Origin: Candidatus Endonucleibacter bathymodioli
GTDB taxonomy: Bacteria; Pseudomonadota; Gammaproteobacteria; Pseudomonadales; Endozoicomonadaceae
Assembly: GCA_030674915.1 (NCBI GenBank)
Contig: JASXSV010000011.1
Coordinates: forward strand, 50,778 to 114,777
Length of the DNA: 64,000 nucleotides
Direction of reading: 5' to 3'
Below are positions 1 to 64,000 of the stretch, one piece after another. Every line of letters begins with the position of its first letter. The first letter of the stretch is position 1. The notes under the pieces are model-generated. The model did no database searches, was not told the origin of the DNA, and saw only the letters and a program-made list of their open reading frames with translations. Made by a program: the position numbers and the translations under genes.

Positions 1-101
1 AAAGGTGTGAGCTTGCTTACTCTCCATGAACCTACGAACAGTAGATAATTGGAGCTAGTAAGAGCAACCAACAGCCCACACTTTCAAGGGTAATGGGTAT
101 A
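1..101 (-). repeat. Dispersed inverted-repeat element, copy 1 (cut by window start)
   Basis: Reverse-orientation copy. It keeps the central CATGAACCTACGA block, the AGAGCAACCAACAGCC block and the right terminal repeat ending GGGTATA at 101. It contains the stop codon of pgpA (84-86). Confidence 0.8.
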
Positions 102-569
102 AATAAAATAGGCGGTTAATTGCAATACAGACAGCGCAAAAAAACCTGCGACGATATCATCGATCATAATGCCCACCCCTCCACCAACATGAGCATCAAG
201 CCAATTTATTGGCCAAGGCTTCCAAATATCAAAAACACGAAACAGAATAAATCCATACAAAACCCACCCCCAACCTGCAGGTGCAAGTAGCATAGTGAAC
301 CAATAACCACAGAACTCATCCCACACTATACCCTGATGATCATGAACACCCAAATCTTTTGAAGCTCTATCGCAAAGCCATATACCAATAACAATAGCTA
401 TAACCAGCAAAAGAAAATACTTCCAAGGCGATAGAGACTGCATCAAGAGATAAAATGGAACTGCAGCAATCGTTCCCATAGTGCCAGGCGCTTTTGCCGA
501 TAGCCCGCTGCCCAAGCCAAACGCGAGAAAATGAATTGGGTTGCTCCAAACATTAGGTTTAGCGTTCAT
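84..569 (-). CDS. pgpA: Phosphatidylglycerophosphatase A
   Basis: Inner-membrane enzyme that removes phosphate from phosphatidylglycerophosphate to make phosphatidylglycerol. The 161-residue protein is slightly shorter than E. coli PgpA. It has the family motifs KAPGTMGT (about 26-33), GIVWDEFCGYW (80-90, acidic pair D84/E85), RVFDIWKPWP (111-120) and the C-terminal MIDDIVAG (135-142), with several hydrophobic segments between them. It is the last gene of the nusB-thiL-pgpA order, which is conserved in gammaproteobacteria, but lies 237 bp beyond thiL. The last five codons (YTHYP) and the TGA stop are read from the terminal inverted repeat of a dispersed element, so the native C-terminus was probably replaced or trimmed. 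No clear ribosome binding site precedes the ATG. Function is very likely; the C-terminal tail is unusual. Confidence 0.95.
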   Translation of the reverse strand: MNAKPNVWSNPIHFLAFGLGSGLSAKAPGTMGTIAAVPFYLLMQSLSPWKYFLLLVIAIVIGIWLCDRASKDLGVHDHQGIVWDEFCGYWFTMLLAPAGWGWVLYGFILFRVFDIWKPWPINWLDAHVGGGVGIMIDDIVAGFFALSVLQLTAYFIYTHYP

Positions 570-634
570 TGTTTAGTCGTTGATAAAATAATGAAAAAAC
601 ACCTCTTCTGCAGATCTTTCTCGGGATGAACAAA

Positions 635-651
635 ATGAGACTTTTGCACGA
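635..651. mobile_element. Solo IS5-family-like end
   Basis: TGAGACTTTTGCACGA resembles the ends seen at 10481-10496 and 31294-31310 (GAGACCTTTGC followed by ACGA or GCGA), which sit next to recognisable IS5-family transposase relics. No transposase sequence remains here between pgpA and thiL. The call rests on this short match only. Confidence 0.35.
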
Positions 652-805
652 TTGTTCTTTTGCCAGCTGGCTTCGTTAAAAACGCACTCAATCGATCATT
701 TATATGCATAAACTCTTTTTCCCGTGCGTTTTTGCCTCACCAACAAACAAAATTACGACTCGTACAAAGGCTTCCAAACATAGCAGCCACGGTCAAAAAA
801 GTTAG

Positions 806-1768
806 TCAAAAATGAGCATATGAATTCAAATTAATATCTTTCCCCGTAATACTATTCACTAGTTGCATTTTTTTTGTAATGTGGCCGATATGTGAAACCG
901 TACACCCCAGAGCCTCTGGCAACGTTAGTGCTTTATTTTCTGGCCAAGTAAAGCAGAGTTCGTAATCGTCTCCACCAGTCATTGCAAATAGTTTTGCCTG
1001 CTCAGAACCATAGACCCTTGTTAACGCATCAGAACAGGGAATCATGTCAGGGTTTAGTATTGCACCTTTATGACTTGCCGTCAGTATATGTCCTAAATCC
1101 CCTAGTAGTCCGTCAGATATATCAATAGCCGCATTGGCACCGTTGTCACCGAGCCACTGACCAAGAGCCAAACGAGGAGTAGGTCTATAGTAACGATTCA
1201 GTAACCTACACTCATCTTTGTCAACTACTGTAGATGGCAGCTGCCCCTCCAATACAAAATTTAGCGCACCGGCAGCATCACCCAAACTTCCACTGACATA
1301 TATTTTATCGCCTGCTATTGCACCATTGCGCTTTAGTGCTTTTCCTTTTTTTATGAGCCCCTGCACCTGAATAGTAATAGCTAACGGTCCACAGACTGTA
1401 TCACCTCCAATTAAGGCTACACCCTCTTGCTGGGCAATAGCGCTAAGGCCATCACTGAACCCCTTTAGCCAAAACTGATTAGCCTCCGGTATGGTCAACC
1501 CTAACATAAAATAACAGGGATAAGCCCCCATTGCTGCAATATCGCTAAGGTTTACCGCCAGAGCCCGATAACCAAGCAGCTCCGGGTCACAGTTTAATGG
1601 AAAGTGAACCCCTTCAACCAGAGTATCAAGTGACTGGGCAAGCTGCATATTGGAGGGCACTTCAAGTAACGCGCAATCATCACCTATTTCTGCAGTATCT
1701 GCCAACGAAGGTGCAAGCTCTTCACGATGGAAATATTTTTTGATTAACTCAAACTCACCAATCTCCAT
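806..1768 (-). CDS. thiL: Thiamine-monophosphate kinase
   Basis: ATP-dependent kinase that converts thiamine monophosphate to thiamine pyrophosphate, the last step of cofactor synthesis. The protein has the AIR-synthase-like ThiL fold. N-terminal GDDCALL (about 29-35) is the metal/nucleotide motif, ALAVNLSDIAAMGA is the dimer-core signature, DISDGLLGDLGHI lies in the second domain and GGDDYELCFT near the C-terminus. I place the start at the ATG giving MEIGEFELI, because ThiL proteins begin just before the GEFxLI motif. An in-frame ATG three codons earlier (1777) is possible. The protein has 320 residues, the usual length. It lies downstream of nusB in the conserved ribBX-nusB-thiL-pgpA order with a 124-bp gap. 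Confidence 0.97.
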   Translation of the reverse strand: MEIGEFELIKKYFHREELAPSLADTAEIGDDCALLEVPSNMQLAQSLDTLVEGVHFPLNCDPELLGYRALAVNLSDIAAMGAYPCYFMLGLTIPEANQFWLKGFSDGLSAIAQQEGVALIGGDTVCGPLAITIQVQGLIKKGKALKRNGAIAGDKIYVSGSLGDAAGALNFVLEGQLPSTVVDKDECRLLNRYYRPTPRLALGQWLGDNGANAAIDISDGLLGDLGHILTASHKGAILNPDMIPCSDALTRVYGSEQAKLFAMTGGDDYELCFTWPENKALTLPEALGCTVSHIGHITKKMQLVNSITGKDINLNSYAHF

Positions 1769-1892
1769 ATTTAGCAACTCATTACATTAATAAAAAGCCG
1801 GACAATGCGCTATTTTTTAAGCTCATCTCAGGCTTTGAGACAAGCCCTGCAGGCTCAGATCTGAACCACTGATAGTCTCCCTCCGTACCCAA

Positions 1893-2363
1893 TTAACACT
1901 CCTGGTAGGAGCGTACCTCATCTACACGCAATTTATGTGCGAGCTTATCTATAATACTGTTAATATAACGGTGCGAGTCTTGAGCACCAAACTTTTTTGC
2001 CAACCCTATCGCTTCGTTAATAACAACCCGGTAAGGCACGCTAGGCTGATTCGCTAACTCATAACAGCCGATACGTAGAATTGTTAGCTCAATTGGGTCC
2101 AACTTGACTAGCTCTCGATCTAGTAGAGGGGTTATAGTTTCATCAAGATGTCTTATCTGTCGCGGAACACCTTGCAGTATCAAGCTAAAATAACTACTGT
2201 CCACTTTACCCATATCATTATCTGACATGAATTGAGACTCAATAGCAGAGAGAGGTGATTGTGCTATTTGCCACTGATATAGAGCCTGCAAGGCAAGTTG
2301 GCGAGCTCTTCTACGAGCAGAAGGCATAAGTGGAGAGTCATTTTTTTTAGATTGTTGCACCAT
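1893..2363 (-). CDS. nusB: Transcription antitermination protein NusB
   Basis: RNA-binding protein that pairs with NusE (S10) on boxA in rRNA operon antitermination complexes. The 156-residue protein has the basic N-terminal RRRARQLALQALYQWQ helix and the C-terminal VPYRVVINEAIGLAKKFG and HRYINSIIDKLA motifs, diagnostic of NusB. The first 15 residues are a Lys/Ser-rich extension. It follows ribBX by 47 bp on the same strand. In most gammaproteobacteria ribH lies between ribB(A) and nusB, and it is missing here. Confidence 0.96.
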   Translation of the reverse strand: MVQQSKKNDSPLMPSARRRARQLALQALYQWQIAQSPLSAIESQFMSDNDMGKVDSSYFSLILQGVPRQIRHLDETITPLLDRELVKLDPIELTILRIGCYELANQPSVPYRVVINEAIGLAKKFGAQDSHRYINSIIDKLAHKLRVDEVRSYQEC

Positions 2364-2410
2364 ACTTGATCCTTCAGCTCTTGGTCGGGGGTGCCATTAA
2401 AAAAATAGCA

Positions 2411-3526
2411 TTACTTTGGGTAAATATAATCAACTATTTCAAGATTAAACCCTGATAAAGCCGAAAAGTGTGCCGGATAGTTCAGTAGTCGCATTTTTCC
2501 AACGCCGAGATCTTTTAATATTTGAGAGCCAATACCAATAGAATGATAAGCACAAGAGCTGTCGTCAGAGTTCTGATAGCGCTGCGTTTGAAAAAATCGC
2601 TCCACCTCTGTACACACATTAGGCTTTTCTTCTTGATCGAGAAGAATTATAACACCCACCCCCTCCTCGGCTATGGCCTTCATAGCTTGATACAAAGACC
2701 AATCCTGTTCACGCTCCTTACATTTTGCATAGAGTAAATCACGAAATACATCTACGATATGCAGCCTGACCAATACCGATGTTTCAAGGGTGAAACTGCC
2801 CTTGGTTATGGCTAGATGCTTGTCGCCTGACACCGTATTATTGTAGACCGTCATGTCAAATTGTCCAAACATAGTATCCATAGCTTGACAAGATTGCCGC
2901 TCAACGGTTCTTTCATTAGCTATACGGTAAGACACTAAATCAGCAATGGTGCCTATTTTTAGACCATGCTTTTTAGCAAAAGTTTCAAGCTCTGGTCTGC
3001 GAGACATGGTGCCATCGTCATTCATTATCTCAATAATGGCCGCCGCAGGCTTCAGCCCTGCCAGCCTGGTTAGATCACAACCTGCTTCAGTGTGACCCGC
3101 CCTAGTTAAAACTCCTCCTGATTTAGCTCGCAAAGGAAAAATATGCCCTGGCTGAACAATATCTGTTGATTTAGACCTAGAATCTACAGCGACACGAATA
3201 GTGCGAGCCCGATCTTGAGCAGAAATACCAGAAGTGACACCTGAGGCCGCCTCAATGGATATAGTAAACGGTGTACCAAAACAGGATTTATTCTTGTCTT
3301 CGACAACCATCGGAGGCAATCCTAAATGATCGCAATGTTCACCAGACAGGGTTAGGCACAGAAGCCCTCTACCCTCCTTAACCATGAAGTTAACTATTTG
3401 CGGCGTAATTTTTTCTGCAGCGACAATTAGGTCGCCTTCATTCTCACGCTTTTCGTCATCCATAATAATAACGGGCTTCCCAAGCCGAATATCTTCAATA
3501 ATGGCTTCGATAGAATTCAGCTGCAT
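2411..3526 (-). CDS. ribB: 3,4-dihydroxy-2-butanone-4-phosphate synthase with degenerate GTP cyclohydrolase II-like domain (RibBX type)
   Basis: Makes the four-carbon precursor of riboflavin from ribulose 5-phosphate. Residues about 1-200 are a complete RibB domain: [13 protein letters not shown], the GLLCLTLS strand, [17 protein letters not shown] DLTRLAG and the [17 protein letters not shown] motif. Residues about 205-371 align with GTP cyclohydrolase II but lack the zinc-binding cysteine cluster ([15 protein letters not shown] where the active enzyme has CLTGDVFGSxRCDCG). This matches the gammaproteobacterial RibBX class, in which the second domain is not a cyclohydrolase. A separate RibA must therefore exist elsewhere. 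GAGAGG seven bases before the ATG supports the start. Confidence 0.93.
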
Positions 3527-3663
3527 AACGCCTCTCAGGGTAGTGATTTAGACATTATAATAGTTGTACTCAAAGATGCAGAGTTGTTGATTACCCCACC
3601 TTCCCATGATCATTTGGCTTCCTAAGTCCACAGAGCTTTGCCCCATTACCACCTACCTCCCAT

Positions 3664-3691
3664 TATACCAATTACCCATTAAAGGCATGAG
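3664..3691 (+). repeat. Dispersed element, isolated terminal repeat
   Basis: One terminal inverted repeat (TATACCAATTACCCATTAAA, then GGCATGAG) without a recognisable body. It is probably a decayed copy between ribBX and the IS5-family remnant. Confidence 0.5.
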
Positions 3692-3765
3692 CTACACCCT
3701 TAGAACAAGCACATATCTGTTTACAGCATATTCAAACATTCAAAACACCTGAACTCTCCTGTTCG

Positions 3766-3882
3766 CATCCATTGACGGTATGAGACTATTGCCTAATCTC
3801 TCACCCCATAACCTATCGCCCTCAAAGTCATGAGGTTTCTATCGCCTGTCGCCTACTCACACCTCCAATGGTAGCGAGTATA
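3766..3882 (+). repeat. Dispersed inverted-repeat element, copy abutting an IS relic
   Basis: Forward copy with a clear right end (TGTCGCCTACTCACACC then TCCAATGGTAGCGAGTATA). It runs directly into the IS5-family relic at CTGCTGTTTCGCAAG. The same join of right end and CTGTTTCGC occurs at 63410-63460 and, on the minus strand, near 50640. Confidence 0.7.
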
Positions 3883-4300
3883 GAGACCTGCTGTTTCGCA
3901 AGCTTTATCACCTTGAGCTCGATGGATAAGCTACCGAAACTTTCACCCTAGGACAATTTCACACACGGTGGGTCAAGCACTATCTGCGGGATAAATTATT
4001 AGCGTAGATTAATCGCTAGCTGGAAGCCAAAAACATCTCCATGAGTGGAGATCGAATTAATATAACTGATTCCACACCGGTAGAGGCAGCGCAATCAGGT
4101 TCAGGAACGACGAAAACGGAAAGCCGACAATAGATCCTAGAGCGGGTTGGCACGTTAAGAATGACAGTCGTGGTAACCCGAAGACTATCTATGACCTATG
4201 ATTTTTCGTTCATACCCGTGACGATAAAGATGACTTTATTCATAGTCAAAGCATGACGCCTTGCAATATTCATTATTCTCAGGAGAGCAACACCTTGCTA
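3883..4300 (+). mobile_element. IS5-family transposase remnant (frameshifted)
   Basis: Reading across frames gives KLLA*INR*LEAKNISM, INITDSTPVEAAQSGSG, and after a frameshift DPRAGWHVKNDSRGNPKT then FFVHTRDDKDDFIHSQS and MTPCN. These correspond to the DATLIEA, GWHVKxDSRGN, YGFSVHTGVDEDGF and SVTPGN blocks of IS5-family DDE transposases. Several stops and shifts make it dead. A homologous relic lies on the opposite strand at 50170-50690; both keep the same off-frame LRMxVxVTRRxSM reading. The end near 4300 is approximate. Downstream sequence to 4490 holds no recognisable gene. Confidence 0.85.
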
Positions 4301-4492
4301 CTGATGCCTTTAGGATGATTGCTGACGGTAGTCTTTGCCAGGTAAAAGATGAAATACTCTGCCATCCTAAACTAGCTATCCTTAAGCCATGCATTGTTCA
4401 AGCTTTGGCTCGCAATAATAACTACTATTTAGACATCGTTTATGCCCAAAGTCATTGAAATGTGATCCAGCACCAAAGAAACTAGACCCTGT

Positions 4493-4620
4493 GAGCTATA
4501 TACGTTACCATTGGCGGTGAGAGCGGTCAATAGCCTCACTCGCTCAAGAGGAGGAGCGGGACATCAAGAAGGCACGCAACCTCGCTGTCGCCTTTACTCC
4601 GTCGCAGGCAGCGAGTGTAC
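4493..4620 (+). repeat. Dispersed element, degenerate copy upstream of ratA
   Basis: Left end CTATATACGTTACCATTGGC followed by GGTGAGAGCGGTCAATAGCC resembles the family start. The rest has diverged and the right end is only partly recognisable. It lies just upstream of ratA. Confidence 0.5.
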
Positions 4621-4652
4621 TATTTCTTTTAATATCAATGCGCCTAAACTCT

Positions 4653-5084
4653 ATGCCTAAAATTGCCCGCTCCGCCTTGGTCATGTTTCCATCTCAAGCC
4701 ATGTATGATTTGGTGAGTGATTTAGAAGTCTACCCAGAGTTCCTTCCTTGGTGCAAAGAAGCCAGAATTATTAAGAAAGAGAATGAGATAGTTGAAGCTG
4801 CCATGGTATTTGCTAAAGGCAGAATAAGTCAGGCATTTTCTACCATAAACAAAATGACCTATGGATCATCCATAAAAATGGATTTACTGGAAGGTCCTTT
4901 TTCTAAACTAACGGGTCTCTGGCTTTTTACACCACTGGGACAAGAAGGTTGCAAGGTATCTCTGGAAATGAATTTTGAAGTTTCCAATATACTATTAAGG
5001 GCAACTCTTAGTCCGCTATTTGGGCAGGTTATGAATACTATGGTGGATGCTTTCTCTCAGCGGGCGGAGCAAATTTATGGGTGA
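4653..5084 (+). CDS. ratA: RatA, COQ10/START-domain protein
   Basis: Small START-like (polyketide cyclase/COQ10) protein. In E. coli RatA binds 50S subunits and hinders 70S assembly, while the family at large includes ubiquinone-binding Coq10, so the native role is debated. The protein has MPKIARSALVMFPSQAMYDL at the start, VYPEFLPWCKEA, and a C-terminal helix FGQVMNTMVDAFSQRAEQIYG. I choose the second in-frame ATG (MPKIARSA) because homologues start there; an ATG at 4638 is the alternative. The 3' end overlaps ratB by 8 bp, indicating translational coupling. Its usual divergent neighbour smpB is not adjacent but lies at 50.8 kb. Confidence 0.93.
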   Translation: MPKIARSALVMFPSQAMYDLVSDLEVYPEFLPWCKEARIIKKENEIVEAAMVFAKGRISQAFSTINKMTYGSSIKMDLLEGPFSKLTGLWLFTPLGQEGCKVSLEMNFEVSNILLRATLSPLFGQVMNTMVDAFSQRAEQIYG

Positions 5085-5415
5085 AAAAAAATCTGAGAAA
5101 CTAAAAATTGAAGTAGCTTATGCCAAGCCTTTAGAGCAAAAAATACTGTCCATCGAGGTTGATTTTGAAACAACAGTTTTTGACGCAGTAGTGCAATCAG
5201 GCATTATTGACTATTTCCCAGAAATTGAATTACATTCAGCAAGGATGGGCGTGTTTGGTAAAACAGTACTAAATCCACAGAAGCAGAGCCTCATAGATGG
5301 TGATAGGATAGAAATCTATCGCCCTCTAATTGCCGACCCCATAGAAATAAGGAAAAAAAGAGCCGAAAAGAAACGGCTTCAACCCATCATAACTGAAGGT
5401 AAACGCAGTAAATAA
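5077..5415 (+). CDS. ratB: RnfH family ubiquitin-like protein (RatB)
   Basis: Small beta-grasp protein of the RnfH/UPF0125 family, encoded directly after ratA in many gammaproteobacteria; its molecular function is not settled. The 112 residues contain KIEVAYAKPLEQKILSIEV, the ARMGVFGKTV turn and DGDRIEIYRPLIADPIEIRKK, the family signature, followed by a basic tail. The start is the ATG overlapping the ratA stop (ATGGGTGA), giving an 8-bp overlap and suggesting coupling. It converges with bamE 51 bp away. Confidence 0.94.
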   Translation: MGEKKSEKLKIEVAYAKPLEQKILSIEVDFETTVFDAVVQSGIIDYFPEIELHSARMGVFGKTVLNPQKQSLIDGDRIEIYRPLIADPIEIRKKRAEKKRLQPIITEGKRSK

Positions 5416-5421
5416 CCTGAA

Positions 5422-5443
5422 ACCTTCAAGGGCAATGGGTATA
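5422..5443 (-). repeat. Dispersed element, isolated terminal repeat
   Basis: ACCTTCAAGGGCAATGGGTA then TA forms a lone terminal repeat between the convergent genes ratB and bamE. No body or second end is visible. Confidence 0.6.
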
Positions 5444-5466
5444 AAACACAATACAGCTCACAATTC

Positions 5467-5829
5467 TTACTGACTATCAGGCATTAAATTACTACTGATG
5501 GATTTCAGTAGATCGTTTTCAAAGATAACAGTTACCATTTTCTGGGTTCGCACTTTGCCACCAGGCTGCATACTATAAATGTAATCCCAGCGATCTATAT
5601 TAAAGGTATCTTCCAGTAGAGGCGCCCCCATGATGTAGCGTACCTGGATTCTGGTCATGCCATCCTTTAGCTTATCAACCATTTCCTGCGTAACAGCGTT
5701 TCCTTGTTGAACGTCTATTTTATAGGCTCCAGGAAAACTAATGAGCTTTGAACCTATTCCAGTAGAGCTAGCACAACCTGTCAGCACGACAGCTGAGAGT
5801 ATTACAGTATAAATTAAGGAGGTTTGCAT
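5467..5829 (-). CDS. bamE: Outer-membrane assembly lipoprotein BamE (SmpA/OmlA)
   Basis: Lipoprotein subunit of the BAM complex that inserts beta-barrel proteins in the outer membrane. The start giving MQTSLIYTVILSAVVLTGCA is preferred, because it produces a normal lipoprotein signal peptide with lipobox LTGC; an upstream in-frame ATG at 5883 would add 18 unlikely residues. The mature part has the QGNAVTQEMVDKLKDGMTRIQVRYIMGAPL helix-turn typical of the family and the VTVIFENDLLKSI strand. Protein length is 120 residues, usual for BamE. It is divergent from fur with about 90 bp between starts, as in Pseudomonas. Confidence 0.96.
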   Translation of the reverse strand: MQTSLIYTVILSAVVLTGCASSTGIGSKLISFPGAYKIDVQQGNAVTQEMVDKLKDGMTRIQVRYIMGAPLLEDTFNIDRWDYIYSMQPGGKVRTQKMVTVIFENDLLKSISSNLMPDSQ

Positions 5830-5920
5830 GACTATGAGACTTCCACTATCTTTAGAGTCGAAAAGGAAATATTTACTTAACAATATGATATCAGAATTAT
5901 TAGCTGGAGGTTAGAGAAAA

Positions 5921-6328
5921 TTGCAGGCAAATCAAGAGTTGCGAGAAGCTGGTCTCAAGGTCACCTTGCCTCGCGTAAAGATCTTGCAAGTATTAGAAGT
6001 CTCCAAAGGGCTTCATATGAGCGCTGAAGACGTATATAAATCATTGATAAATGCCAATGAAGATGTCGGCTTGGCAACGGTTTACAGGGTTTTAACTCAG
6101 TTTGAGAGCGCCGGCTTGGTTGTCCGTCATAATTTTGATGGCGAGCATGCAGTGTTTGAGCTTTCCCGTGGAGAGCATCACGATCACATGATTTGTATTG
6201 AGTCTGGAAAAATTATCGAGTTTGTCGATGAACAAATAGAAACATTACAAAGAGAGATTGTTGAAAAACACGGCTTTGAACTAGTTGATCATGTTCTGGT
6301 ACTGTATGTAAGACCCAAGAAAAAGTAA
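5921..6328 (+). CDS. fur: Ferric uptake regulator Fur
   Basis: Fe(II)-dependent repressor of iron-acquisition genes. The protein has the winged helix LKVTLPRVKILQVLE...VGLATVYRVLTQFESAGLVVRHNFDG and the metal-binding HHDHMICIESGKIIEF segment, with a single cysteine as in Pseudomonas Fur rather than CxxC pairs. It has 135 residues, normal length. The start is TTG: GGAGG at 5906-5910 lies ten bases before it, and no ATG gives the conserved N-terminus NQELREAGLKVT. It is divergent from bamE. Confidence 0.97.
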   Translation: MQANQELREAGLKVTLPRVKILQVLEVSKGLHMSAEDVYKSLINANEDVGLATVYRVLTQFESAGLVVRHNFDGEHAVFELSRGEHHDHMICIESGKIIEFVDEQIETLQREIVEKHGFELVDHVLVLYVRPKKK

Positions 6329-6660
6329 CAATAGCCATCATACATAAATATGCATGAGCTTTTCTCGCCGCTTGCCCTTACCTTTAGTTACGATGGACGA
6401 TCCAATAAATAGAAATACTTGAACACAACAAAGCTGCGTCAAACTTGAGACGCATTCACACACCCAATAATCTTGATTAACAACAGTATTATATACCAAC
6501 CCCCCCTTGACTACACTCACGCGCAAGCGCTCATGGGAGCTTGCTAATTTGCCACCTACTCCATTCTTCACGATGCCAGGCATAAAAATCAATACCCACA
6601 CCGCGTACTTATAGCAGAAAAAATTGCGCGCAAGTACCACATCAAGACTCTTGTTATTGG
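6329..6660. other. Intergenic region fur-recN with degenerate dispersed element
   Basis: No convincing gene lies here; the 100-codon open frame on the minus strand lacks any recognisable motif. Between about 6491 and 6590 a decayed forward copy of the dispersed element is visible (TATACCAACCCCCCCTTGAC at the left, GCTCATGGGAGCTTGC in the middle, GCCACCTACTCC towards the right). Confidence 0.5.
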
Positions 6661-8325
6661 TTACCCTTCCAACATTTCCCGGGCATGGGCTAGGGTTGAG
6701 TTTGTGATTTCCACCCCCCCCAGCATTCTGGCAACCTCCTTGATACGGTAATCTCCCGCAAGCAATGTAATATGGGTGCGGGATTGTGAACTTGTCACTC
6801 TTTTATCCACATGCACGTGGTGATGCCCACGAGATGCAACCTGCGGCTGATGAGTAACGCATAATACCTGACCTTTTTCTCCAAGCCCTCTCAACATCTT
6901 TCCAACAATTTCTGCTGTTCCTCCACCTATGCCCACGTCAACTTCATCAAAAACAAGGGTAAGAGCTTGGGATGTCTGGGAAATGGCAACTTGAATAGCA
7001 AGACTAATTCGCGACAATTCACCACCAGATGCCACTTTTGCCAACGGTCTTGGCGGCAGACTTGGGTTAGTTGTTACCAAAAACTCAATATCATCTAGCC
7101 CTGCTATACTAGGAGCTTTATTAATTCCCTGATGAATGGCAACCTTAAATAACCCTTTACTCATGCCCAGTATCTTCATGCGAGAGCTGATAATTTTCTC
7201 CAGCTTGAGCGCAGATTTTTGCCGTTTTTCTGATAATTTCTGAGCCTGCTCATGATAGGTCTCAAAAAGCCTATCAAGCTTGACTCCTAGCTCATTGGAT
7301 AATTCATCATGACACTGGAGCTCTTCCAACTCATCCGCGAGAGACTGTTGCCTTTCTAACAGCTGATCTGGCTGTATTCGGTGTTTGCGAGCCAGCTCAT
7401 AAATAGCACTAAGCCTCTCTTCAATTACTTGTATACTCTGAGGGTCAGCATCAAAATAATCAACAAAACGGCTGATTTCGCCAATGGCTTCTTCAACCTG
7501 TATCTGTGCTGACGACAACATGTCAATTGATTGAGTTATTGCTGGATGATCAAAGCTTAATTCACTAAGACTATTAATACATAAAGATAACTGTTGCAGG
7601 ACATTACCAGACTCATTCTCTGAACAAATGGTATTAACCTGATGACAGGTCGTCAGGGTTTCCGTGGCACTTGTTAGCTTCCGGTAGTTCTGCTCCAACT
7701 CATGAGTTTCATTTTCTGTTAATCCCAGCTGTGCTAATTCCTTTAGCTGATAAGAAAGCAACTGCACCCTCTCTTCTCGCTCCTGCTGAAGCGATAATAA
7801 CGAATGCAGCTCCATCTGTACTTTGTCATACTCAGCGGCCAAACAGGTTACTGATGCGGCAAGCTTGCCTACATCAGCAAAATCATCCAACAACAGCTTA
7901 TGACTGCTTTTTTTCAGCAAAGACTGATGCTCATGCTGGCCATGAATATCAATTAACAACTCGCCTATAGTTTTCAGGTCTGAAAGCAGAGAGGGAGTGC
8001 CGTTAATATAGCATCGTGAGCGCCCGTCTTTAGTAATAATACGGCGTAAAATACATTCGTTTCCAGAACCCATATCATGGTTATCAAGCCATCTTCTTGC
8101 AGATGAACAGTCATTCAGATCGAAGCAGGCTCGTATTTCTGCGCGCTCGGCTCCCACCTTTACACACTGACTATCGGCACGGTCACCAATGGTAAGTCCA
8201 AGCGCGTCGAGAATAATTGACTTACCTGCACCAGTTTCACCGGTTATAACGGTCATTCCTGACGAAATATGCAGATCCAGTTGATCGACAATAGCATAAT
8301 CACTAATGGAGAGCTGATTGAGCAT
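6661..8325 (-). CDS. recN: DNA repair protein RecN
   Basis: SMC-like ATPase that acts early in recombinational repair of double-strand breaks, probably by tethering ends. The 554 residues match the family length. Walker A GETGAGKS lies at about 29-36, the ABC-type signature ASGGELSRISLAIQVAI about 450-466, and Walker B LTLVFDEVDVGIGG shortly after, with a long coiled coil between. The conserved VTHQPQVASRGHHHVHVDK segment follows. It is part of the bamE-fur-recN neighbourhood. A complete dispersed element (8358-8485) lies 33 bp upstream of the ATG, so it may affect the promoter or leader. Confidence 0.97.
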   Translation of the reverse strand: MLNQLSISDYAIVDQLDLHISSGMTVITGETGAGKSIILDALGLTIGDRADSQCVKVGAERAEIRACFDLNDCSSARRWLDNHDMGSGNECILRRIITKDGRSRCYINGTPSLLSDLKTIGELLIDIHGQHEHQSLLKKSSHKLLLDDFADVGKLAASVTCLAAEYDKVQMELHSLLSLQQEREERVQLLSYQLKELAQLGLTENETHELEQNYRKLTSATETLTTCHQVNTICSENESGNVLQQLSLCINSLSELSFDHPAITQSIDMLSSAQIQVEEAIGEISRFVDYFDADPQSIQVIEERLSAIYELARKHRIQPDQLLERQQSLADELEELQCHDELSNELGVKLDRLFETYHEQAQKLSEKRQKSALKLEKIISSRMKILGMSKGLFKVAIHQGINKAPSIAGLDDIEFLVTTNPSLPPRPLAKVASGGELSRISLAIQVAISQTSQALTLVFDEVDVGIGGGTAEIVGKMLRGLGEKGQVLCVTHQPQVASRGHHHVHVDKRVTSSQSRTHITLLAGDYRIKEVARMLGGVEITNSTLAHAREMLEG

Positions 8326-8357
8326 ATGGAGTCACCAGTAAATTACCGAGATAATCA

Positions 8358-8485
8358 ATATGCCCGTTTCCATAGAAAGAGTGAGGTTATTGACCACTCT
8401 CACTCACCACAATCATCTACAACCAGCAGTCTGATAGGGCTTCGTCGTGCGTAATCTACTTACATCTTCAATGGCAACGAGTATA
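8358..8485 (+). repeat. Dispersed inverted-repeat element, recN upstream copy
   Basis: Nearly complete forward copy with both ends (left ATATGCCCGTTTCCATAG, right TTCAATGGCAACGAGTATA) and the internal GAGGTTATTGACCACTCTCAC block. It lies immediately upstream of recN. Confidence 0.8.
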
Positions 8486-8574
8486 GTTAACTGTTTTTTT
8501 GTACAATATATTGATTGCTACTTTGGGTAAAGTGTTTATTATTTTAAACAACATTACAGCAGTAACTAATCTTC

Positions 8575-8693
8575 TATACCAATTATCCGTGAAGGACAGA
8601 CTACTAACTACTCTCACCCGCCCCAATTACCTAACGCTCGTAAGCTCATAGGATTACTCTCACTAGCTGCCTACTCACATCTTCAATGGCAAG
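8575..8693 (+). repeat. Dispersed inverted-repeat element, lipase 3' copy
   Basis: Forward copy starting TATACCAATTATCCGTGAAG and ending CACATCTTCAATGGCAAGC. The right end contains the stop codon (8683-8685) and last two codons of the lipase gene on the minus strand. It lies only 89 bp from the preceding copy. Confidence 0.8.
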
Positions 8694-9945
8694 CTTTAGA
8701 TATATATCTCCCAACAGTTAAAGCTACAAGCAAAGTACAAATAGCTACTGGATACAAACATGACGCAGCACTTTCAGGGGCATACTTATGTGCATCAGGA
8801 TCAACCATGTTCTTTGACTCGAAATAAAATTTTCTGTAAATGCCACCATTAATTATGATAGCTATATAATTCTCACAGCTATGCATTTTACTACTCGCCG
8901 TAGCTAAGCCCTCAGTAATTGCGAAAGGAGTAGTTCTGTTCGAACCAAGATAAGATCCTATAAAAGAGGACAGAAAGATATTTATGTAACCTATTCTGGG
9001 TAGGCTTATCATAATACCTGCGTGCTTGTAATAGCCAAAGCTTATGTCAGACGATCGAGAAACAAAATCAAGAGGAGCAACAAGCCTGACGTACTGAGAT
9101 CCAAAGAAATTATCCATATCATCAGCGGTAGCGCTATCAAATAATGCTGGACCTCCTATTGATACAACATATAATCGGATGCGTGCAGTACAGGCTGAAG
9201 ATAAATTCAGATCTCGTCCAACAAACTTGGCAGTCAGTGCAGCCTTTGCTGCGCCAAGACTATGACCAGAAAAAATTATGTTGAGCTGTATATCCTTATT
9301 CGCAGCAATATCTTCCAAACTCGAAAAACTTTTTCCGCACACGGCAGACACCTGATCAGCAATGGCCATTTTCACATTATAGTATGATGACATGGCTGCC
9401 GTCACGAATCCTGCATGGGCCGATCCTTCGAATGGCGCAGGCAGCGTCTTTCTAAGGACATTCATATCGGTTGCAATACTGGACTCTGTCGCAGTAGTCC
9501 CCTGAAAAGCAACGAATACTGTTACGCTATTTACGTTCTGGCTTTTGTTTAACTTCACTGCAACAAACCCTGACTGTTCTGTTACCTCAAGCTCCATATT
9601 ACTCAAGTCCAAGCCAGCTAAAGCACCCTCTGTAAGTATGTGGTTCTGTGTGTATTTTAGAACGGGTCGGAAAATATTGGCCCCCTTAATTCCGACCTCT
9701 CCCTTAAATGATTGAAAGCTCCAACCTGATTCTCGGCCAGCACCGCTGTTAGCCTTTTCCGGATAATAAGCCCTTAAAGAAAAAATGAGCGATTGATGTA
9801 AATCATCAGGATTTAAAAACTTTAATGTTCTCTTTGTAGGTGCATCATCCCCACTGGCCACATTAGGATCGCTAGCTAATAATGGCATGGATATTAATGC
9901 CGAAGCGATGAGCACATTCAATATAGGTGCGTACTTTTTAAACAT
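8683..9945 (-). CDS. Secreted class 3 lipase-like protein with C-terminal membrane segment
   Basis: Alpha/beta-hydrolase of the lipase class 3 (Lipase_3) type, predicted to cleave acyl esters outside the cytoplasm. Residues 1-24 form a signal peptide (hydrophobic ILNVLIASALISMPLLA). Family signs in order: VFVAFQGTTATE (143-154), HAGF (177-180), nucleophile elbow GHSLG (227-231, Ser229), and probable Asp293 (APLDFVS) and His308 (YYKHAG). Residues 397-413 form a hydrophobic segment near the C-terminus that could anchor the protein. The final residues and stop codon come from the dispersed element at 8575-8693. Neighbours are accessory, so a host-lipid role is plausible but inferred. Substrate unknown. 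Confidence 0.8.
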   Translation of the reverse strand: MFKKYAPILNVLIASALISMPLLASDPNVASGDDAPTKRTLKFLNPDDLHQSLIFSLRAYYPEKANSGAGRESGWSFQSFKGEVGIKGANIFRPVLKYTQNHILTEGALAGLDLSNMELEVTEQSGFVAVKLNKSQNVNSVTVFVAFQGTTATESSIATDMNVLRKTLPAPFEGSAHAGFVTAAMSSYYNVKMAIADQVSAVCGKSFSSLEDIAANKDIQLNIIFSGHSLGAAKAALTAKFVGRDLNLSSACTARIRLYVVSIGGPALFDSATADDMDNFFGSQYVRLVAPLDFVSRSSDISFGYYKHAGIMISLPRIGYINIFLSSFIGSYLGSNRTTPFAITEGLATASSKMHSCENYIAIIINGGIYRKFYFESKNMVDPDAHKYAPESAASCLYPVAICTLLVALTVGRYISKACH

Positions 9946-10722
9946 CTTGGCGCTATCTCTCTAGTATTATACTAAAAATCCTTTTTATATATTGGTGATC
10001 TGCACACTGACAAGACGAAATATTTAATCCTCTCACACTGCAGTCAACAGATAACAAATACATTCTTTTCTTTCATGAAGGTATATACACGCCGCCAGCA
10101 GTATCTTTCCCTCACAGAGAAAATGTAATATAGCCCAAATTATAATTCTTGTCCAGAGAGACAGTGTTTTTACTATATATATAAATATAACGAATAAACC
10201 CTTATTTATAAGAGTATAGTTGCTCTATAGCCTATCAAGATCCATCGTAGAACAGCAGTTATCATTTACTAATCGCGAGCATCACCATAAACGTCGTGAG
10301 ACGCATAAAGAAAAGCTTCTGGGTAAGATGGATAAGCTAACACCATAGAAATATACCTAGGTTTTTCTTAGTAAAGATATATCTTAAACTTATCAATTTA
10401 AATTATTGTATTGAACTTTTATTGATGCGGTCACTCTAACTAAAGGTGCGTAGGAAATGAATAAGTGGTAATAATGGATAGAGACCTTTGCGCGAGACGT
10501 GATTCTATTCACTGATGAAGCAAAAAAACACGAAAAAAGAGAACTCATATTTATAAACTATCGTTTAGTATGACTTTAACGAAGCTAGTTTGCACAAAAA
10601 CAATATGCAAATGTCTTGGATAATATTATTCATTACATGCTACTACATATGCTTTTTGTTTTCTCATTATCACCAAACATATTTTCTATATATTGATATT
10701 TTATAATGGAGATGATGGAATT
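9946..10722. other. AT-rich accessory intergenic region
   Basis: Between the divergent lipase and NLS-protein genes. It holds the IS5-family N-terminal relic and solo end described separately (10237-10496). The rest is AT-rich with no gene I can support; promoters for both flanking genes presumably lie here but none is distinct. Confidence 0.5.
10237..10496 (+). mobile_element. IS5-family transposase N-terminal remnant and solo IS end
   Basis: The plus strand reads SRSIVEQQLSFTNREHHHKR then RETHKEKLLGKMDKLTP before a stop. This resembles the start of IS5-family transposases (EQxLSF...KRRxTRREKFLxxMDxLIPW). At 10481-10496 GAGACCTTTGCGCGAG resembles the end found beside the relic at 31.3 kb. 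Everything between the two is decayed. Confidence 0.55.
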
Positions 10723-11715
10723 ATGAATATAATTAATTCAGGCTTTGATGCCTTGTATAAAATCCCTGCTGCGTGTGTAAATGCAGGTAGAGCCATGGCA
10801 GCTTCAGTATCCAATGAATTAAATAAGGGCTTCTCATGGGTTATGCCAGATGCATATAATACAAGTATTAATGAAAGGGAGTGCAAGCAAAATATTTCAA
10901 AAAAAGGTGGCAATTTAACTGAAGAAGAAGCCAAGCTGGTAGTAGCTTACAATAATATTCCTGTTATAAGCTGCGTGGTTGCAAGCAACCCATATACAGT
11001 TAGTGTTACAAATCAGTGCTGCATGTATAATATGAATCTAGGCGTAGATAAGACGGGTACTGCTAGCATCGTCCCCATGCTAACTGCGACGATTTCTGCT
11101 CAGGAGAGCATGTCTCGGGAAGAGACTCGCATCCTTGAGTCAGAAATTTCAGATTTAAGGCTGGGAGCTTTATGCGCTTTCGGTAACTGTGATGGTAGGT
11201 CTCAAGACAACGGATTAGGACGCTTTCAGGTACACCCATCCGATTCTAATCCCGCTGACTATCAAGGCGTAAGGTACACTGGACTTACAATAGAATTAAA
11301 AAGCAAGAATTGCACGAAAAATACAATAGCTAAACAAGCTGATATTATAAAAGAACAGCATTTCGGGAAAGATCTTTACATTTGTCATGATGATAAAGAT
11401 ACAGCTAAATCTTTTGATGTTAGTAATCTTAATGCCTTTACAGATTTCAAGAAAAATTACATATGCATTCCTGGTAAAAAAGGTGCGTATGAAGTTATAA
11501 TATCATCTAATATATGTAAAACGAATGACAGATACTCTAGTCTAGCTCAACAATATCTTAGAGGCACGTATCAAGCAATTGCTCTAATACATAGACCGGA
11601 AATCACTAGACAAGATGAAGATCAGCCAATTAGTAACATTAATGTCGTTTCACGAAAACGCCCCCATGAGAACTCCTCTTGTTTTGAAGGCTCGTCGAAA
11701 AGAAGAAAGTGTTAA
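10723..11715 (+). CDS. Unrecognised protein with C-terminal bipartite nuclear localisation signal
   Basis: I do not recognise this 330-residue protein. There is no signal peptide or membrane segment. It is rich in Asn, Ser and Lys and contains about 15 cysteines. The C-terminus, KRPHENSSCFEGSSKRRK (11656-11709), fits a classical bipartite nuclear localisation signal: two basic residues, a 12-residue spacer and four basic residues. The start at 10723 is preferred because ATGGA and GGAG precede it; an ATG at 10693 would add ten residues. It is divergent from the lipase, flanked by IS relics and AT-rich sequence, and has no operon partner. A secreted effector that enters a eukaryotic nucleus is a reasonable hypothesis; no secretion signal was identified. 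Confidence 0.7.
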   Translation: MNIINSGFDALYKIPAACVNAGRAMAASVSNELNKGFSWVMPDAYNTSINERECKQNISKKGGNLTEEEAKLVVAYNNIPVISCVVASNPYTVSVTNQCCMYNMNLGVDKTGTASIVPMLTATISAQESMSREETRILESEISDLRLGALCAFGNCDGRSQDNGLGRFQVHPSDSNPADYQGVRYTGLTIELKSKNCTKNTIAKQADIIKEQHFGKDLYICHDDKDTAKSFDVSNLNAFTDFKKNYICIPGKKGAYEVIISSNICKTNDRYSSLAQQYLRGTYQAIALIHRPEITRQDEDQPISNINVVSRKRPHENSSCFEGSSKRRKC

Positions 11716-11920
11716 TCAACTACAGTAACTGCCACGTAGGTGCGCTACCAGTTGCTGAATGAGGGTATTAATTTTTGTAAGTCCTTTGCTATTGATTTAC
11801 CAAAAACTTGGTACACTCAATGTCCTTTAGAATATTTTACTCAAGCTATTCGCATCTTGCTGTGTGATTAAATCTTTCAACGTAAGTGTTGCATACATTC
11901 ATATTGAAAGCGTGTTTTTA
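11716..11920. other. Short gap downstream of the NLS protein
   Basis: No gene, terminator or repeat recognised. The sequence becomes IS-derived near 11921. Confidence 0.4.
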
Positions 11921-12469
11921 GACGAATGCACCCTGTTTTTGGTCGAGGACGAAGCTCTTATTAATGTAGCATCCACCATGGCGCCTTTTGGAAGTGCAAG
12001 ACATTGTAGTTGCAAGTGCTCACTGACCGTAGCAAACAACTTGTTAGTCAATTGCTTACGCCCCAACAGGTGCCGAAATTTCAGGATAGTTGTTTCATCA
12101 AGCAACCGATCTTCGCACAGCTCCAATTTGACAAATCTTCTCATTGATTGAATTTCATACAGTGCGTCTTCCAGCATCGGATCGGATAATTGAAACCATT
12201 ATTGCATGAGATAAATACGCAGCATTGTTGTCAGGCAGATCGGCTGCCAGCTCCGACATCCACTTTTCGGGTAATGTGGCTCAATGATTGCTTCAAAGGC
12301 TGCCCAAAGAACACAGGATTCCATTTTCTCAAAAAATAACTCTTTTCGCATTTTGCGTTTTTTGGCTGCGTAACTGAGTAACGCAAAACTTTATTGCTTC
12401 ATTTTGGATAACCGCCTTGCCCATAGCGATGCTATTTTACCAGGTCCTAGAGACTCAATCAGAGACTCC
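11921..12469 (-). mobile_element. IS5-group element, internally deleted copy
   Basis: Minus-strand reading from 12408 gives MKQ*SFALLSYAAKKRKMRK, then [44 protein letters not shown] and LELCEDRLLDETTILKFRHL, ending VDATLIRASSSTKN. This is the N-terminal half of an IS5-group transposase (IS5 superfamily) with two stops. The right end TCAGAGACTCC at 12469 is followed by CTAA, a YTAR target site as expected for IS5. After SSTKN the sequence jumps at an AAAAAC microhomology to ACAGGGTGCA, which belongs to the 3' part of the element (compare 36292). About 430 bp plus the distal end are missing. Confidence 0.85.
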
Positions 12470-12660
12470 CTAATATAGAAGTATGGATAAGAAACAAGTG
12501 AGCTCACTCTCATTAACCTAAGAGTAACAGCCATATAGAAAGGATGACTGGGGTGATTGGGCTGATTTGTAGCAACCCTCAACCTCACTCTTCCAAAGGA
12601 AGTGGACGCCACCCTCTCCAAGGCACCTTTCCTTTCTCCAACTTTGTTTAGACACAATTT
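12470..12660. repeat. Degenerate dispersed element upstream of grpE
   Basis: Contains an inverted, diverged end (GCAACCCTCAACCTCACTCT then TCCAAAGGAAGTGG) similar to the half copy near 56690. The other end is not clear. No gene is supported here; the minus-strand open frame is in this element and the IS fragment. Confidence 0.4.
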
Positions 12661-12710
12661 TTTATCTCATAAAATCAAATTAACATATCGTGCTATTTTT
12701 GTTTTTATTC

Positions 12711-12738
12711 CTTGAATAGCATGTTGTTGCCCCAATAT
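12711..12738 (+). promoter_or_regulatory. Sigma-32 (heat-shock) promoter of grpE
   Basis: CTTGAA at 12711-12716, a 13-bp spacer, and CCCCAATAT at 12730-12738 match the RpoH consensus (CTTGAA, 13-15 bp, CCCCATxT) very closely. It lies 70 bp before the grpE ATG, as expected for a heat-shock operon. Confidence 0.8.
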
Positions 12739-12807
12739 AGCCAAAAAAGTACTTTAAGTTGAGCCTGTTAACGCCCATGAGCAGACCTAGAATTCAGGAG
12801 ATGTAAC

Positions 12808-13419
12808 ATGACTGTAGAAAATCGTGAGGCTGGGGAAGAATCCCCCCATATTGAAGGAGAAACGGCTGAAGCTAATGCTTCTGAGCAAGCTGAAAAGATT
12901 GAGCAGGAAACAGAAGAAAAGGAACCATTTGAGGCTGAACCAAAGAATACGGTTAACCTCTTGCGAGAACATGCAGAGTTAACTACTGCCTTTAATGAAA
13001 AGAAAGACCAATTATTGCGAGCACAGGCTGAAACTCAAAATATTAAGCGCCGGGCCGCGATCGATGTAGAGAAGGCTCATAAATTCGCATTGGATAAATT
13101 TGTAGAAGGACTCCTGCCTGTTGTGGACAGTCTTGAGAAAGGAATAGAAAGCGCCGCCCAGACTGATGGTAAGCATGACGCCATGAAAGAGGGAATGGAG
13201 CTCACTTTAAAGCTTTTCCTTGATACCTTGCTTCAATTTAACGTCAAACAAGTCAGCCCTGAAGGGGAGCCTTTCGACCCTAATTTCCATCAGGCTATAT
13301 CTATTGTGCCCAATGCTGAGGTTGAACCAAACACAATTATCTCTGTATTCCAAAAAGGTTATACGCTGAACGAACGAATTGTACGCTCGGCTATGGTAGT
13401 GGTGTCTAAAAGTACTTAA
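12808..13419 (+). CDS. grpE: Nucleotide exchange factor GrpE
   Basis: Releases ADP from DnaK to drive the chaperone cycle. The 203-residue protein has an acidic, Glu-rich N-terminal region (1-55), a long helical dimer stem with ERRAAIDVEKAHKFALDKF-like LRAQAETQNIKRRAAIDVEK, and the beta-domain GEPFDPNFHQAIS with a conserved ending GYTLNERIVRSAMVVVSK. GGAGAT lies seven bases before the ATG. It is preceded by a sigma-32 promoter and followed after 600 bp by dnaK, a larger gap than usual because a dispersed element sits between them. Confidence 0.97.
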   Translation: MTVENREAGEESPHIEGETAEANASEQAEKIEQETEEKEPFEAEPKNTVNLLREHAELTTAFNEKKDQLLRAQAETQNIKRRAAIDVEKAHKFALDKFVEGLLPVVDSLEKGIESAAQTDGKHDAMKEGMELTLKLFLDTLLQFNVKQVSPEGEPFDPNFHQAISIVPNAEVEPNTIISVFQKGYTLNERIVRSAMVVVSKST

Positions 13420-13420
13420 G

Positions 13421-13440
13421 TGCTTTTAGAGAAGAGCACG
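13421..13440 (+). terminator. Weak hairpin after grpE
   Basis: GTGCT and AGCAC flank a ten-base loop just after the stop codon. No U-tract follows, so it may not terminate; it is listed as a possible 3' end. Confidence 0.3.
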
Positions 13441-13457
13441 TCACTGTGCATTTCTGG

Positions 13458-13577
13458 TATATAATAGTTCCTATTGAAAATGTGAGGCTGTTGACCGCTC
13501 TCTACCACCTACGACTTGGATCATGAGGCTTTGTCGTTTGCAGCCTACTCATACCCTCTTCAATGGTAGCGCGTATA
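13458..13577 (+). repeat. Dispersed inverted-repeat element between grpE and dnaK
   Basis: Complete forward copy: left TATATAATAGTTCCTATTGA, internal GAGGCTGTTGACCGCTCTC, right TTCAATGGTAGCGCGTATA. It separates grpE from dnaK. Confidence 0.8.
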
Positions 13578-14021
13578 ATCTTTACCACATCATTTATTGA
13601 TCCAAACACTGTGTTTTGATTACGATTATTATCTCTCAAAATAGAATTACTGGTTTGTACAAAGATCTCTCATAGCAGAATAGATAAGATATGAACACTT
13701 GAAAAATAATAAAGATGAACCCATATATCCGAACAAAGGCCGCAACATATACCCAAAGTAATTTGAAGATGCCAGTAGGCAGCGCGCAAAACCAGTAATT
13801 TGGAAAACTAAGTGAGTAGGGTAGATAAGGTAGTCAGCACCCACTCATCTTAGAATATGGCGAGCATAAAGTGTCAACAGAGAGCCTAGTAAGAAATAGC
13901 ACTCTTGGGGCTGTATATTCAAAGTGCCGATTCTAATGAGGATCTGTTAGCTTGCAGATGTAAAAGGCGGCATAACTAGCATTAAACACCCTGCGCGTCA
14001 GGGACGTGGAGACAATTAAAA
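13578..14021. other. dnaK leader region
   Basis: No gene. From about 13902 TCTTGGGG and, 17 bp on, CCGATTCTAA loosely resemble a sigma-32 promoter for dnaK, but the match is much weaker than the grpE one. CCCTGCGCGTCAGGG (about 13989-14003) is a small palindrome just before the ribosome binding site GGAG. Confidence 0.35.
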
Positions 14022-15929
14022 ATGAGTAAGGTAATCGGGATTGACTTAGGCACAACCAACTCATGTGTTGCTATCTTGGAAGGTGGCACGTACAAGGTAT
14101 TGGAAAATGCTGAAGGTGCGCGCACAACACCATCTGTTGTTGCATTTGTAGATAACGGTGAGGTTCTAACAGGTCAGCCAGCTAAGCGTCAAGGTGTTAC
14201 TAATCCTGAAAAAACCCTGTTTGCTATTAAACGTCTCATTGGTCGTCGTTTCGATGATAAAGTCGTTCAAAAGGATATTCAGATGGTACCGTACCGCATC
14301 GTCAAAGCCGATAATGGCGATGCTTGGGTTCAGGTGGAGGATGACAAAAAAGCGCCTCCACAGATTTCTGCAGAAATCCTAAAAAAAATGAAAAAAACTG
14401 CTGAAGACTATCTGGGAGAGACAGTGTCTGAAGCTGTTATTACTGTACCTGCGTACTTCAATGACTCTCAGCGTCAGGCAACTAAAGATGCTGGTCGTAT
14501 TGCTGGCTTAGAGGTGAAGCGTATTATCAACGAACCAACGGCAGCAGCTTTAGCTTACGGCATGGATAAACGTAATGGAGACCAGACTGTTGCTGTTTAT
14601 GACTTAGGTGGTGGTACTTTTGATATTTCTATCATTGAAATTGCCGATGTTGATGGAGAACATCAATTCGAAGTACTGGCAACGAACGGTGATACATTCT
14701 TGGGCGGGGAAGACTTTGATCTACGGCTGATTGAGTATCTTGTTACTGAGTTTAAAAAAGATCAGTGTATTGATCTAAAAGGAGATCCTTTGGCTATGCA
14801 GCGCCTTAAAGAAGCCGCTGAAAAAGCAAAGATTGAGTTATCTTCCGCTCAGCAAACCGACGTTAACCTTCCCTATATCACTGCCGATGCAGCTGGGCCC
14901 AAACACCTTAATATCAAAATCACCCGCACCAAATTGGAGTCCTTGGTAGAAGACCTTATTGAACGCTCTTTGGAGCCTTGCCGGACTGCTTTGAACGATG
15001 CAGGTTTAGAACTGTCCAAAATTGACGAGGTTATTCTTGTTGGTGGTCAAACTCGCATGCCTCTCGCTCAGGAACAAGTGGCAAAATTCTTTGGCAAAGA
15101 ACCCCGCAAAGATGTGAACCCAGATGAAGCTGTTGCTGTAGGGGCTGCTATTCAGGCTTCAGTACTATCTGGGGAAGTAAAAGATGTTCTACTTCTTGAT
15201 GTTACCCCGTTAACTTTGGGCATCGAAACAATGGGTGGCGTAATGACGTCCCTTATTGATAAGAACACAACCATTCCTAGCAAAAAGTCTCAAATATTCT
15301 CTACAGCTGATGATAACCAAACGGCTGTTACTATTCATGTTTGTCAGGGTGAACGTAAACAAGCTACTCAGAATAAATCTTTGGGTCGCTTTGATCTGGC
15401 CGATATTCCTCCTTCTCCTCGGGGAGTTCCTCAAGTTGAAGTTAGTTTTGACATAGATGCAAACGGCATTATGAATGTATCAGCCAGAGATAAAGCCACC
15501 GGCAAAGAGCAATCTATCATTATAAAGGCCTCAAGTGGTCTGTCTGATGATGAAATTAGCGCCATGGTCAAGGACGCTGAAGCTAATGCAGAAGAAGATA
15601 AGAAGTTTGAAGAGTTAATTACTGTCCGTAACTCTGCTGATGGACTTATTCACACTGCTCGTAAGACGTTGACTGATGCTGGCGATAAAGTGGACACAGA
15701 AGAAAAAGCCTCTATTGATACAGCCATCACAGAGCTGGAAGCAGCAGTTAAAACTGACGACAAGAGCGATATCGAAGCGAAAGTTAAAATATTGTCTGAA
15801 CTATCAGGTAATCTAACTCAAAAAATGTATGCTGAAGCCAGTAAAAAAGGGGAAGAAACCAAAGCAGAGTCAGAGCATGCAGGAGAGGCTGTCGACGCTG
15901 AGTTTGAAGAAGTGAAAGACGAAAAGTAA
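14022..15929 (+). CDS. dnaK: Chaperone protein DnaK (Hsp70)
   Basis: ATP-dependent Hsp70 that binds exposed hydrophobic segments and works with DnaJ and GrpE. The 635 residues match the family. The ATPase domain shows [14 protein letters not shown] (5-18), [14 protein letters not shown] and [11 protein letters not shown]. The linker [19 protein letters not shown] leads to the substrate domain, and the C-terminus has the acidic tail ending EFEEVKDEK, as in bacterial DnaK. GGAG about 12 bases upstream acts as the ribosome binding site. dnaJ follows on the same strand after 172 bp. Confidence 0.99.
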
Positions 15930-16101
15930 CTCCACACCAATCCTTATGTGGTACTTAGCACCAGGAAACGTAGCAATAAGCAGACCCGAAGCACTTGAAA
16001 GATGAAGGTAAATAACCCTGCATCTTCACGTGCGTCGAGTCTGAATAATGAATAAGTTATTGTAATTAAAATGGTTGTTAGCGAGTTTTAAGGTTTTATT
16101 T

Positions 16102-17235
16102 ATGGCTAAACGCGATTATTACGAGGTCCTGGGTGTTCAGAAAGACACTTCCGACAAGGAGGTTAAAAAGGCCTATCGACGACTGGCAATGAAGCATCAC
16201 CCTGATCGTAATCCTGGTGATCAAAGTGCGGAAGAAAACTTCAAAGAAATAAACGAAGCTTTTGAGGTACTCTCTAATGACCAGAAGCGTAAGGCTTATG
16301 ACCAGTATGGCCATGGGGCTGCTGGCCACGGAATGGGTGGCTCTAACGGCTTTAGCTCTGATAACTTTAGTTCTGTTTTTGGTGATGTTTTCGGAGACAT
16401 TTTTGGTGGAGGCGGAGGTCGCTCCCATAATCATGCTCAGCGTGGTGCTGATCTTCGATATCAGATTCACTTAACTCTTGAAGAGGCAGTTAAAGGTTCA
16501 TCAAAAAAGATTCGTATTCCTGTACAGGAAAAGTGCAGCGAGTGTGAAGGTTCTGGTGCAAAGAAAGGTACCGTGCCTGAAAACTGTACAGCCTGCGCAG
16601 GGGTTGGACAGGTTAGAATGCAACAGGGATTTTTCTCTATTGAGCAAACATGTCCTACATGTCGCGGCAGAGGAAAAGTTATCAAGAGTCATTGCAAAAT
16701 CTGTCATGGTGAAGGTCGCATAAAAGAATATAAAACGCTATCGGTGAAAATCCCTAGTGGTGTTGATAGTGATGACCAGATTCGCCTGACGGGTGAAGGC
16801 GAAGCTGGTATCAATGGCGGACCATCAGGAGACCTGTATGTACAAATAAATATTACCAGTCATCCAATCTTTCAGCGTGATGGTAAGAATTTGTATTGTG
16901 AAGTACCTATTACTTTTACTGAGGCAACCCTCGGTGGTGAACTGGAAGCACCAACACTGGATGGCCGTGTTAAGCTGAAAATACCGGCCGAAACCCAAAC
17001 AGGCAAGTTGTTTCGTTTGAAGGGTAAAGGTGTGAAGCCTATCCGTGGAGGAGCTATTGGTGATCTAATGTGTCGTGTTATTATTGAAACGCCAATTAAG
17101 CTGACGGATCACCAGAAAAAATTACTACAACAACTGCATCAAACCTTTGAGGCTGAGGGGCAGGAGCATCAATCCCCAAAAAAAACGTCTTTCTTTCAGG
17201 GCGTAAAAAAGTTTTTTGATGATATGAAGCTTTAA
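16102..17235 (+). CDS. dnaJ: Chaperone protein DnaJ (Hsp40)
   Basis: Co-chaperone that delivers substrates to DnaK and stimulates its ATPase. J domain with HPD ([10 protein letters not shown]) near residue 33, Gly/Phe-rich linker ([14 protein letters not shown]), four CxxCxGxG zinc repeats ([32 protein letters not shown]), then the C-terminal substrate domains. The start giving [11 protein letters not shown] is chosen because the family begins there and AAGG lies upstream; an in-frame ATG at 16075 is not likely. The protein has 377 residues. Confidence 0.98.
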
Positions 17236-17399
17236 ACCATGAACTTTTTAGATCAAGCTTGGGTTTAACTGATGACACAAGTACGTGGAGAAGAATACCA
17301 TTCATTTCTGCTAACTTTAGAATGTCTGTTACCTCAAAAAATCCGACCTGATTTTGGCTGTTCTCCGTACTCAGTTCTCAGCAAATTACCCGCAGTATA

Positions 17400-18521
17400 C
17401 TAATCTTTGGATATCGTGAGCTTATCCATATTTTGCCCAGACGAACCATCGGAAGGATTGCCGCAGTTTAGTTTTATCTGCAAGCGCAAGTTATTACTGG
17501 AAGTAGCATGAAGCAGGGCTTTGTCATAGGAGATTTTCCCAGTTTTATAAAGATCGTACAGTGACTGATCGAAGGTTTGCATCCCCTGGTCACCTGACTT
17601 TCCTATAGCCTCATGTAACTCATCAATTTTGCCTCTCTTGATCAAATCTGCAATCCTGGGGCTGGTTAACATGAGCTCTACCGCAGGATGCAGACGATCT
17701 CCATTTTCCGATTCAATGAGTTGTTGCCCGACAATAGCCACAAGGTTCAAAGACAGATCCATCAACACTTGTTCTCTTTGCTCTTTAGGAAAAAAGTGGA
17801 TAATGCGCTCAATCGCCTGATACGAATTGTTTGCATGAAGCGTTGCTATACATAGATGGCCTGTTTCAACACAGGATAAAGCGTGAGCCATGACGGCTGA
17901 TGATCTTATTTCACCAATACCTAAAACACTGGGCGCTTGCCGAAGCGCATTAGAAATACCATCTTCATAGCTATTTGTATCTAACCCTACATCCCGCTGA
18001 GTGACAAGACACTGTTTGTGATTATGTATAAATTCAACTGGATCTTCAATCATGATAATATGGCCGCTGCCATTTATATTCCTATGGTCTATCAGTGCTG
18101 CCATGGTGCTGCTTTTCCCTGAACCCGCAGATCCTGTCAGTAGTATGAGGCCTTTTTTTTTGAATATCTCATCGCCCAGATGAAGAGGCATACCAAGTTC
18201 TGACAATGAAGGAATGTTACTCTGGATGCGCCTAATAACCATGCCTGGATCGTTTTTCTGAACAAAAGCACTCATCCTGAATCGGCCTGTACCTACTATA
18301 TTTAACGCACAATTGCTTTCCTTGGTTTCTTTGTATCGGCAATAATCTGCAGTATTCAGTAATTGTTCAATTATGGCGCTTACTTCCGGCTCGGTTAAGC
18401 GATTACTTGTGATAGCAAGGATCTTGTCATTCACTTTAATAGCAAGTGGATACTTAACAGAGACAAACAACTCTGATCCATTTTTGTCTACCAAAAGTTT
18501 TAGGGCTTCACGGATATTCAT
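17400..18521 (-). CDS. pilU: Type IV pilus retraction ATPase, PilU/PilT family
   Basis: Hexameric secretion-type ATPase that powers retraction of type IV pili; PilU is the accessory partner of PilT. The 373 residues have the PAS-like N-domain, Walker A GSAGSGKSS (about 130-138), the Asp box HIIMIEDPVEFIH, Walker B region APSVLGIGEIRS and His box LCIATLHANN. The tail QGMQTFDQSLYDLYKTGKIS and LRLQIKL resemble PilU more than PilT. Position is odd: it is inserted between dnaJ and dapB, on the opposite strand, without pilT or other pilus genes in the window. Assignment to PilU rather than PilT rests on these tail motifs. Confidence 0.85.
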   Translation of the reverse strand: MNIREALKLLVDKNGSELFVSVKYPLAIKVNDKILAITSNRLTEPEVSAIIEQLLNTADYCRYKETKESNCALNIVGTGRFRMSAFVQKNDPGMVIRRIQSNIPSLSELGMPLHLGDEIFKKKGLILLTGSAGSGKSSTMAALIDHRNINGSGHIIMIEDPVEFIHNHKQCLVTQRDVGLDTNSYEDGISNALRQAPSVLGIGEIRSSAVMAHALSCVETGHLCIATLHANNSYQAIERIIHFFPKEQREQVLMDLSLNLVAIVGQQLIESENGDRLHPAVELMLTSPRIADLIKRGKIDELHEAIGKSGDQGMQTFDQSLYDLYKTGKISYDKALLHATSSNNLRLQIKLNCGNPSDGSSGQNMDKLTISKD

Positions 18522-19213
18522 AAATAATTATTCCATTAGTATTCTGTCTCCTTAGTCTTTATAATATCGGCGATACGTTTTTATATTTGAATAAAATCTC
18601 CACATAACTCACCAAACTCTGTGGGAATTTGATATATTTGATATATTTGATTAGGAGAAGGTATGCTCTATTCAATCAGAGTTCTTTGTCTGCTCCGAAG
18701 TTTTTGAGCGCTACGCTTCACAGCCTTTATTGTACTAAAGCCTTGTTTTCGTGGTCTTAGATCGATGATTTACTGTCCTTTACCTATTCCGCTAAAGTTG
18801 AATACCCACGGCACCATCTACTAACACTATTCCTAAGTTTTATCTGTAGCGTATCTGGCACCAGCTCCCTGTGTACAACTAGCCTAAATACTGTATCAAT
18901 AGTTGTTGTTCCGTAAATATTGCTGTACTGATCTTGGTGGTAACGTGTCGGCAGCATGGATGTTTGAAGGTTTTGACTCATCTTGCTAAACACGATAGAT
19001 GGGAGAAACTAATTAGTGAGATGAATCAACAGTTGGAATAAAAAAGTCCCTATAACCAGAGGCCGTATTAGCATCATTAATGTGATGCTAATTTTGACCA
19101 AAACATTAGAAAAGTGGCGGAGATAACCTTAACACAAAGGTATCGACCAGTCTTTATGACAAATAACTCAGTTATGCTGAGTCTCTCGATAATAACTTTC
19201 TATGGGGCTTAAA
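18522..19213. other. Intergenic region pilU-dapB
   Basis: No gene recognised; a 69-codon minus-strand frame (18784-18993) has no homology I can name. It contains a short tandem repeat TTTGATATA (about 18628-18652) and the hairpin described at 19068-19095. Confidence 0.4.
19068..19095 (+). terminator. Intrinsic-terminator-like hairpin upstream of dapB
   Basis: TTAGCATCA (19068-19076) and TGATGCTAA (19083-19091) form a perfect 9-bp stem with a six-base loop, followed by TTTT. No plus-strand gene ends nearby: dnaJ stops 1.8 kb upstream. It could end an unannotated small transcript or be a leader structure of dapB. Confidence 0.5.
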
Positions 19214-20017
19214 ATGATCAAAGTAGCAATTGTTGGTTCTGCTGGACGAATGGGACGAATATTGATTGAGGGATTGGCTAAAGATGCAGGCGCTAAATTA
19301 TCTGCGGCTATAGCTACTCGTGCAAGCGGTATTGTAGGAGTTGATGCAGGAGATCTCGTCGGCATGGGGTCGCTAGGAGTTAAGGTCAGCGACAATCTGG
19401 CAGACTATATTGATGAAGTTGACGCCGTTATCGATTTTACTCGGCCGGACTATACAATAAAAAATGCCATCTTATGCAGCCAACATCAAAAAAGTATCGT
19501 CATTGGTACTACAGGCCTGAATGCACAGCAAAAACAGACGTTACAATTAATTTCTGAAAAAATCCCGATTGTTTTTGCGCCAAATATGAGCATTGGAGTT
19601 AATCTAGTATTTAAGTTACTCGAAATGGCGGCAAAAGTGCTTGATGCTGACGCAGATGTTGAAATAATCGAGGCTCATCACCGAAATAAAAAGGATGCCC
19701 CGTCAGGCACTGCACTCAGAATGGGAGAGGTTATTGCCAACGCGACTAACAGGGATCTTGAACATTGTGCTGTTTATAGCAGAGAAGGACACACTAACAT
19801 GAGAGGTGAAAAAACTATTGGTTTTGCCACGATTAGAGCCGGTGACATTGTGGGTGACCATACGGCGCTATTTGCCTGTGAAGGAGAGCTCATTGAGATA
19901 ACCCATAAAAGCAGCAACCGAATGATTTACGCCCGCGGAGCGATCAAGGCTGTGAAATTTCTAAGTGGAAAACAGTCTGGCCTATATGATATGCAGAATG
20001 TCTTAGGTTTGAGTTGA
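19214..20017 (+). CDS. dapB: 4-hydroxy-tetrahydrodipicolinate reductase
   Basis: NAD(P)H-dependent step of lysine and diaminopimelate synthesis. The 267-residue protein has the Rossmann motif VAIVGSAGRMGR at the N-terminus, DFTRPDYT, GTTGL, the catalytic EAHHRNKKDAPSGTAL segment (His-His and Lys) and FATIRAGDIVGDHTALF. I start at MIKVAIVG, as in homologues; ATG at 19202 would add four residues. It lies between dnaJ and carA, as in Pseudomonas, apart from the inserted pilU. Confidence 0.97.
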   Translation: MIKVAIVGSAGRMGRILIEGLAKDAGAKLSAAIATRASGIVGVDAGDLVGMGSLGVKVSDNLADYIDEVDAVIDFTRPDYTIKNAILCSQHQKSIVIGTTGLNAQQKQTLQLISEKIPIVFAPNMSIGVNLVFKLLEMAAKVLDADADVEIIEAHHRNKKDAPSGTALRMGEVIANATNRDLEHCAVYSREGHTNMRGEKTIGFATIRAGDIVGDHTALFACEGELIEITHKSSNRMIYARGAIKAVKFLSGKQSGLYDMQNVLGLS

Positions 20018-20382
20018 CAAAATAGGAGGGTGATTGCCTTCACTATTGTTTACTCTAGTTTTTTATGTTCCAATAGCAGACAGATAGTAAATGTCGGTTT
20101 GGCGACATGTGGATAAAAACAAATCAACGATATGCAGGAACACATACACCTCATTTTTTTGCTAGATCAAAAATAACTGATGGTGTTGATGGGTAAAGAG
20201 TCTCCACCCAGGTATGGACCGCTGTGTTATTGAGGGGCACACTAGTAAACATGTAGCTTAAGTCACTGTAATTAAGTTCACAAGCTACAAGGCATTATGA
20301 CTACGTTAAATTTCTGCAGCTAGCCAAAACAATAGATAACATGATAAGTCATTCGGATTTCACACAGTGAATGGGGGGATCA
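20018..20382. other. Intergenic region dapB-carA
   Basis: No gene, repeat copy or clear terminator. The carA promoter must lie here, but I see no convincing arginine or pyrimidine operator. Confidence 0.4.
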
Positions 20383-21552
20383 TTGACTAGGACAGCAATT
20401 TTAGCTTTGGAAGATGGTAGTATTTTCCAAGGCATCGCCATTGGTATAGATGGAGAAACCTGTGGTGAAATTATTTTCAATACATCCATGGTAGGATACC
20501 AGGAAATTCTCACCGACCCTTCTTATTCTCGACAGATTGTTACTCTTACTTATCCCCACATCGGCAACACTGGTACTAACATTATTGACCAGGAATCAGA
20601 ATCCGTCCAAGCTGCAGGCTTGATTATCAGAGATCTTCCGTTAATGGCCAGTAGCTGGCGCTGCACTCAATCCTTAGATGAATACCTTAAGTCCCATAAT
20701 GTGATAGCTCTTGCAGGCATTGACACCAGAAAGCTGACCAGAATTCTTCGAGAAAATGGATCTAAAAATGGTTGCATTTTGGCAGGAACAGCTATTGACA
20801 AAGATAACGCTATTATAAAAGCTCAAGCCTTTCCTGGGTTAAAAGGTATAGACCTTGCGCGAAAGGTCTCAACCACCAGCCAGTACACCTGGAAGGAAGG
20901 GGTATGGAATATTGAGTCCGATAGTTATCACGCCCCCACTAAGCATTTATGGAATGTTGTTGTTTATGATTTTGGCATTAAGCAGAATATTTTGCGAATG
21001 CTTGTTCAGAGAAAGTGCAGATTAACTGTGGTGCCTGCAGAAACGCCGGTAAAAGATGTTATTGCCTTAAAGCCTGACGGTGTATTCCTTTCTAATGGTC
21101 CAGGTGACCCAGAGCCTTGCATCTATGCCATTGAGGCCACGAAAGAGTTATTAGCTATGAAACTACCTATATTTGGTATTTGCCTTGGCTATCAGATTCT
21201 GGCGTTAGCGAGTGGCGCAAAAACAGAAAAAATGAAGTTTGGTCACCATGGAGCCAATCACCCAGTACAGGACCTAAATACTAAAAAGGTCATGATAACC
21301 AGTCAAAATCACAGCTTTTGCGTGTCAAATGACTTATTGCCTGACTGCCTGCGAGTAACACATAAATCTCTTTTTGACGGCAGTCTTCAGGGACTAGAGA
21401 GAATAGATACACCTGCTTTTGGTTTTCAGGGACACCCAGAGGGAAGCCCTGGACCCCACGATGCAGCTCTTTTGTTTGACCGATTTATCCAACTTATTGC
21501 GCACAGCAAAGCAGACAATCAAGACTTATCTCCGTTTCCATTGAAGTTGTGA
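20383..21552 (+). CDS. carA: Carbamoyl-phosphate synthase small subunit
   Basis: Glutaminase subunit that feeds ammonia to CarB for arginine and pyrimidine synthesis. The N-terminal domain is [13 protein letters not shown]...[19 protein letters not shown]. The class I glutaminase domain has [10 protein letters not shown], nucleophile motif GICLGYQIL and HPEGSPGP with the catalytic His-Glu. The start is taken as TTG at 20383: GGGGGGA lies five bases before it and it gives the family N-terminus MTRTAILAL. An in-frame ATG at 20371 overlaps the ribosome binding site. The last eight codons and the TGA come from a dispersed element (21527-21654), giving the unusual tail LSPFPLKL. Confidence 0.97.
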
Positions 21553-21654
21553 GTAGGCGGCAAACAAGCTAGCTTCCATTAGCCTGCCAGTAGCAGGTGA
21601 TTGAGGTAAGTGAGAGCAGTCAACAACCACGCATCCTCAAAAGGAATGGATATA
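21527..21654 (-). repeat. Dispersed inverted-repeat element between carA and carB
   Basis: Complete reverse copy, from TATCTCCGTTTCCATTGAAG to CAAAAGGAATGGATATA. It supplies the carA 3' end and fills most of the 148-bp gap before carB, 46 bp ahead of the carB ATG. Confidence 0.85.
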
Positions 21655-21700
21655 GAAGCTGCCCGCAGGCAGCTTCTAAGGAGTTTACGCGAGAACAAAG

Positions 21701-24700
21701 ATGCCAAAACGAACAGACATAAAAAGTATTCTTATTTTGGGTGCTGGCCCAATTGTTATTGGTCAGGCTTGCGAATTTGATTACTCTGGAGCCCAAGCCT
21801 GTAAAGCCCTCAAGGAAGAAGGATATAGAGTGATTTTGGTGAATTCGAATCCAGCTACGATTATGACCGATCCTGACATGGCTGATGCTACCTATATTGA
21901 ACCCATTCGCTGGGAGACGGTAGAGAGCATTATCGAAACCGAAATGCCTGATGCAATTCTTCCCACCATGGGCGGGCAAACAGCACTGAATTGCGCGCTT
22001 GACCTTTCCCGCAAAGGCGTTCTGGCTAAGCATAAAGTTTCGATGATTGGTGCAACCCATGAAGCTATAGATAAAGCGGAAGATCGTGAACTTTTTGGCC
22101 AAGCTATGGACAATATCGGCCTGGAGACACCGATCTCAGGCATCGCTCATTCCCTAGATGCTGCTTTTACAGTACTGGAAGAAGTAGGCTTCCCCTGCAT
22201 TATTAGGCCATCATTCACAATGGGCGGATCAGGGGGAGGGATTGCCTATAACCGTAATGAGTTCAAGGAAATATGTCAGAGAGGACTTAGTCTTTCACCA
22301 ACTAATGAGCTTCTAATTGACGAATCCCTAATAGGGTGGAAAGAATACGAAATGGAAGTTGTTCGTGATAAAAACGACAATTGCATTATTATTTGCTCCA
22401 TTGAAAACATTGACCCTATGGGGATTCATACTGGAGACTCCATCACTGTTGCCCCAGCTCAAACGTTAACGGATAAAGAGTACCAAGTCCTTAGAAATGC
22501 TTCTTTGGCAGTATTACGCGAGATTGGCGTTGAAACTGGTGGCTCTAACGTTCAGTTTGGTATTTGCCCTGATTCAGGCCGAATGGTAGTTATTGAAATG
22601 AACCCCAGAGTTTCCCGCTCATCGGCATTGGCATCGAAAGCAACTGGCTTCCCTATTGCTAAAATTGCAGCAAAATTGGCAGTGGGATATACCTTGGATG
22701 AATTGCAGAATGAAATTACTGGCTCCATAGTGCCAGCTTCATTTGAGCCTACTCTTGACTACGTTGTTACCAAAATGCCACGCTTTGCTTTTGAGAAATT
22801 CCCTCATGCAAATGATCGCCTGACCGTACAAATGAAGTCGGTAGGCGAGGTGATGGCTATTGGCCGAACCTTCCAAGAGTCCATTCAAAAAGCTCTGCGA
22901 GGATTGGAAACAGGTGCCTCTGGATTTAATCCTATTGTTGATCTCAGCGCAGAAGGTGTTTATGAAACGATAAGAGCAGAACTGGTTGCTCCTGGAGCCG
23001 ACCGAATCTATTATATTGCTGATGCCTTTCGAGCCGGGATGACTCTAGATGATATTTTTTCTGCCTGTAAAATTGACCCTTGGTTCTTAAGAAATATTCA
23101 GGATATTGTTCAGGAAGAACAGACCCTAATGCAGCAAAAGATAGCAGACTTGAGCAAAGAAAAGCTGTTCAACTTAAAACAGAAAGGGTTTAGTGATCTG
23201 CGCCTAGCTCAATTACTGGATGTAAGTGAGCATGAGATGAGAAGCTATCGTCTTGACCTGAATATAAGGCCTGTGTATAAACGGGTTGACTCCTGCGGCG
23301 CAGAGTTTTCTTCAGCTACGGCTTATATGTATTCCACCTATGAAGAAGAGTGTGAAGCTAAACCTTCTGATCGCAAGAAAATAATGGTTCTAGGTGGTGG
23401 TCCCAACAGGATTGGTCAGGGTATAGAGTTTGACTATTGCTGTGTTCATGCGGCAATGGCTGCCAAGGAAGAGGGCTTTGAGACCATCATGGTTAATTGT
23501 AATCCTGAAACTGTATCAACTGATTATGATACATCAGACCGCCTTTACTTTGAACCTGTCACTCTTGAAGATGTATTATCCATTGCCCACGTGGAAAAAC
23601 CGTTCGGTGTTATTGTTCAATATGGAGGGCAAACGCCTCTGAAGCTTGCACGTAAGCTTGAGATGGAAGGGCTACCGATAATCGGAACAAGTCCAGAGGC
23701 TATTGATCAGGCGGAAGACCGTGAGCGTTTTCAACAAATAATTTCTAGCCTTGGGTTATTGCAACCAGCAAACGCTACAGCCAGAACACGTAAGGACACT
23801 CTGCAGAAAGCGGAAGCAATAGGCTATCCGCTGATTGTTAGGCCATCCTATGTACTGGGTGGCAGAGCCATGGAAATAGTTACTTGCAAAGATCAGCTAA
23901 CTCGCTACATCCGAGAAACAATTCAAGTTTCTAGCGATAGTCCTGTATCGCTGGATTCCTTTCTCAGCCATGCGGTGGAGGTTGATGTAGATGCTATCTG
24001 CGATGGCCAGCAAGTAGTGATTGGCGCACTTATGCAACATATTGAGCAAGCAGGTATTCACTCTGGGGATTCAGGTTGTTCATTACCACCGTATAGCTTA
24101 AGCCACAGAGTTCAAGATGAAATTCGTCGACAAGTAACTACTATGGCGATGGAGCTAGGTGTTGTTGGCTTAATGAATGTTCAGCTTGCCATCCAAGACG
24201 ATGCAATCTACATTATAGAGGTGAATCCAAGGGCATCAAGAACAGTGCCATTTGTATCTAAGTGTATTGGCTATTCACTGGCAAAGTTGGCAGCTAAGGT
24301 AATGATGGGAAAAACCTTGACTGAGATTGGTTTTACAAAAGAAATTATACCTACCTACTTCTGCGTAAAAGAAGCCATATTTCCATTTGATAAATTTCCA
24401 GATGTTGATCCGATTCCAGGGCCGGAAATGAAATCAACTGGCGAAGTTATGGGGGTTGGTGCATCATTTCCAGAAGCATATCATAAAGCTCAGCTAGCTG
24501 CCAAAATGCAGCTTCCTCGAGAAGGCCGAGCCATTATTAGCATTAGAGACGTTGATAAGCCAGCAGCCCCTATGCTTGCGAGGCTGTTAATGGATACTGG
24601 TTTTGAGCTATTTGCAACCAAAGGTACGGCCAGAACTATCGAGGAGGCAGGCTTGCCGGTGACAACAATTAATAAAGTCAAAGAAGGTAGGCCTCACTTA

Positions 24701-24916
24701 GTTGACATGATTGTTAACGGTGAGATAGCCTTCGTTGTTAATACTACGGATGGTAATCAGGCTATTTCTGACTCCTATACCATCCGCCATTCTGCTCTCG
24801 TCAATGATGTACTTTACACTACCACTATGGCTGGGGCTGAAGCGATTGCAAGGGCTATTGCTTTTGGATCAGAAAATACTGTCCGTCGACTACAGGATTT
24901 ATACCCGTCCCCATAG
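21701..24916 (+). CDS. carB: Carbamoyl-phosphate synthase large subunit
   Basis: Synthesises carbamoyl phosphate from bicarbonate, ammonia and two ATP. The 1071 residues form the usual tandem halves. The first half starts [23 protein letters not shown] with ATP-grasp [14 protein letters not shown], and the second repeats as [22 protein letters not shown] with [13 protein letters not shown]. The C-terminal MGS-like allosteric domain spans about 935-1071 ([16 protein letters not shown]). It is directly downstream of carA and separated by a dispersed element. The final codons YPSP and the TAG stop lie in another copy of the same element (24900-24928). Confidence 0.99.
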
Positions 24917-24928
24917 AAGGCGTGAGGA
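24900..24928 (+). repeat. Dispersed element, half copy at the carB stop
   Basis: TATACCCGTCCCCATAGAAG then GCGTGAGG is one terminal repeat. It carries the last codons and stop of carB; the body is missing. Confidence 0.7.
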
Positions 24929-24973
24929 TAAACACACAAAGTCCACTAAACCTGCGAGAGACACGTGATTATT

Positions 24974-25006
24974 GTGGGTTAAAGCAGGCAATAACCCCAC
25001 GTTTTT
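24974..25006 (+). terminator. Intrinsic terminator of carAB
   Basis: GTGGGTTA (24974-24981) pairs with TAACCCCAC (24992-25000) with one bulge, followed by GTTTTT. It lies 58 bp after the carB stop and ahead of greA. Confidence 0.75.
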
Positions 25007-25098
25007 AAAGTAGATTAGATATATTCCAGTACGATAGGCAGGCATACGTACCAAGGGCATTTTTTAGAATTTTTTGTATTGTATCAAGGTAAGAACAA

Positions 25099-25575
25099 AT
25101 GAATCGAGTTCCGATGACTATTGAAGGTGAAAAAAACTTACGTGAAGAGCTAGCTCAGTTAAAGAGTGTTAAGCGCCCACAGATTTCTCAGGCCATTGCC
25201 GAAGCAAGAGAGCTAGGGGATCTTAAGGAAAATGCAGAATATCATACAGCTCGTGATGAACAAGGATTTGTTGAGGCGCGCATTAAGGATATCGAAGCAA
25301 AACTTTCCCTCGCCCAAGTGATTGATATTTCTACTATCAAGGAGGAAGGTAGAGTTATTTTTGGTTCTACCGTCCAGCTAGTCAACCGAGATGACGCGAA
25401 AAATGTGAGCTACAGAATTGTAGGTGATGACGAAGCCGACCTTAAAGACAATAAAATTTCTGTACATTCACCAATTGCTCGCGCCTTAGTCGGAAAGGAA
25501 GAGGGGGATATTGTTGTTGTAATTACGCCATCAGGCAAGATTGAGTATGAAATAGGCAAGGTTAGGCACATCTAA
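25099..25575 (+). CDS. greA: Transcription elongation factor GreA
   Basis: Binds RNA polymerase through the secondary channel and stimulates cleavage of backtracked RNA. The 158-residue length is typical. The N-terminal coiled coil has the signature [20 protein letters not shown], then [20 protein letters not shown] with the acidic tip (D, E) that coordinates catalytic magnesium. The C-terminal domain has [18 protein letters not shown]. It follows carB, as in Pseudomonas, after the terminator at 24974-25006. Confidence 0.98.
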
Positions 25576-25659
25576 GAAAAGAAGACTGAGTTAACACTTT
25601 GTACTAGCTGTGCAATGAAAATAGCGAAATCAGTAATTGTGGCTGCAAAAGGCGGTTGT

Positions 25660-25770
25660 CCAAATCTATAGGTGCTGACTGCTCTCACTAATCATCACAC
25701 CCAGCTGCTCGCAGGTTCATGGAGCTCCGTTCGTTTGTCGCCTACTCACGCCTTCAATAGTAACTGGCAA
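25660..25770 (+). repeat. Dispersed inverted-repeat element between greA and glgP
   Basis: Forward copy with a diverged left end. The internal GTGCTGACTGCTCTCACTAA and AGCTGCTCGCAGGTTCATGG blocks and the right CTACTCACGCCTTCAATAG are well kept. It lies between the convergent genes greA and glgP. Confidence 0.75.
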
Positions 25771-25815
25771 TAAGCAATACAGCACGAAAATATACCTTGT
25801 AATCTGTATTTTATA

Positions 25816-28272
25816 TTACGACATATCCCAGATAGTTCTAGCATAATCCATAACCGAGCGATCTGATGAAAACTTCCCCATCGAAGCCGTATTGACTATT
25901 GCCATTTTCCACCATCGAGGCTGATCTTCCCATGCCTCAAGAATACGCTGATGCGCATCAGCGTAAGCAGAAAAATCAGCCAGAGCTAGAAAGTAATCCC
26001 CTCGGTCTAACCACGACTCCACAAGAGGGCGAAATGCCGCACACTCTTCTGGACATAAATCATCAGAGGAAAGCCAATCAATCGCTGTTTTTAACTGTTT
26101 GGAGCGATGATACACGTCTCTTGGATTATAGCCTCTATGCCGTAACTCATTCACTTGCTCAACATTCATTCCAAAAATAAAAATATTTTCTTCGCCTACT
26201 TCTTCTGCTATTTCAACATTAGCCCCGTCCAGCGTGCCAATCGTAAGAGCCCCATTCAAGGCTAGCTTCATATTACCAGTACCTGATGCTTCAAAACCTG
26301 CGGTAGAAATTTGTTCCGACACATCAGCAGCTGGAATAATTTTTTCCGCCAAACTTACGCGATAATTTGGCAAGAATACGATTTTCAATTTACCATGTAT
26401 ACGACGATCATTATTGACTCGCACAGCCAAACAATTGATGGCGTGAATAATAGTTTTTGCTATTTTATAGCCTGGCGCAGCCTTGGCCCCAAAAATAAAC
26501 ACTCTTTGAGGAACGTCTGTATCTGGATGCGCTAGCAATTGCTGATACAGTACCATAATGTGCAACAAGTTCATTTGCTGACGTTTATATTCATGCAGAC
26601 GCTTAATTTGCACATCAAAAATGGCGTCAGGATTAATTTCAACATTACATAATTCTTTAATCACCGAAATTAAGCGACATTTATTATTGCGTTTAACCTC
26701 AGCAAAACATTTTTGGAATGCGATATTATCTGCATAACTACGAAGCTGCTCTAACATGGAGAGATCACCACGCCAGTCACCCTTAATAGTCTCATCAATC
26801 AGGCTTGCCAAGCCAGGATTACAGTGTGCAAGCCAGCGCCTCGGCGTTACACCATTAGTGATATTTACAATCTTGCTGGGCCACATTTTATGAAACTCAG
26901 GAAAAAGTTTCTCTCGAATTAATCGTGTGTGCAGCTCAGCAACACCATTTACTTTATGGCTGCATATTACAGATAAATACGTCATTAGCACCATCTGTTC
27001 ATCACCAGGTTTCTCTGGCTCTTCTATTATAGATAATCGGCGTTTAATATGATCATCACCCGGCCACATCTCAGCAACTTCGTCATTCAGAAAATGGAAA
27101 TTGATCAGATGAATCAATTGCATATGTCTTGGTATCACCTTACTAACAAGGCCTACAGGCCATTTCTCTAAAGCTTCAGGAAGTAATGTATGATTGGTAT
27201 AGCTAAATATTTTCCTGCAAAAATCTAATGCCTTATCAAACACAAATCCTTCATTATCAATCAGAATCCGCATCAGCTCCGGTACAGCAATAGCGGGATG
27301 AGTATCATTCAATTGAATTGCCACTTTATCAGTAAAAGATTCCCACCCATCATTTTCAAGTTTGTAACGATCAATCAAGTCTGCCAAGGAGCAGGCTACA
27401 AAAAAATACTGCTGAATCAACCTCAGCGCCTTACCCTGATAGTGGTTATCGTTAGGGTAAAGAACCTGACTAATATTTTCTGCCTCAACGTCTCTTGATC
27501 TTGAATCCTGATAACGGCCTGCATCAAAACTGGTAAGATCAAAACCACTAGCTGCACGCCCCTCCCAGAGCCTTAGAACGTTAACAGTATTAGTGTTATA
27601 ACCAGTAATAGGGATATCCCAAGGTATACCCTCAACCTCTACCGCGTCATCCCATGACCATTTCCCAGCACTCTCATTGACATGCCCATAGAGCTTAACA
27701 GTCTGTTTGCGCATTGGCCGCTCAATGCCAGACGGGCAGCCATTTTCGCGCCAAGCATCAGGACTTTCAACCTGCCTGCCACCAGCAAAACTTTGTTTAA
27801 ATAACCCAAACCGATAATTGATCCCGTAACCAAATGCTGGCAAGTTTAGTGTCGTCAAAGAATCCATAAAACAGGCAGCAAGTCGACCCAGCCCTCCATT
27901 ACCTAACCCGGGGTCTGCTTCTTGCTCTAGTACGTCAGCCAAGCTGACTCCATTTTTTGCTAGAGCTGTTTCAGCTTGCTTATATATTCCCAAATTTTGG
28001 AGGTTATTACCCAGTAATCTCCCAACAAGGAACTCGAGTGAAAAATAATAGACCCTGCGAACCTTCTCTCTCTGTTCTTTTTTACGAGTTAATCGTGTTT
28101 TTTCTAGAGTAATATCTCTGGCTACTAGACTTAGAGCCTCCCAATACTCATTCGCACCAGCCTCACCAGGATAAACCCCCAACGATTGCTCCAAATGACG
28201 ACAAATACTTGTTTCTATCTGTGCAGCATTCAACGGTTTATCCACACTAATATCGTCCTGAACTGTACTCAT
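25816..28272 (-). CDS. glgP: Glycogen phosphorylase
   Basis: Pyridoxal-phosphate enzyme that releases glucose 1-phosphate from glycogen or maltodextrin. The 818 residues match GlgP/MalP. Recognisable are RVYYFSLEFLVGRLLGNNL near the start, EADPGLGNGGLGRLAACFMDS, AIQLNDTHPAIAVPELMR and the cofactor segment EASGTGNMKLALNGALTIGTLDGANVEI, with the Schiff-base Lys in GNMK. GGAG before the ATG supports the start. It is the most distal gene of the glycogen locus, 0.5 kb from malQ, with two dispersed-element copies between them. Confidence 0.97.
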   Translation of the reverse strand: MSTVQDDISVDKPLNAAQIETSICRHLEQSLGVYPGEAGANEYWEALSLVARDITLEKTRLTRKKEQREKVRRVYYFSLEFLVGRLLGNNLQNLGIYKQAETALAKNGVSLADVLEQEADPGLGNGGLGRLAACFMDSLTTLNLPAFGYGINYRFGLFKQSFAGGRQVESPDAWRENGCPSGIERPMRKQTVKLYGHVNESAGKWSWDDAVEVEGIPWDIPITGYNTNTVNVLRLWEGRAASGFDLTSFDAGRYQDSRSRDVEAENISQVLYPNDNHYQGKALRLIQQYFFVACSLADLIDRYKLENDGWESFTDKVAIQLNDTHPAIAVPELMRILIDNEGFVFDKALDFCRKIFSYTNHTLLPEALEKWPVGLVSKVIPRHMQLIHLINFHFLNDEVAEMWPGDDHIKRRLSIIEEPEKPGDEQMVLMTYLSVICSHKVNGVAELHTRLIREKLFPEFHKMWPSKIVNITNGVTPRRWLAHCNPGLASLIDETIKGDWRGDLSMLEQLRSYADNIAFQKCFAEVKRNNKCRLISVIKELCNVEINPDAIFDVQIKRLHEYKRQQMNLLHIMVLYQQLLAHPDTDVPQRVFIFGAKAAPGYKIAKTIIHAINCLAVRVNNDRRIHGKLKIVFLPNYRVSLAEKIIPAADVSEQISTAGFEASGTGNMKLALNGALTIGTLDGANVEIAEEVGEENIFIFGMNVEQVNELRHRGYNPRDVYHRSKQLKTAIDWLSSDDLCPEECAAFRPLVESWLDRGDYFLALADFSAYADAHQRILEAWEDQPRWWKMAIVNTASMGKFSSDRSVMDYARTIWDMS

Positions 28273-28285
28273 ATTGTTCTCCCTC

Positions 28286-28406
28286 TATACCCGCTACCAT
28301 TGAAGGTGTTAGTAGACAACAAGAGAGCTAAGTCCCATGAACCTACGACAGGTGATTGGGTGAGTTATATTAGTCTACGACCTCTCGCCTTCAAGTGGGT
28401 GGGTAT
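28286..28406 (-). repeat. Dispersed inverted-repeat element upstream of glgP (well-preserved copy)
   Basis: This copy shows the family layout. The left end TATACCCGCTACCATTGAAG (then GTGTTAG) and the right end CTCTCGCCTTCAAGTGGGTG (then GGTATC) are inverted repeats of each other, about 27 bp long. Between them is a body with CCATGAACCTACGACAGGTG. The idealised family is TATACCC(A/G)TTACCATTGAAG plus GTGTGAG at each end in inverted orientation. With TATA at both outer tips, a TA target duplication is possible. Total length is 110-130 bp. Confidence 0.85.
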
Positions 28407-28644
28407 CTGACAACGCTACGCCACCAACAATAATCTGCGCACGCAAATTTAGTCGTATTAGATCTCTCATTATTGTAAGTCTAAACGTCACAGAACTTCT
28501 AATTATACCTCGCTTTCTTGAATATGGTAGTTTTAAACAGCTACTATGCCGCAACTACCTCCCAGGACTTTCTATTTAGATAAAGATACGGCCCATCAAC
28601 AACCTTGAAACTAGTATTCCAATACCGTATCTCATCACGTCCCA

Positions 28645-28669
28645 AGCCGGTAACGCAGATCCGGCTTTA
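28645..28669 (+). terminator. Hairpin between glgP and malQ
   Basis: AGCCGG (28645-28650) and CCGGCT (28661-28666) enclose a ten-base loop, followed by TTATAT on the plus strand. Both flanking genes are on the minus strand, where the following bases are not a U-tract; as a malQ terminator it is uncertain. Confidence 0.4.
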
Positions 28670-28730
28670 TATACCCATTACCCTTGAAATGGTGAGGTTG
28701 CTGACTGCTGTCACTCATACTATCAAAAGT
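28670..28730 (+). repeat. Dispersed element, left half downstream of malQ
   Basis: TATACCCATTACCCTTGAAA then TGGTGAGGTTGCTGACTGC, truncated after the TCACTCAT block, 16 bp before the malQ stop on the other strand. Confidence 0.7.
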
Positions 28731-28745
28731 AAGCATCATGTATAT

Positions 28746-30938
28746 TCAAGACTTTCTTATCATCGAAATATTCTTTAAAAGTGACTGATTAATCGGCATG
28801 TCTAGCATCTCAGAAAAGTCTTTTGGTAAACGACGTTGCCAGTTTGGATACTCAACACTTGTACCTGGAACATTAACAGGGGTATCAAGTTCAAACATAT
28901 CTTCCAGCTGAATAATGGCAATTTTAGATGCTGTTTTTGCGAGATAGTAATGAATTTTCTCCATCAAATCTCGCGTATATCCCATAGTGGCAATATCGTC
29001 TGGGTTAATATTGCAGGCCGTCTCGCCAATATATTTTAACGTACCAAGTAGGGCGATCTTGTTATTATGACGATGATCCTTTTCACTCGATGCCTGCGCT
29101 GCACTATAAATCCCAAGAGACTCTAGCAAATCGATATCATTACAGTTCCACCAGGATTTCAAGGTAGGAATATCATGATTTGAAATACAAGTCATCGCTC
29201 TTGACTTATAATCTCCCACAGACATGAATCTTGATCCTTTGCAAGAAAACAAAACAACCTCATTAGAATAGCAAAAAGAAGACGCCATCTTTTCTTCAAC
29301 TTCCTCTGGCACTATTCCAAGATCTTCGCCAAAAATCAAACATTTATAGCGATGACTTTCAAGCTTAATAATACCCAGCATGTCATCCAGAGAATAATTT
29401 ACATAAATGCCGTAATCGGCTGTCTTATCAGTCGGACACCACCAAAGCCTAAACAATCCCGCCACATGGTCAATGCGAACAGCTCCGCAATGCTGCATGT
29501 TAGCACGAACCATCTCGATAAATGGCGCATAGGAATTATTATAAAGCGTGGCTGGATTGAAGGGTGGAAGCCCCCAGTTTTGACCCTGTGGCGCTAAACC
29601 GTCAGGTGGTGCACCGACACTAGCATTTAAACAGTAATACTGCTTGTCTCGCCAAACATCAGCCCCTTCTCGATCAACACCTACAGCCAAGTCTCGGTAG
29701 ATGCCAACACTCATTCCCGCTTTCAAAGCAGCCTGCTGAGCCTCTTCCAGCTGACATTCAGCTAACCATTGTAGCCACGTATAGTATAAAACCCTGTCTT
29801 TATGCTTACGAGCAAAAGCTTTTACTTCTATGGTATCAGGTTTTTGAAAGGACTCCGGCCAACAGCTCCAGCCCAAACTATTAACATCCTGAGCTCTAAA
29901 GTGCTCAAAAAGGGCTTCGTAAAGTGCGTGCTGCTCAAGACACTGCCCACACGTTTTACGAAATTGATCAAATTCTTTACCCTTGACGCTTTTAGTTAAC
30001 CAATGACGTTCATTGAAATGAAGAAAGAGATGTTCTAACATATCAAACTTTAGTGAAGCCACTAACCCATAGTCAATATATGCTGTCTGCCTTGCAGTAT
30101 TAAGTTGTTTATGAAATTCCTGATCATCAAGCTTTTGTCGTACATACTCGCACTCTTCGAAGCCATCAACTGCAGTCACATCGATATACAATGGGTTAAT
30201 ATACTTTCGGCTGGAAGGACTGTATGGACTGCAGTGTTGCGGGTTGTCAGGATACAATGCGTGAATCGGATTTAGGCCAACAATATCCGCCCCCTTTTCA
30301 CCTAAAACAGTTACCATTTTTTTTAAATCACTGAAATCCCCTATACCCCAGTTTTCATGGCTTCTGACAGTATAAAGCTGAATACTTGTACCCCATATCT
30401 TGTTGCCTCTGGCCAACGTTTCTTGCTCGTAACACGTTGACGGCACAACAATCAGCAGGCAGCGAGTATTATGTTTGCGGTATTTCAAACATAGCCTATG
30501 ATATCCTTGGGGTAAACCCTCTGGTAGGGCCATGCTCAATTTGACCATATCATTGCCATTCAGCTTTTTACTTCCAAGAACAGGCAGTAAATTTAGCTCA
30601 ACTTTAAGTGCCTTTCGTTGACCTGACTCAAGAACAATTTCCCCTTTAATGATATTTTTTGGAGAATTGGCTAGTACATATATGGGCACAATAAACTCTT
30701 GACCTTGATGAATCACTTTTATTGGTGGCAATACATCTTGCCATTTATCATCACGTAATTTCTTAACTGCCTGATCTATATTTTTTTCACTACTAACATC
30801 AATACCCATTGCTTCAAATATTGGAACTTGACGCTCACTGGGAATGTGGACAATATTACCTGCCCAGTCTAGGTACTCAGTAGTTATGCCACACAACTTG
30901 GCTAGTTCGTTGATTTTTTCACTACTCACAATAGGCAT
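28746..30938 (-). CDS. malQ: 4-alpha-glucanotransferase (amylomaltase)
   Basis: Transfers maltodextrin segments between chains, recycling short oligosaccharides left by phosphorylase and debranching enzyme. The GH77 motifs are VRIDHVAGLFRLWW (nucleophile Asp), LIFGEDLGIVPEEV (acid/base Glu) and SNHDIPTLKSWW (third Asp). An N-terminal extension of about 130 residues resembles the E. coli-type enzyme. GGAG eight bases before ATG 30938 supports this start; the TTG six bases upstream is too close to it. The protein has 730 residues. It is followed by glgP on the same strand. glgX would normally be close, but an accessory block lies in between. Confidence 0.95.
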   Translation of the reverse strand: MPIVSSEKINELAKLCGITTEYLDWAGNIVHIPSERQVPIFEAMGIDVSSEKNIDQAVKKLRDDKWQDVLPPIKVIHQGQEFIVPIYVLANSPKNIIKGEIVLESGQRKALKVELNLLPVLGSKKLNGNDMVKLSMALPEGLPQGYHRLCLKYRKHNTRCLLIVVPSTCYEQETLARGNKIWGTSIQLYTVRSHENWGIGDFSDLKKMVTVLGEKGADIVGLNPIHALYPDNPQHCSPYSPSSRKYINPLYIDVTAVDGFEECEYVRQKLDDQEFHKQLNTARQTAYIDYGLVASLKFDMLEHLFLHFNERHWLTKSVKGKEFDQFRKTCGQCLEQHALYEALFEHFRAQDVNSLGWSCWPESFQKPDTIEVKAFARKHKDRVLYYTWLQWLAECQLEEAQQAALKAGMSVGIYRDLAVGVDREGADVWRDKQYYCLNASVGAPPDGLAPQGQNWGLPPFNPATLYNNSYAPFIEMVRANMQHCGAVRIDHVAGLFRLWWCPTDKTADYGIYVNYSLDDMLGIIKLESHRYKCLIFGEDLGIVPEEVEEKMASSFCYSNEVVLFSCKGSRFMSVGDYKSRAMTCISNHDIPTLKSWWNCNDIDLLESLGIYSAAQASSEKDHRHNNKIALLGTLKYIGETACNINPDDIATMGYTRDLMEKIHYYLAKTASKIAIIQLEDMFELDTPVNVPGTSVEYPNWQRRLPKDFSEMLDMPINQSLLKNISMIRKS

Positions 30939-31292
30939 TACCAAGACTCCTTATTTATCAATTTTAGGTGCACTCATTTCAGCACAAACCGAGCCATCGG
31001 AAGACCAAACAAGTTACCATGCTCAAGTAAATTATGAAATTTGCAAAGCACTTCTTTACTTTTTTGTCAGAACTGGCTTTTCCAATATATACATTACCTT
31101 TGAAATTGTGCGGATATTGAAGTTTATCTCTGCAGTAATCTTTTACTCATATCCTCATTGGTATGAGCTCTCTTATCCCCTGCTAACATAGTCAGTGGTA
31201 ACAGTATATACAGGTCTAGCTGGACTGTTTGCCTACCAGTTTTTATCGGTAATATTCAGTTCGAGAAAAGATGACTTATACTTTATATTAAC
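30939..31292. other. Gap upstream of malQ
   Basis: No supported gene. An open frame on the plus strand overlaps the malQ start and has no motif. Confidence 0.4.
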
Positions 31293-31754
31293 TCTGAGAC
31301 CTTTGCACGAGTTGCGCTAAACAACTGAAATCAGGAAGAGTAAAAGTACCTACGGCTATAAAGCGCACATAAATGTCGATGAGCATGGGCGGATAAAATC
31401 GATCGGTTACACCGCAGGAAATGCTCACGATTCAAATTGTTTAACTGAGCTATTAGATTGTGAAGAGTCGTCTGTTTATGAAGATAGTGCCTATTCCAGC
31501 AGAAGCACAGTGAATGGCTGGATAATAGAAATATTGATAACAGAATAATAAAACGTGCTTATTGAAATAAACCATTAACAGAAAATTATAAGTGTTTTAA
31601 CAGTTCACATTCTGGTGTGCGCTGCACTGTGGAGCGAGTATTTGGCATTTTGAAATTACACTATGGCATGGCGAAAGCTCGTTATCTTGGCTTAAGCCGA
31701 AACCGCACACGCTTTGAAATAATGTGCGTGGCGCGCAATATTAAATGCGTATAG
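31293..31754 (+). mobile_element. IS5-family transposase remnant, C-terminal part
   Basis: An end-like CTCTGAGACCTTTGCACGA at 31293 is followed by a transposase C-terminus. It reads YGYKAHINVDEHGRIKSIGY, AGNAHDSNCLTELLDCEESS, VYEDSAYSS, then after stops and a shift RAY*NKPLTENYK, VRCTVERVFGILKLHYGMAK and ARYLGLSRN. These are the second catalytic Asp region and the RxxVExxFGxLK Glu region of IS5-family enzymes. The N-terminal half is missing. Confidence 0.85.
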
Positions 31755-32183
31755 ATGCGTCAAAAATCAGCCCTACTAAGATTTGATGTGAAACTCCTTG
31801 GCACAATTCGTAATGACTTACAACATGAGGAAGATTCAATAACCATGGCTAGGTAGCGAGTTATCCTTAGGACTCTTATTCTTACTGGTAGGAGCATCAA
31901 CGTTACACTGGATGATGTTTAATAAAATAAATACATCGTGTATTACAATCTAAAGTTCATCTTCTAACTGGGTAAAAGACGGAGCAGATAAAAGCACACT
32001 ATTACTATTTGTCTTCAGTAAGAAATGAGGCAATTACGAAATATAAATAACATAGGACTTACTAGTAACGATGACAGGTATCTACTCTAAAAAAGGCCAT
32101 TTCACACAAAGTTATCTGGTGAAAAGCATAGCCGTGAACTAGTACAGCGAGAGTAAATAGAGGCTGGAAAATATAGGTGGGAA
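31755..32183. other. Gap between IS5 relic and dispersed element
   Basis: No gene, repeat or structured element recognised. Confidence 0.35.
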
Positions 32184-32306
32184 TGATACTCACCCCCCCA
32201 CCTGAAAGTGCGTGGGTGATTGGCTGTTGCCACTCACCCTAAACCACTACTCATGGATCTGTGCTTTACTTGTCACCTACCATCACCTTCAATGATAACT
32301 TGATAT
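32184..32306 (+). repeat. Dispersed inverted-repeat element downstream of the subtilase
   Basis: Forward copy with a moderately diverged left end (GATACTCACCCCCCCACCTG) and a clear right end (ACCATCACCTTCAATGATAA), 37 bp beyond the autotransporter stop. Confidence 0.7.
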
Positions 32307-32342
32307 ACTGCGGTGCACTTAGAATTTTAATCCGCGCATTAT

Positions 32343-35207
32343 TTAAAATTTAGTTCCGGCACTAAATAAAACCATAGTGTCGTTATTTCCAGAAATACTC
32401 CCATAGTCGACGACCCTCAAGATGTTCAGACGCATATAGTCAACAAATTCAGCACTCCAACTCAGTGCAAACTCATACTCAAAATGTCTTCCTTCCGGTG
32501 TGAAATCAACATCATATTCTTTAAACGTCATGCCCTGTTTATCAAAACCATTTGGCAGAGTGAGAGTTGCTGACCCCTGATCAAGCCGAAGAGGCTGACT
32601 AACAAATAAACCGTATTGCCAAAACTGGTCAATATCGCCAAGCAACCCTATGCTAAAGCTGTTGCTGGTGAAATTATTATTATAATTAAGTAAACCTCCT
32701 CCGTTTTCAGTATCTGTTTCCGAATAAAAGTAACTTAGCAATAAATTAATATTGTTACTTAACTGATAGTTCAGATTAATACCTGTTATAAATGTTTCGC
32801 TGCCATTATTGAAACCCCAAACTCCGGATCCGCTAGTGCCAAGTATAGAGTTGGCCTCATCGAGTCTGCCAACTTGAAGACCTACAGAGTAATTCCGACC
32901 ACTAATATCACTAAAAACTGGAGTATTAATCTGCATTATCATTGATTCGGTATCTAGCGAAGTGCTTCCAGTTAACTGACCTCGATCCTGCTCACTTTTG
33001 AAAAAACCTGAAGAAAAAGTGTAACCTCCTCCAAAACTGAGCTGGTATGTTATGCCTTGTGCGTCTTCATTGAACTGACTGTATGGAGAGTTAAATGCAG
33101 AGCTTATCGTAAGATCTGCCAATCCCGATGAGGATGCTCCAGACATTGCAAAATCAGTTCTAGGATTAAAAGATGTGGTGACGTCCACCTGACTATTTTT
33201 GCTGGTTTTATAACTGATACGATAACTTTTATTAACTTCATCATCCGATTTATAGGTCTTTTGAAATGTTTGAGTCAGAGACAGCTGACCATTATTAATA
33301 GCAATTGTATTTGAGTCAGCTTTCAGGCTGCGATCAAGATACTCCATGCTATTAACTCTGCTATCCTGCTGAGTAGCGTTACCAACGAGAGACGAGCCCT
33401 GATAAACAAAATCAGCCTGATCGTAAGAGTCAACCGCTACAAAGCTAACAGCAGAAAGAGTAGTCGCAAGCGAATCACCCATGACCGGGGATAAGCTGAT
33501 GCTACTGTCTTCTACATTGTGGCGCTCACCACTTGCGGTAACGATCTCAGCTGTACCTATTAGTGACGTTGCTGCATCAAGATCTATCATCCCATGACCA
33601 AAGACAGAATCCACACCTGCCTCTCCAAGGTCTGTGGCGGTAGTTAATACTCGGTTGACCACTGCTTTACTTAAGCACTGCTTGGCATTATATTGAGCGC
33701 TACCTTGATCACAGATATCTGATTGGGCATCGGAGTCTGGTAGTTTCAAGTTTGGAAATGCCCCCATAACTAGCGCAACACCTCCACTTACTATGGGAGT
33801 TGACATTGATGTTCCTGTTTTTTCAGCATACTCATCTCCAGGGACTGTGGAGTAAATATCATTTCCTGGTGCTGCAAGACAAAAGTCCTTTGCGTCTCCA
33901 CATGCGTGGGATAAGTCTGACAGTTCACCGTTGTTTTCCACATTGATGACCGCCAGCCATTGCCTGTCAATATCGTCGGCCATATCCGTTCCTGCGTAAA
34001 TTAGTGGCGCCATTGCCTGTATCCCGGCCTGGCTGGTTTCAGGATCATCATTTTTAGCTGAATGATTACCTGCGGCTACGATGCTAATGACGCCTTGTTT
34101 AAATGCCGCTTTGGCATCAGCGTACCTAGTACTGCCATCTACAGAAAACATAAGATTATTAATACTTTTCAGATCATCATGTGAGTAGTCTATTGTCTCT
34201 CCCACAGATGGCTCGCCTACAATATCGCTGGCAACTTTTCCACGCATACCATCAGCATCAGCATCTGATCCTATAGAGACACCTAAGCTCCTATTAACAA
34301 TGTGAGCACCATTGGATGATGCCCAGAGTAAAAGATCTGAAGTTGTAGGATATTGATCATCTTGACAACTTGGGTCAAAATTAGCGCAACCTGGAAGAAT
34401 AGTGGCATTGAAAGCAACACCATGCATACCAGAATCGTTTCTTTCTGCCGCAACGATACCAGCAACATGTGTACCATGAGTTTCTACGTCTTCACTCGCA
34501 TAATGGGTAGCACAATCATCATCACCAACACAGTTTTTAATAAGATTGTCATCTAGATCAGAATGAGAGTTGTCAACACCTGAATCAATAACAGCTACCG
34601 TTATACCATCCCCAGCAAACCCACGATTATTATCATTCCTGGCAGAGAGAGTATTGGTTAAGGCACCAAAAAGCCCTATCTCATTGTATGCGTCAAGATT
34701 CTTGTTATATTCCTCTGTACGAATGATAAATTCCTCATCATTACCACCACCATTGCCTCCACCATTGTCACCACCATTGTCACCACCATTGCCACCACCA
34801 TTGTCACCATTACCACTTACCATATTACTACTATCGTTGCTTTCAGATCTTGTCTTTGCTGCCACTGCAATAGTTAGCGCTGCCCCTCCTACCACAACTG
34901 CTCCAAGCCCCAAAGTACTGCTGGATAATATGGGAGCCAGTAGACCATCTATGAATGAAAAAGTAGATTGATAAGAATTATATTGTTTTTTTAAGTCATC
35001 ATTCTCACTATTCATATACAGACTTGGGATATTGATGTCTGTGAACGATTCTGAATAACACTCTTTTAGGTCATTTGTTTTTTTAATTTCATTACATGAT
35101 AAGGGCGCCACATAAAGCATAGGCACAGACCAAGAAGTATCATTATTTGCAAATGAGCTAACGCTAAAAAACGCAGTAATCACAGCCATACTAAGTTTGC
35201 TTAGCAT
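32343..35207 (-). CDS. Autotransporter subtilisin-like serine protease
   Basis: Predicted surface protease of the S8 family with a type V secretion barrel. The start at 35207 gives signal peptide MLSKLSMAVITAFFSVSSFA; ATG 35252 would add 15 polar residues. In this numbering: a hydrophobic segment (about 99-119), a Gly/Asn/Asp-rich linker (131-156), then the protease with Asp208 (AVIDSGVD), His244 (HGTHVAGI), oxyanion Asn381 (AAGNHS) and Ser467 (GTSMSTP). The C-terminal 270 residues alternate in beta-barrel style and end in Phe (LFSAGTKF). The protein has 954 residues. It sits with IS relics on both sides in the middle of the glycogen locus, suggesting later insertion. Substrate unknown; a host-directed role is inferred. 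Confidence 0.88.
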   Translation of the reverse strand: MLSKLSMAVITAFFSVSSFANNDTSWSVPMLYVAPLSCNEIKKTNDLKECYSESFTDINIPSLYMNSENDDLKKQYNSYQSTFSFIDGLLAPILSSSTLGLGAVVVGGAALTIAVAAKTRSESNDSSNMVSGNGDNGGGNGGDNGGDNGGGNGGGNDEEFIIRTEEYNKNLDAYNEIGLFGALTNTLSARNDNNRGFAGDGITVAVIDSGVDNSHSDLDDNLIKNCVGDDDCATHYASEDVETHGTHVAGIVAAERNDSGMHGVAFNATILPGCANFDPSCQDDQYPTTSDLLLWASSNGAHIVNRSLGVSIGSDADADGMRGKVASDIVGEPSVGETIDYSHDDLKSINNLMFSVDGSTRYADAKAAFKQGVISIVAAGNHSAKNDDPETSQAGIQAMAPLIYAGTDMADDIDRQWLAVINVENNGELSDLSHACGDAKDFCLAAPGNDIYSTVPGDEYAEKTGTSMSTPIVSGGVALVMGAFPNLKLPDSDAQSDICDQGSAQYNAKQCLSKAVVNRVLTTATDLGEAGVDSVFGHGMIDLDAATSLIGTAEIVTASGERHNVEDSSISLSPVMGDSLATTLSAVSFVAVDSYDQADFVYQGSSLVGNATQQDSRVNSMEYLDRSLKADSNTIAINNGQLSLTQTFQKTYKSDDEVNKSYRISYKTSKNSQVDVTTSFNPRTDFAMSGASSSGLADLTISSAFNSPYSQFNEDAQGITYQLSFGGGYTFSSGFFKSEQDRGQLTGSTSLDTESMIMQINTPVFSDISGRNYSVGLQVGRLDEANSILGTSGSGVWGFNNGSETFITGINLNYQLSNNINLLLSYFYSETDTENGGGLLNYNNNFTSNSFSIGLLGDIDQFWQYGLFVSQPLRLDQGSATLTLPNGFDKQGMTFKEYDVDFTPEGRHFEYEFALSWSAEFVDYMRLNILRVVDYGSISGNNDTMVLFSAGTKF
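34744..34813 (-). repeat. In-frame Gly-Asn/Asp tandem repeat in the subtilase gene
   Basis: Nine-base units related to GGTGGTAAT/GGTGGTGAC encode the (D/N)GG linker between the signal region and protease domain. The unit is a multiple of three, so copy changes would alter linker length without shifting frame. Confidence 0.7.
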
Positions 35208-35344
35208 GGATGGGCAAGTAAAGTATAATGGGTCTTTTTGATAATAAGTCACAATTATTTATCCAAAGTTGAATTAGATACTTTATATTCGGCAACAGTT
35301 CTGTTTTATTTAGTCGCGAGTTATTAAAGTTCTACATATACTAG

Positions 35345-36506
35345 GGAATCTTCTCATTGATTCAATTTCATACAGCGCGTCTTCCATCATCGGATCGGAT
35401 AGTTGAAACCATTGCTGCATGAGATAGATACGCAGCATAGTGGTCAAGCCGATAGGTTGCGCCCTCCAATACATCCACTTTTCGGGTAATGTGGTTTAAT
35501 GATTGCTTCAAAGGCTGCCCAAGGAACACAAGATTCCATTTTCTCAAGAAATAACTCTTTTCGCGTTTTGCGTTTTTTGGATGCCTAGCTGAGTGACGCA
35601 AAACTTTGTTGTTTCATTTTGGATACCTACTTGCCCATAGCGAGGCTATTTCACCAAATTTTGGAGATTTAATCAGAGATTTGCCAAATTGGAGCTGTGC
35701 GAAGATCGGTTACCTGATGAAACAACTATCCTGAAATTCCGCCACCTATTGGAGCGTAATCAATTGACTGACAAGTTATTTGCTGCGGTCAGTGAGCACT
35801 TGCAACTACACGGCCTTGCACTTTCAAAAGACACCATGGTAGATGCCACATTAATAAGCGCTTCGTCCTCGACCAAAAACGCCGAAGGCAAACGTGATCC
35901 TGAAATGCACCAGATACGTAAAGGAGATCAGTGGTTTTGGCATGAAGATCCATGTCTGTGCGGATGTGGATAGTGGTACTGCTCATACAGTAACAGTTAC
36001 CTCAGCCAATAAAGCGAATATTGGCGAACTGCCTACTTTGTTGAGAAAGGAAGACGAAGTAATCTTTGGCGACGCGTACACCAGCGACACATATAAGCGA
36101 GGCGCTCGATGCTTAGGATTACACTGGATAGTCAATGACAAGCGCAAACCAAGAAAAGGCAACCTAAGTAGCAGTATGCGCAAACGTAATCGCCAGCAAT
36201 CAAAAAATACGAGCCAGGGTAGAGCACCTGTTCCGAATCATCAAGTGTCAGTTTGGTTACCGTAAAGTTCGTTACCGTGGTTTGGAAAAAACAGGGTGCA
36301 AGTTATGAGCCTGATGGCGATGGGCAATTTATACCTGCAACGTAATGCGTTAACGCCATAATTGCGCCCTAAATCCGCCTCGAGAGCGGATAAATGGGCA
36401 AAAGCGACAAAATGAATCGAAAATTACGATAAAATAAGCGCGACAGTCAGAGAATTTTATCGCAAATCTGACAATCGACTTGCAAACCACTTCAATCAGA
36501 GACTCC
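35345..36506 (+). mobile_element. IS5-group element with internal inversion and frameshift
   Basis: The copy has both ends: GGA at 35345 and TCAGAGACTCC at 36506, flanked by CTAG direct repeats (35341-35344, 36507-36510), the YTAR target typical of IS5. The transposase is dead. Its first third is read on the minus strand (about 35348-35675), while the rest is on the plus strand from 35683: LELCEDRLPDETTILKFRHL, DATLISASSSTKN, RDPEMHQIRKGDQWF, then a frameshift to KIHVCADVDSGTAHTVTVTS and VIFGDAYTSDTYKRGARC. The plus-strand part continues exactly where the minus-strand part stops, so a ~330-bp segment inverted in place. Confidence 0.88.
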
Positions 36507-36655
36507 CTAGTAACTATTGAAAATATATGTAAGTACCAAGCTAACTAATCACACCAAACCTTCTAAGATGGTGGTATAAACTAGACACCAATCTCAAAGC
36601 AGGTAGAAGAAATACTATTTATAATTGTTTCTCAAAATTATTATTCTACCATCAG

Positions 36656-38833
36656 TCACGGAAGTACCTTTCCCATCGGACAGAATGGATGGCAGTAATC
36701 TTGTAACACAACCACACTGTGAGCGTCTACAGTATATTCTTGGTCATCACTAGAGAGAACTCGCACTTTGAAAGCCTCATCACCGGCCGTATCCATTATC
36801 TGATAGCGTTTCCGACAGGTGCGCTCTGTAGGTAAAGTAAAGTGCTGTGCCTTATTAGAGGCATTCAAGAATATAATAAAATCACAATCACATGGCTCTC
36901 CCGAATCCCCCAGCCAGTGCAAACAGATAGTTTTCATTCCTGGGTCAGCCCAGTCATTAAGGCTCATTAGTCCACCAGCCTGATTGCGCCATAGGACTTC
37001 ATGATTTTCAGGATCTTCCTCAACACCACGAATAAAGTGATCTCTAGCAAAACGTGAACTCTCACGCCGAGCCAGAATCAGTTCAGATGTAAACTGTTGC
37101 AATCGCTTTTTCCTAAGACTACTTTCATCGTTATTATGCAACCAGGACCAATCTAACCACCCAGTTTCGTTGTCCTGGCAATAAACATTATTATTGCCCT
37201 GCTGACTATTACCAAACTCATCGCCAGCCTGAAGCATCAGCGTACCATTAGACAGCATTAAGGTTGCTAATAGTGATCGCTTGTACCGCTCCCTTAACTT
37301 AAGAATATCTTCACAGTCTGTTTCACCTTCATGGCCACAGTTCCATGAAAAGTTATGATCATCACCATCCTTGTTATTCTCACAATTATCTTTATTATTT
37401 TTCTCGCTATAAGACACTAAATCATTCAAAGTAAAACCATCATGACTGCAAATATAGTTTATGCTAGATGATGGGTGACGGCCATGCTCTCCACCCACTT
37501 GAAAAATATCAGATGAACCACAAAGTCGCTCCGCCATTTGCCCTAGCAATCCATGCTCACCACGCCAAAATCCACGCGCACAATCCCGATAACGATCATT
37601 CCACTCCGACCATCGATTTGGAAAACAACCCAACTGATAGCCATCAGGCGCAAGATCCCAAGGTTCTGCAATAAGTTTCACGTCAAAGAGCACGGGATCC
37701 TGTTCTAAGGCCTGAAAAAAGGATGAATCCTTATCGAAGTGCCAATTTCTCCTGCCAAGTATCGGAGCTAAATCAAAACGAAACCCATCAATATGATATT
37801 CTTCAACCCAGTGGCGAAGACTATCCAACACCAACTTCATGACCGTTGTTCTGTCAACCCTAAGCGTATTGCCGCAGCCAGAATGGTTAATTGAAATAGC
37901 AGGATCTTTTTCATCTAGAAGATAATAATCAAGATTATCAATACCTCTGTAACTCAGCAAGGGTCCGTCGTGACCAGATTCTGCCGTATGATTAAATACC
38001 ATATCCATAATAACTTCTATCCCTGCATCATGAAGGCTTTTTACCATGGTTTTAAACTCAGTTACTGCATCGCTAACTGCCATAGTGTTTTCTGGAGCCA
38101 TAAATACCAGGGGATTATAGCCCCAGTAATTCCTAAGCCCTAACTTGTCAAGCCGCTCCTCTGTTACCCCACTATTTATCGGTAAAAGCTCAACTGCCGT
38201 AATCCCTAATGATTTTAAATAATCAATCACCACCGGCTGACACATACCAAGATACGTCCCTCTCAATGACTCAGGAATATCTGGATGAGCCTTGGTAAAC
38301 CCGCGAACATTTAGCTCATATATAATAGACTCCGCCATTTTGTATCGTGGCCGATGCCGCTCTCCCCAGTCAAACTGATTAGCTACAATAACTGAGCGCG
38401 GCATGCAACTAGCGCTATCTTCTTTGTTATATAGCCATCGACCATTATCTCCGATAGTATAATCATAAAGAGCACTTGACCACTCGACCGATCCATCAAG
38501 CTTCTGAGTGTAAGGATCAATAAGCAACTTGGAAGAATTAAAGCGCATTCCAGCCTGAGGATTCCAAGGACCATATACCCTATAGCCATATCTCTGCTCT
38601 GGCTCAATCCCTTCAACAAACACATACCAGATATAGTGCTGACACCATGGCAGTGCAATACGCGTTTCCTTGTCATCGCTGTCGAAAAGGCATAACTCAA
38701 CCTTTGATGCATGAATAGACTTTAAGCCAAACTGAACGCCACTAACAACAACATTGTTTTTGAATCGTTGCTCAGGAAAAAAACGTGCACCCTGAAAAAC
38801 TTGTTCTGGATGGTGCAGAGAATAACCACACAT
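36656..38833 (-). CDS. glgX: Glycogen debranching enzyme
   Basis: Isoamylase-type enzyme that hydrolyses alpha-1,6 branches of phosphorylase-limit glycogen. An N-terminal CBM48 domain is followed by the GH13 barrel: VIMDMVFNHTAESGHDGP, DGFRFDLAPILGRR (nucleophile Asp), LIAEPWDLAPDGYQLG (acid/base Glu) and NYICSHDGFTLNDLVSY (third Asp). The protein has 725 residues, somewhat longer than E. coli GlgX. AAGGAT precedes the ATG. It lies 197 bp downstream of glgB on the same strand. Beyond it the locus is interrupted by an IS5-group copy and the subtilase gene before malQ resumes. Confidence 0.95.
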   Translation of the reverse strand: MCGYSLHHPEQVFQGARFFPEQRFKNNVVVSGVQFGLKSIHASKVELCLFDSDDKETRIALPWCQHYIWYVFVEGIEPEQRYGYRVYGPWNPQAGMRFNSSKLLIDPYTQKLDGSVEWSSALYDYTIGDNGRWLYNKEDSASCMPRSVIVANQFDWGERHRPRYKMAESIIYELNVRGFTKAHPDIPESLRGTYLGMCQPVVIDYLKSLGITAVELLPINSGVTEERLDKLGLRNYWGYNPLVFMAPENTMAVSDAVTEFKTMVKSLHDAGIEVIMDMVFNHTAESGHDGPLLSYRGIDNLDYYLLDEKDPAISINHSGCGNTLRVDRTTVMKLVLDSLRHWVEEYHIDGFRFDLAPILGRRNWHFDKDSSFFQALEQDPVLFDVKLIAEPWDLAPDGYQLGCFPNRWSEWNDRYRDCARGFWRGEHGLLGQMAERLCGSSDIFQVGGEHGRHPSSSINYICSHDGFTLNDLVSYSEKNNKDNCENNKDGDDHNFSWNCGHEGETDCEDILKLRERYKRSLLATLMLSNGTLMLQAGDEFGNSQQGNNNVYCQDNETGWLDWSWLHNNDESSLRKKRLQQFTSELILARRESSRFARDHFIRGVEEDPENHEVLWRNQAGGLMSLNDWADPGMKTICLHWLGDSGEPCDCDFIIFLNASNKAQHFTLPTERTCRKRYQIMDTAGDEAFKVRVLSSDDQEYTVDAHSVVVLQDYCHPFCPMGKVLP

Positions 38834-39030
38834 AGTACATATCCTTTGTCGCTAGTATATGTTTGCTAATTGACACTCGATAAGTATAAATATCAGGACT
38901 TATACCTAGATCCCCCCCCATCATACTTTCTACATATTTATATCTAAAATTACTTTAAGTGCACTCCTTTGGTAAGCTGAGTAAAAACCAAACTTTGAAA
39001 TTTCTCGCCACATACATCACTTAATTTGCA

Positions 39031-41232
39031 TTACTGATACGGTACCAGAATTACCGTTGCCAGTGGTGGCAAAGTCAGATTAAGGCTTTGTTCATAGCCG
39101 TGCTCCTCAATAGACTGCGCTTCTAAGTTGTCACCAACCAAAACGCCACTCCCACCAAAGTCAGCACTGTCAGTATTTAGCACCTCAGCGTAGCGCCCCG
39201 AATCAGGAACACCTATTCGGTAATTATTTCGAACGACAGGTGTAAGATTGTTAATTACGATAGAACACCGTCTTTTTTTATCGTACCGAGCAAAAGCAAA
39301 AACACTTTGAGAACTGTCATTAATTACAATCCATCTGAACCCGCCAGACTTTGTATCCAACTCATGCAACGAAGGAATATCACGATATATCTCATTCAGC
39401 TTTTTCACCAAAGTTTGAATCCCTTTATGCCTGCCATCACCCTGGTTTAGTAGCGACCAATCAAGACTATGATTGCAATCCCATTCATTATAAGTCGCAA
39501 TCTCTCCCCCCATAAATAGCAGTTTTTTACCTGGATGTGTAAACATAAATGCAAGGTAAGCTCTTAGGTTGGCAAAGCGCTGCCAGTCATCTCCTGGCAT
39601 TCTTGTTAACAACGTACCTTTACCATGCACTACTTCATCATGAGAAAGAGGTAATACAAAATTCTCACTCCATAGATAGACTGTGCTAAAGGTCATCTGA
39701 TCATGGTGATAACAGCGGTGAGCGGGGTCTTTTTTCATGTAATTTAAGCTATCGTGCATCCACCCCATATTCCATTTATAACCAAATCCCAAGCCCTGAT
39801 TGTACGTAAAATCAGATACCCCTGGCCAACTAGTGGACTCTTCCGCAATAGTTATTACATCGGGATGACGACTATATACTGTTTCATTGAAGCGTTTAAG
39901 CAATGCAATGGCCTCAAGATTTTCATTCCCTCCATGAATATTTTGCTCCCATTCTCCGTGACTACGAGAATAATCCAGATACAGCATAGAAGCAACGGCA
40001 TCAACCCTTAAACCATCAATATGAAACTCTTCCAGCCAATACAAGGCATTGCTTACCAGAAAATCATCAACCCAGGTTTTTCCAAAATCATAAATGCAAG
40101 CCTTCCAGTCTGGATGCCAGCCTCTTTTGAAATCTGGGTGCTCATATAAAGCAGTGCCATCAAAATTTACAAGTCCATGAGTATCATTAGGGAAATGGGC
40201 TGGCACCCAATCAAGAATTACTCCAACACCTGCCTGATGACACTGATCAACAAAATACTTGAAGTCATCAGGACTACCATAGCGACTAGTCGGCGCAAAT
40301 AGCCCCACAGGCTGATAACCCCAAGATCCATAAAAAGGATGTTCTGATATAGGCATCAATTCAATGTGGGTAAATCCCATGTTTTTTACGTAGGGAATTA
40401 ACTCACTGGCTAATTCCTGATAACTTAGGAAATCACCATTTGCATGCCGCTTCCAAGAGCCCGCATGAACCTCATAAATAGAAAAAGGTTGATCACATCC
40501 CTGTATATTTTTCCGATTTTTTAGCCAGTTAACATCACTCCAGCAATATTTCTCTCGATCATAGACAATAGAAGCTAGTCCAGGCCATTGTTCAATATAT
40601 TCGCCAAACGGATCAGATTTTAAAGGTAACCTGCGACCTTGCTGGTCATGAATTTCATATTTATACAGATCTCCAGCTACAACTCCGGGCAAAAACAAAC
40701 GCCAAATACCATCATTCGCGCTAGCCATTGGGTGAATACGACCATCCCAGTTATTGAAACTACCAATAACACTTACAGACGACGCATTTGGTGCATAAAC
40801 TCTGAACAATATCCCTGCAACGATACTCTTGGTATTAAAGTGATGTTCAAGCTTATGGGCTCCTAGATGTCGATAAAGTGCATTACTATCAACGTCATCC
40901 TGACTAAGAACATATTGACCAAATTGGTACGGATCAAAAGTTATGAAACGTTGCCCTCCTTTTAAACAAATATCTAACTGATAATTAAAACGCTTCCTCT
41001 TTTGACTGAGAATTAATTCAAAAACACCCTTCCCATCCGGAACCATTATCCCTAACAATTTCTTAGAGGAATGCTCCAGAACTCGAACAGTTTCAGCGTC
41101 AGGACGCCAGACTCTGATAACAAATCCTTTCTCAGTAGGATGGGAATGCAAGCCAAGCCAATCAAAAGGAGTGGCATATGACGCACAAGCAAACTTATTT
41201 ACAACAAAAGTGGGGATAGCAGTAGTATGCAT
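39031..41232 (-). CDS. glgB: 1,4-alpha-glucan branching enzyme
   Basis: Introduces alpha-1,6 branches into glycogen. It has two N-terminal carbohydrate/CBM48-like domains and then the GH13 barrel with HIELMPISEHPFYGSWGYQP, ILDWVPAHFP, DGLRVDAVASMLYLDYSR (nucleophile Asp), TIAEESTSWPG (acid/base Glu) and LSHDEVVHGK. I place the start at the ATG giving MHTTAIPTF (733 residues, matching the usual ~730). The frame stays open upstream to 41385, but its first codons (RTVNNLTPSRGI) are read from a dispersed element, so the longer form is artefactual. It lies 272 bp after glgA. Confidence 0.95.
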   Translation of the reverse strand: MHTTAIPTFVVNKFACASYATPFDWLGLHSHPTEKGFVIRVWRPDAETVRVLEHSSKKLLGIMVPDGKGVFELILSQKRKRFNYQLDICLKGGQRFITFDPYQFGQYVLSQDDVDSNALYRHLGAHKLEHHFNTKSIVAGILFRVYAPNASSVSVIGSFNNWDGRIHPMASANDGIWRLFLPGVVAGDLYKYEIHDQQGRRLPLKSDPFGEYIEQWPGLASIVYDREKYCWSDVNWLKNRKNIQGCDQPFSIYEVHAGSWKRHANGDFLSYQELASELIPYVKNMGFTHIELMPISEHPFYGSWGYQPVGLFAPTSRYGSPDDFKYFVDQCHQAGVGVILDWVPAHFPNDTHGLVNFDGTALYEHPDFKRGWHPDWKACIYDFGKTWVDDFLVSNALYWLEEFHIDGLRVDAVASMLYLDYSRSHGEWEQNIHGGNENLEAIALLKRFNETVYSRHPDVITIAEESTSWPGVSDFTYNQGLGFGYKWNMGWMHDSLNYMKKDPAHRCYHHDQMTFSTVYLWSENFVLPLSHDEVVHGKGTLLTRMPGDDWQRFANLRAYLAFMFTHPGKKLLFMGGEIATYNEWDCNHSLDWSLLNQGDGRHKGIQTLVKKLNEIYRDIPSLHELDTKSGGFRWIVINDSSQSVFAFARYDKKRRCSIVINNLTPVVRNNYRIGVPDSGRYAEVLNTDSADFGGSGVLVGDNLEAQSIEEHGYEQSLNLTLPPLATVILVPYQ

Positions 41233-41346
41233 AACTAAACCAGTGGTGATATTTTTAGAAATATCCCAACCCCTTTTTTTACAAAAACAATATAACCGAA
41301 GTGGTTGGAAATTCAAGGAGTAGTAAGGCATAAAGACCCTTAAACT

Positions 41347-41449
41347 TATACCCCTTGAAGGAGTGAGGTTGTTGACTGTTCTCACTAATCATAGGCTCAT
41401 TGAGCTTAACTCATTTATTGTCTTCCTACGCCTTAAATGGAAATGGGGA
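41347..41449 (+). repeat. Dispersed inverted-repeat element between glgA and glgB
   Basis: Forward copy with left TATACCCCTTGAAGGAGTGA, internal GGTTGTTGACTGTTCTCAC and a shortened right end. It creates an open extension of the glgB frame. Confidence 0.75.
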
Positions 41450-41504
41450 TTGCACTTTAAATACGATAGGCATGAAAAGATTTACATGCCAGGTGTGACC
41501 CCTA

Positions 41505-42953
41505 TTAGTCTATCGCACGATATAGCTCACAAAAAACAGCAGCAGCATTGTCCCACGTAAATGCACGATTCATAGCATTTCTCTGCATCTTCTTAAAAAC
41601 CTGAGGATTCTTATAAACGTCTAAGGCCTGATTCAGGCAGAGCAGGAGAGCGTGATCATTCGGCAAACTGAACATAAAACCAGTTCCTTGGTCCCCTAGC
41701 TCTGAGTAACTGTCTACTGTATCTTTCAAGCCCCCAACAGACCGAACCACAGGCAAACTTCCATATTTCAAACTGTACATCTGATTTAAACCACAGGGTT
41801 CAAAAAGAGAAGGCATCAGAAAGAAGTCACTTCCCGCCTCAATCCAGTGAGCCAAAACATTATCAAAACCATTGACAAAACGACATTTATCTTTATATAA
41901 CTCGGCAAAGAGCTGCAGATTTTTTGCTATACCTTCATCACCAGATCCGAGAATAATAAGTTGTACATCATTAGATAGGAAACTCTGCAAAGCAGGTATA
42001 AGATAGCTGAATCCCTTCTGTTCGGCTAACCTACTAACAATGCCAAACAGAGGTACTCCATCTTCAACAGGTAAGTTAAAGCGATCTTGCAGCGCGCACT
42101 TACAGACAGCTTTGCCATGCATTTCGTCACATGAAAAAAGCGCCGGAATTAGCTTATCGGTTTCCGGATTCCAGTATCTGTAGTCACAACCATTGAGGAT
42201 CCCAGAAAAATCACTATACCTGCGTCTGAAACTATCTACTAGACCGTGCCCTCCAATTTCAGTCATGAGCTCTTCTGCATAAGAAGGACTAACTGCGGTG
42301 ATGCGATCAGCAAACGCAATACCACCTTTCAGCAAGTTAATCTGATTATGATCCTCAAAACAGGCTGAATTAAAGTACCTCCAAGCAATACCTAAATTAT
42401 CGAGCTGATGACTATCTGTGTGCTGCTGATAAGCTGCATTATGTATTGTTAGTACCGATTTAGTTTTGTCAAAGAAAGAATTACAACATTCATCTGTTTT
42501 CAAGTAATAAGGTAGCAAGGCTGTCTGCCAGTCATGGCAATGAATAATATCAGGACTAAAATCCAATAACTGACAAGACTTCAATATTGCTTTACTAAAG
42601 AATGCAAACCTCTGACTATTATCACTGTAACCTTCACCATTCTGGGCATATAAACCTGGTCGATCAAAATAATCATGATGCTCAATCAAGTACACAGTCA
42701 CACCGTCAAGACAGCATTTTCGAACAGAATAACTAATATTGAGATAATTATTCATTACAACGCTACCAGAGACAACCTCTTCTGAATCAATATGACTCAG
42801 CGCCTCCCTATAGGCTGGCATCATGACACAGACATTATGGCCTTCTTTAACCATTGCTGAAGCTAAAGCACAAACGGCATCAGCCAAACCTCCTGTTTTG
42901 ACAATGCCTGCCAACTCAGAAGCAGCAAATACAATTTTCAGTTCAGACTCCAA
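41505..42953 (-). CDS. glgA: Glycogen synthase
   Basis: GT5 enzyme that elongates alpha-1,4 glucan using ADP-glucose. It has the N-terminal KTGGLADAV motif (ADP-glucose binding), HCHDWQTALLPYY, FGIVSRLAEQKGFSYL and LMPSLFEPCGLNQMYSLKYG with the conserved Glu, and 482 residues. The start is TTG at 42953, 11 bases inside the 3' end of glgC, implying translational coupling; no in-frame ATG gives the conserved N-terminus. Gene order glgC-glgA-glgB follows the synthesis pathway. Confidence 0.96.
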   Translation of the reverse strand: MESELKIVFAASELAGIVKTGGLADAVCALASAMVKEGHNVCVMMPAYREALSHIDSEEVVSGSVVMNNYLNISYSVRKCCLDGVTVYLIEHHDYFDRPGLYAQNGEGYSDNSQRFAFFSKAILKSCQLLDFSPDIIHCHDWQTALLPYYLKTDECCNSFFDKTKSVLTIHNAAYQQHTDSHQLDNLGIAWRYFNSACFEDHNQINLLKGGIAFADRITAVSPSYAEELMTEIGGHGLVDSFRRRYSDFSGILNGCDYRYWNPETDKLIPALFSCDEMHGKAVCKCALQDRFNLPVEDGVPLFGIVSRLAEQKGFSYLIPALQSFLSNDVQLIILGSGDEGIAKNLQLFAELYKDKCRFVNGFDNVLAHWIEAGSDFFLMPSLFEPCGLNQMYSLKYGSLPVVRSVGGLKDTVDSYSELGDQGTGFMFSLPNDHALLLCLNQALDVYKNPQVFKKMQRNAMNRAFTWDNAAAVFCELYRAID

Positions 42954-44166
42954 CTTTCATTCCTCTTGGTACAACAACAAGACCAGAGTCCGTAACCGTG
43001 AAACGCTTTCTGTCGTCCATAACATTTACACCAACTTTAACACCAGGCCCTATTTCAGCCCGCTTATCAATAATCGCACGGCGAATTTCTGCACCCTCAC
43101 CAATTACGACATTAGGTAATATCACAGAATCGGAAACACGTGCTAAATTATCCATTCTAACATTATAACCAATCACGGAGTGGTCCATAAAAATATCATT
43201 AAAAATACAACCATTACCTACCATAGAGTTAGTAATCTGCCCCGTTCGAACTCTCCGGTCATAAGCAATCAGCGCCGGCGGATAAGGCGGAATATAAGTA
43301 TTAATAGGCCACCTCTGATTATGTAAGTTAATCGGCGGTTTTGATGACAATAAATCCATATTAGACTGCCAGTAAGAGTCGGTAGTCCCAACATCTCGCC
43401 AATAACCATCATTATTATCACCCTGTATAATATTGGTGGTGAAATCATACACCATGACTTTGGCCCTAGGGTATAGAGAAGGAATAACATCTTTTCCAAA
43501 GTCGTGGGTGGAATCAACTATTTTATTATCAGCCTGCAGTTCTTTGATCAGGCAGCGACGATTAAATACGTAGTTGCCCATAGATGCCAAAACATAATTA
43601 GGGTTGCCAACCATGGTTTTAGGCCTGGAAGTTGGCTTTTCCTGGAAGCCAATCATCCGACCACTCTTATCCACCTCGATAACACCAAAGTTATGAGCTT
43701 GATTCACAGGTACCGGCACTGCAGAAACTGTCAAATCTGCATTATGTTTTTCATGGAAGGATGTCATCTGACGTACATCCATTTTATAGATATGATCACC
43801 ACCAAATACGCACACAATATCCGGCCTATGATAGTCTATATGATGCAAGTTTTGATAAATAGCATCCGCCGTACCTTGATACCAATCTTTTCCTGTCCAC
43901 ATTTGCGCAGGAAGCGTGTCAATAAATTTATCCGATAACCCTGCAATCCTCCAGCACCGCTGAATGTGTTTACTTAGGGAGTGTGATTTAAACTGAGTAA
44001 CCAGATATATTTTATGTAGATCAGAGTTAACAAAATTACTCAGTACAAAATCGATAATCCGATACTGACCACCGAATGGCACTGCAGGTTTGGCTCGGTA
44101 TTCGGTCATGGGAGCTAAACGGGATCCAGTCCCCCCCGCCAGTATCATGGATAGTACTGAGGCCAT
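42943..44166 (-). CDS. glgC: Glucose-1-phosphate adenylyltransferase (ADP-glucose pyrophosphorylase)
   Basis: Makes ADP-glucose, the committed step of glycogen synthesis. The nucleotidyltransferase domain shows ILAGGTGSRLAPMTEYRAKPAVPFGGQYRIIDF, WYQGTADAIYQN, VFGGDHIYKMD and GFQEKP with the substrate-binding Lys. The C-terminal left-handed beta helix follows (LPNVVIGEGAEIRRAIID). The protein has 407 residues. GGAG lies nine bases before the ATG. The 3' end overlaps the TTG start of glgA. The N-terminus is shorter than in E. coli, so regulator binding may differ. Confidence 0.97.
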   Translation of the reverse strand: MASVLSMILAGGTGSRLAPMTEYRAKPAVPFGGQYRIIDFVLSNFVNSDLHKIYLVTQFKSHSLSKHIQRCWRIAGLSDKFIDTLPAQMWTGKDWYQGTADAIYQNLHHIDYHRPDIVCVFGGDHIYKMDVRQMTSFHEKHNADLTVSAVPVPVNQAHNFGVIEVDKSGRMIGFQEKPTSRPKTMVGNPNYVLASMGNYVFNRRCLIKELQADNKIVDSTHDFGKDVIPSLYPRAKVMVYDFTTNIIQGDNNDGYWRDVGTTDSYWQSNMDLLSSKPPINLHNQRWPINTYIPPYPPALIAYDRRVRTGQITNSMVGNGCIFNDIFMDHSVIGYNVRMDNLARVSDSVILPNVVIGEGAEIRRAIIDKRAEIGPGVKVGVNVMDDRKRFTVTDSGLVVVPRGMKVGV

Positions 44167-44258
44167 ATTTATTACTCCAAAATTTTTCTCAGTTGCAAAT
44201 AAATAAAACAGATTGTTTCTACATCATGCAGCCCCTGCATCGGAAATCCAATCTATTA

Positions 44259-45896
44259 TTACGCTGAGCTGAATACTTCAGATATAATCGCCTGTGCTTC
44301 AACTTGAATCTTCTTCAGATGATCTTCTCCCTCAAAACTTTCCGTGTACATTTTATACACTGCTTCAGTTCCAGAAGGACGAGCGGCAAACCATCCTTTC
44401 TCAGTAATGACTTTCAAACCACCAATTGGAGCATTATTCCACGGGGCTCTAGTCAACTTTGCCACAATAGGGTCACCCGCAAGCCTGTCAGTCTTAATAT
44501 GATCAGGACTCAGTGCAGATAGAGCTCTTTTCTGGAAATTAGTGGCCGGAGCCTCAACTCTCTGATATAAAGGGGCACCATATTGCTCTGTCAATGTCTT
44601 ATAATACTCCCCTGGATCCTTACCTGTTACAGCTGTTATTTCCGCCGCTAACAAAGAAAGAATAAATCCATCTTTATCAGTACACCATGTTTTACCGTTT
44701 TTTTTCAGAAAAGAAGCTCCCGCACTTTCTTCTCCTCCAAAAGCAATCTCTCCAGTCGAAAGACCATTAACAAACCACTTGAAACCAACAGGTACTTCAG
44801 CCACTTTACGGCCCAATCCATTTGCCAGTCGATCAATCATTGAACTTGATACTAATGTTTTACCAATACACGCATGTGCAGGCCAGTCAGTGCGATGGCG
44901 GTAGAGGTAATCTATTGCTACAGCTAAATAGTGATTAGGACTCAGCAAGCCATATTGCGAAGTCACAATTCCATGACGGTCAGCATCTGGATCATTAGCA
45001 AAAGCAATATCAAATTTGTCTTTCAGCTTTATTAATCTTGACATAGCATAAGCTGAAGAACAATCTATACGAACTTTGCCGTCTTTATCTAGAGGCATAA
45101 ATGAAAATGTTGGATCCACTGCTCTATTGACTATTTCCAAGTTCAAATTATACTGATTGGCGATATATTCCCAATAATTAAGCCCAGAACCACCCAGCGG
45201 ATCAACACCAAGTTTCAACCCCTCCTTGTTGATCACCTCCATATTCACTACCTGATCAAGAGCTGTAACGTAAGGAGTGATATAATCATATTCACAAACA
45301 TTGCCCGATTCCATTGCCTTAGCAAAAGTGGTTCTTCTGACAAGCTTTAGTCCACCAGCAAGCAAGTCATTCGCCCTTTGTTCAATCCAGCTAGTTACAT
45401 CTATTTCAGCTCCACCGCCATGAGGAGGGTTATATTTTAAACCACCGTATTCTGGGGGATTATGCGATGGGGTTATCACTATTCCATCAGCTTTCCGAGT
45501 ATTATTTAAATTATAATTGACAATGGCATGGGATATCACTGGTGTCGGGGTATAACCACGCCCTTTCTGAATTAGAACCTCAATATTATTAGCAGTCAAT
45601 ACTTCCACTGCGCTAACTAAAGCTGGCTCTGAAAGAGCATGTGTATCCATTCCCAAAAATAGCGGGCCTGTAATACCCACCCTCTGACGATAGTCACAAA
45701 TACCTTGGCTGATAGCAAGGATATGAGATTCGTTGAACGTAGATACAAAAGAGCTTCCACGGTGACCCGAGGTACCAAATATTACTCTATGCGCTTCGTT
45801 CTCTGGGTTAGGTCTATTGACATAATAATCGCTGACCAAGCGAGGAATATTGACAAGCATATCATCAGTCACAAGCTGACCTGCAAGCGGGTGCAT
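44259..45896 (-). CDS. pgm: Phosphoglucomutase
   Basis: Interconverts glucose 6-phosphate and glucose 1-phosphate, feeding GlgC and taking up the product of GlgP. The active-site serine loop is ITPSHNPPEYGG, the metal loop FANDPDADRHGIV, the sugar-binding loop GFKWFVNGLSTGEIAFGGEESAGASF and the phosphate-binding ARPSGTEAVYKMY near the C-terminus. Start at MHPLAGQ, with GAGGGGA six bases upstream; 545 residues, the length of E. coli Pgm. An in-frame ATG at 45977 has no such support. It is the first gene of the minus-strand glycogen cluster, 92 bp ahead of glgC. Confidence 0.96.
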   Translation of the reverse strand: MHPLAGQLVTDDMLVNIPRLVSDYYVNRPNPENEAHRVIFGTSGHRGSSFVSTFNESHILAISQGICDYRQRVGITGPLFLGMDTHALSEPALVSAVEVLTANNIEVLIQKGRGYTPTPVISHAIVNYNLNNTRKADGIVITPSHNPPEYGGLKYNPPHGGGAEIDVTSWIEQRANDLLAGGLKLVRRTTFAKAMESGNVCEYDYITPYVTALDQVVNMEVINKEGLKLGVDPLGGSGLNYWEYIANQYNLNLEIVNRAVDPTFSFMPLDKDGKVRIDCSSAYAMSRLIKLKDKFDIAFANDPDADRHGIVTSQYGLLSPNHYLAVAIDYLYRHRTDWPAHACIGKTLVSSSMIDRLANGLGRKVAEVPVGFKWFVNGLSTGEIAFGGEESAGASFLKKNGKTWCTDKDGFILSLLAAEITAVTGKDPGEYYKTLTEQYGAPLYQRVEAPATNFQKRALSALSPDHIKTDRLAGDPIVAKLTRAPWNNAPIGGLKVITEKGWFAARPSGTEAVYKMYTESFEGEDHLKKIQVEAQAIISEVFSSA

Positions 45897-46144
45897 GGAT
45901 TCCCCTCTAAAAATAATAAAAAATCTGCAATAACCAGTAGTGCTTTTTACCAATATGCTAATCATGCACAAAAACAATCAAAACAAACTATACGTCAAAA
46001 GAAGAGTATTATACCTACTATCTCCTTTTAAATCATCTGTGAACAAGTATATTAAAATAATAAGGGCAACCATCCTCCTTAGGGTTTTGTAAATAAACTC
46101 CTTGCTGATGTTAGGACGAATACACTTCCATATCAAGCAGAGCA

Positions 46145-46261
46145 TATATTAGCCCCCATTGGAATGCGAAACAAGTGAAGACCAAGAGCCTGCAAGCAGC
46201 AGGTTATGTCGTTAATGAAAACAGTCAACAGCCTCGCAACCCCCAAGGTACAATGGTATGT
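46145..46261 (-). repeat. Dispersed inverted-repeat element upstream of pgm
   Basis: Reverse copy: TATTAGCCCCCATTGGAATG at the left, AACAGTCAACAGCCTCGC inside, and a diverged right end GTACAATGGTATGTA. Confidence 0.7.
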
Positions 46262-46380
46262 AAACCTACCGTGAATACAGTAAGATGATAGAACTAATCA
46301 AAGCATAGGATACTTACTGTCGCATATATCCTCTCAACAAAGTAGGTATGTATGCAGTTAGTACTTTTTGCAAAGTACGA

Positions 46381-46408
46381 GCATCAAGCATCAAGCATCA
46401 AGCATCAA
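46381..46408. repeat. Tandem heptamer (GCATCAA)x4
   Basis: Four perfect head-to-tail copies of GCATCAA, directly after a short hairpin. Not part of a coding region. Confidence 0.9.
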
Positions 46409-46635
46409 TAAGGATTCGAAAAACTTACCTGCACTACAATACACATCTTTCGTCGTTTTAATAACACAGGACTTATGTGAAATGCAAAGATCTACTACTA
46501 TTGAGTAATTATGCAAAACTTGTGATTGCTGATTATGGCGTACTCTTTGCCGAGATTATTTCTTAGAGGAAATTCTAAAAATAATTTTCACCCAAAGAGA
46601 TTATCCCACAGGCAGGTGGACAGGTGAACATGTAG

Positions 46636-47925
46636 TTATGTCAACTTATCCACCAAAAAACCACAAATAGCAACAATACCAACTACCACCGTAAACCCAT
46701 CGATCCAATAGTTCCTGTATTTCTGTAGCCTCTCCACTCGATAATAAGCATACACTGGCATGATATAGAGAATTGTTGCCAGTACAGGCACAACAAAAGC
46801 TTCAATCAACCCAATAACGCTCCAGTTAGCACAACCAGCCCCCCAGCATGTCAACACAATAAATAGAATGGCTAATTTTCGCACCATCATAGGCCTCATG
46901 GGTCTCTCAGGACAATGTTTCAACCATTGTTGTGTAACTAACCCCTGAATGCCTTCTAATGCCCCCAAATAAACCCCGAAAAATGAACTCACAAGAGCTA
47001 GAAAACCAATCAAAGGTGTCCCATACGCAAAAAAACCAGCACCGGTTTTGTCTGAAAGTACTGATAAAACAGGTAGATTATACCTTGCCGCCAGCTCTAG
47101 TTCAGCAGGCGTTAAACACAACACACAAGAGAAGACAAAAAACAGAATAACAGCTAGCAGTAACATAGTATTTCTAGTCAAAATTTGCTGCGTCTTACGC
47201 CTGCATTGCTCAGGACTGCCCATCAACTGTCGGTAGGATTGAGCAAGAGCTGAGCAGGCCGGTGAGTGATTGAATGAGAAAATTAACAGGGGCGTGGTAA
47301 AAAACAATGTTGTCACTAGTCCTCTGAACGATAACTCTTGATGAAAAACAGATAGATTCCAGTGTGGAATAAGGTATGCAGATATACAAAGCAGAGTTAC
47401 AACTAACGGATAAACCATCATTTTTACTGCTCGCAACATCCACTTTTCTCCAGTATGCATAAGCACCACAAGCATAACCACAAGAATCAGGCTAAGCCAT
47501 AATCTGGACGGAGGCTCTAAATGTAGTTGATTCTCAACATAAGAAATCACGACATTTGTCATCCCGATACCATACATCAGCAAAATAGGATAAACCGATA
47601 GGCAATATGCAAGAGTTAGAATATGACCCGTTCCCTCACCAAAGTGTTCTCGAACCGTAACAGTAATATTTGCCTTAGGGTCTACGGAGGATAAGCAGAA
47701 ACGCACCAAGTTACGATGCGGCAACCACACCATTGGTCCCACCAGAAAACCAAGCACAACCAAAGGCCATATACCTCCTGCGCCAGCCTTAATAGGTAGA
47801 TACAGAACTCCAGCTCCAATCGCTGTCCCGAATAGGTTTAGCATCCAGCCTGTATCTCTAGATGTCCACTTACCAATACTCTCCTTTGCCTCTAGGGAAG
47901 CTCTATCTACAGCTCGGTCTGACAT
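46636..47925 (-). CDS. sdaC: HAAAP-family amino acid permease (serine transporter SdaC-like)
   Basis: Inner-membrane proton symporter of the hydroxy/aromatic amino acid permease family; the best match in my reading is SdaC (serine), although TdcC or YhaO-like substrates are possible. The N-terminal DTGWMLNLFGTAIGAGVLYLPI motif and the MVWLPHRNLVRFCLSS loop are characteristic. There are about eleven hydrophobic segments in 429 residues, the length of SdaC. AGGA precedes the ATG. It stands alone, without serine deaminase nearby. Confidence 0.85.
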   Translation of the reverse strand: MSDRAVDRASLEAKESIGKWTSRDTGWMLNLFGTAIGAGVLYLPIKAGAGGIWPLVVLGFLVGPMVWLPHRNLVRFCLSSVDPKANITVTVREHFGEGTGHILTLAYCLSVYPILLMYGIGMTNVVISYVENQLHLEPPSRLWLSLILVVMLVVLMHTGEKWMLRAVKMMVYPLVVTLLCISAYLIPHWNLSVFHQELSFRGLVTTLFFTTPLLIFSFNHSPACSALAQSYRQLMGSPEQCRRKTQQILTRNTMLLLAVILFFVFSCVLCLTPAELELAARYNLPVLSVLSDKTGAGFFAYGTPLIGFLALVSSFFGVYLGALEGIQGLVTQQWLKHCPERPMRPMMVRKLAILFIVLTCWGAGCANWSVIGLIEAFVVPVLATILYIMPVYAYYRVERLQKYRNYWIDGFTVVVGIVAICGFLVDKLT

Positions 47926-48069
47926 TATGGAGTCCTATTTTGAAAACATAAGGAAATTATTTTGTGAAATATATATAATGAAGCTTAGCGATTGTAATTA
48001 TAACTTACCTCGATTGCCACAATAACCTCCGCACATAAAATTGATTAGAGAGCCAGATTTTCATAGGAT
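47926..48069. other. Permease promoter region
   Basis: AT-rich gap upstream of the permease gene; nothing distinct recognised before the IS30 relic. Confidence 0.3.
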
Positions 48070-48510
48070 ACAGCTCTCACATAGCGAACCAGGTGGCAAG
48101 GTAACCACACAAGAAACTCTTACACGCAGCTGACCCTGACTGAATGATGCCAAATTCAATCCCTCAGCAAACTCGTATTTTCGGCGCGTAAGATTGGTAG
48201 CAATCTGCACCGCTCCAATAAAACGGTATCCTTGACACCAAAGTACTGTCACCCTGGGACTTATGACGCAGAGAAAGTTCATCACCACAGCCTGTATAAG
48301 CTTAAACAGCGACCAAATTTCACAAAAGAACTGATACGGTAAGTCGGCAGGTAAAGCCCCAACTAGACTTAGGCTTTACACCGGAGCAAATTGCAGAGCG
48401 TACGAAACTTAACGGAAACAATAATCGCCTGCTGCGGAGATTCTCCTCAAAGAGAATAAAAATTAGTGCCGTGCCGAAAAATAAAATTGATGAGACTAGA
48501 TTTTTAATCA
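48070..48510 (+). mobile_element. IS30-family transposase N-terminal remnant
   Basis: Frames joined on the plus strand read YTQLTLTE**, IQSLSKLVFSARKIGSNLHR, SNKTVS, GTYDAEKVHHHSLYKLKQRP and, after a shift, LDLGFTPEQIAERTKLNG. These match IS30 N-terminal blocks (YxQLTxxERYQI, GFSxRxIAxxLxRSxSTISRE, YxAxxA, WSPEQIAGRL). Stops and shifts make it dead. A shorter homologue lies at 56840-57020. Confidence 0.75.
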
Positions 48511-48962
48511 ACATACAACCACGAAAAGCCTTAAACCACCATAGTACGAATGATTTTTTATTTGGTAAATATTTTAGTCATTATAAAAACACAAGAACTA
48601 AATATGATCGTCGAGAATATAATTGAGATAAAAACATTATTTTACGACAGCTTGTCCTATTTAACTTATTCACTGGCAAGCTTAATTATCACTCCTGCAT
48701 TAAAAATTATTTTTGGTAGCACAAAGCGCTTAAATATATTTCTCACTTCAATTAAGGATTAGGATTAGGATTACTAACAAACATATTTTATCTATGGAAC
48801 CTTTCCTATATAAACATGTCTTATATTATAGAAAATACATTGACCAATAGGGAAGTATATAATACTTATGATGACTGCACACCTGAATAGGTATCACTAG
48901 TGTTTGATCTCCAGGACACAATAATCGCAGTATATAATGAAAGTTAATTCATGGAGAACAAT
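48511..48962. other. AT-rich region upstream of the kinase-like gene
   Basis: A 70-codon frame (48550-48762) reads as a hydrophobic peptide with no motif; I cannot support it as a gene. Nothing else recognised. Confidence 0.35.
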
Positions 48963-50159
48963 ATGCAATCAAACATAGAAAATACACATAATGAACCTAT
49001 GACGCCTAATAGGCATAAAATTGGTAACTATGGGAGTTGTAACATTGGATGCGCAGCATTCGCCCACCATAAATACTTTGTTGACATAAGTGCACAAAAA
49101 AACCATCTATCAACTACTCTCTATACCTTAAATTACTTTTGGCATAAAAACATTCTGAAGGATATTTTCTTGGCTCTTTCAATTACCTGTGTGGCATTAC
49201 CTAATTTGAAAGCTGACTTTAAATCACTTCCTATAGTGCCTGAATTTACATCTATCACCTCAGATAGCACTGCTGTAAAACAATTATTTCATGGACAGAC
49301 TCATACGATTTCAAAGATGCCAAGAGCAAGTGCTCAAGCAAAAAGAACCTATACCGTCCATACTCCGGGACAGACATTGTTTGTGAAAATAATAAAAGAA
49401 GACTGTTATCGATGCAGTGAAACTTTATTTGATTATGAATGGGAATTAAAATATGACACGAAAAAAAATCATCTGATCAGAACAGTAAATGCTGAACTGA
49501 TACTCCCAAATAAAAGTGCAACTTTTATGTTAGAAAACAAAAAGCATCTTATCACAAGCTACCCATGGGCTCCTGGGAAAACTTTGGGAAATATTTACAC
49601 AGAGCATTTCTTAGGCGACAAAGACACAGAAACATTGAATAGGGCGATGTATCGATACGGACAAGTGTTAGCAATTGCAGCTCTAGACCAGAATGACCCT
49701 AGTGACGACATAGAAGAGTTATTAAATAGGACACCACAGGTATCATTAGATGATAGACACGGAGGAAATACAAAATATTTCGACTTCGATGACAAGATAT
49801 ATTTGCTTGATTTATCAATTATACACTCGGACACATACTCCGATACCGTTGAAAAATCTATAATGGCAACATCCAGAGATATTTGCAAGTTATTCCATAA
49901 CTTTATAAATGCCGAGCGAAAACATTTTACAGATTCGGAAGCTTGGGAGGTGATTTTTTATGGCTACGAATATGTGACCACTACTTTCAGTCAATTTATT
50001 TTAGGTTATATATCAGCCTTACCAAATTATGACCCAAATGTAATTAAAAAGATGTTATTACAAAAAGTTAATGCTGTTTTTAACGAGCATCATGCTAGGG
50101 GGGATACCTTATATTTCGACTTAATAAATAATGAGGATTTCGTAAATTCAATGCAATAA
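48963..50159 (+). CDS. Putative kinase-fold (phosphotransferase-like) protein
   Basis: I do not recognise a named family. Several features suggest a protein-kinase-like/APH fold. TLFVKII (near residue 137) could hold the ATP-binding Lys. LDDRHGGNTKYFDFDDKIYL (from about 262) then LDLS resembles the catalytic DxHxxN and metal-binding Asp pair of aminoglycoside phosphotransferases and PI-kinases. A hydrophobic stretch (ILKDIFLALSITCVALPNL, about 62-80) could be a membrane segment or late signal. The start at 48963 is chosen because GGAGA precedes it; ATG 48951 overlaps that site. The protein has 398 residues. It stands alone between IS30 and IS5 relics. An effector kinase is possible but unproven. 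Confidence 0.6.
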   Translation: MQSNIENTHNEPMTPNRHKIGNYGSCNIGCAAFAHHKYFVDISAQKNHLSTTLYTLNYFWHKNILKDIFLALSITCVALPNLKADFKSLPIVPEFTSITSDSTAVKQLFHGQTHTISKMPRASAQAKRTYTVHTPGQTLFVKIIKEDCYRCSETLFDYEWELKYDTKKNHLIRTVNAELILPNKSATFMLENKKHLITSYPWAPGKTLGNIYTEHFLGDKDTETLNRAMYRYGQVLAIAALDQNDPSDDIEELLNRTPQVSLDDRHGGNTKYFDFDDKIYLLDLSIIHSDTYSDTVEKSIMATSRDICKLFHNFINAERKHFTDSEAWEVIFYGYEYVTTTFSQFILGYISALPNYDPNVIKKMLLQKVNAVFNEHHARGDTLYFDLINNEDFVNSMQ

Positions 50160-50169
50160 ATATAATATT

Positions 50170-50690
50170 TTAGATGTGCTTCAGCTGCTACATTTGCATA
50201 TAATACTGCCTTTGCATATAATACTGTCGCACCCCCTTGGCTCTTGAGAATAGTAACATTACACGGCGTCACATTTTAGTTATGAATAAAGATGTCTTCA
50301 TCGACACTAGTATGAACGGAAAAACCATAGACGGTCTTCTGGTTACCGCGACGATCATTCGTAACATGCCAACTAGCTTCATGTTTTTTATCGGCTTCCA
50401 ACCTTTGTCGTTGCCAGAAGTTGATTGTTCCGCCTCTATCGGTGTGGCATCAATGGTATTAATGGGAACTTCGCCCATGACGATGTCTTGGCTTTAGGCT
50501 AACGATTAATCTCCGCCAATAATTTAGCCCACAGATGGAGCTCGACTCGTAGTATTCGAAACCATCCCAATGTAGAGGCTTCGGAAGCTTCTACACCTCG
50601 TTCGCGAAACAGCAGCTCTATATGCTCATTACCTCTGAAGGTATGAATCGGTGACACGAGCAAAGCCTCCTGATCACTTGGCAATTTCAG
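50170..50690 (-). mobile_element. IS5-family transposase remnant, opposite to the 3.9-kb copy
   Basis: Minus-strand reading gives LHLWAKLLAEINR, then IDATPIEAEQSTSGNDKG and, after a shift, SWHVTNDRRGNQKTVYGF then SVHTSVDEDIFIHN and NVTPCN. These blocks and the off-frame LRMIVAVTRRPSM parallel the remnant at 3883-4300, in opposite orientation. The upstream part contains CATACCTTCAGAGGTAATGA then GCATA, a dispersed-element end joined to GCTGTTTCGC, as at 3.88 kb. The relic lies between the kinase-like gene and smpB. Confidence 0.85.
50193..50226. repeat. Tandem duplication of 16 bp
   Basis: TTTGCATATAATACTG occurs at 50193-50208 and again at 50211-50226, next to the IS5 relic. Confidence 0.85.
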
Positions 50691-50834
50691 CGCACCAGCC
50701 CTAAATTTCCTCTACCACGATCCTATTACTTAAATATTTTTGGCGTAAATGTGCAGAAGAATTTATCATGTTCTAGCATATTCTACATTCATTAATCAGT
50801 GACATTCTACTGACCAACTATTATAATCACCATT

Positions 50835-51314
50835 ATGGCAAAAAGTTCAAAGAAATCAAAAAAAGGCGCCTCATCCATCGTCATCAATAAAAAGGCGCGT
50901 CACGATTATTACATAGACGAGTCTTTCGAGGCAGGTGTTGCCTTCTCCGGATGGGAGGTTAAAAGCCTCCGGGCCGGCAGGGTGCAGCTGGTAGACAGCT
51001 ATGTCTTACTAAAAGATGGGGAGGCTTGGTTGATTGGATCTCACATAACACCTTTAGAAACTGCATCTACCCACGTACTTGCAGATCCTTTGCGAGATAG
51101 AAAGCTATTGCTTCATAAAAAAGAGCTGGCAAAACTATTTTCGAAAACTCAACAGTCTGGTAATACCTGTATTGCCACAAAGCTTTACTGGAAAAAGTAT
51201 CTTATAAAATGTCAAATTGCCCTAGCGCGAGGGAAAAAAGAATTTGATAAGCGCGCCTCCACCAAAGAACGTGAATGGAATATTGAGAAACAGCGCATTA
51301 TAAGAAAAAGCTAG
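50835..51314 (+). CDS. smpB: SsrA-binding protein SmpB
   Basis: Brings tmRNA to stalled ribosomes for trans-translation. The 159 residues have the family core [52 protein letters not shown] and the C-terminal [19 protein letters not shown] with a basic tail ending IIRKS. No obvious ribosome binding site precedes the ATG. In related bacteria smpB is divergent from ratA; here it lies 46 kb away with an IS5 relic just upstream. The tmRNA gene ssrA is not visible downstream. Confidence 0.97.
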
Positions 51315-51327
51315 CGCCTACTCTATT

Positions 51328-51440
51328 TATACCCACTCCCCTTAATAGTGCTGGGCTGTTTGCTGCTTTCCACTAACCCCAAACTCTACTACTCGTATTC
51401 TCGTGGATACTCGCTCGTTTATCACTTTCAATTACCATAA
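51328..51440 (+). repeat. Dispersed inverted-repeat element downstream of smpB
   Basis: Forward copy from TATACCCACTCCCCTTAATA to ATCACTTTCAATTACCATAA, 13 bp after the smpB stop. Confidence 0.75.
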
Positions 51441-52315
51441 AAGGAGCAGGCATAGGTGATTATTAGGGGCGGATTACTTTCTGACATATTTTTCAAAGTA
51501 ACTGGAAATACAAAAAGAGGCACATAAGCCAGCCTCGACCTTACCAAACTGACTCCCTAACACAAATCAGTTCCTGTATAACTTTCTTCCACTAGAATCG
51601 TTTAGCGCATGATGAACTTAGAGCATAACCGACGACATACAGACCCGTTGATAAAGTATAAAATTCAGTGTTAACTGTTCTATTTCCAATTTGACGAAAA
51701 CGCCCCCCTTTCGGTAAAATACTGAGAGAGTTGCGTTTTACCTTGTAGACCTTGCGCCACGTCAGATTGTGGACATTATTTTTGGTTTCAAATTACGGAT
51801 TCAGGTAATAGTAATATAGTAATGAAGGTGAAAGAAATTGCATTTTTAAATATATCTACTATACTCACTCCCTGCGGATAAAGTGGTAAAGTGGTAAAGT
51901 GGTAAAACGCTTGAGCATAAGACATGAGAAAAAGCCACCCCAATACCCTGCAGCGTGGGGGAGAATACAGAGATATAGAGGTGGCCCATACTCTTTTTAA
52001 CGGCAAGAAATGGGATAACTATAATCTTGCCCTTGGAAGTATGAGTATACAGCAAGGGAACGCCCCCAGTGTGCCTAGTGGTGTATGCGCTTTGAACTTT
52101 TTTTGTATATCTCGCAAAGTAACCCATGCTCCTATACCCTAACTGGTTGGTAGCTACCTTGAAATGAGGCGTGTGCTCAACAGGCTCACACAGGTACGAC
52201 AAAAGGTGATATTCACCCTTGTTGATACTTTTTTAGAGAAATATAAAAAAATAGTGACCTACCCCTAATGCTTGGGCTATTATCACTTAAAATTACTAAC
52301 ACAAAAGGTTATTAT
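51441..52315. other. Intergenic region smpB to first barrel gene
   Basis: No gene supported; short frames on both strands have no motif. It contains a tandem octamer (AAAGTGGT, three copies plus partial, 51880-51906). Confidence 0.4.
51880..51906. repeat. Tandem octamer (AAAGTGGT)x3
   Basis: Three full units plus AAA; no coding sequence overlaps that I can support. Confidence 0.85.
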
Positions 52316-52960
52316 ATGAAAAAACTACTTATTGCATCGAGTTTGCTACTTTCCAGCTCAGTTATGGCTACTGGATTTTACGCTGGCGGTCAGTTAGGAG
52401 CTATCCACGGAAAGTCAGACTCTGCATTATCGTATCCTGCGCTCCCCCCCAACATCAGTGGAAGTAGCAGCAGCACAGACTTAACCTATGGTATTTTTGG
52501 TGGCTATCGATATGACCTAGATGGTTTTTTTATTGCTGGCGAGATAGCGATAGGCGACTCGAAATTAAAAACTGAAGACTCTATGTCTTTAAGGCCTGCA
52601 ATTCCTGTTGATATCACCATAGAGCGTACTCAGTCCAAGCCCTCAGCAACGATTAACCTTCTTGCTGGGATGCCCATTGCAGAATATACAGAAATATATG
52701 GCCGCTTAGGTTATACAGAAGCAGAGTTCACATCAAAAGTCACGGCTGGAATTGGCTCTCTTCCACCAGAAACCGCATTAGATTTTGTTAACAAACGGCT
52801 AGGGTATATCTTCGGGGGAGGAGCACAATATCATTTTGATGATCAGATCACTATGCGATTAGATTACCAATATATAACTTACAAAGACGACAACAATGGA
52901 CTCATCAGCCACACATCAGATAACCACATAGTTAGCTTGGGGGCACAATACAACTTCTAA
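52316..52960 (+). CDS. Small outer-membrane beta-barrel protein, paralogue 1
   Basis: Predicted 8-stranded barrel of the Opa/OmpA-transmembrane-like class. The signal peptide MKKLLIASSLLLSSSVMA is followed by TGFYAGGQLG. Later blocks shared with its paralogues are YGIFGGYRYDLDGFFIAGE, EIYGRLGYTEAEF, GGGAQYHFDDQITMRLDYQY and the terminal SLGAQYNF ending in Phe, the usual barrel-assembly signal. The variable stretches lie between these, where surface loops would be. The start is the ATG before MKKLL, with AAAGG upstream; the frame is open 16 codons earlier. 214 residues. Confidence 0.88.
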   Translation: MKKLLIASSLLLSSSVMATGFYAGGQLGAIHGKSDSALSYPALPPNISGSSSSTDLTYGIFGGYRYDLDGFFIAGEIAIGDSKLKTEDSMSLRPAIPVDITIERTQSKPSATINLLAGMPIAEYTEIYGRLGYTEAEFTSKVTAGIGSLPPETALDFVNKRLGYIFGGGAQYHFDDQITMRLDYQYITYKDDNNGLISHTSDNHIVSLGAQYNF

Positions 52961-52979
52961 AAACCAATATTCACAAGAT

Positions 52980-53006
52980 GCCTACCCATAACTACACCGA
53001 GTAGGC
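52980..53006 (+). terminator. Hairpin after barrel paralogue 1
   Basis: GCCTAC (52980-52985) and GTAGGC (53001-53006) form a 6-bp stem 20 bp after the stop; no strong U-tract follows. Confidence 0.35.
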
Positions 53007-53389
53007 GTTCCACTTCTAGGCATTTCGAATGCGACTAGGTTTAGGCTTATCATCACTCACGAACGAGCTCCGATGAGAGCCTTTTTTGCCTCATGTTTAT
53101 AACGAACAACCTAAGCTGCTCCAATGATGTTCGGAGGAGAGAGTGAGAGTGGCGTCATATAAATCTTTCCCTATGACCTGAAAATGATTGACCTTTAGTA
53201 TCAACCAGCCTGAAAGGCGAGCAAATAAACAAAAAGACATAATTATTCTAAAATTGACCGGTAGGATTAGACACCCCTCCATGAAGGAATTGGATTTCAA
53301 GATCTCATGAATTCTCACCATTTTTTGTAGATCGTTGCGAGGTTTGCGATGCCTCAATCAAGATTGATTCATACCAGATAGAGGGAAGA

Positions 53390-53990
53390 ATGCCGTACTG
53401 CCATACTTTCTTTTAAAGAGCCGATGGGAATAGCAGCGCGAGAAAGCAGATGACTGCCATCCAGTATTTAATAGCCTTTCCTACCAAGATATTTACAGCA
53501 CCTATGCGTTGCTGTGAAGAGACTTGCTGTTAATATTCCTGAGTCAGAGAACTTTTCAATTAGATCTCATCCCATTAAGAAAATATTTTTTCAATAATAA
53601 CGAATAAAGTCATATCTTTATTGGATCAAAACCAACTGCTTGCAAACACATACCAAAACAAGAAGCTGTTCTGACAACAAACCTTCATTATATCCAATCC
53701 TCACTTCCACGCAACGAATCCTTATGGTTTCATGCCGGTATATTAATCGTTTCCTCTATCCAGGTTTGTGTAGGCCACAAAGGTCGATGCATCACCTGCA
53801 TGATAATGGTCATTGAAGAGACTAATCCCTTGAACCGTACCTTTTTTGCATGGCCAAAAATAATTATTTATGGAGATGTCCTTACTGTAAAACTTTTCCT
53901 AGGATAGCGTCATCAAGGATCAATACTCCATCATGATTTACGAATTAGATTGCATATTGCAGTTATAATAAAAAAAAGAAGTCATTAGAA
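53390..53990 (-). mobile_element. Decayed transposase remnant (IS4-superfamily-like)
   Basis: Minus-strand frames read GVLILDDAILGKVLQ and then PCKKGTVQGISLFNDHYHAG then DAST. This is like the LILDDTxxEKxx...HxKGxVxGINxxxxHYHxGD... blocks of IS4/IS701-type transposases. The rest up to about 53390 has many stops. Family assignment is tentative. The surrounding 53007-54099 holds no other gene. Confidence 0.45.
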
Positions 53991-54099
53991 CTCCTTGTTT
54001 GATAACGATAAAAGCACAAGTCACCCGCTACCACTTAAAAGCACTGAGACTGCTTAACTCCTTAATTATTAGGTGCAAGCATCTCATGCGCATTGTTTT

Positions 54100-54756
54100 T
54101 TAGAAAGAGTATTGAGCAGCAAGGGTAAGGCTATGCATTTCTGGCTTTATAGAGAATTTATCTTTATAAACAGTTGAGTTAGTAGAATCTAAAAACTCTG
54201 CGGTTACTTTGTTATACATTGTGTACTTGTAATCTAATCTAATACTAATCTGATCATTAAGATGACTCTGCACCCCTAACCCACAGACAACTCCTTTCAA
54301 TTTTTCAGATTTTTGACTTAGATTATCTGCGGTTTCCGGTTCAAATTTGAAAACTGTTTCTGTATAACCTATGCGCCCATATATCTCTGAACTATTTCCA
54401 AAGCCCAGTCCTACAATAGCATGCAAACCTAATGATGGAGATTGCTTATACTCTATACCCATATTGCGATGACTGTTTTTTATAGTTGCTGTATTGGCAT
54501 TGTAATCTAGTTCACTGGAAATAAAAAAATCTCTGAAGTCAAATCGATAGCCGCCATACATACCACATACTACGCCTGTGCTGCCGGCGCTGTCATTATA
54601 TTTAGTATAGTGCGCTGACGGGTGAGGATCGTACATGCTATATGTATTCGCGAATGATACGCTACTAATTCCTAGTTGCCCACCTGTGTAAAACCCCGTA
54701 GCCATTGCGGAGCTGGAAAGCAGCAAGCCGAATGCAGTTAATACTTTTTTCATCAA
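54100..54756 (-). CDS. Small outer-membrane beta-barrel protein, paralogue 2
   Basis: Same family as paralogues 1, 3 and 4, closest to 3: both share the TAFGLLLSSSxMATGFY signal region, the NTATI/NTAVS segment and a tail with LDYKYTMYNKVTAEFLDSTN. Blocks: YGGYRFDFRDFFISSELDYN, EIYGRIGYTETVF and GLGVQSHLNDQISIRLDYKY, ending LAAQYSF. It is the only copy on the minus strand, divergent from paralogue 3. The start is one of two adjacent ATGs (54756 or 54753). Downstream sequence on its strand contains AGATGCTTGCACCTAA, matched after paralogue 3. 218 residues. Confidence 0.88.
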   Translation of the reverse strand: MMKKVLTAFGLLLSSSAMATGFYTGGQLGISSVSFANTYSMYDPHPSAHYTKYNDSAGSTGVVCGMYGGYRFDFRDFFISSELDYNANTATIKNSHRNMGIEYKQSPSLGLHAIVGLGFGNSSEIYGRIGYTETVFKFEPETADNLSQKSEKLKGVVCGLGVQSHLNDQISIRLDYKYTMYNKVTAEFLDSTNSTVYKDKFSIKPEMHSLTLAAQYSF

Positions 54757-55412
54757 TAACCCTCATCTTTTCTTAGTTTATTAAGAATAATAATTTTAGT
54801 CTAAAAAAAAAATATTGCTTCTTTATTTAATCAATAATCAAAATATTTTTTTACACTGCAAACATATGGAAATATTATCAAGCTTGTTTGATTGATTTTT
54901 TATTAGAATTCCTGAATACAAACAGTAGATTAGCAAGAGGGAATGACAGATTCTCCTAGTTAAACTGTACTATTGCACCACCTTACTTCTGTGAAATAAC
55001 TGCGATATCCTGACTTAACCTGACAGCCGATGCCTATAGCCATGATCAGCTCAGCAAGCTAATTTCAATGAACCAACTCACCATCAGTACATTCTGCAGG
55101 TACGCGCTCACTAATTGACAGACACACTGAGAATCTACACCTACAATCCTACAATCCTACAACGATATTACCCTAAATTAAAGGCGTGAGTAACCAATAA
55201 AAGAATGAAACTCCAGCAACCTCATGCTGTAGGTGATTTTGGTGCATGGAAGCAGGAAACGACCACACATCTACAATGGGAATTGGTATAAATAACCTCT
55301 GAAAACATTACCCTATCTTTATTCATAACCACCTCCTGTTAAATAAAACAACAATTCTTTTTTTATATACTACAATCCTAATTCTTAATAAATAAAAACA
55401 TGAGGCGTATTA
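54757..55412. other. Divergent promoter region of barrel paralogues 2 and 3
   Basis: AT-rich; contains one dispersed-element copy (55166-55290) and a short CTACAATC tandem repeat (about 55139-55160). No gene. Confidence 0.5.
55166..55290 (-). repeat. Dispersed inverted-repeat element upstream of barrel paralogue 3
   Basis: Reverse copy with left TATTACCCTAAATTAAAGGC, a centre with CTGTAGGTGATTTTGGTGCA and right end CTACAATGGGAATTGGTATA. Confidence 0.75.
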
Positions 55413-56063
55413 ATGAAAAAAACATTAACTGCATTCGGATTGCTACTTTCCAGCTCCGTAATGGCTACTGGATTTTATGGTGGCGGACAAGTTGGAACTA
55501 GCAGCACGTCATTAAAGAACACATATACCGTACACTACAATAACCCACCGACACACACCGAGAAAACAAATGACAGCACTGGTGCGTCAGGCACAGCCTA
55601 TGGTATTTATGGAGGTTATCGGTTCGATTTTAACAATTTCTTTATTGCCAGTGAGCTAGATTACAATGCAAACACTGCTGTATCTACAAGCTGTCATCAC
55701 GGAATAGAAATGACGTATACGCAACATCCCTCATTAGGTATTAATATTCTTGCTGGGCTACCCATTGTCGATGATTTAGAGATATATGGACGCATAGGCT
55801 ACACACAGTCATCTATCACAGCTAAAGCGAAAAACTCAGACGTATTCGATCCAATATCTAAAAAGTTTAGCGGAATTGTCTTAGGACTAGGAGCGCAACA
55901 TCATTTTGATGATAGACTTAGCATTCGACTTGATTACAAATACATAATGTATAAAGAAGTAAGCGCAACTATTTTAGATGATCCTCTCATCAATATGAGT
56001 TATGATTGCTCTGTAAAACCAGAGAGCCATGCCTTTACCATTGGAGCTCAATACTCTTTCTAA
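55413..56063 (+). CDS. Small outer-membrane beta-barrel protein, paralogue 3
   Basis: Signal MKKTLTAFGLLLSSSVMA then TGFYGGGQVG. Shared barrel blocks are YGIYGGYRFDFNNFFIASEL, DYNANTAV, EIYGRIGYTQSSI and GLGAQHHFDDRLSIRLDYKY, ending IGAQYSF. The region between residues about 35 and 60 (TYTVHYNNPPTHTEKTNDST) aligns with paralogue 2 but varies, as a surface loop would. 216 residues. A hairpin follows at 56087-56117. Confidence 0.88.
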   Translation: MKKTLTAFGLLLSSSVMATGFYGGGQVGTSSTSLKNTYTVHYNNPPTHTEKTNDSTGASGTAYGIYGGYRFDFNNFFIASELDYNANTAVSTSCHHGIEMTYTQHPSLGINILAGLPIVDDLEIYGRIGYTQSSITAKAKNSDVFDPISKKFSGIVLGLGAQHHFDDRLSIRLDYKYIMYKEVSATILDDPLINMSYDCSVKPESHAFTIGAQYSF

Positions 56064-56086
56064 AAAACTAATACACATATGAGATG

Positions 56087-56117
56087 CCTGCACCTAAAAT
56101 AACTGAAGGTACAGGCA
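56087..56117 (+). terminator. Hairpin after barrel paralogue 3
   Basis: GCCTGCACCT (56087-56096) pairs with AGGTACAGGC (56108-56117) with one mismatch; 23 bp after the stop. The U-tract is poor. Confidence 0.45.
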
Positions 56118-56239
56118 ATCATACGTAGCCTTCCAGTGCAACTGACGTCCTAGTTTTACGCTATAAAGAAATCAGTCATGATAAATTTCTTTCAAATTAA
56201 ACCTACAAGGTTTCTTCCATATTCTTATTTAACAATATA

Positions 56240-56690
56240 AGAATCTCATGGGAATCAACAAATTAACATGTACGTAAGTGACAATGATGCTACCAACGGA
56301 ACATATGCAGACTATCATCTTAAAATACCAATTCGTAAAAAATTGAGTTTGTTGATGGCCGATTCACACAAGATCCTATGTTGAGTTTTCATGTGCTAAC
56401 GTACGAGTACGAGGCTGACAATAGGAAAAAATACATAAATAAATCCAGCAGCTTGGTTTTTTCGCAAACTAAAATAAAAACCTACTTTATTAGATGTGCC
56501 GCAGGGGTCACAAGAAAAAACTTCGAGGAACCGTTTTGAGCCTAGGCATCCAATATTACTTTAAAACAAGATCACCATCAAACTTGATTACAAATATACC
56601 ATGTATAAAAAATATGGGTTTATTTATAACGTTAAAGAACGTTCGTTCGAGCCGAGCACGCAACTATTGGTATTCAGTAACGCTGCATCT
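56240..56690 (+). pseudogene. Broken outer-membrane barrel paralogue
   Basis: Only the 3' part is recognisable. KKLRGTVLSLGIQYYFKT (from 56509) matches the GTVLGLGxQHHFDD block. A frameshift then leads to ITIKLDYKYTMYKKYGFIYN and VKERSFEPSTQLLVF, matching the last strands. The 5' part up to about 56490 has stops and no signal peptide. A dispersed-element half copy begins at its 3' end. Confidence 0.7.
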
Positions 56691-56750
56691 ACGCCCACTC
56701 CCCATGAAGGTCTTGAGGGTTGCTATCCTCTCTCATTAACCTCATGCCTA
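56688..56750 (+). repeat. Dispersed element, half copy after the broken barrel gene
   Basis: ACGCCCACTCCCCATGAAGG then TCTTGAGGGTTGCTATCC is a diverged left half; the remainder is missing. Confidence 0.55.
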
Positions 56751-56834
56751 GACCCCTAAGCTCTCACAACAACCGACACACTTGGAATAGATGTGAGAAC
56801 CAGCTCATCGTAAACAATAACTCTAAAACAACAA

Positions 56835-57020
56835 ACCAGGTTACCTCATGGAAAACCATTACAAGCAGCTAATTCTGGCTGAAAAATAGCAGATTCAACC
56901 CCAGTAAACTCATACTTTTCATCTCGCAGGATTCGTGCTCATCTGCTCATATCCCATAAAACTGGTTCCTTGGAACTGAAGCTACTCCCTTCTAGGCGCT
57001 ATGCTCACAATCTAGGATAC
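56835..57020 (+). mobile_element. IS30-family N-terminal remnant, second copy
   Basis: ATGGAAAACCATTACAAGCA starts a frame MENHYKQLILAEK*QIQ, the IS30 N-terminus with one stop. Base-level alignment continues with the copy at 48.1 kb (for example ATTCAACCCCAGTAAACTCA against ATTCAATCCCTCAGCAAACT) to about 57010. No coding capacity remains. Confidence 0.65.
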
Positions 57021-57389
57021 ACTGGCAACGCCCAACAGCACTATAAGACAAGGAATACTCTATTTGTTTGCACACACATTGCTTGAGACTATCTTTCAGG
57101 TGAATTAGGAATAGTCGCTTGTTAGCAGAATTTAAAACGTCCGAAAGCATAGCAACAACTCTTACCCATAATAAAATAGAGAACGCTCGACAATATTTCT
57201 TCATTATTCCTACAGACAAACACAATAAAAGATTAATCACATAGCTGCGCTAACCACACTCTTTTGTCTGTTTTTGCAATATGCAAACACATGACTCTTC
57301 CAAAATAAAATAACCTGTGGTATTATAGGCGTGGCTAGGTTATGCTGCATATCCTGCACATTAATAATACATACAATGAGAGATTGATA

Positions 57390-58007
57390 ATGAAAAAGTT
57401 ACTGGTGGTTTCAAGCTTACTACTTTCCAGTTCTGTAATGGCTACTGGCTTTTATGCTGGGGGTCAACTTGGCGTTAGTTCAGCACATACAAAGCATACA
57501 GAGGTGACGACGGCCAACAGTTCTGAGCTCGGCTCCATTGGCATGGCCTACGGCGTATATACTGGCTATAGATTTGATCTTGAAGATTTTTTTATTGGTG
57601 GCGAGCTTGATTACAACTTCAATACAGCAGAGTCAGAGAACAAGGCCGGCGCCGAGAAGAACGAGTTCAAACAAGATGGCTCAATCGGTTTACATTTTCT
57701 TGCGGGGGTTCCTATTGGCGAAAGCACAGACATATATGGACGAATAGGCCTTGTAGAAACTAAGTTCGAAGGCCAGTTTACTAATACTAATTCAGGTGCG
57801 ACTAGTAAATTCGACAAAACCATTCAAGGCACTGTTCTTGGCATAGGTATGCAGCATCATCTTGATGAGATGCTCACCGTGCGACTGGATTACAGATATA
57901 CAATGTATGATAAATATACTGTCTCAAAGGCTAATGCCTTTATGGGAGATACGCTTGAGAACATCAATCAATCCTTTACAGTTGGACTTCAATACACCTT
58001 CTTTTAA
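57390..58007 (+). CDS. Small outer-membrane beta-barrel protein, paralogue 4
   Basis: Signal MKKLLVVSSLLLSSSVMA then TGFYAGGQLGV. Blocks: YGVYTGYRFDLEDFFIGGEL, DYNFNTAES, DIYGRIGLVETKFEG and GTVLGIGMQHHLDEMLTVRL then DYRYTMYDK, ending GLQYTFF. It is closest to paralogue 1 in its leader. The frame is open 16 codons upstream, but the ATG before MKKLL gives the signal peptide. 205 residues. Confidence 0.88.
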   Translation: MKKLLVVSSLLLSSSVMATGFYAGGQLGVSSAHTKHTEVTTANSSELGSIGMAYGVYTGYRFDLEDFFIGGELDYNFNTAESENKAGAEKNEFKQDGSIGLHFLAGVPIGESTDIYGRIGLVETKFEGQFTNTNSGATSKFDKTIQGTVLGIGMQHHLDEMLTVRLDYRYTMYDKYTVSKANAFMGDTLENINQSFTVGLQYTFF

Positions 58008-58042
58008 AAAGGTATGTCCGTTAATAAATTTTAAAACACTCA

Positions 58043-58073
58043 CAAGAAAGGTTGGATACCCCCCCCTTTCTTG
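58043..58073 (+). terminator. Hairpin after barrel paralogue 4
   Basis: CAAGAAAGG (58043-58051) pairs perfectly with CCTTTCTTG (58065-58073), 36 bp after the stop; the U-tract is not evident. Confidence 0.4.
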
Positions 58074-58179
58074 ATGAGTTCTTGTGGGAGCCGATGAGTA
58101 TTATGCTTCTTAGCACTTCTGAAGTTACTGAACTCCTCTTGTAATAGACGATTTATGCGGAATAAAGGTAGAGTTCAGA

Positions 58180-58257
58180 TAACCAGACCTACAAATAGCA
58201 AGGGGTTGGTTTGATTGAGATCAGTCAACAACCTCGCACCTCAAGTCCTAGTTTACC
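58180..58257 (-). repeat. Dispersed element, degenerate copy
   Basis: The internal GATCAGTCAACAACCTCGCA block and a right end CCTCAAGTCCTAGTTTACC are recognisable; the left side is lost. Confidence 0.5.
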
Positions 58258-59140
58258 AACATAAACGCCACACATTTTCCCGATAAAAACTCAACCTGAT
58301 TAAGGTGATTTAAGACTTTTCGCAGCCGTATATTGATTAAAAATTGCGCCTCATCTATTTCATTTTCCTACAACCCCTCATCTTGCATTCCCTTCGGGAA
58401 GAATCTTCACAGCAAGCCATTAATTAGCATTCTGGCCCAATCCACATTCCTATGCGTGGCACGACTTAGCGAAATGTACTTACAACCTAATTATTTATCA
58501 CTATTTTTGTAATCTTATTTTTACCTCGAACTATCAAAAGAAATTGCGATGCACACTCAGTCAACGTCAAAAAACTCCCATCTCGGTCGTGAACGGTATC
58601 ACCTCCCAGATGACAACCTCTTTTTCAGATTTACACAGTCATGATACTCTTTTCTCGTTGAATGAACCTGACACTTTAATAAGAGACAATACCTGCCAAT
58701 TATTGACGCGTTATGGTGGAACAGAATATCAGTTACAAATAGCACCAGTAAAGAGCTTAAAGAGAGGCGGTATGCTTGGTTCAAGACCAAAACTACTAGA
58801 TAGCTGAGACTCCTACATCACTGGATGTTGCACCTAATTTACTTATCATTGAAAAGATCAGCAAGAGCAGTTGCCAGCAGACACTGGGCTAACTACAGAT
58901 GGGAGTATTGAGTTTCAGCGCTTGCTCAAAAAAATAAAGAATGCACATGGAAAACTAGATCTTGAAAAAATACATAGTACGGCGACATAGTAAGGCGATG
59001 TAGTGAGCTTAACTCTAGAGAGTCTATTGACGACTGTGAAGTATTACAATAATTACAAATATACTGTTTTTTTATAGCCGCACCTGCCGATATATTAAGT
59101 TACTTATCAAGACTTTTACATGAACCGGTAATTTGGTTCT

Positions 59141-59233
59141 ACACAGTTACCACTGAAGATATGAGTAGGAACAAAGCTCCATAAACCTACTAGTCGTAGG
59201 TGAGATAGTGCTCACACGTGGATAACTGGTATA
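59141..59233 (-). repeat. Dispersed inverted-repeat element upstream of slt
   Basis: Reverse copy from ACACAGTTACCACTGAAGAT to ACGTGGATAACTGGTATA with CCTACTAGTCGTAGGTGAGA in the middle; shorter than most. Confidence 0.7.
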
Positions 59234-59473
59234 AAACAAGTACCGCGCATCCATCATGAAAGCTCTAAGCTATGTGAACCTATCCTAATAATAGAGGAGG
59301 CTATGATCAACACCTACAACCAATGAAGTGTTATCATAATATGTTAATAATAAATTCGATGCGTTTTATTAAAGAACTGATTGGTGGACCAGACCTCTAC
59401 ATCAGCTGATCACACCCAAGTTCCTTATGAAACGATATGCTGCTAAAAATAATAATAAGAAAGAGTACCCGTT

Positions 59474-61492
59474 ATGACTAATAAGCTACTCAAAAAAACT
59501 GTTTTTTTTGCTATAACATCCATATCTTTTCTCTTTCCATCCACAGCCTTTACCATAGATATCAACAAGTTAGAGTCTCAACGAACCGTGTTTGCTGCCG
59601 TTGAGAAGAAACTTAAAAGCAAAAAGGATGACCTTTATTATAAGAGTCTAAAACAACTTAAAGGCTACCCCTTACTGCCTTACCTGCATTCACTGAACTT
59701 GATCAACAAACTAAACAATATTTCCCAAAACGATATTGATAGCTACGTAGCCGCCTGGCCTTTACTGCCGTCAAACAAACATCTTCAGCGACAATGGCTT
59801 ATTTTTTTGGCAAAGAAAAATCTCTGGGCCGATTACATTACAGCCTTTGAACGAAGTAATATTCGTAACAGTAAGTACCAATGTCTATATGGTATTAGCC
59901 AATATAAAGAGGGTAATAAAAAAATAGCCTGGAAGAAAGCTACTAAATTATGGCTGGTCGGATATTCACAAAATAAGTCCTGCGACCCACTATTCCAAGC
60001 GTGGAAAGCCGAAAAGAGGCTTAGCCAACAGTTGGTATTTAAGCGCTTTTGGCTGGCTGTAGCCAAAGGTAATACTAAACTGGCAAAGCATATAGACAAA
60101 TCCATAAATGATAATGACCTGAAAAAACAAACACAATTATTATGGCGCATCCATAATAAACCCCAGCTACTAGCTTCCACCAAAATACTAAACAAAAAAC
60201 AAGAAAGTCACCGCCTAATATATCTGTACGGGATCAAAAAACTGGCCAGGAAATCTATTGAGAAAGCCTCCAATTTATGGCTTGAAGATCGATACTCTTA
60301 TCCCTTCAGCCTTAAGGAAACTGCTAAGCTTGACCAATGGCTGGCCATCCGCCTAGCTAAAAATTTTCACGATAATGCCAGTCAATATATTTCTCTGATT
60401 GATCCCACCTTCAAATATCAGAAGGTAACCAAGTGGCGTATACGTTTGGCCCTTGCTAATCAAGACTGGAGTAGCGTACTTTCCATTTCTGATGAACTCC
60501 CCAAAAATGATCTGGAGAAAAATCGCTGGAAATATTGGAGAGCTATTGCCACTAATTACATAAAGCAACAACATGGCGAACTTAATTATGACAAATCAAT
60601 ACTGGCACAAGATATCTTTACAGACCTTAGCCAAGAGCGTGACTTCTATGGTTTTTTGGTTGCCGATATTAGTAACAACCCTTTCAAACTGAATTCTGTC
60701 AAAGATTCAGTGAATACTCTAGAGCTGCAGGAGTTTATATCAAAATTCGATGCCTTTGGACGAATTCAGGAATGGCTTTATCATCAACGCTATCACAAGG
60801 CACAATCTGAACTGAACAAGCTAAAGCCTTCTCTATCATCTAAAGAACGTAAAATGGTGGCTTATCTTGCGCAACAGTGGAAATGGCACTATCAGGCAAT
60901 ACTAACTGCGGCAAACGAGTCTCTCTGGAATGACATTCAACTAAGATTTCCTTCTCCGCTTTCAAATGTTTTTGATAAATATTCAAAAAAACAAAAGATT
61001 GACTCGTTCTGGGTCATGTCAATCGCACGCCAGGAAAGCGCCTTTAATCCCAGAGCCAGATCTCACGCTGGTGCTAAGGGACTTATGCAGCTCATGCCAG
61101 CCACCGCCAAGCAAACAGCTCGTAATTATAAGATTAAATATCGCAGAGAAAGTGATTTATTCCGCCCTAAGGTAAACATTGCACTCGGTACAGCCCACCT
61201 TTCTAAGCTGATAACCCAGTTTGAAACAAATAAAATATTCGCAACAGCCGCCTACAACGCCGGGGCGTCAAGAGTTAACTCTTGGAGAAAAAAACGAGGC
61301 CACCTCCCCTTGGATATATGGATTGAAACCATTCCCTACGATGAAACTCGTCAGTATGTACAAAATGTGCTAGCTTTCCAAGTTATTTACATGAGCCTAA
61401 ACAACCAAAACGCACAAATGTTTTCAACAAAAGAAGCCGAAATGATGTCGCTGAGCGTACTTTCATCTAAGCCGTTCCCATTGAAGAAGTGA
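59474..61492 (+). CDS. slt: Soluble lytic murein transglycosylase
   Basis: Periplasmic enzyme that cleaves peptidoglycan with formation of 1,6-anhydromuramic acid. Signal peptide residues 1-27 (KKTVFFAITSISFLFPSTAF). A large alpha-superhelical U-shaped domain of about 450 residues carries many Trp/Leu helices, and the catalytic domain from about 505 has VMSIARQESAFNPRARSHAG with Glu521, then AKGLMQLMPATAKQTA, AAYNAGASRVNSW and DETRQYVQNV. The protein has 672 residues, like Slt70. The last codons (SKPFPLKK) and the TGA are read from a dispersed element, the same sequence that ends carA. Confidence 0.95.
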   Translation: MTNKLLKKTVFFAITSISFLFPSTAFTIDINKLESQRTVFAAVEKKLKSKKDDLYYKSLKQLKGYPLLPYLHSLNLINKLNNISQNDIDSYVAAWPLLPSNKHLQRQWLIFLAKKNLWADYITAFERSNIRNSKYQCLYGISQYKEGNKKIAWKKATKLWLVGYSQNKSCDPLFQAWKAEKRLSQQLVFKRFWLAVAKGNTKLAKHIDKSINDNDLKKQTQLLWRIHNKPQLLASTKILNKKQESHRLIYLYGIKKLARKSIEKASNLWLEDRYSYPFSLKETAKLDQWLAIRLAKNFHDNASQYISLIDPTFKYQKVTKWRIRLALANQDWSSVLSISDELPKNDLEKNRWKYWRAIATNYIKQQHGELNYDKSILAQDIFTDLSQERDFYGFLVADISNNPFKLNSVKDSVNTLELQEFISKFDAFGRIQEWLYHQRYHKAQSELNKLKPSLSSKERKMVAYLAQQWKWHYQAILTAANESLWNDIQLRFPSPLSNVFDKYSKKQKIDSFWVMSIARQESAFNPRARSHAGAKGLMQLMPATAKQTARNYKIKYRRESDLFRPKVNIALGTAHLSKLITQFETNKIFATAAYNAGASRVNSWRKKRGHLPLDIWIETIPYDETRQYVQNVLAFQVIYMSLNNQNAQMFSTKEAEMMSLSVLSSKPFPLKK

Positions 61493-61600
61493 GCATGCGA
61501 TAAATAAACCGAGCCCATAAATCTATGAATAGCAGGTGATTAGAGTGAGTGTGTGAGCGAGAGCAGTCAATAACCTTATACCTCCAAGGAAAACTAAGCC
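61466..61600 (-). repeat. Dispersed inverted-repeat element at the slt stop
   Basis: Reverse copy whose left end (TAAGCCGTTCCCATTGAAG) holds the last slt codons. GAGCAGTCAATAACC lies inside and CCTCCAAGGAAAACT at the right. Confidence 0.75.
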
Positions 61601-61870
61601 TTGTTAAACAGCGTATTTTGACGATGATTGAAGAATGGTGTGCCACAAAACTGATTATACAACTTTCGCAGCTCACACAATTAACAAACATCTTCACCAC
61701 AAAACCCATATTTCTGGTACAATTACACTTCAGCTGGTTCCTGATACCTACTCCCGATATAGACCCTAGACCTTAATTACAAGCTGGAGTTTTAAGTCTA
61801 CTGTATTTTCGCTGCACCCAAAATAATTGTAGATGAAGGAAAATGGCAAGAGAAAGAAGCTAAAAACCAT
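61601..61870. other. Gap between two dispersed elements upstream of ispG
   Basis: No gene supported; the open frames here overlap the element copies. Confidence 0.35.
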
Positions 61871-61990
61871 TATACTCTGTTACCGCTACCTTTGAAGGTG
61901 TTAGTCGAGCAAAGCCCATGACCCAATAAGTAATCGATGATTGGAGCGAATGAACGCATTCTACACATCTATTTAAGGGGAATGGCTTCG
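61871..61990 (-). repeat. Dispersed inverted-repeat element upstream of ispG
   Basis: Reverse copy: TATACTCTGTTACCGCTACC then TTTGAAGGTG at the left, CCCATGACCC in the middle, and a diverged right end near 61990. Confidence 0.7.
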
Positions 61991-62068
61991 TACATGAATT
62001 CAGGCCTTTACTCTGCCCATTCAAGTCCGCAGAGTATATTTACATCTACTCATAAGGATTAACGATCA

Positions 62069-63304
62069 ATGGATCGTAACTATCGCACCCATACAGTTAA
62101 AGTTGGCAACATAGCAATTGGTGGCAGTGAACCTGTCGTTGTGCAATCCATGACTGATACGGATACCGCTGATATAAACAAGACCGTAGAGCAGATCAAG
62201 CTTCTGGCTGATACTGGTTCAGAAATAGTTAGAATAACCGTCAACTCTGAAGAAGCGGCTGCAGCAATTCCTTCAATATATGACAAGCTGGCACAACAAA
62301 ACTATTACGTTCCTATTGTCGGAGATTTTCACTATAACGGTCATACTTTACTAACAAAATATGCAGGCTGCGCAGAACTACTTCATAAATACAGAATTAA
62401 CCCAGGCAATGTAGGCTTCGGCGATAAAAAAGATGAACGCTTTAACATGATGATTGATATTGCCCTCAAACATGACAAACCTATACGTATCGGTGTTAAC
62501 TGGGGTAGCCTTGATCAAACATTATCCACCCACCTTATGGACGAAAATGCCAAGTCAAAAAAACCAAAAAGTGCCCAGCAAATTCTTCACGAGGCCCTTG
62601 TTATTTCTGCACTGAGCAGCGCAGAGGCGGCAAAAAAGCGCGGATTAAGTGAAGATAAAATTATTATTTCTTGTAAAGTTTCTAGGGTTCAGGATCTTAT
62701 TAGCGTTTACCAGATGCTGGCTAGTCGCTCTAACTATGCTCTTCACCTTGGCCTTACAGAAGCGGGGATGGGCAGCAAAGGCATTGTCTCTTCTAGCATC
62801 GCCATGGGAGTTTTACTGCAACAGGGTATAGGCAATACTATTCGAACCTCATTAACCCCAGAACCAAATGCCAGCAGAGATAAAGAGGTTATTGTTTCAC
62901 AGCAAATACTCCAAGCACTAGAAGTGCGAAGCTTTTCACCAGAAGTAACTGCATGCCCTGGATGTGGTCGGACAAGTAGCGACTTCTTCAGAGTATTAAC
63001 AGATGACGTGGATAATTTCCTACGAAGAAGAATGATATCTTGGCGGTCAGAATACATTGGTGTAGAAAACTTGAGAGTTGCTGTTATGGGCTGTATTGTT
63101 AACGGTCCAGGAGAAAGTAAGCATGCCAACATAGGCATTAGTCTGCCAGGCTCTGGAGAAAATCCATCAGCACCAGTATTCATTGATGGAAAAAAAATCA
63201 CCACCCTCAAAGGCGAGTACATTTCAGAAAAGTATAAAGAACTAATTGAGAATTATGTTACAACGACTTATGCGCCCAGAAGCCAACTTATTGCGAGTCA
63301 TTAA
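62069..63304 (+). CDS. ispG: 4-hydroxy-3-methylbut-2-en-1-yl diphosphate synthase
   Basis: Iron-sulfur enzyme of the methylerythritol phosphate pathway (isoprenoid precursors), acting on MEcPP. The N-terminal TIM-barrel part begins [20 protein letters not shown], with [16 protein letters not shown]. The C-terminal cluster domain has [11 protein letters not shown] and [20 protein letters not shown], providing three cysteines for the [4Fe-4S] cluster. AGGA is 12 bases before the ATG. At 411 residues it is of the longer type, like the enzymes of Legionella, Coxiella and alphaproteobacteria, compared with about 370 in Pseudomonas or E. coli. Confidence 0.96.
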
Positions 63305-63360
63305 TTAAAAACCACCTCAGAGTTTCTATTTAGCGTACCAACAAAGTAAAAAGTAACTCC

Positions 63361-63434
63361 TATACTAATGCCCCTGGAAGGTATGAGGTTATTGACTGCC
63401 TTCCCCTACAACGGTAACGAGTATGAATACCTAT
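63361..63434 (+). repeat. Dispersed element with internal deletion, joined to an IS relic
   Basis: Both ends are present (left TATACTAATGCCCCTGGAAG, right CAACGGTAACGAGTATG) but about 45 bp of the centre is missing. The right end continues into CTATTGTTTCGCAAGTTTTG, the same join as at 3.88 kb. Confidence 0.7.
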
Positions 63435-63666
63435 TGTTTCGCAAGTTTTGTCACCTAGAACCATAATTCCTACAATAATCGATACACTTCATAGAGCTGC
63501 AGTTCTCACTCAACGAACCAATGACCACACGGAAATGACAAGCAGCCGACCCTTAAGGAAACTCTGAACAAGGTTATTCTCGCACGGGAAGGCATCTATA
63601 AGGTATTGATTTTGCTGAACCAACTCCTCCGAGGGGATTACGAAAGTGACTTTAATCAGAGGCTCA
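63435..63666 (+). mobile_element. Mixed IS relics (IS5-like start, IS30-like N-terminus, IS5-group end)
   Basis: CTATTGTTTCGCAAG (63440-63454) matches the relic at 3.88 kb. GACAAGCAGCCGACCCTTAA (from 63538) parallels the IS30 N-terminus at 48.1 kb (DKQPTLKE against YTQLTLTE). TAATCAGAGGCTCA ending at 63666 is an IS5-group end pointing left, followed by TTAA. All are fragments without coding capacity. Confidence 0.45.
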
Positions 63667-63670
63667 TTAA

Positions 63671-64000
63671 TGAATCTATGATTGAAGTAGCTTGTAAGTC
63701 GGTTGTCAGATTTGCGATAAAACTCTCTGATTTTCGAGCTTATTTCCTCGTAATTTTCGATTTATTTTGTCGCTTTTGCCTATTTTTCCGCTCTAGAGGC
63801 GGATTTAGAGCGCAATTATGCCGTTAGCGCATTACGTTGCAGGTATAAATTGGCCATTGCCATCAGGCTCATAACTTGCACCCTGTTTTTTTCCAAACCA
63901 CGGTAACGTACTTTGCGGTAACTAAACTGACATTTCAGGATTCGGAACAGGCGCTCGTATTTTTGATTGCTGGCGATTACGTTTGCGCTGACTGCTACTG
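63671..64000 (-). mobile_element. IS5-group element, 3' part, cut by window end
   Basis: It starts TGAATCTATGATTGAAG after a TTAA target-like site and aligns, reversed, with 36180-36506 of the other copy (for example GCAAGTTATGAGCCTGATGG on its minus strand). The transposase would be on the minus strand with its N-terminus beyond 64000; whether it is intact cannot be seen. Confidence 0.8.

Follow-up and report, generated by a model that had tools for sequence, protein, structure and literature searches.

We find that the stop codons of five genes (pgpA, carB, carA, slt and a class-3 lipase gene) in the window, by which we mean the whole stretch of 64,000 nucleotides that was analysed, lie 16, 17 or 25 nt inside copies of one repeat, which by its sequence belongs to the miniature transposons of the ERIC/IRU family. 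The explanation that we favor, and consider very probable, is that five copies of this repeat, likely inserted at TA dinucleotides within the final codons, the stop included, now supply the stops, and that no preference for stops is needed to account for them. Directly observed are the sequence kinship to ERIC, the terminal TATACCC repeats, the stops within the copies, an arrangement of carA, slt and lipase shared with a relative, the clustering of copies at gene 3′ ends and a number of stops that is compatible with chance.

Five gene ends inside one repeat

Four of the five genes enter the end of the element that we call A, and pgpA enters the other, B. The copy at carA (profile search, 21528–21653, plus strand) gives the C-terminus DLSPFPLKL with the stop at 21550–21552, the copy at carB (24901–25021, plus strand) gives LQDLYPSP with the stop at 24914–24916, and the copy at slt (61468–61600, plus strand) gives SSKPFPLKK with the stop at 61490–61492, the latter two copies also being found by profile search. 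The lipase, whose product has a Lipase_3 match (E 2.2e-14), ends in YISKACH, its stop (8683–8685, minus strand) lying in a profile-matched copy at 8576–8699 on the minus strand. At pgpA the copy is cut by the window start (22–100, plus strand, nhmmer, model positions 47–126) and turns its B end toward the gene, which ends FIYTHYP with the stop TGA at 84–86 on the minus strand; reading of the sequence and the ends of homologues assign YTHYP and the stop (84–101, minus strand) to the element. An earlier note on this DNA had claimed that the repeat supplies the stop and tail of these five genes and that the element ends carry stops in several frames. All five tails and their coordinates proved correct when the sequence was read again, the stops sit inside profile-matched copies, and two frames stop within the terminal repeat. 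The note had also put the likeness of the PFPLK tails of CarA and Slt down to the element. The DNA at slt does match the element (58 bits), but Slt relatives have PLPL where the window protein has PFPL (e.g., P0124), so that part of the likeness could look native at the protein level.

Comparison with homologues indicates what the insertions may have cost. Among 120 listed PgpA homologues, including the query's own entry, the last residue is number 156 in 23 and number 157 in 75; as YTHYP begins at residue 157, 98 of the 120 end just before it or at its first residue. The protein has thus gained 4–5 residues, as would be expected if the element had gone into the stop codon's TA or into an adjacent codon. 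The 39 CarB relatives printed mostly read LQDLH followed by 0–12 further residues, where the window protein reads LQDL and then YPSP, its native last few residues having been replaced. CarA is about 13 residues longer than most of 120 aligned homologues. Tails of Slt relatives are highly variable and the length of the replaced native end cannot be read from them, and for the lipase the native end was compared with a single relative, that in the genome G006 described below. It would appear that little native protein has been lost at the PgpA, CarB and CarA ends. That every copy went into the TA of the stop codon itself can be rejected, as this predicts the frame YTxxx and carA, carB and slt use another.

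Identity of the repeat

The repeat is 126–128 bp long, and the profile built from full-length copies (126 nt) reads, together with the flanking TA, TATACCC...GGGTATA. Its consensus folds into an imperfect palindrome of –69.2 kcal/mol (z –11). The profile matches all five outside loci that were fetched, two from E. coli, two from Vibrio and one from Enterobacter, the E-values, from a search confined to these loci, running from 5.5e-16 to 1.2e-24. The four E. coli and Vibrio loci align over model positions 1–125, 1–126 or 2–126, with 72–73% identity over 128 positions and E-values of 1e-18 to 1e-24, and the Enterobacter locus aligns over positions 6–103 with 67% identity. By blastn with E up to 10, a match was found in 5,375 of 5,426 E. 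coli genomes (best 9e-9), with 80% of the consensus covered at no place; the full-length fit to the E. coli repeats comes from the profile and from global alignments. Fifty plasmid records also match, of which 30 are named Escherichia and the others Klebsiella, Salmonella, Vibrio, Proteus, Yersinia, Enterobacter and Pantoea. The ERIC2 primer agrees with the consensus in 19 of 22 positions, whereas 1,000 shuffles reached 16 at most, and the ERIC1R primer, without a shuffle control, agrees in 16 of 22. The outside loci are presumably ERIC on the strength of these primer sequences and of papers, their records carrying no annotation at the repeat. No Rfam family matches the repeat at gathering scores.

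With ERIC (also IRU or RU-1, 127 bp) the repeat shares its length, imperfect palindrome, TA ends, sequence and an open frame running through the element. One difference is of known range and not of structure: ERIC is known from Enterobacteriaceae and Vibrionaceae, whereas the window and G006 are Endozoicomonadaceae-like. TA stands at both ends of the copies, and because the repeat's own end starts with TA, a target duplication is indistinguishable from TA ends belonging to the element.

The same gene ends in a relative

The CarA and Slt proteins point to Endozoicomonadaceae, and the protein nearest to the window Slt (80% identity) is labelled Candidatus Endonucleobacter; the source of the window is likely a bacterium living as a parasite in the nuclei of deep-sea mussel cells. 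Insertion sequences make up 10–11% of the Endonucleobacter genome according to PMC11521996. For comparison we sampled a Ca. Endonucleobacter genome, G006, as 100 stretches with 1.98 Mb readable and 20,000 bases N, in which 747 copies and 1,194 genes were called. This copy load also sets the repeat apart from ERIC, for which the quoted numbers are 30 copies in K-12 and 711 in Photorhabdus (as given in PMC10969869). Identity between the window and G006 is 93% for CarB, 87% for both CarA and PgpA, 80% for Slt and 47–48% for the lipase, and on these proteins the two are likely different species of Endonucleobacter. Among 37 genomes searched around that of L001 (blastn, E up to 0.01) the repeat was matched in 10, and the genome of L001 itself has a single 16-base match (E 0.6).

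At carA, slt and the lipase gene of G006 a copy occupies the position and has the orientation that it has in the window, but the tails have changed: SPFPLKL in the window and YSKNL in G006 for carA, SKPFPLKK and RPVTIEEVSRRGTNEAP for slt, where the G006 stop is reached in another frame, and ISKACH and YNSYHNLKV for the lipase. A conserved added peptide is thereby rejected, since the tails differ between the two species in length, frame and sequence. The carB gene of G006 shares TTTATACCC with the window and ends LQDLYPH; the profile finds no copy within 850 bp downstream, and on reading there are copy-like pieces about 95 nt downstream. At the G006 pgpA end (L121, near 3304–3429) a high-scoring copy with its A end first abuts an apparent remnant with its B end first, which the profile does not report, and we would guess at a second insertion into the junction TA.

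Stops within copies compared with chance

In the G006 sample, 40 stops lie inside copies. Six of these are in copies without an intact facing end and were excluded; in the remaining 34 the gene runs in across an intact end, A in 28 cases and B in 6, and for 29 of these (25 A, 4 B) the stop lies at least 10 nt deep. Random insertion at TA would be expected to give 12.0, 17.1, 27.9, 38.4 or 52.2 such stops if the stop codon plus the last 0, 2, 5, 8 or 12 codons tolerate insertion. With a tolerance of five codons, a value that was chosen and not measured, the 29–34 stops observed in 1,194 genes are near the approximately 28 expected, and no preference for stops as such is needed. The earlier note had suspected an insertion preference for, or survival at, gene ends and proposed a genome-wide count; run on the G006 sample, it came out close to the result that the note itself had said would speak against the idea. 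In the window 5 of 36 genes have their stop in a copy (expected 0.4–1.6) compared with 29 of 1,194 in G006 (Fisher p 0.002), a comparison biased by the window having been picked for this feature and on which we place no weight.

Clustering of copies after genes

Copies are mainly intergenic in G006, 15 of the 747 lying wholly inside a called gene. The other 732 were used for tests of placement, with the copies themselves removed from the distances. Within 20 bp of a gene 3′ end there are 118 of the 732, where random TA sites give 25.5 (SD 4.9; maximum 46 in 1,000 simulations), and within 20 bp of a 5′ end there are 33 against 26.5 expected. The excess persists when the stop-holding copies are excluded (92 of 692, 23.7 expected). 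When each copy was instead moved to a random TA in its own gap, 3′ ends had 115 copies against 67.2 ± 5.6 and 5′ ends 32 against 45.6 ± 5.8. Taking the profile score as a stand-in for age, such that low-scoring copies are likely old and high-scoring ones likely young, the same control gave for scores below 70 bits 78 copies within 20 bp of stops against 44.3 ± 4.7 and 17 within 20 bp of starts against 32.3 ± 4.6. For 70–100 bits the figures were 25 against 13.8 ± 2.4 at stops and 8 against 7.8 ± 2.4 at starts, and for at least 100 bits 12 against 9.0 ± 2.2 and 7 against 5.6 ± 2.1.

The weak bias among the youngest copies together with the loss beside starts among the oldest favors survival, and we hold survival to be a likelier cause of the clustering after stops than target choice. 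A tolerance of repeats downstream of genes has been proposed for pneumococcal repeats by Croucher et al. (PMC3049150). The middle score class is as enriched as the oldest, which weakens an account in which the 3′ excess simply grows with age. The middle class, which has the 3′ excess without a deficit at starts, leaves room for an alternative that we regard as unlikely, namely that the transposase or its choice of target favors gene 3′ ends and the clustering reflects insertion rather than survival. Young copies do exceed random TA sites near 3′ ends (12 within 20 bp against 4.1), and the flanks of insertion sites in G006 prefer TNTANA around the TA. Yet the young copies show no clear bias once they are compared within their own gaps, weighting the TA sites by the flank preference changes the placement result little, and stops as such are not hit in excess. 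The earlier suggestion of insertion preference for, or survival at, gene ends stands as regards the accumulation at 3′ ends, for which survival is the somewhat better fit; a special preference for stops is not supported.

Orientation and possible effects on mRNA

All three frames entering the consensus A end are stopped within about 55 nt, so that a gene running into it gains roughly 5–17 residues. Of the 29 G006 genes, 25 run into the A end and 4 into the B end, or 20 against 4 when clustered to 24 loci (p 0.0015 against equality, 0.013 against 3:2). The ratio of 25:4 includes deeper B stops and becomes 25:2 if depths of 10–60 only are taken, and two of the four B-end cases are low-scoring ORFs. 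Intact ends are nearly equal in number in G006 (648 A, 663 B). In high-scoring copies 94% of frames are stopped within 60 nt from the A end and 9% from the B end, the values for other copies being 77% and 60%; in young copies a frame entering at the B end is stopped late or never. The shorter tails at A ends explain the skew in part only.

This skew could suggest that copies are kept because the element, once transcribed, adjusts how stable the upstream mRNA is, as has been reported for ERIC in Yersinia, where the effect depends on orientation (reviewed in PMC2229807). Between genes on the same strand, 217 copies lie with the genes and 164 against them (p 0.008), although by score class this is significant in the middle class only (42 versus 20). 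As the hairpin is no better preserved in copies at gene ends than elsewhere, we consider such a role doubtful. It would be a still longer step, and an improbable one in our estimate, to suppose that ERIC-like elements have turned into the standard gene ends of Endonucleobacter, the A end with its stops in three frames being selectively kept facing upstream genes, such that a former transposon sets how many housekeeping genes are translated and how their mRNA decays.

The earlier note had also raised a possible use of the element as a stop-plus-terminator cassette. That such a cassette is selected, gene ends keeping it because its hairpin ends transcripts, is an idea that the very stable fold of the consensus and the position of copies just after stops could seem to favor but that folding, terminator scan and T-run counts do not support and that we regard as very improbable. 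Folded in the direction of the gene, the carA copy is more stable than most shuffles (z –2.4), but the other stop-supplying copies of the window, with the cut pgpA copy left aside, gave z +0.7, –1.2 and –0.6. Among 544 G006 copies with both ends, hairpin energy for a given score was independent of nearness to a stop (p 0.69; fit on copies below 100 bits). A scan of the window outside 40001–44000 found no terminator-like site (GC-rich hairpin plus U-run) in any of the five copies that supply a stop; elsewhere in the window four copies overlap one, in one case at its edge only. Runs of TTTTT are rarer in copies (0.86 per kb) than in their flanks (5.96).

Mobility and comparison with known repeats

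There are 37 matches to DDE_3 transposases in G006, many of them fragmentary. The best-kept IS630 copy (L142) starts TATACCCAAGTGTATTGAAGATGC, its left end reading TATACCC, 6 nt, ATTGAAG; two further IS630 copies differ from it in the outer bases of the left end. In all three the right end begins with TATACCCAAGTGAA, which reads TATACCC, 6 nt and then AYTCAAR. The consensus of the repeat starts TATACCCGTTACCATTGAAGGTGT, with TATACCC, 6 nt and ATTGAAG like the left end of the L142 element. Based on these similar ends, we infer that an IS630-family transposase would mobilise the repeat. Copies would land at TA sites in the last codons or the stop codon; misplaced copies would be lost and those at gene ends, where little harm is done, would survive. 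The tails would then be tolerated by-products that drift between species.

In high-scoring copies one reading direction is open for 42 codons in 74 of 84, and all 15 copies inside called genes of G006 lie in the open-frame orientation. Nine of these 15 read-through ORFs were scanned: six belong to transposase or integrase-core families (one below the cut-off), one matched HTH_38, one had a weak HTH match and one had no match, and none of the nine was a housekeeping gene with an internal in-frame copy. We note that an IS630 transposase frame reads through a copy between LPPY and SPNLNP (L222, 889–2118, in G006, a place that L155 contains too), and also in L150. Rickettsia palindromic elements, short palindromes that according to a review add peptide to host genes, resemble the repeat in that respect, but they are internal in-frame inserts in conserved genes, whereas the internal in-frame copies here are mostly in transposases (six of the nine scanned).

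Several other repeats share features with the one described here. MITEPlu5 of Photorhabdus, ERIC-related and present in hundreds of copies, is tied by its ends, with CCC near the terminus, to the IS630 elements ISPlu3, ISPlu8 and ISPlu19 (PMC6267812); it differs in its 123 bp, and stops in gene ends are not mentioned in the part of that paper available to us. RUP of Streptococcus pneumoniae (107 bp) has a TA target and IS630-Spn1-like ends and is frequent in IS elements, but it has stops in all six frames (PMC2229807), a comparison made by description only. Of 58 coding sequences that overlap BOX repeats in S. pneumoniae, 36 have their extreme 3′ end, with the stop, inside the repeat (PMC3049150); BOX thus also supplies gene stops but is a modular repeat of another family, likened here by its description. 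ERIC copies at gene 3′ ends that replace the normal stop have been described in enterobacteria (Delihas, 2007; PMC2759123). Stops supplied by ERIC and BOX repeats are accordingly already published, and it appears to be the host lineage that is new; the literature on miniature inverted repeats and MITEs, a search that did not cover ERIC by name, yielded no report from Endozoicomonadaceae.

The finding adds to the hosts of ERIC a lineage made up of marine symbionts and parasites, in which the copies may be denser than in Photorhabdus. The comparison with random TA insertion also provides, in worked form, a null model for repeats that contain gene stops; it helps in distinguishing survival from a choice of insertion site, and it shows that an unusual C-terminal tail in a genome of this kind calls for no explanation by function.

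Other copies and repeats in the window

The end motif CCNTTGAAGGTGTGAG occurs 26 times in the window with up to 3 mismatches, where shuffles give 1.42, and profile searches find 21–25 copies depending on model and threshold (25, 22 and 21). Besides the five at gene ends, nhmmer places copies with both ends at 3766–3881 and 8360–8484 (both minus strand) and 28287–28406 (plus), one with a single end at 25670–25768 (minus), and further copies at 12479–12605, 55177–55289 and 61883–61985 on the plus strand and at 13466–13576, 32194–32299, 41348–41450 and 51329–51446 on the minus strand. Beside the copy that starts at 12479 lies one member of a repeat pair of about 330 bp (12134–12465 and 35347–35679), 80–92% identical in three pieces. 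An ORF at 32343–35252 contains a tandem 12-bp repeat (like CACCATTGTCAC) at 34736–34807, and three paralogous genes at 52316–52960, 55413–56063 and 57390–58007 encode products that start alike, like MKKLLIASSLLLSSSVMATGFYAGGQ.
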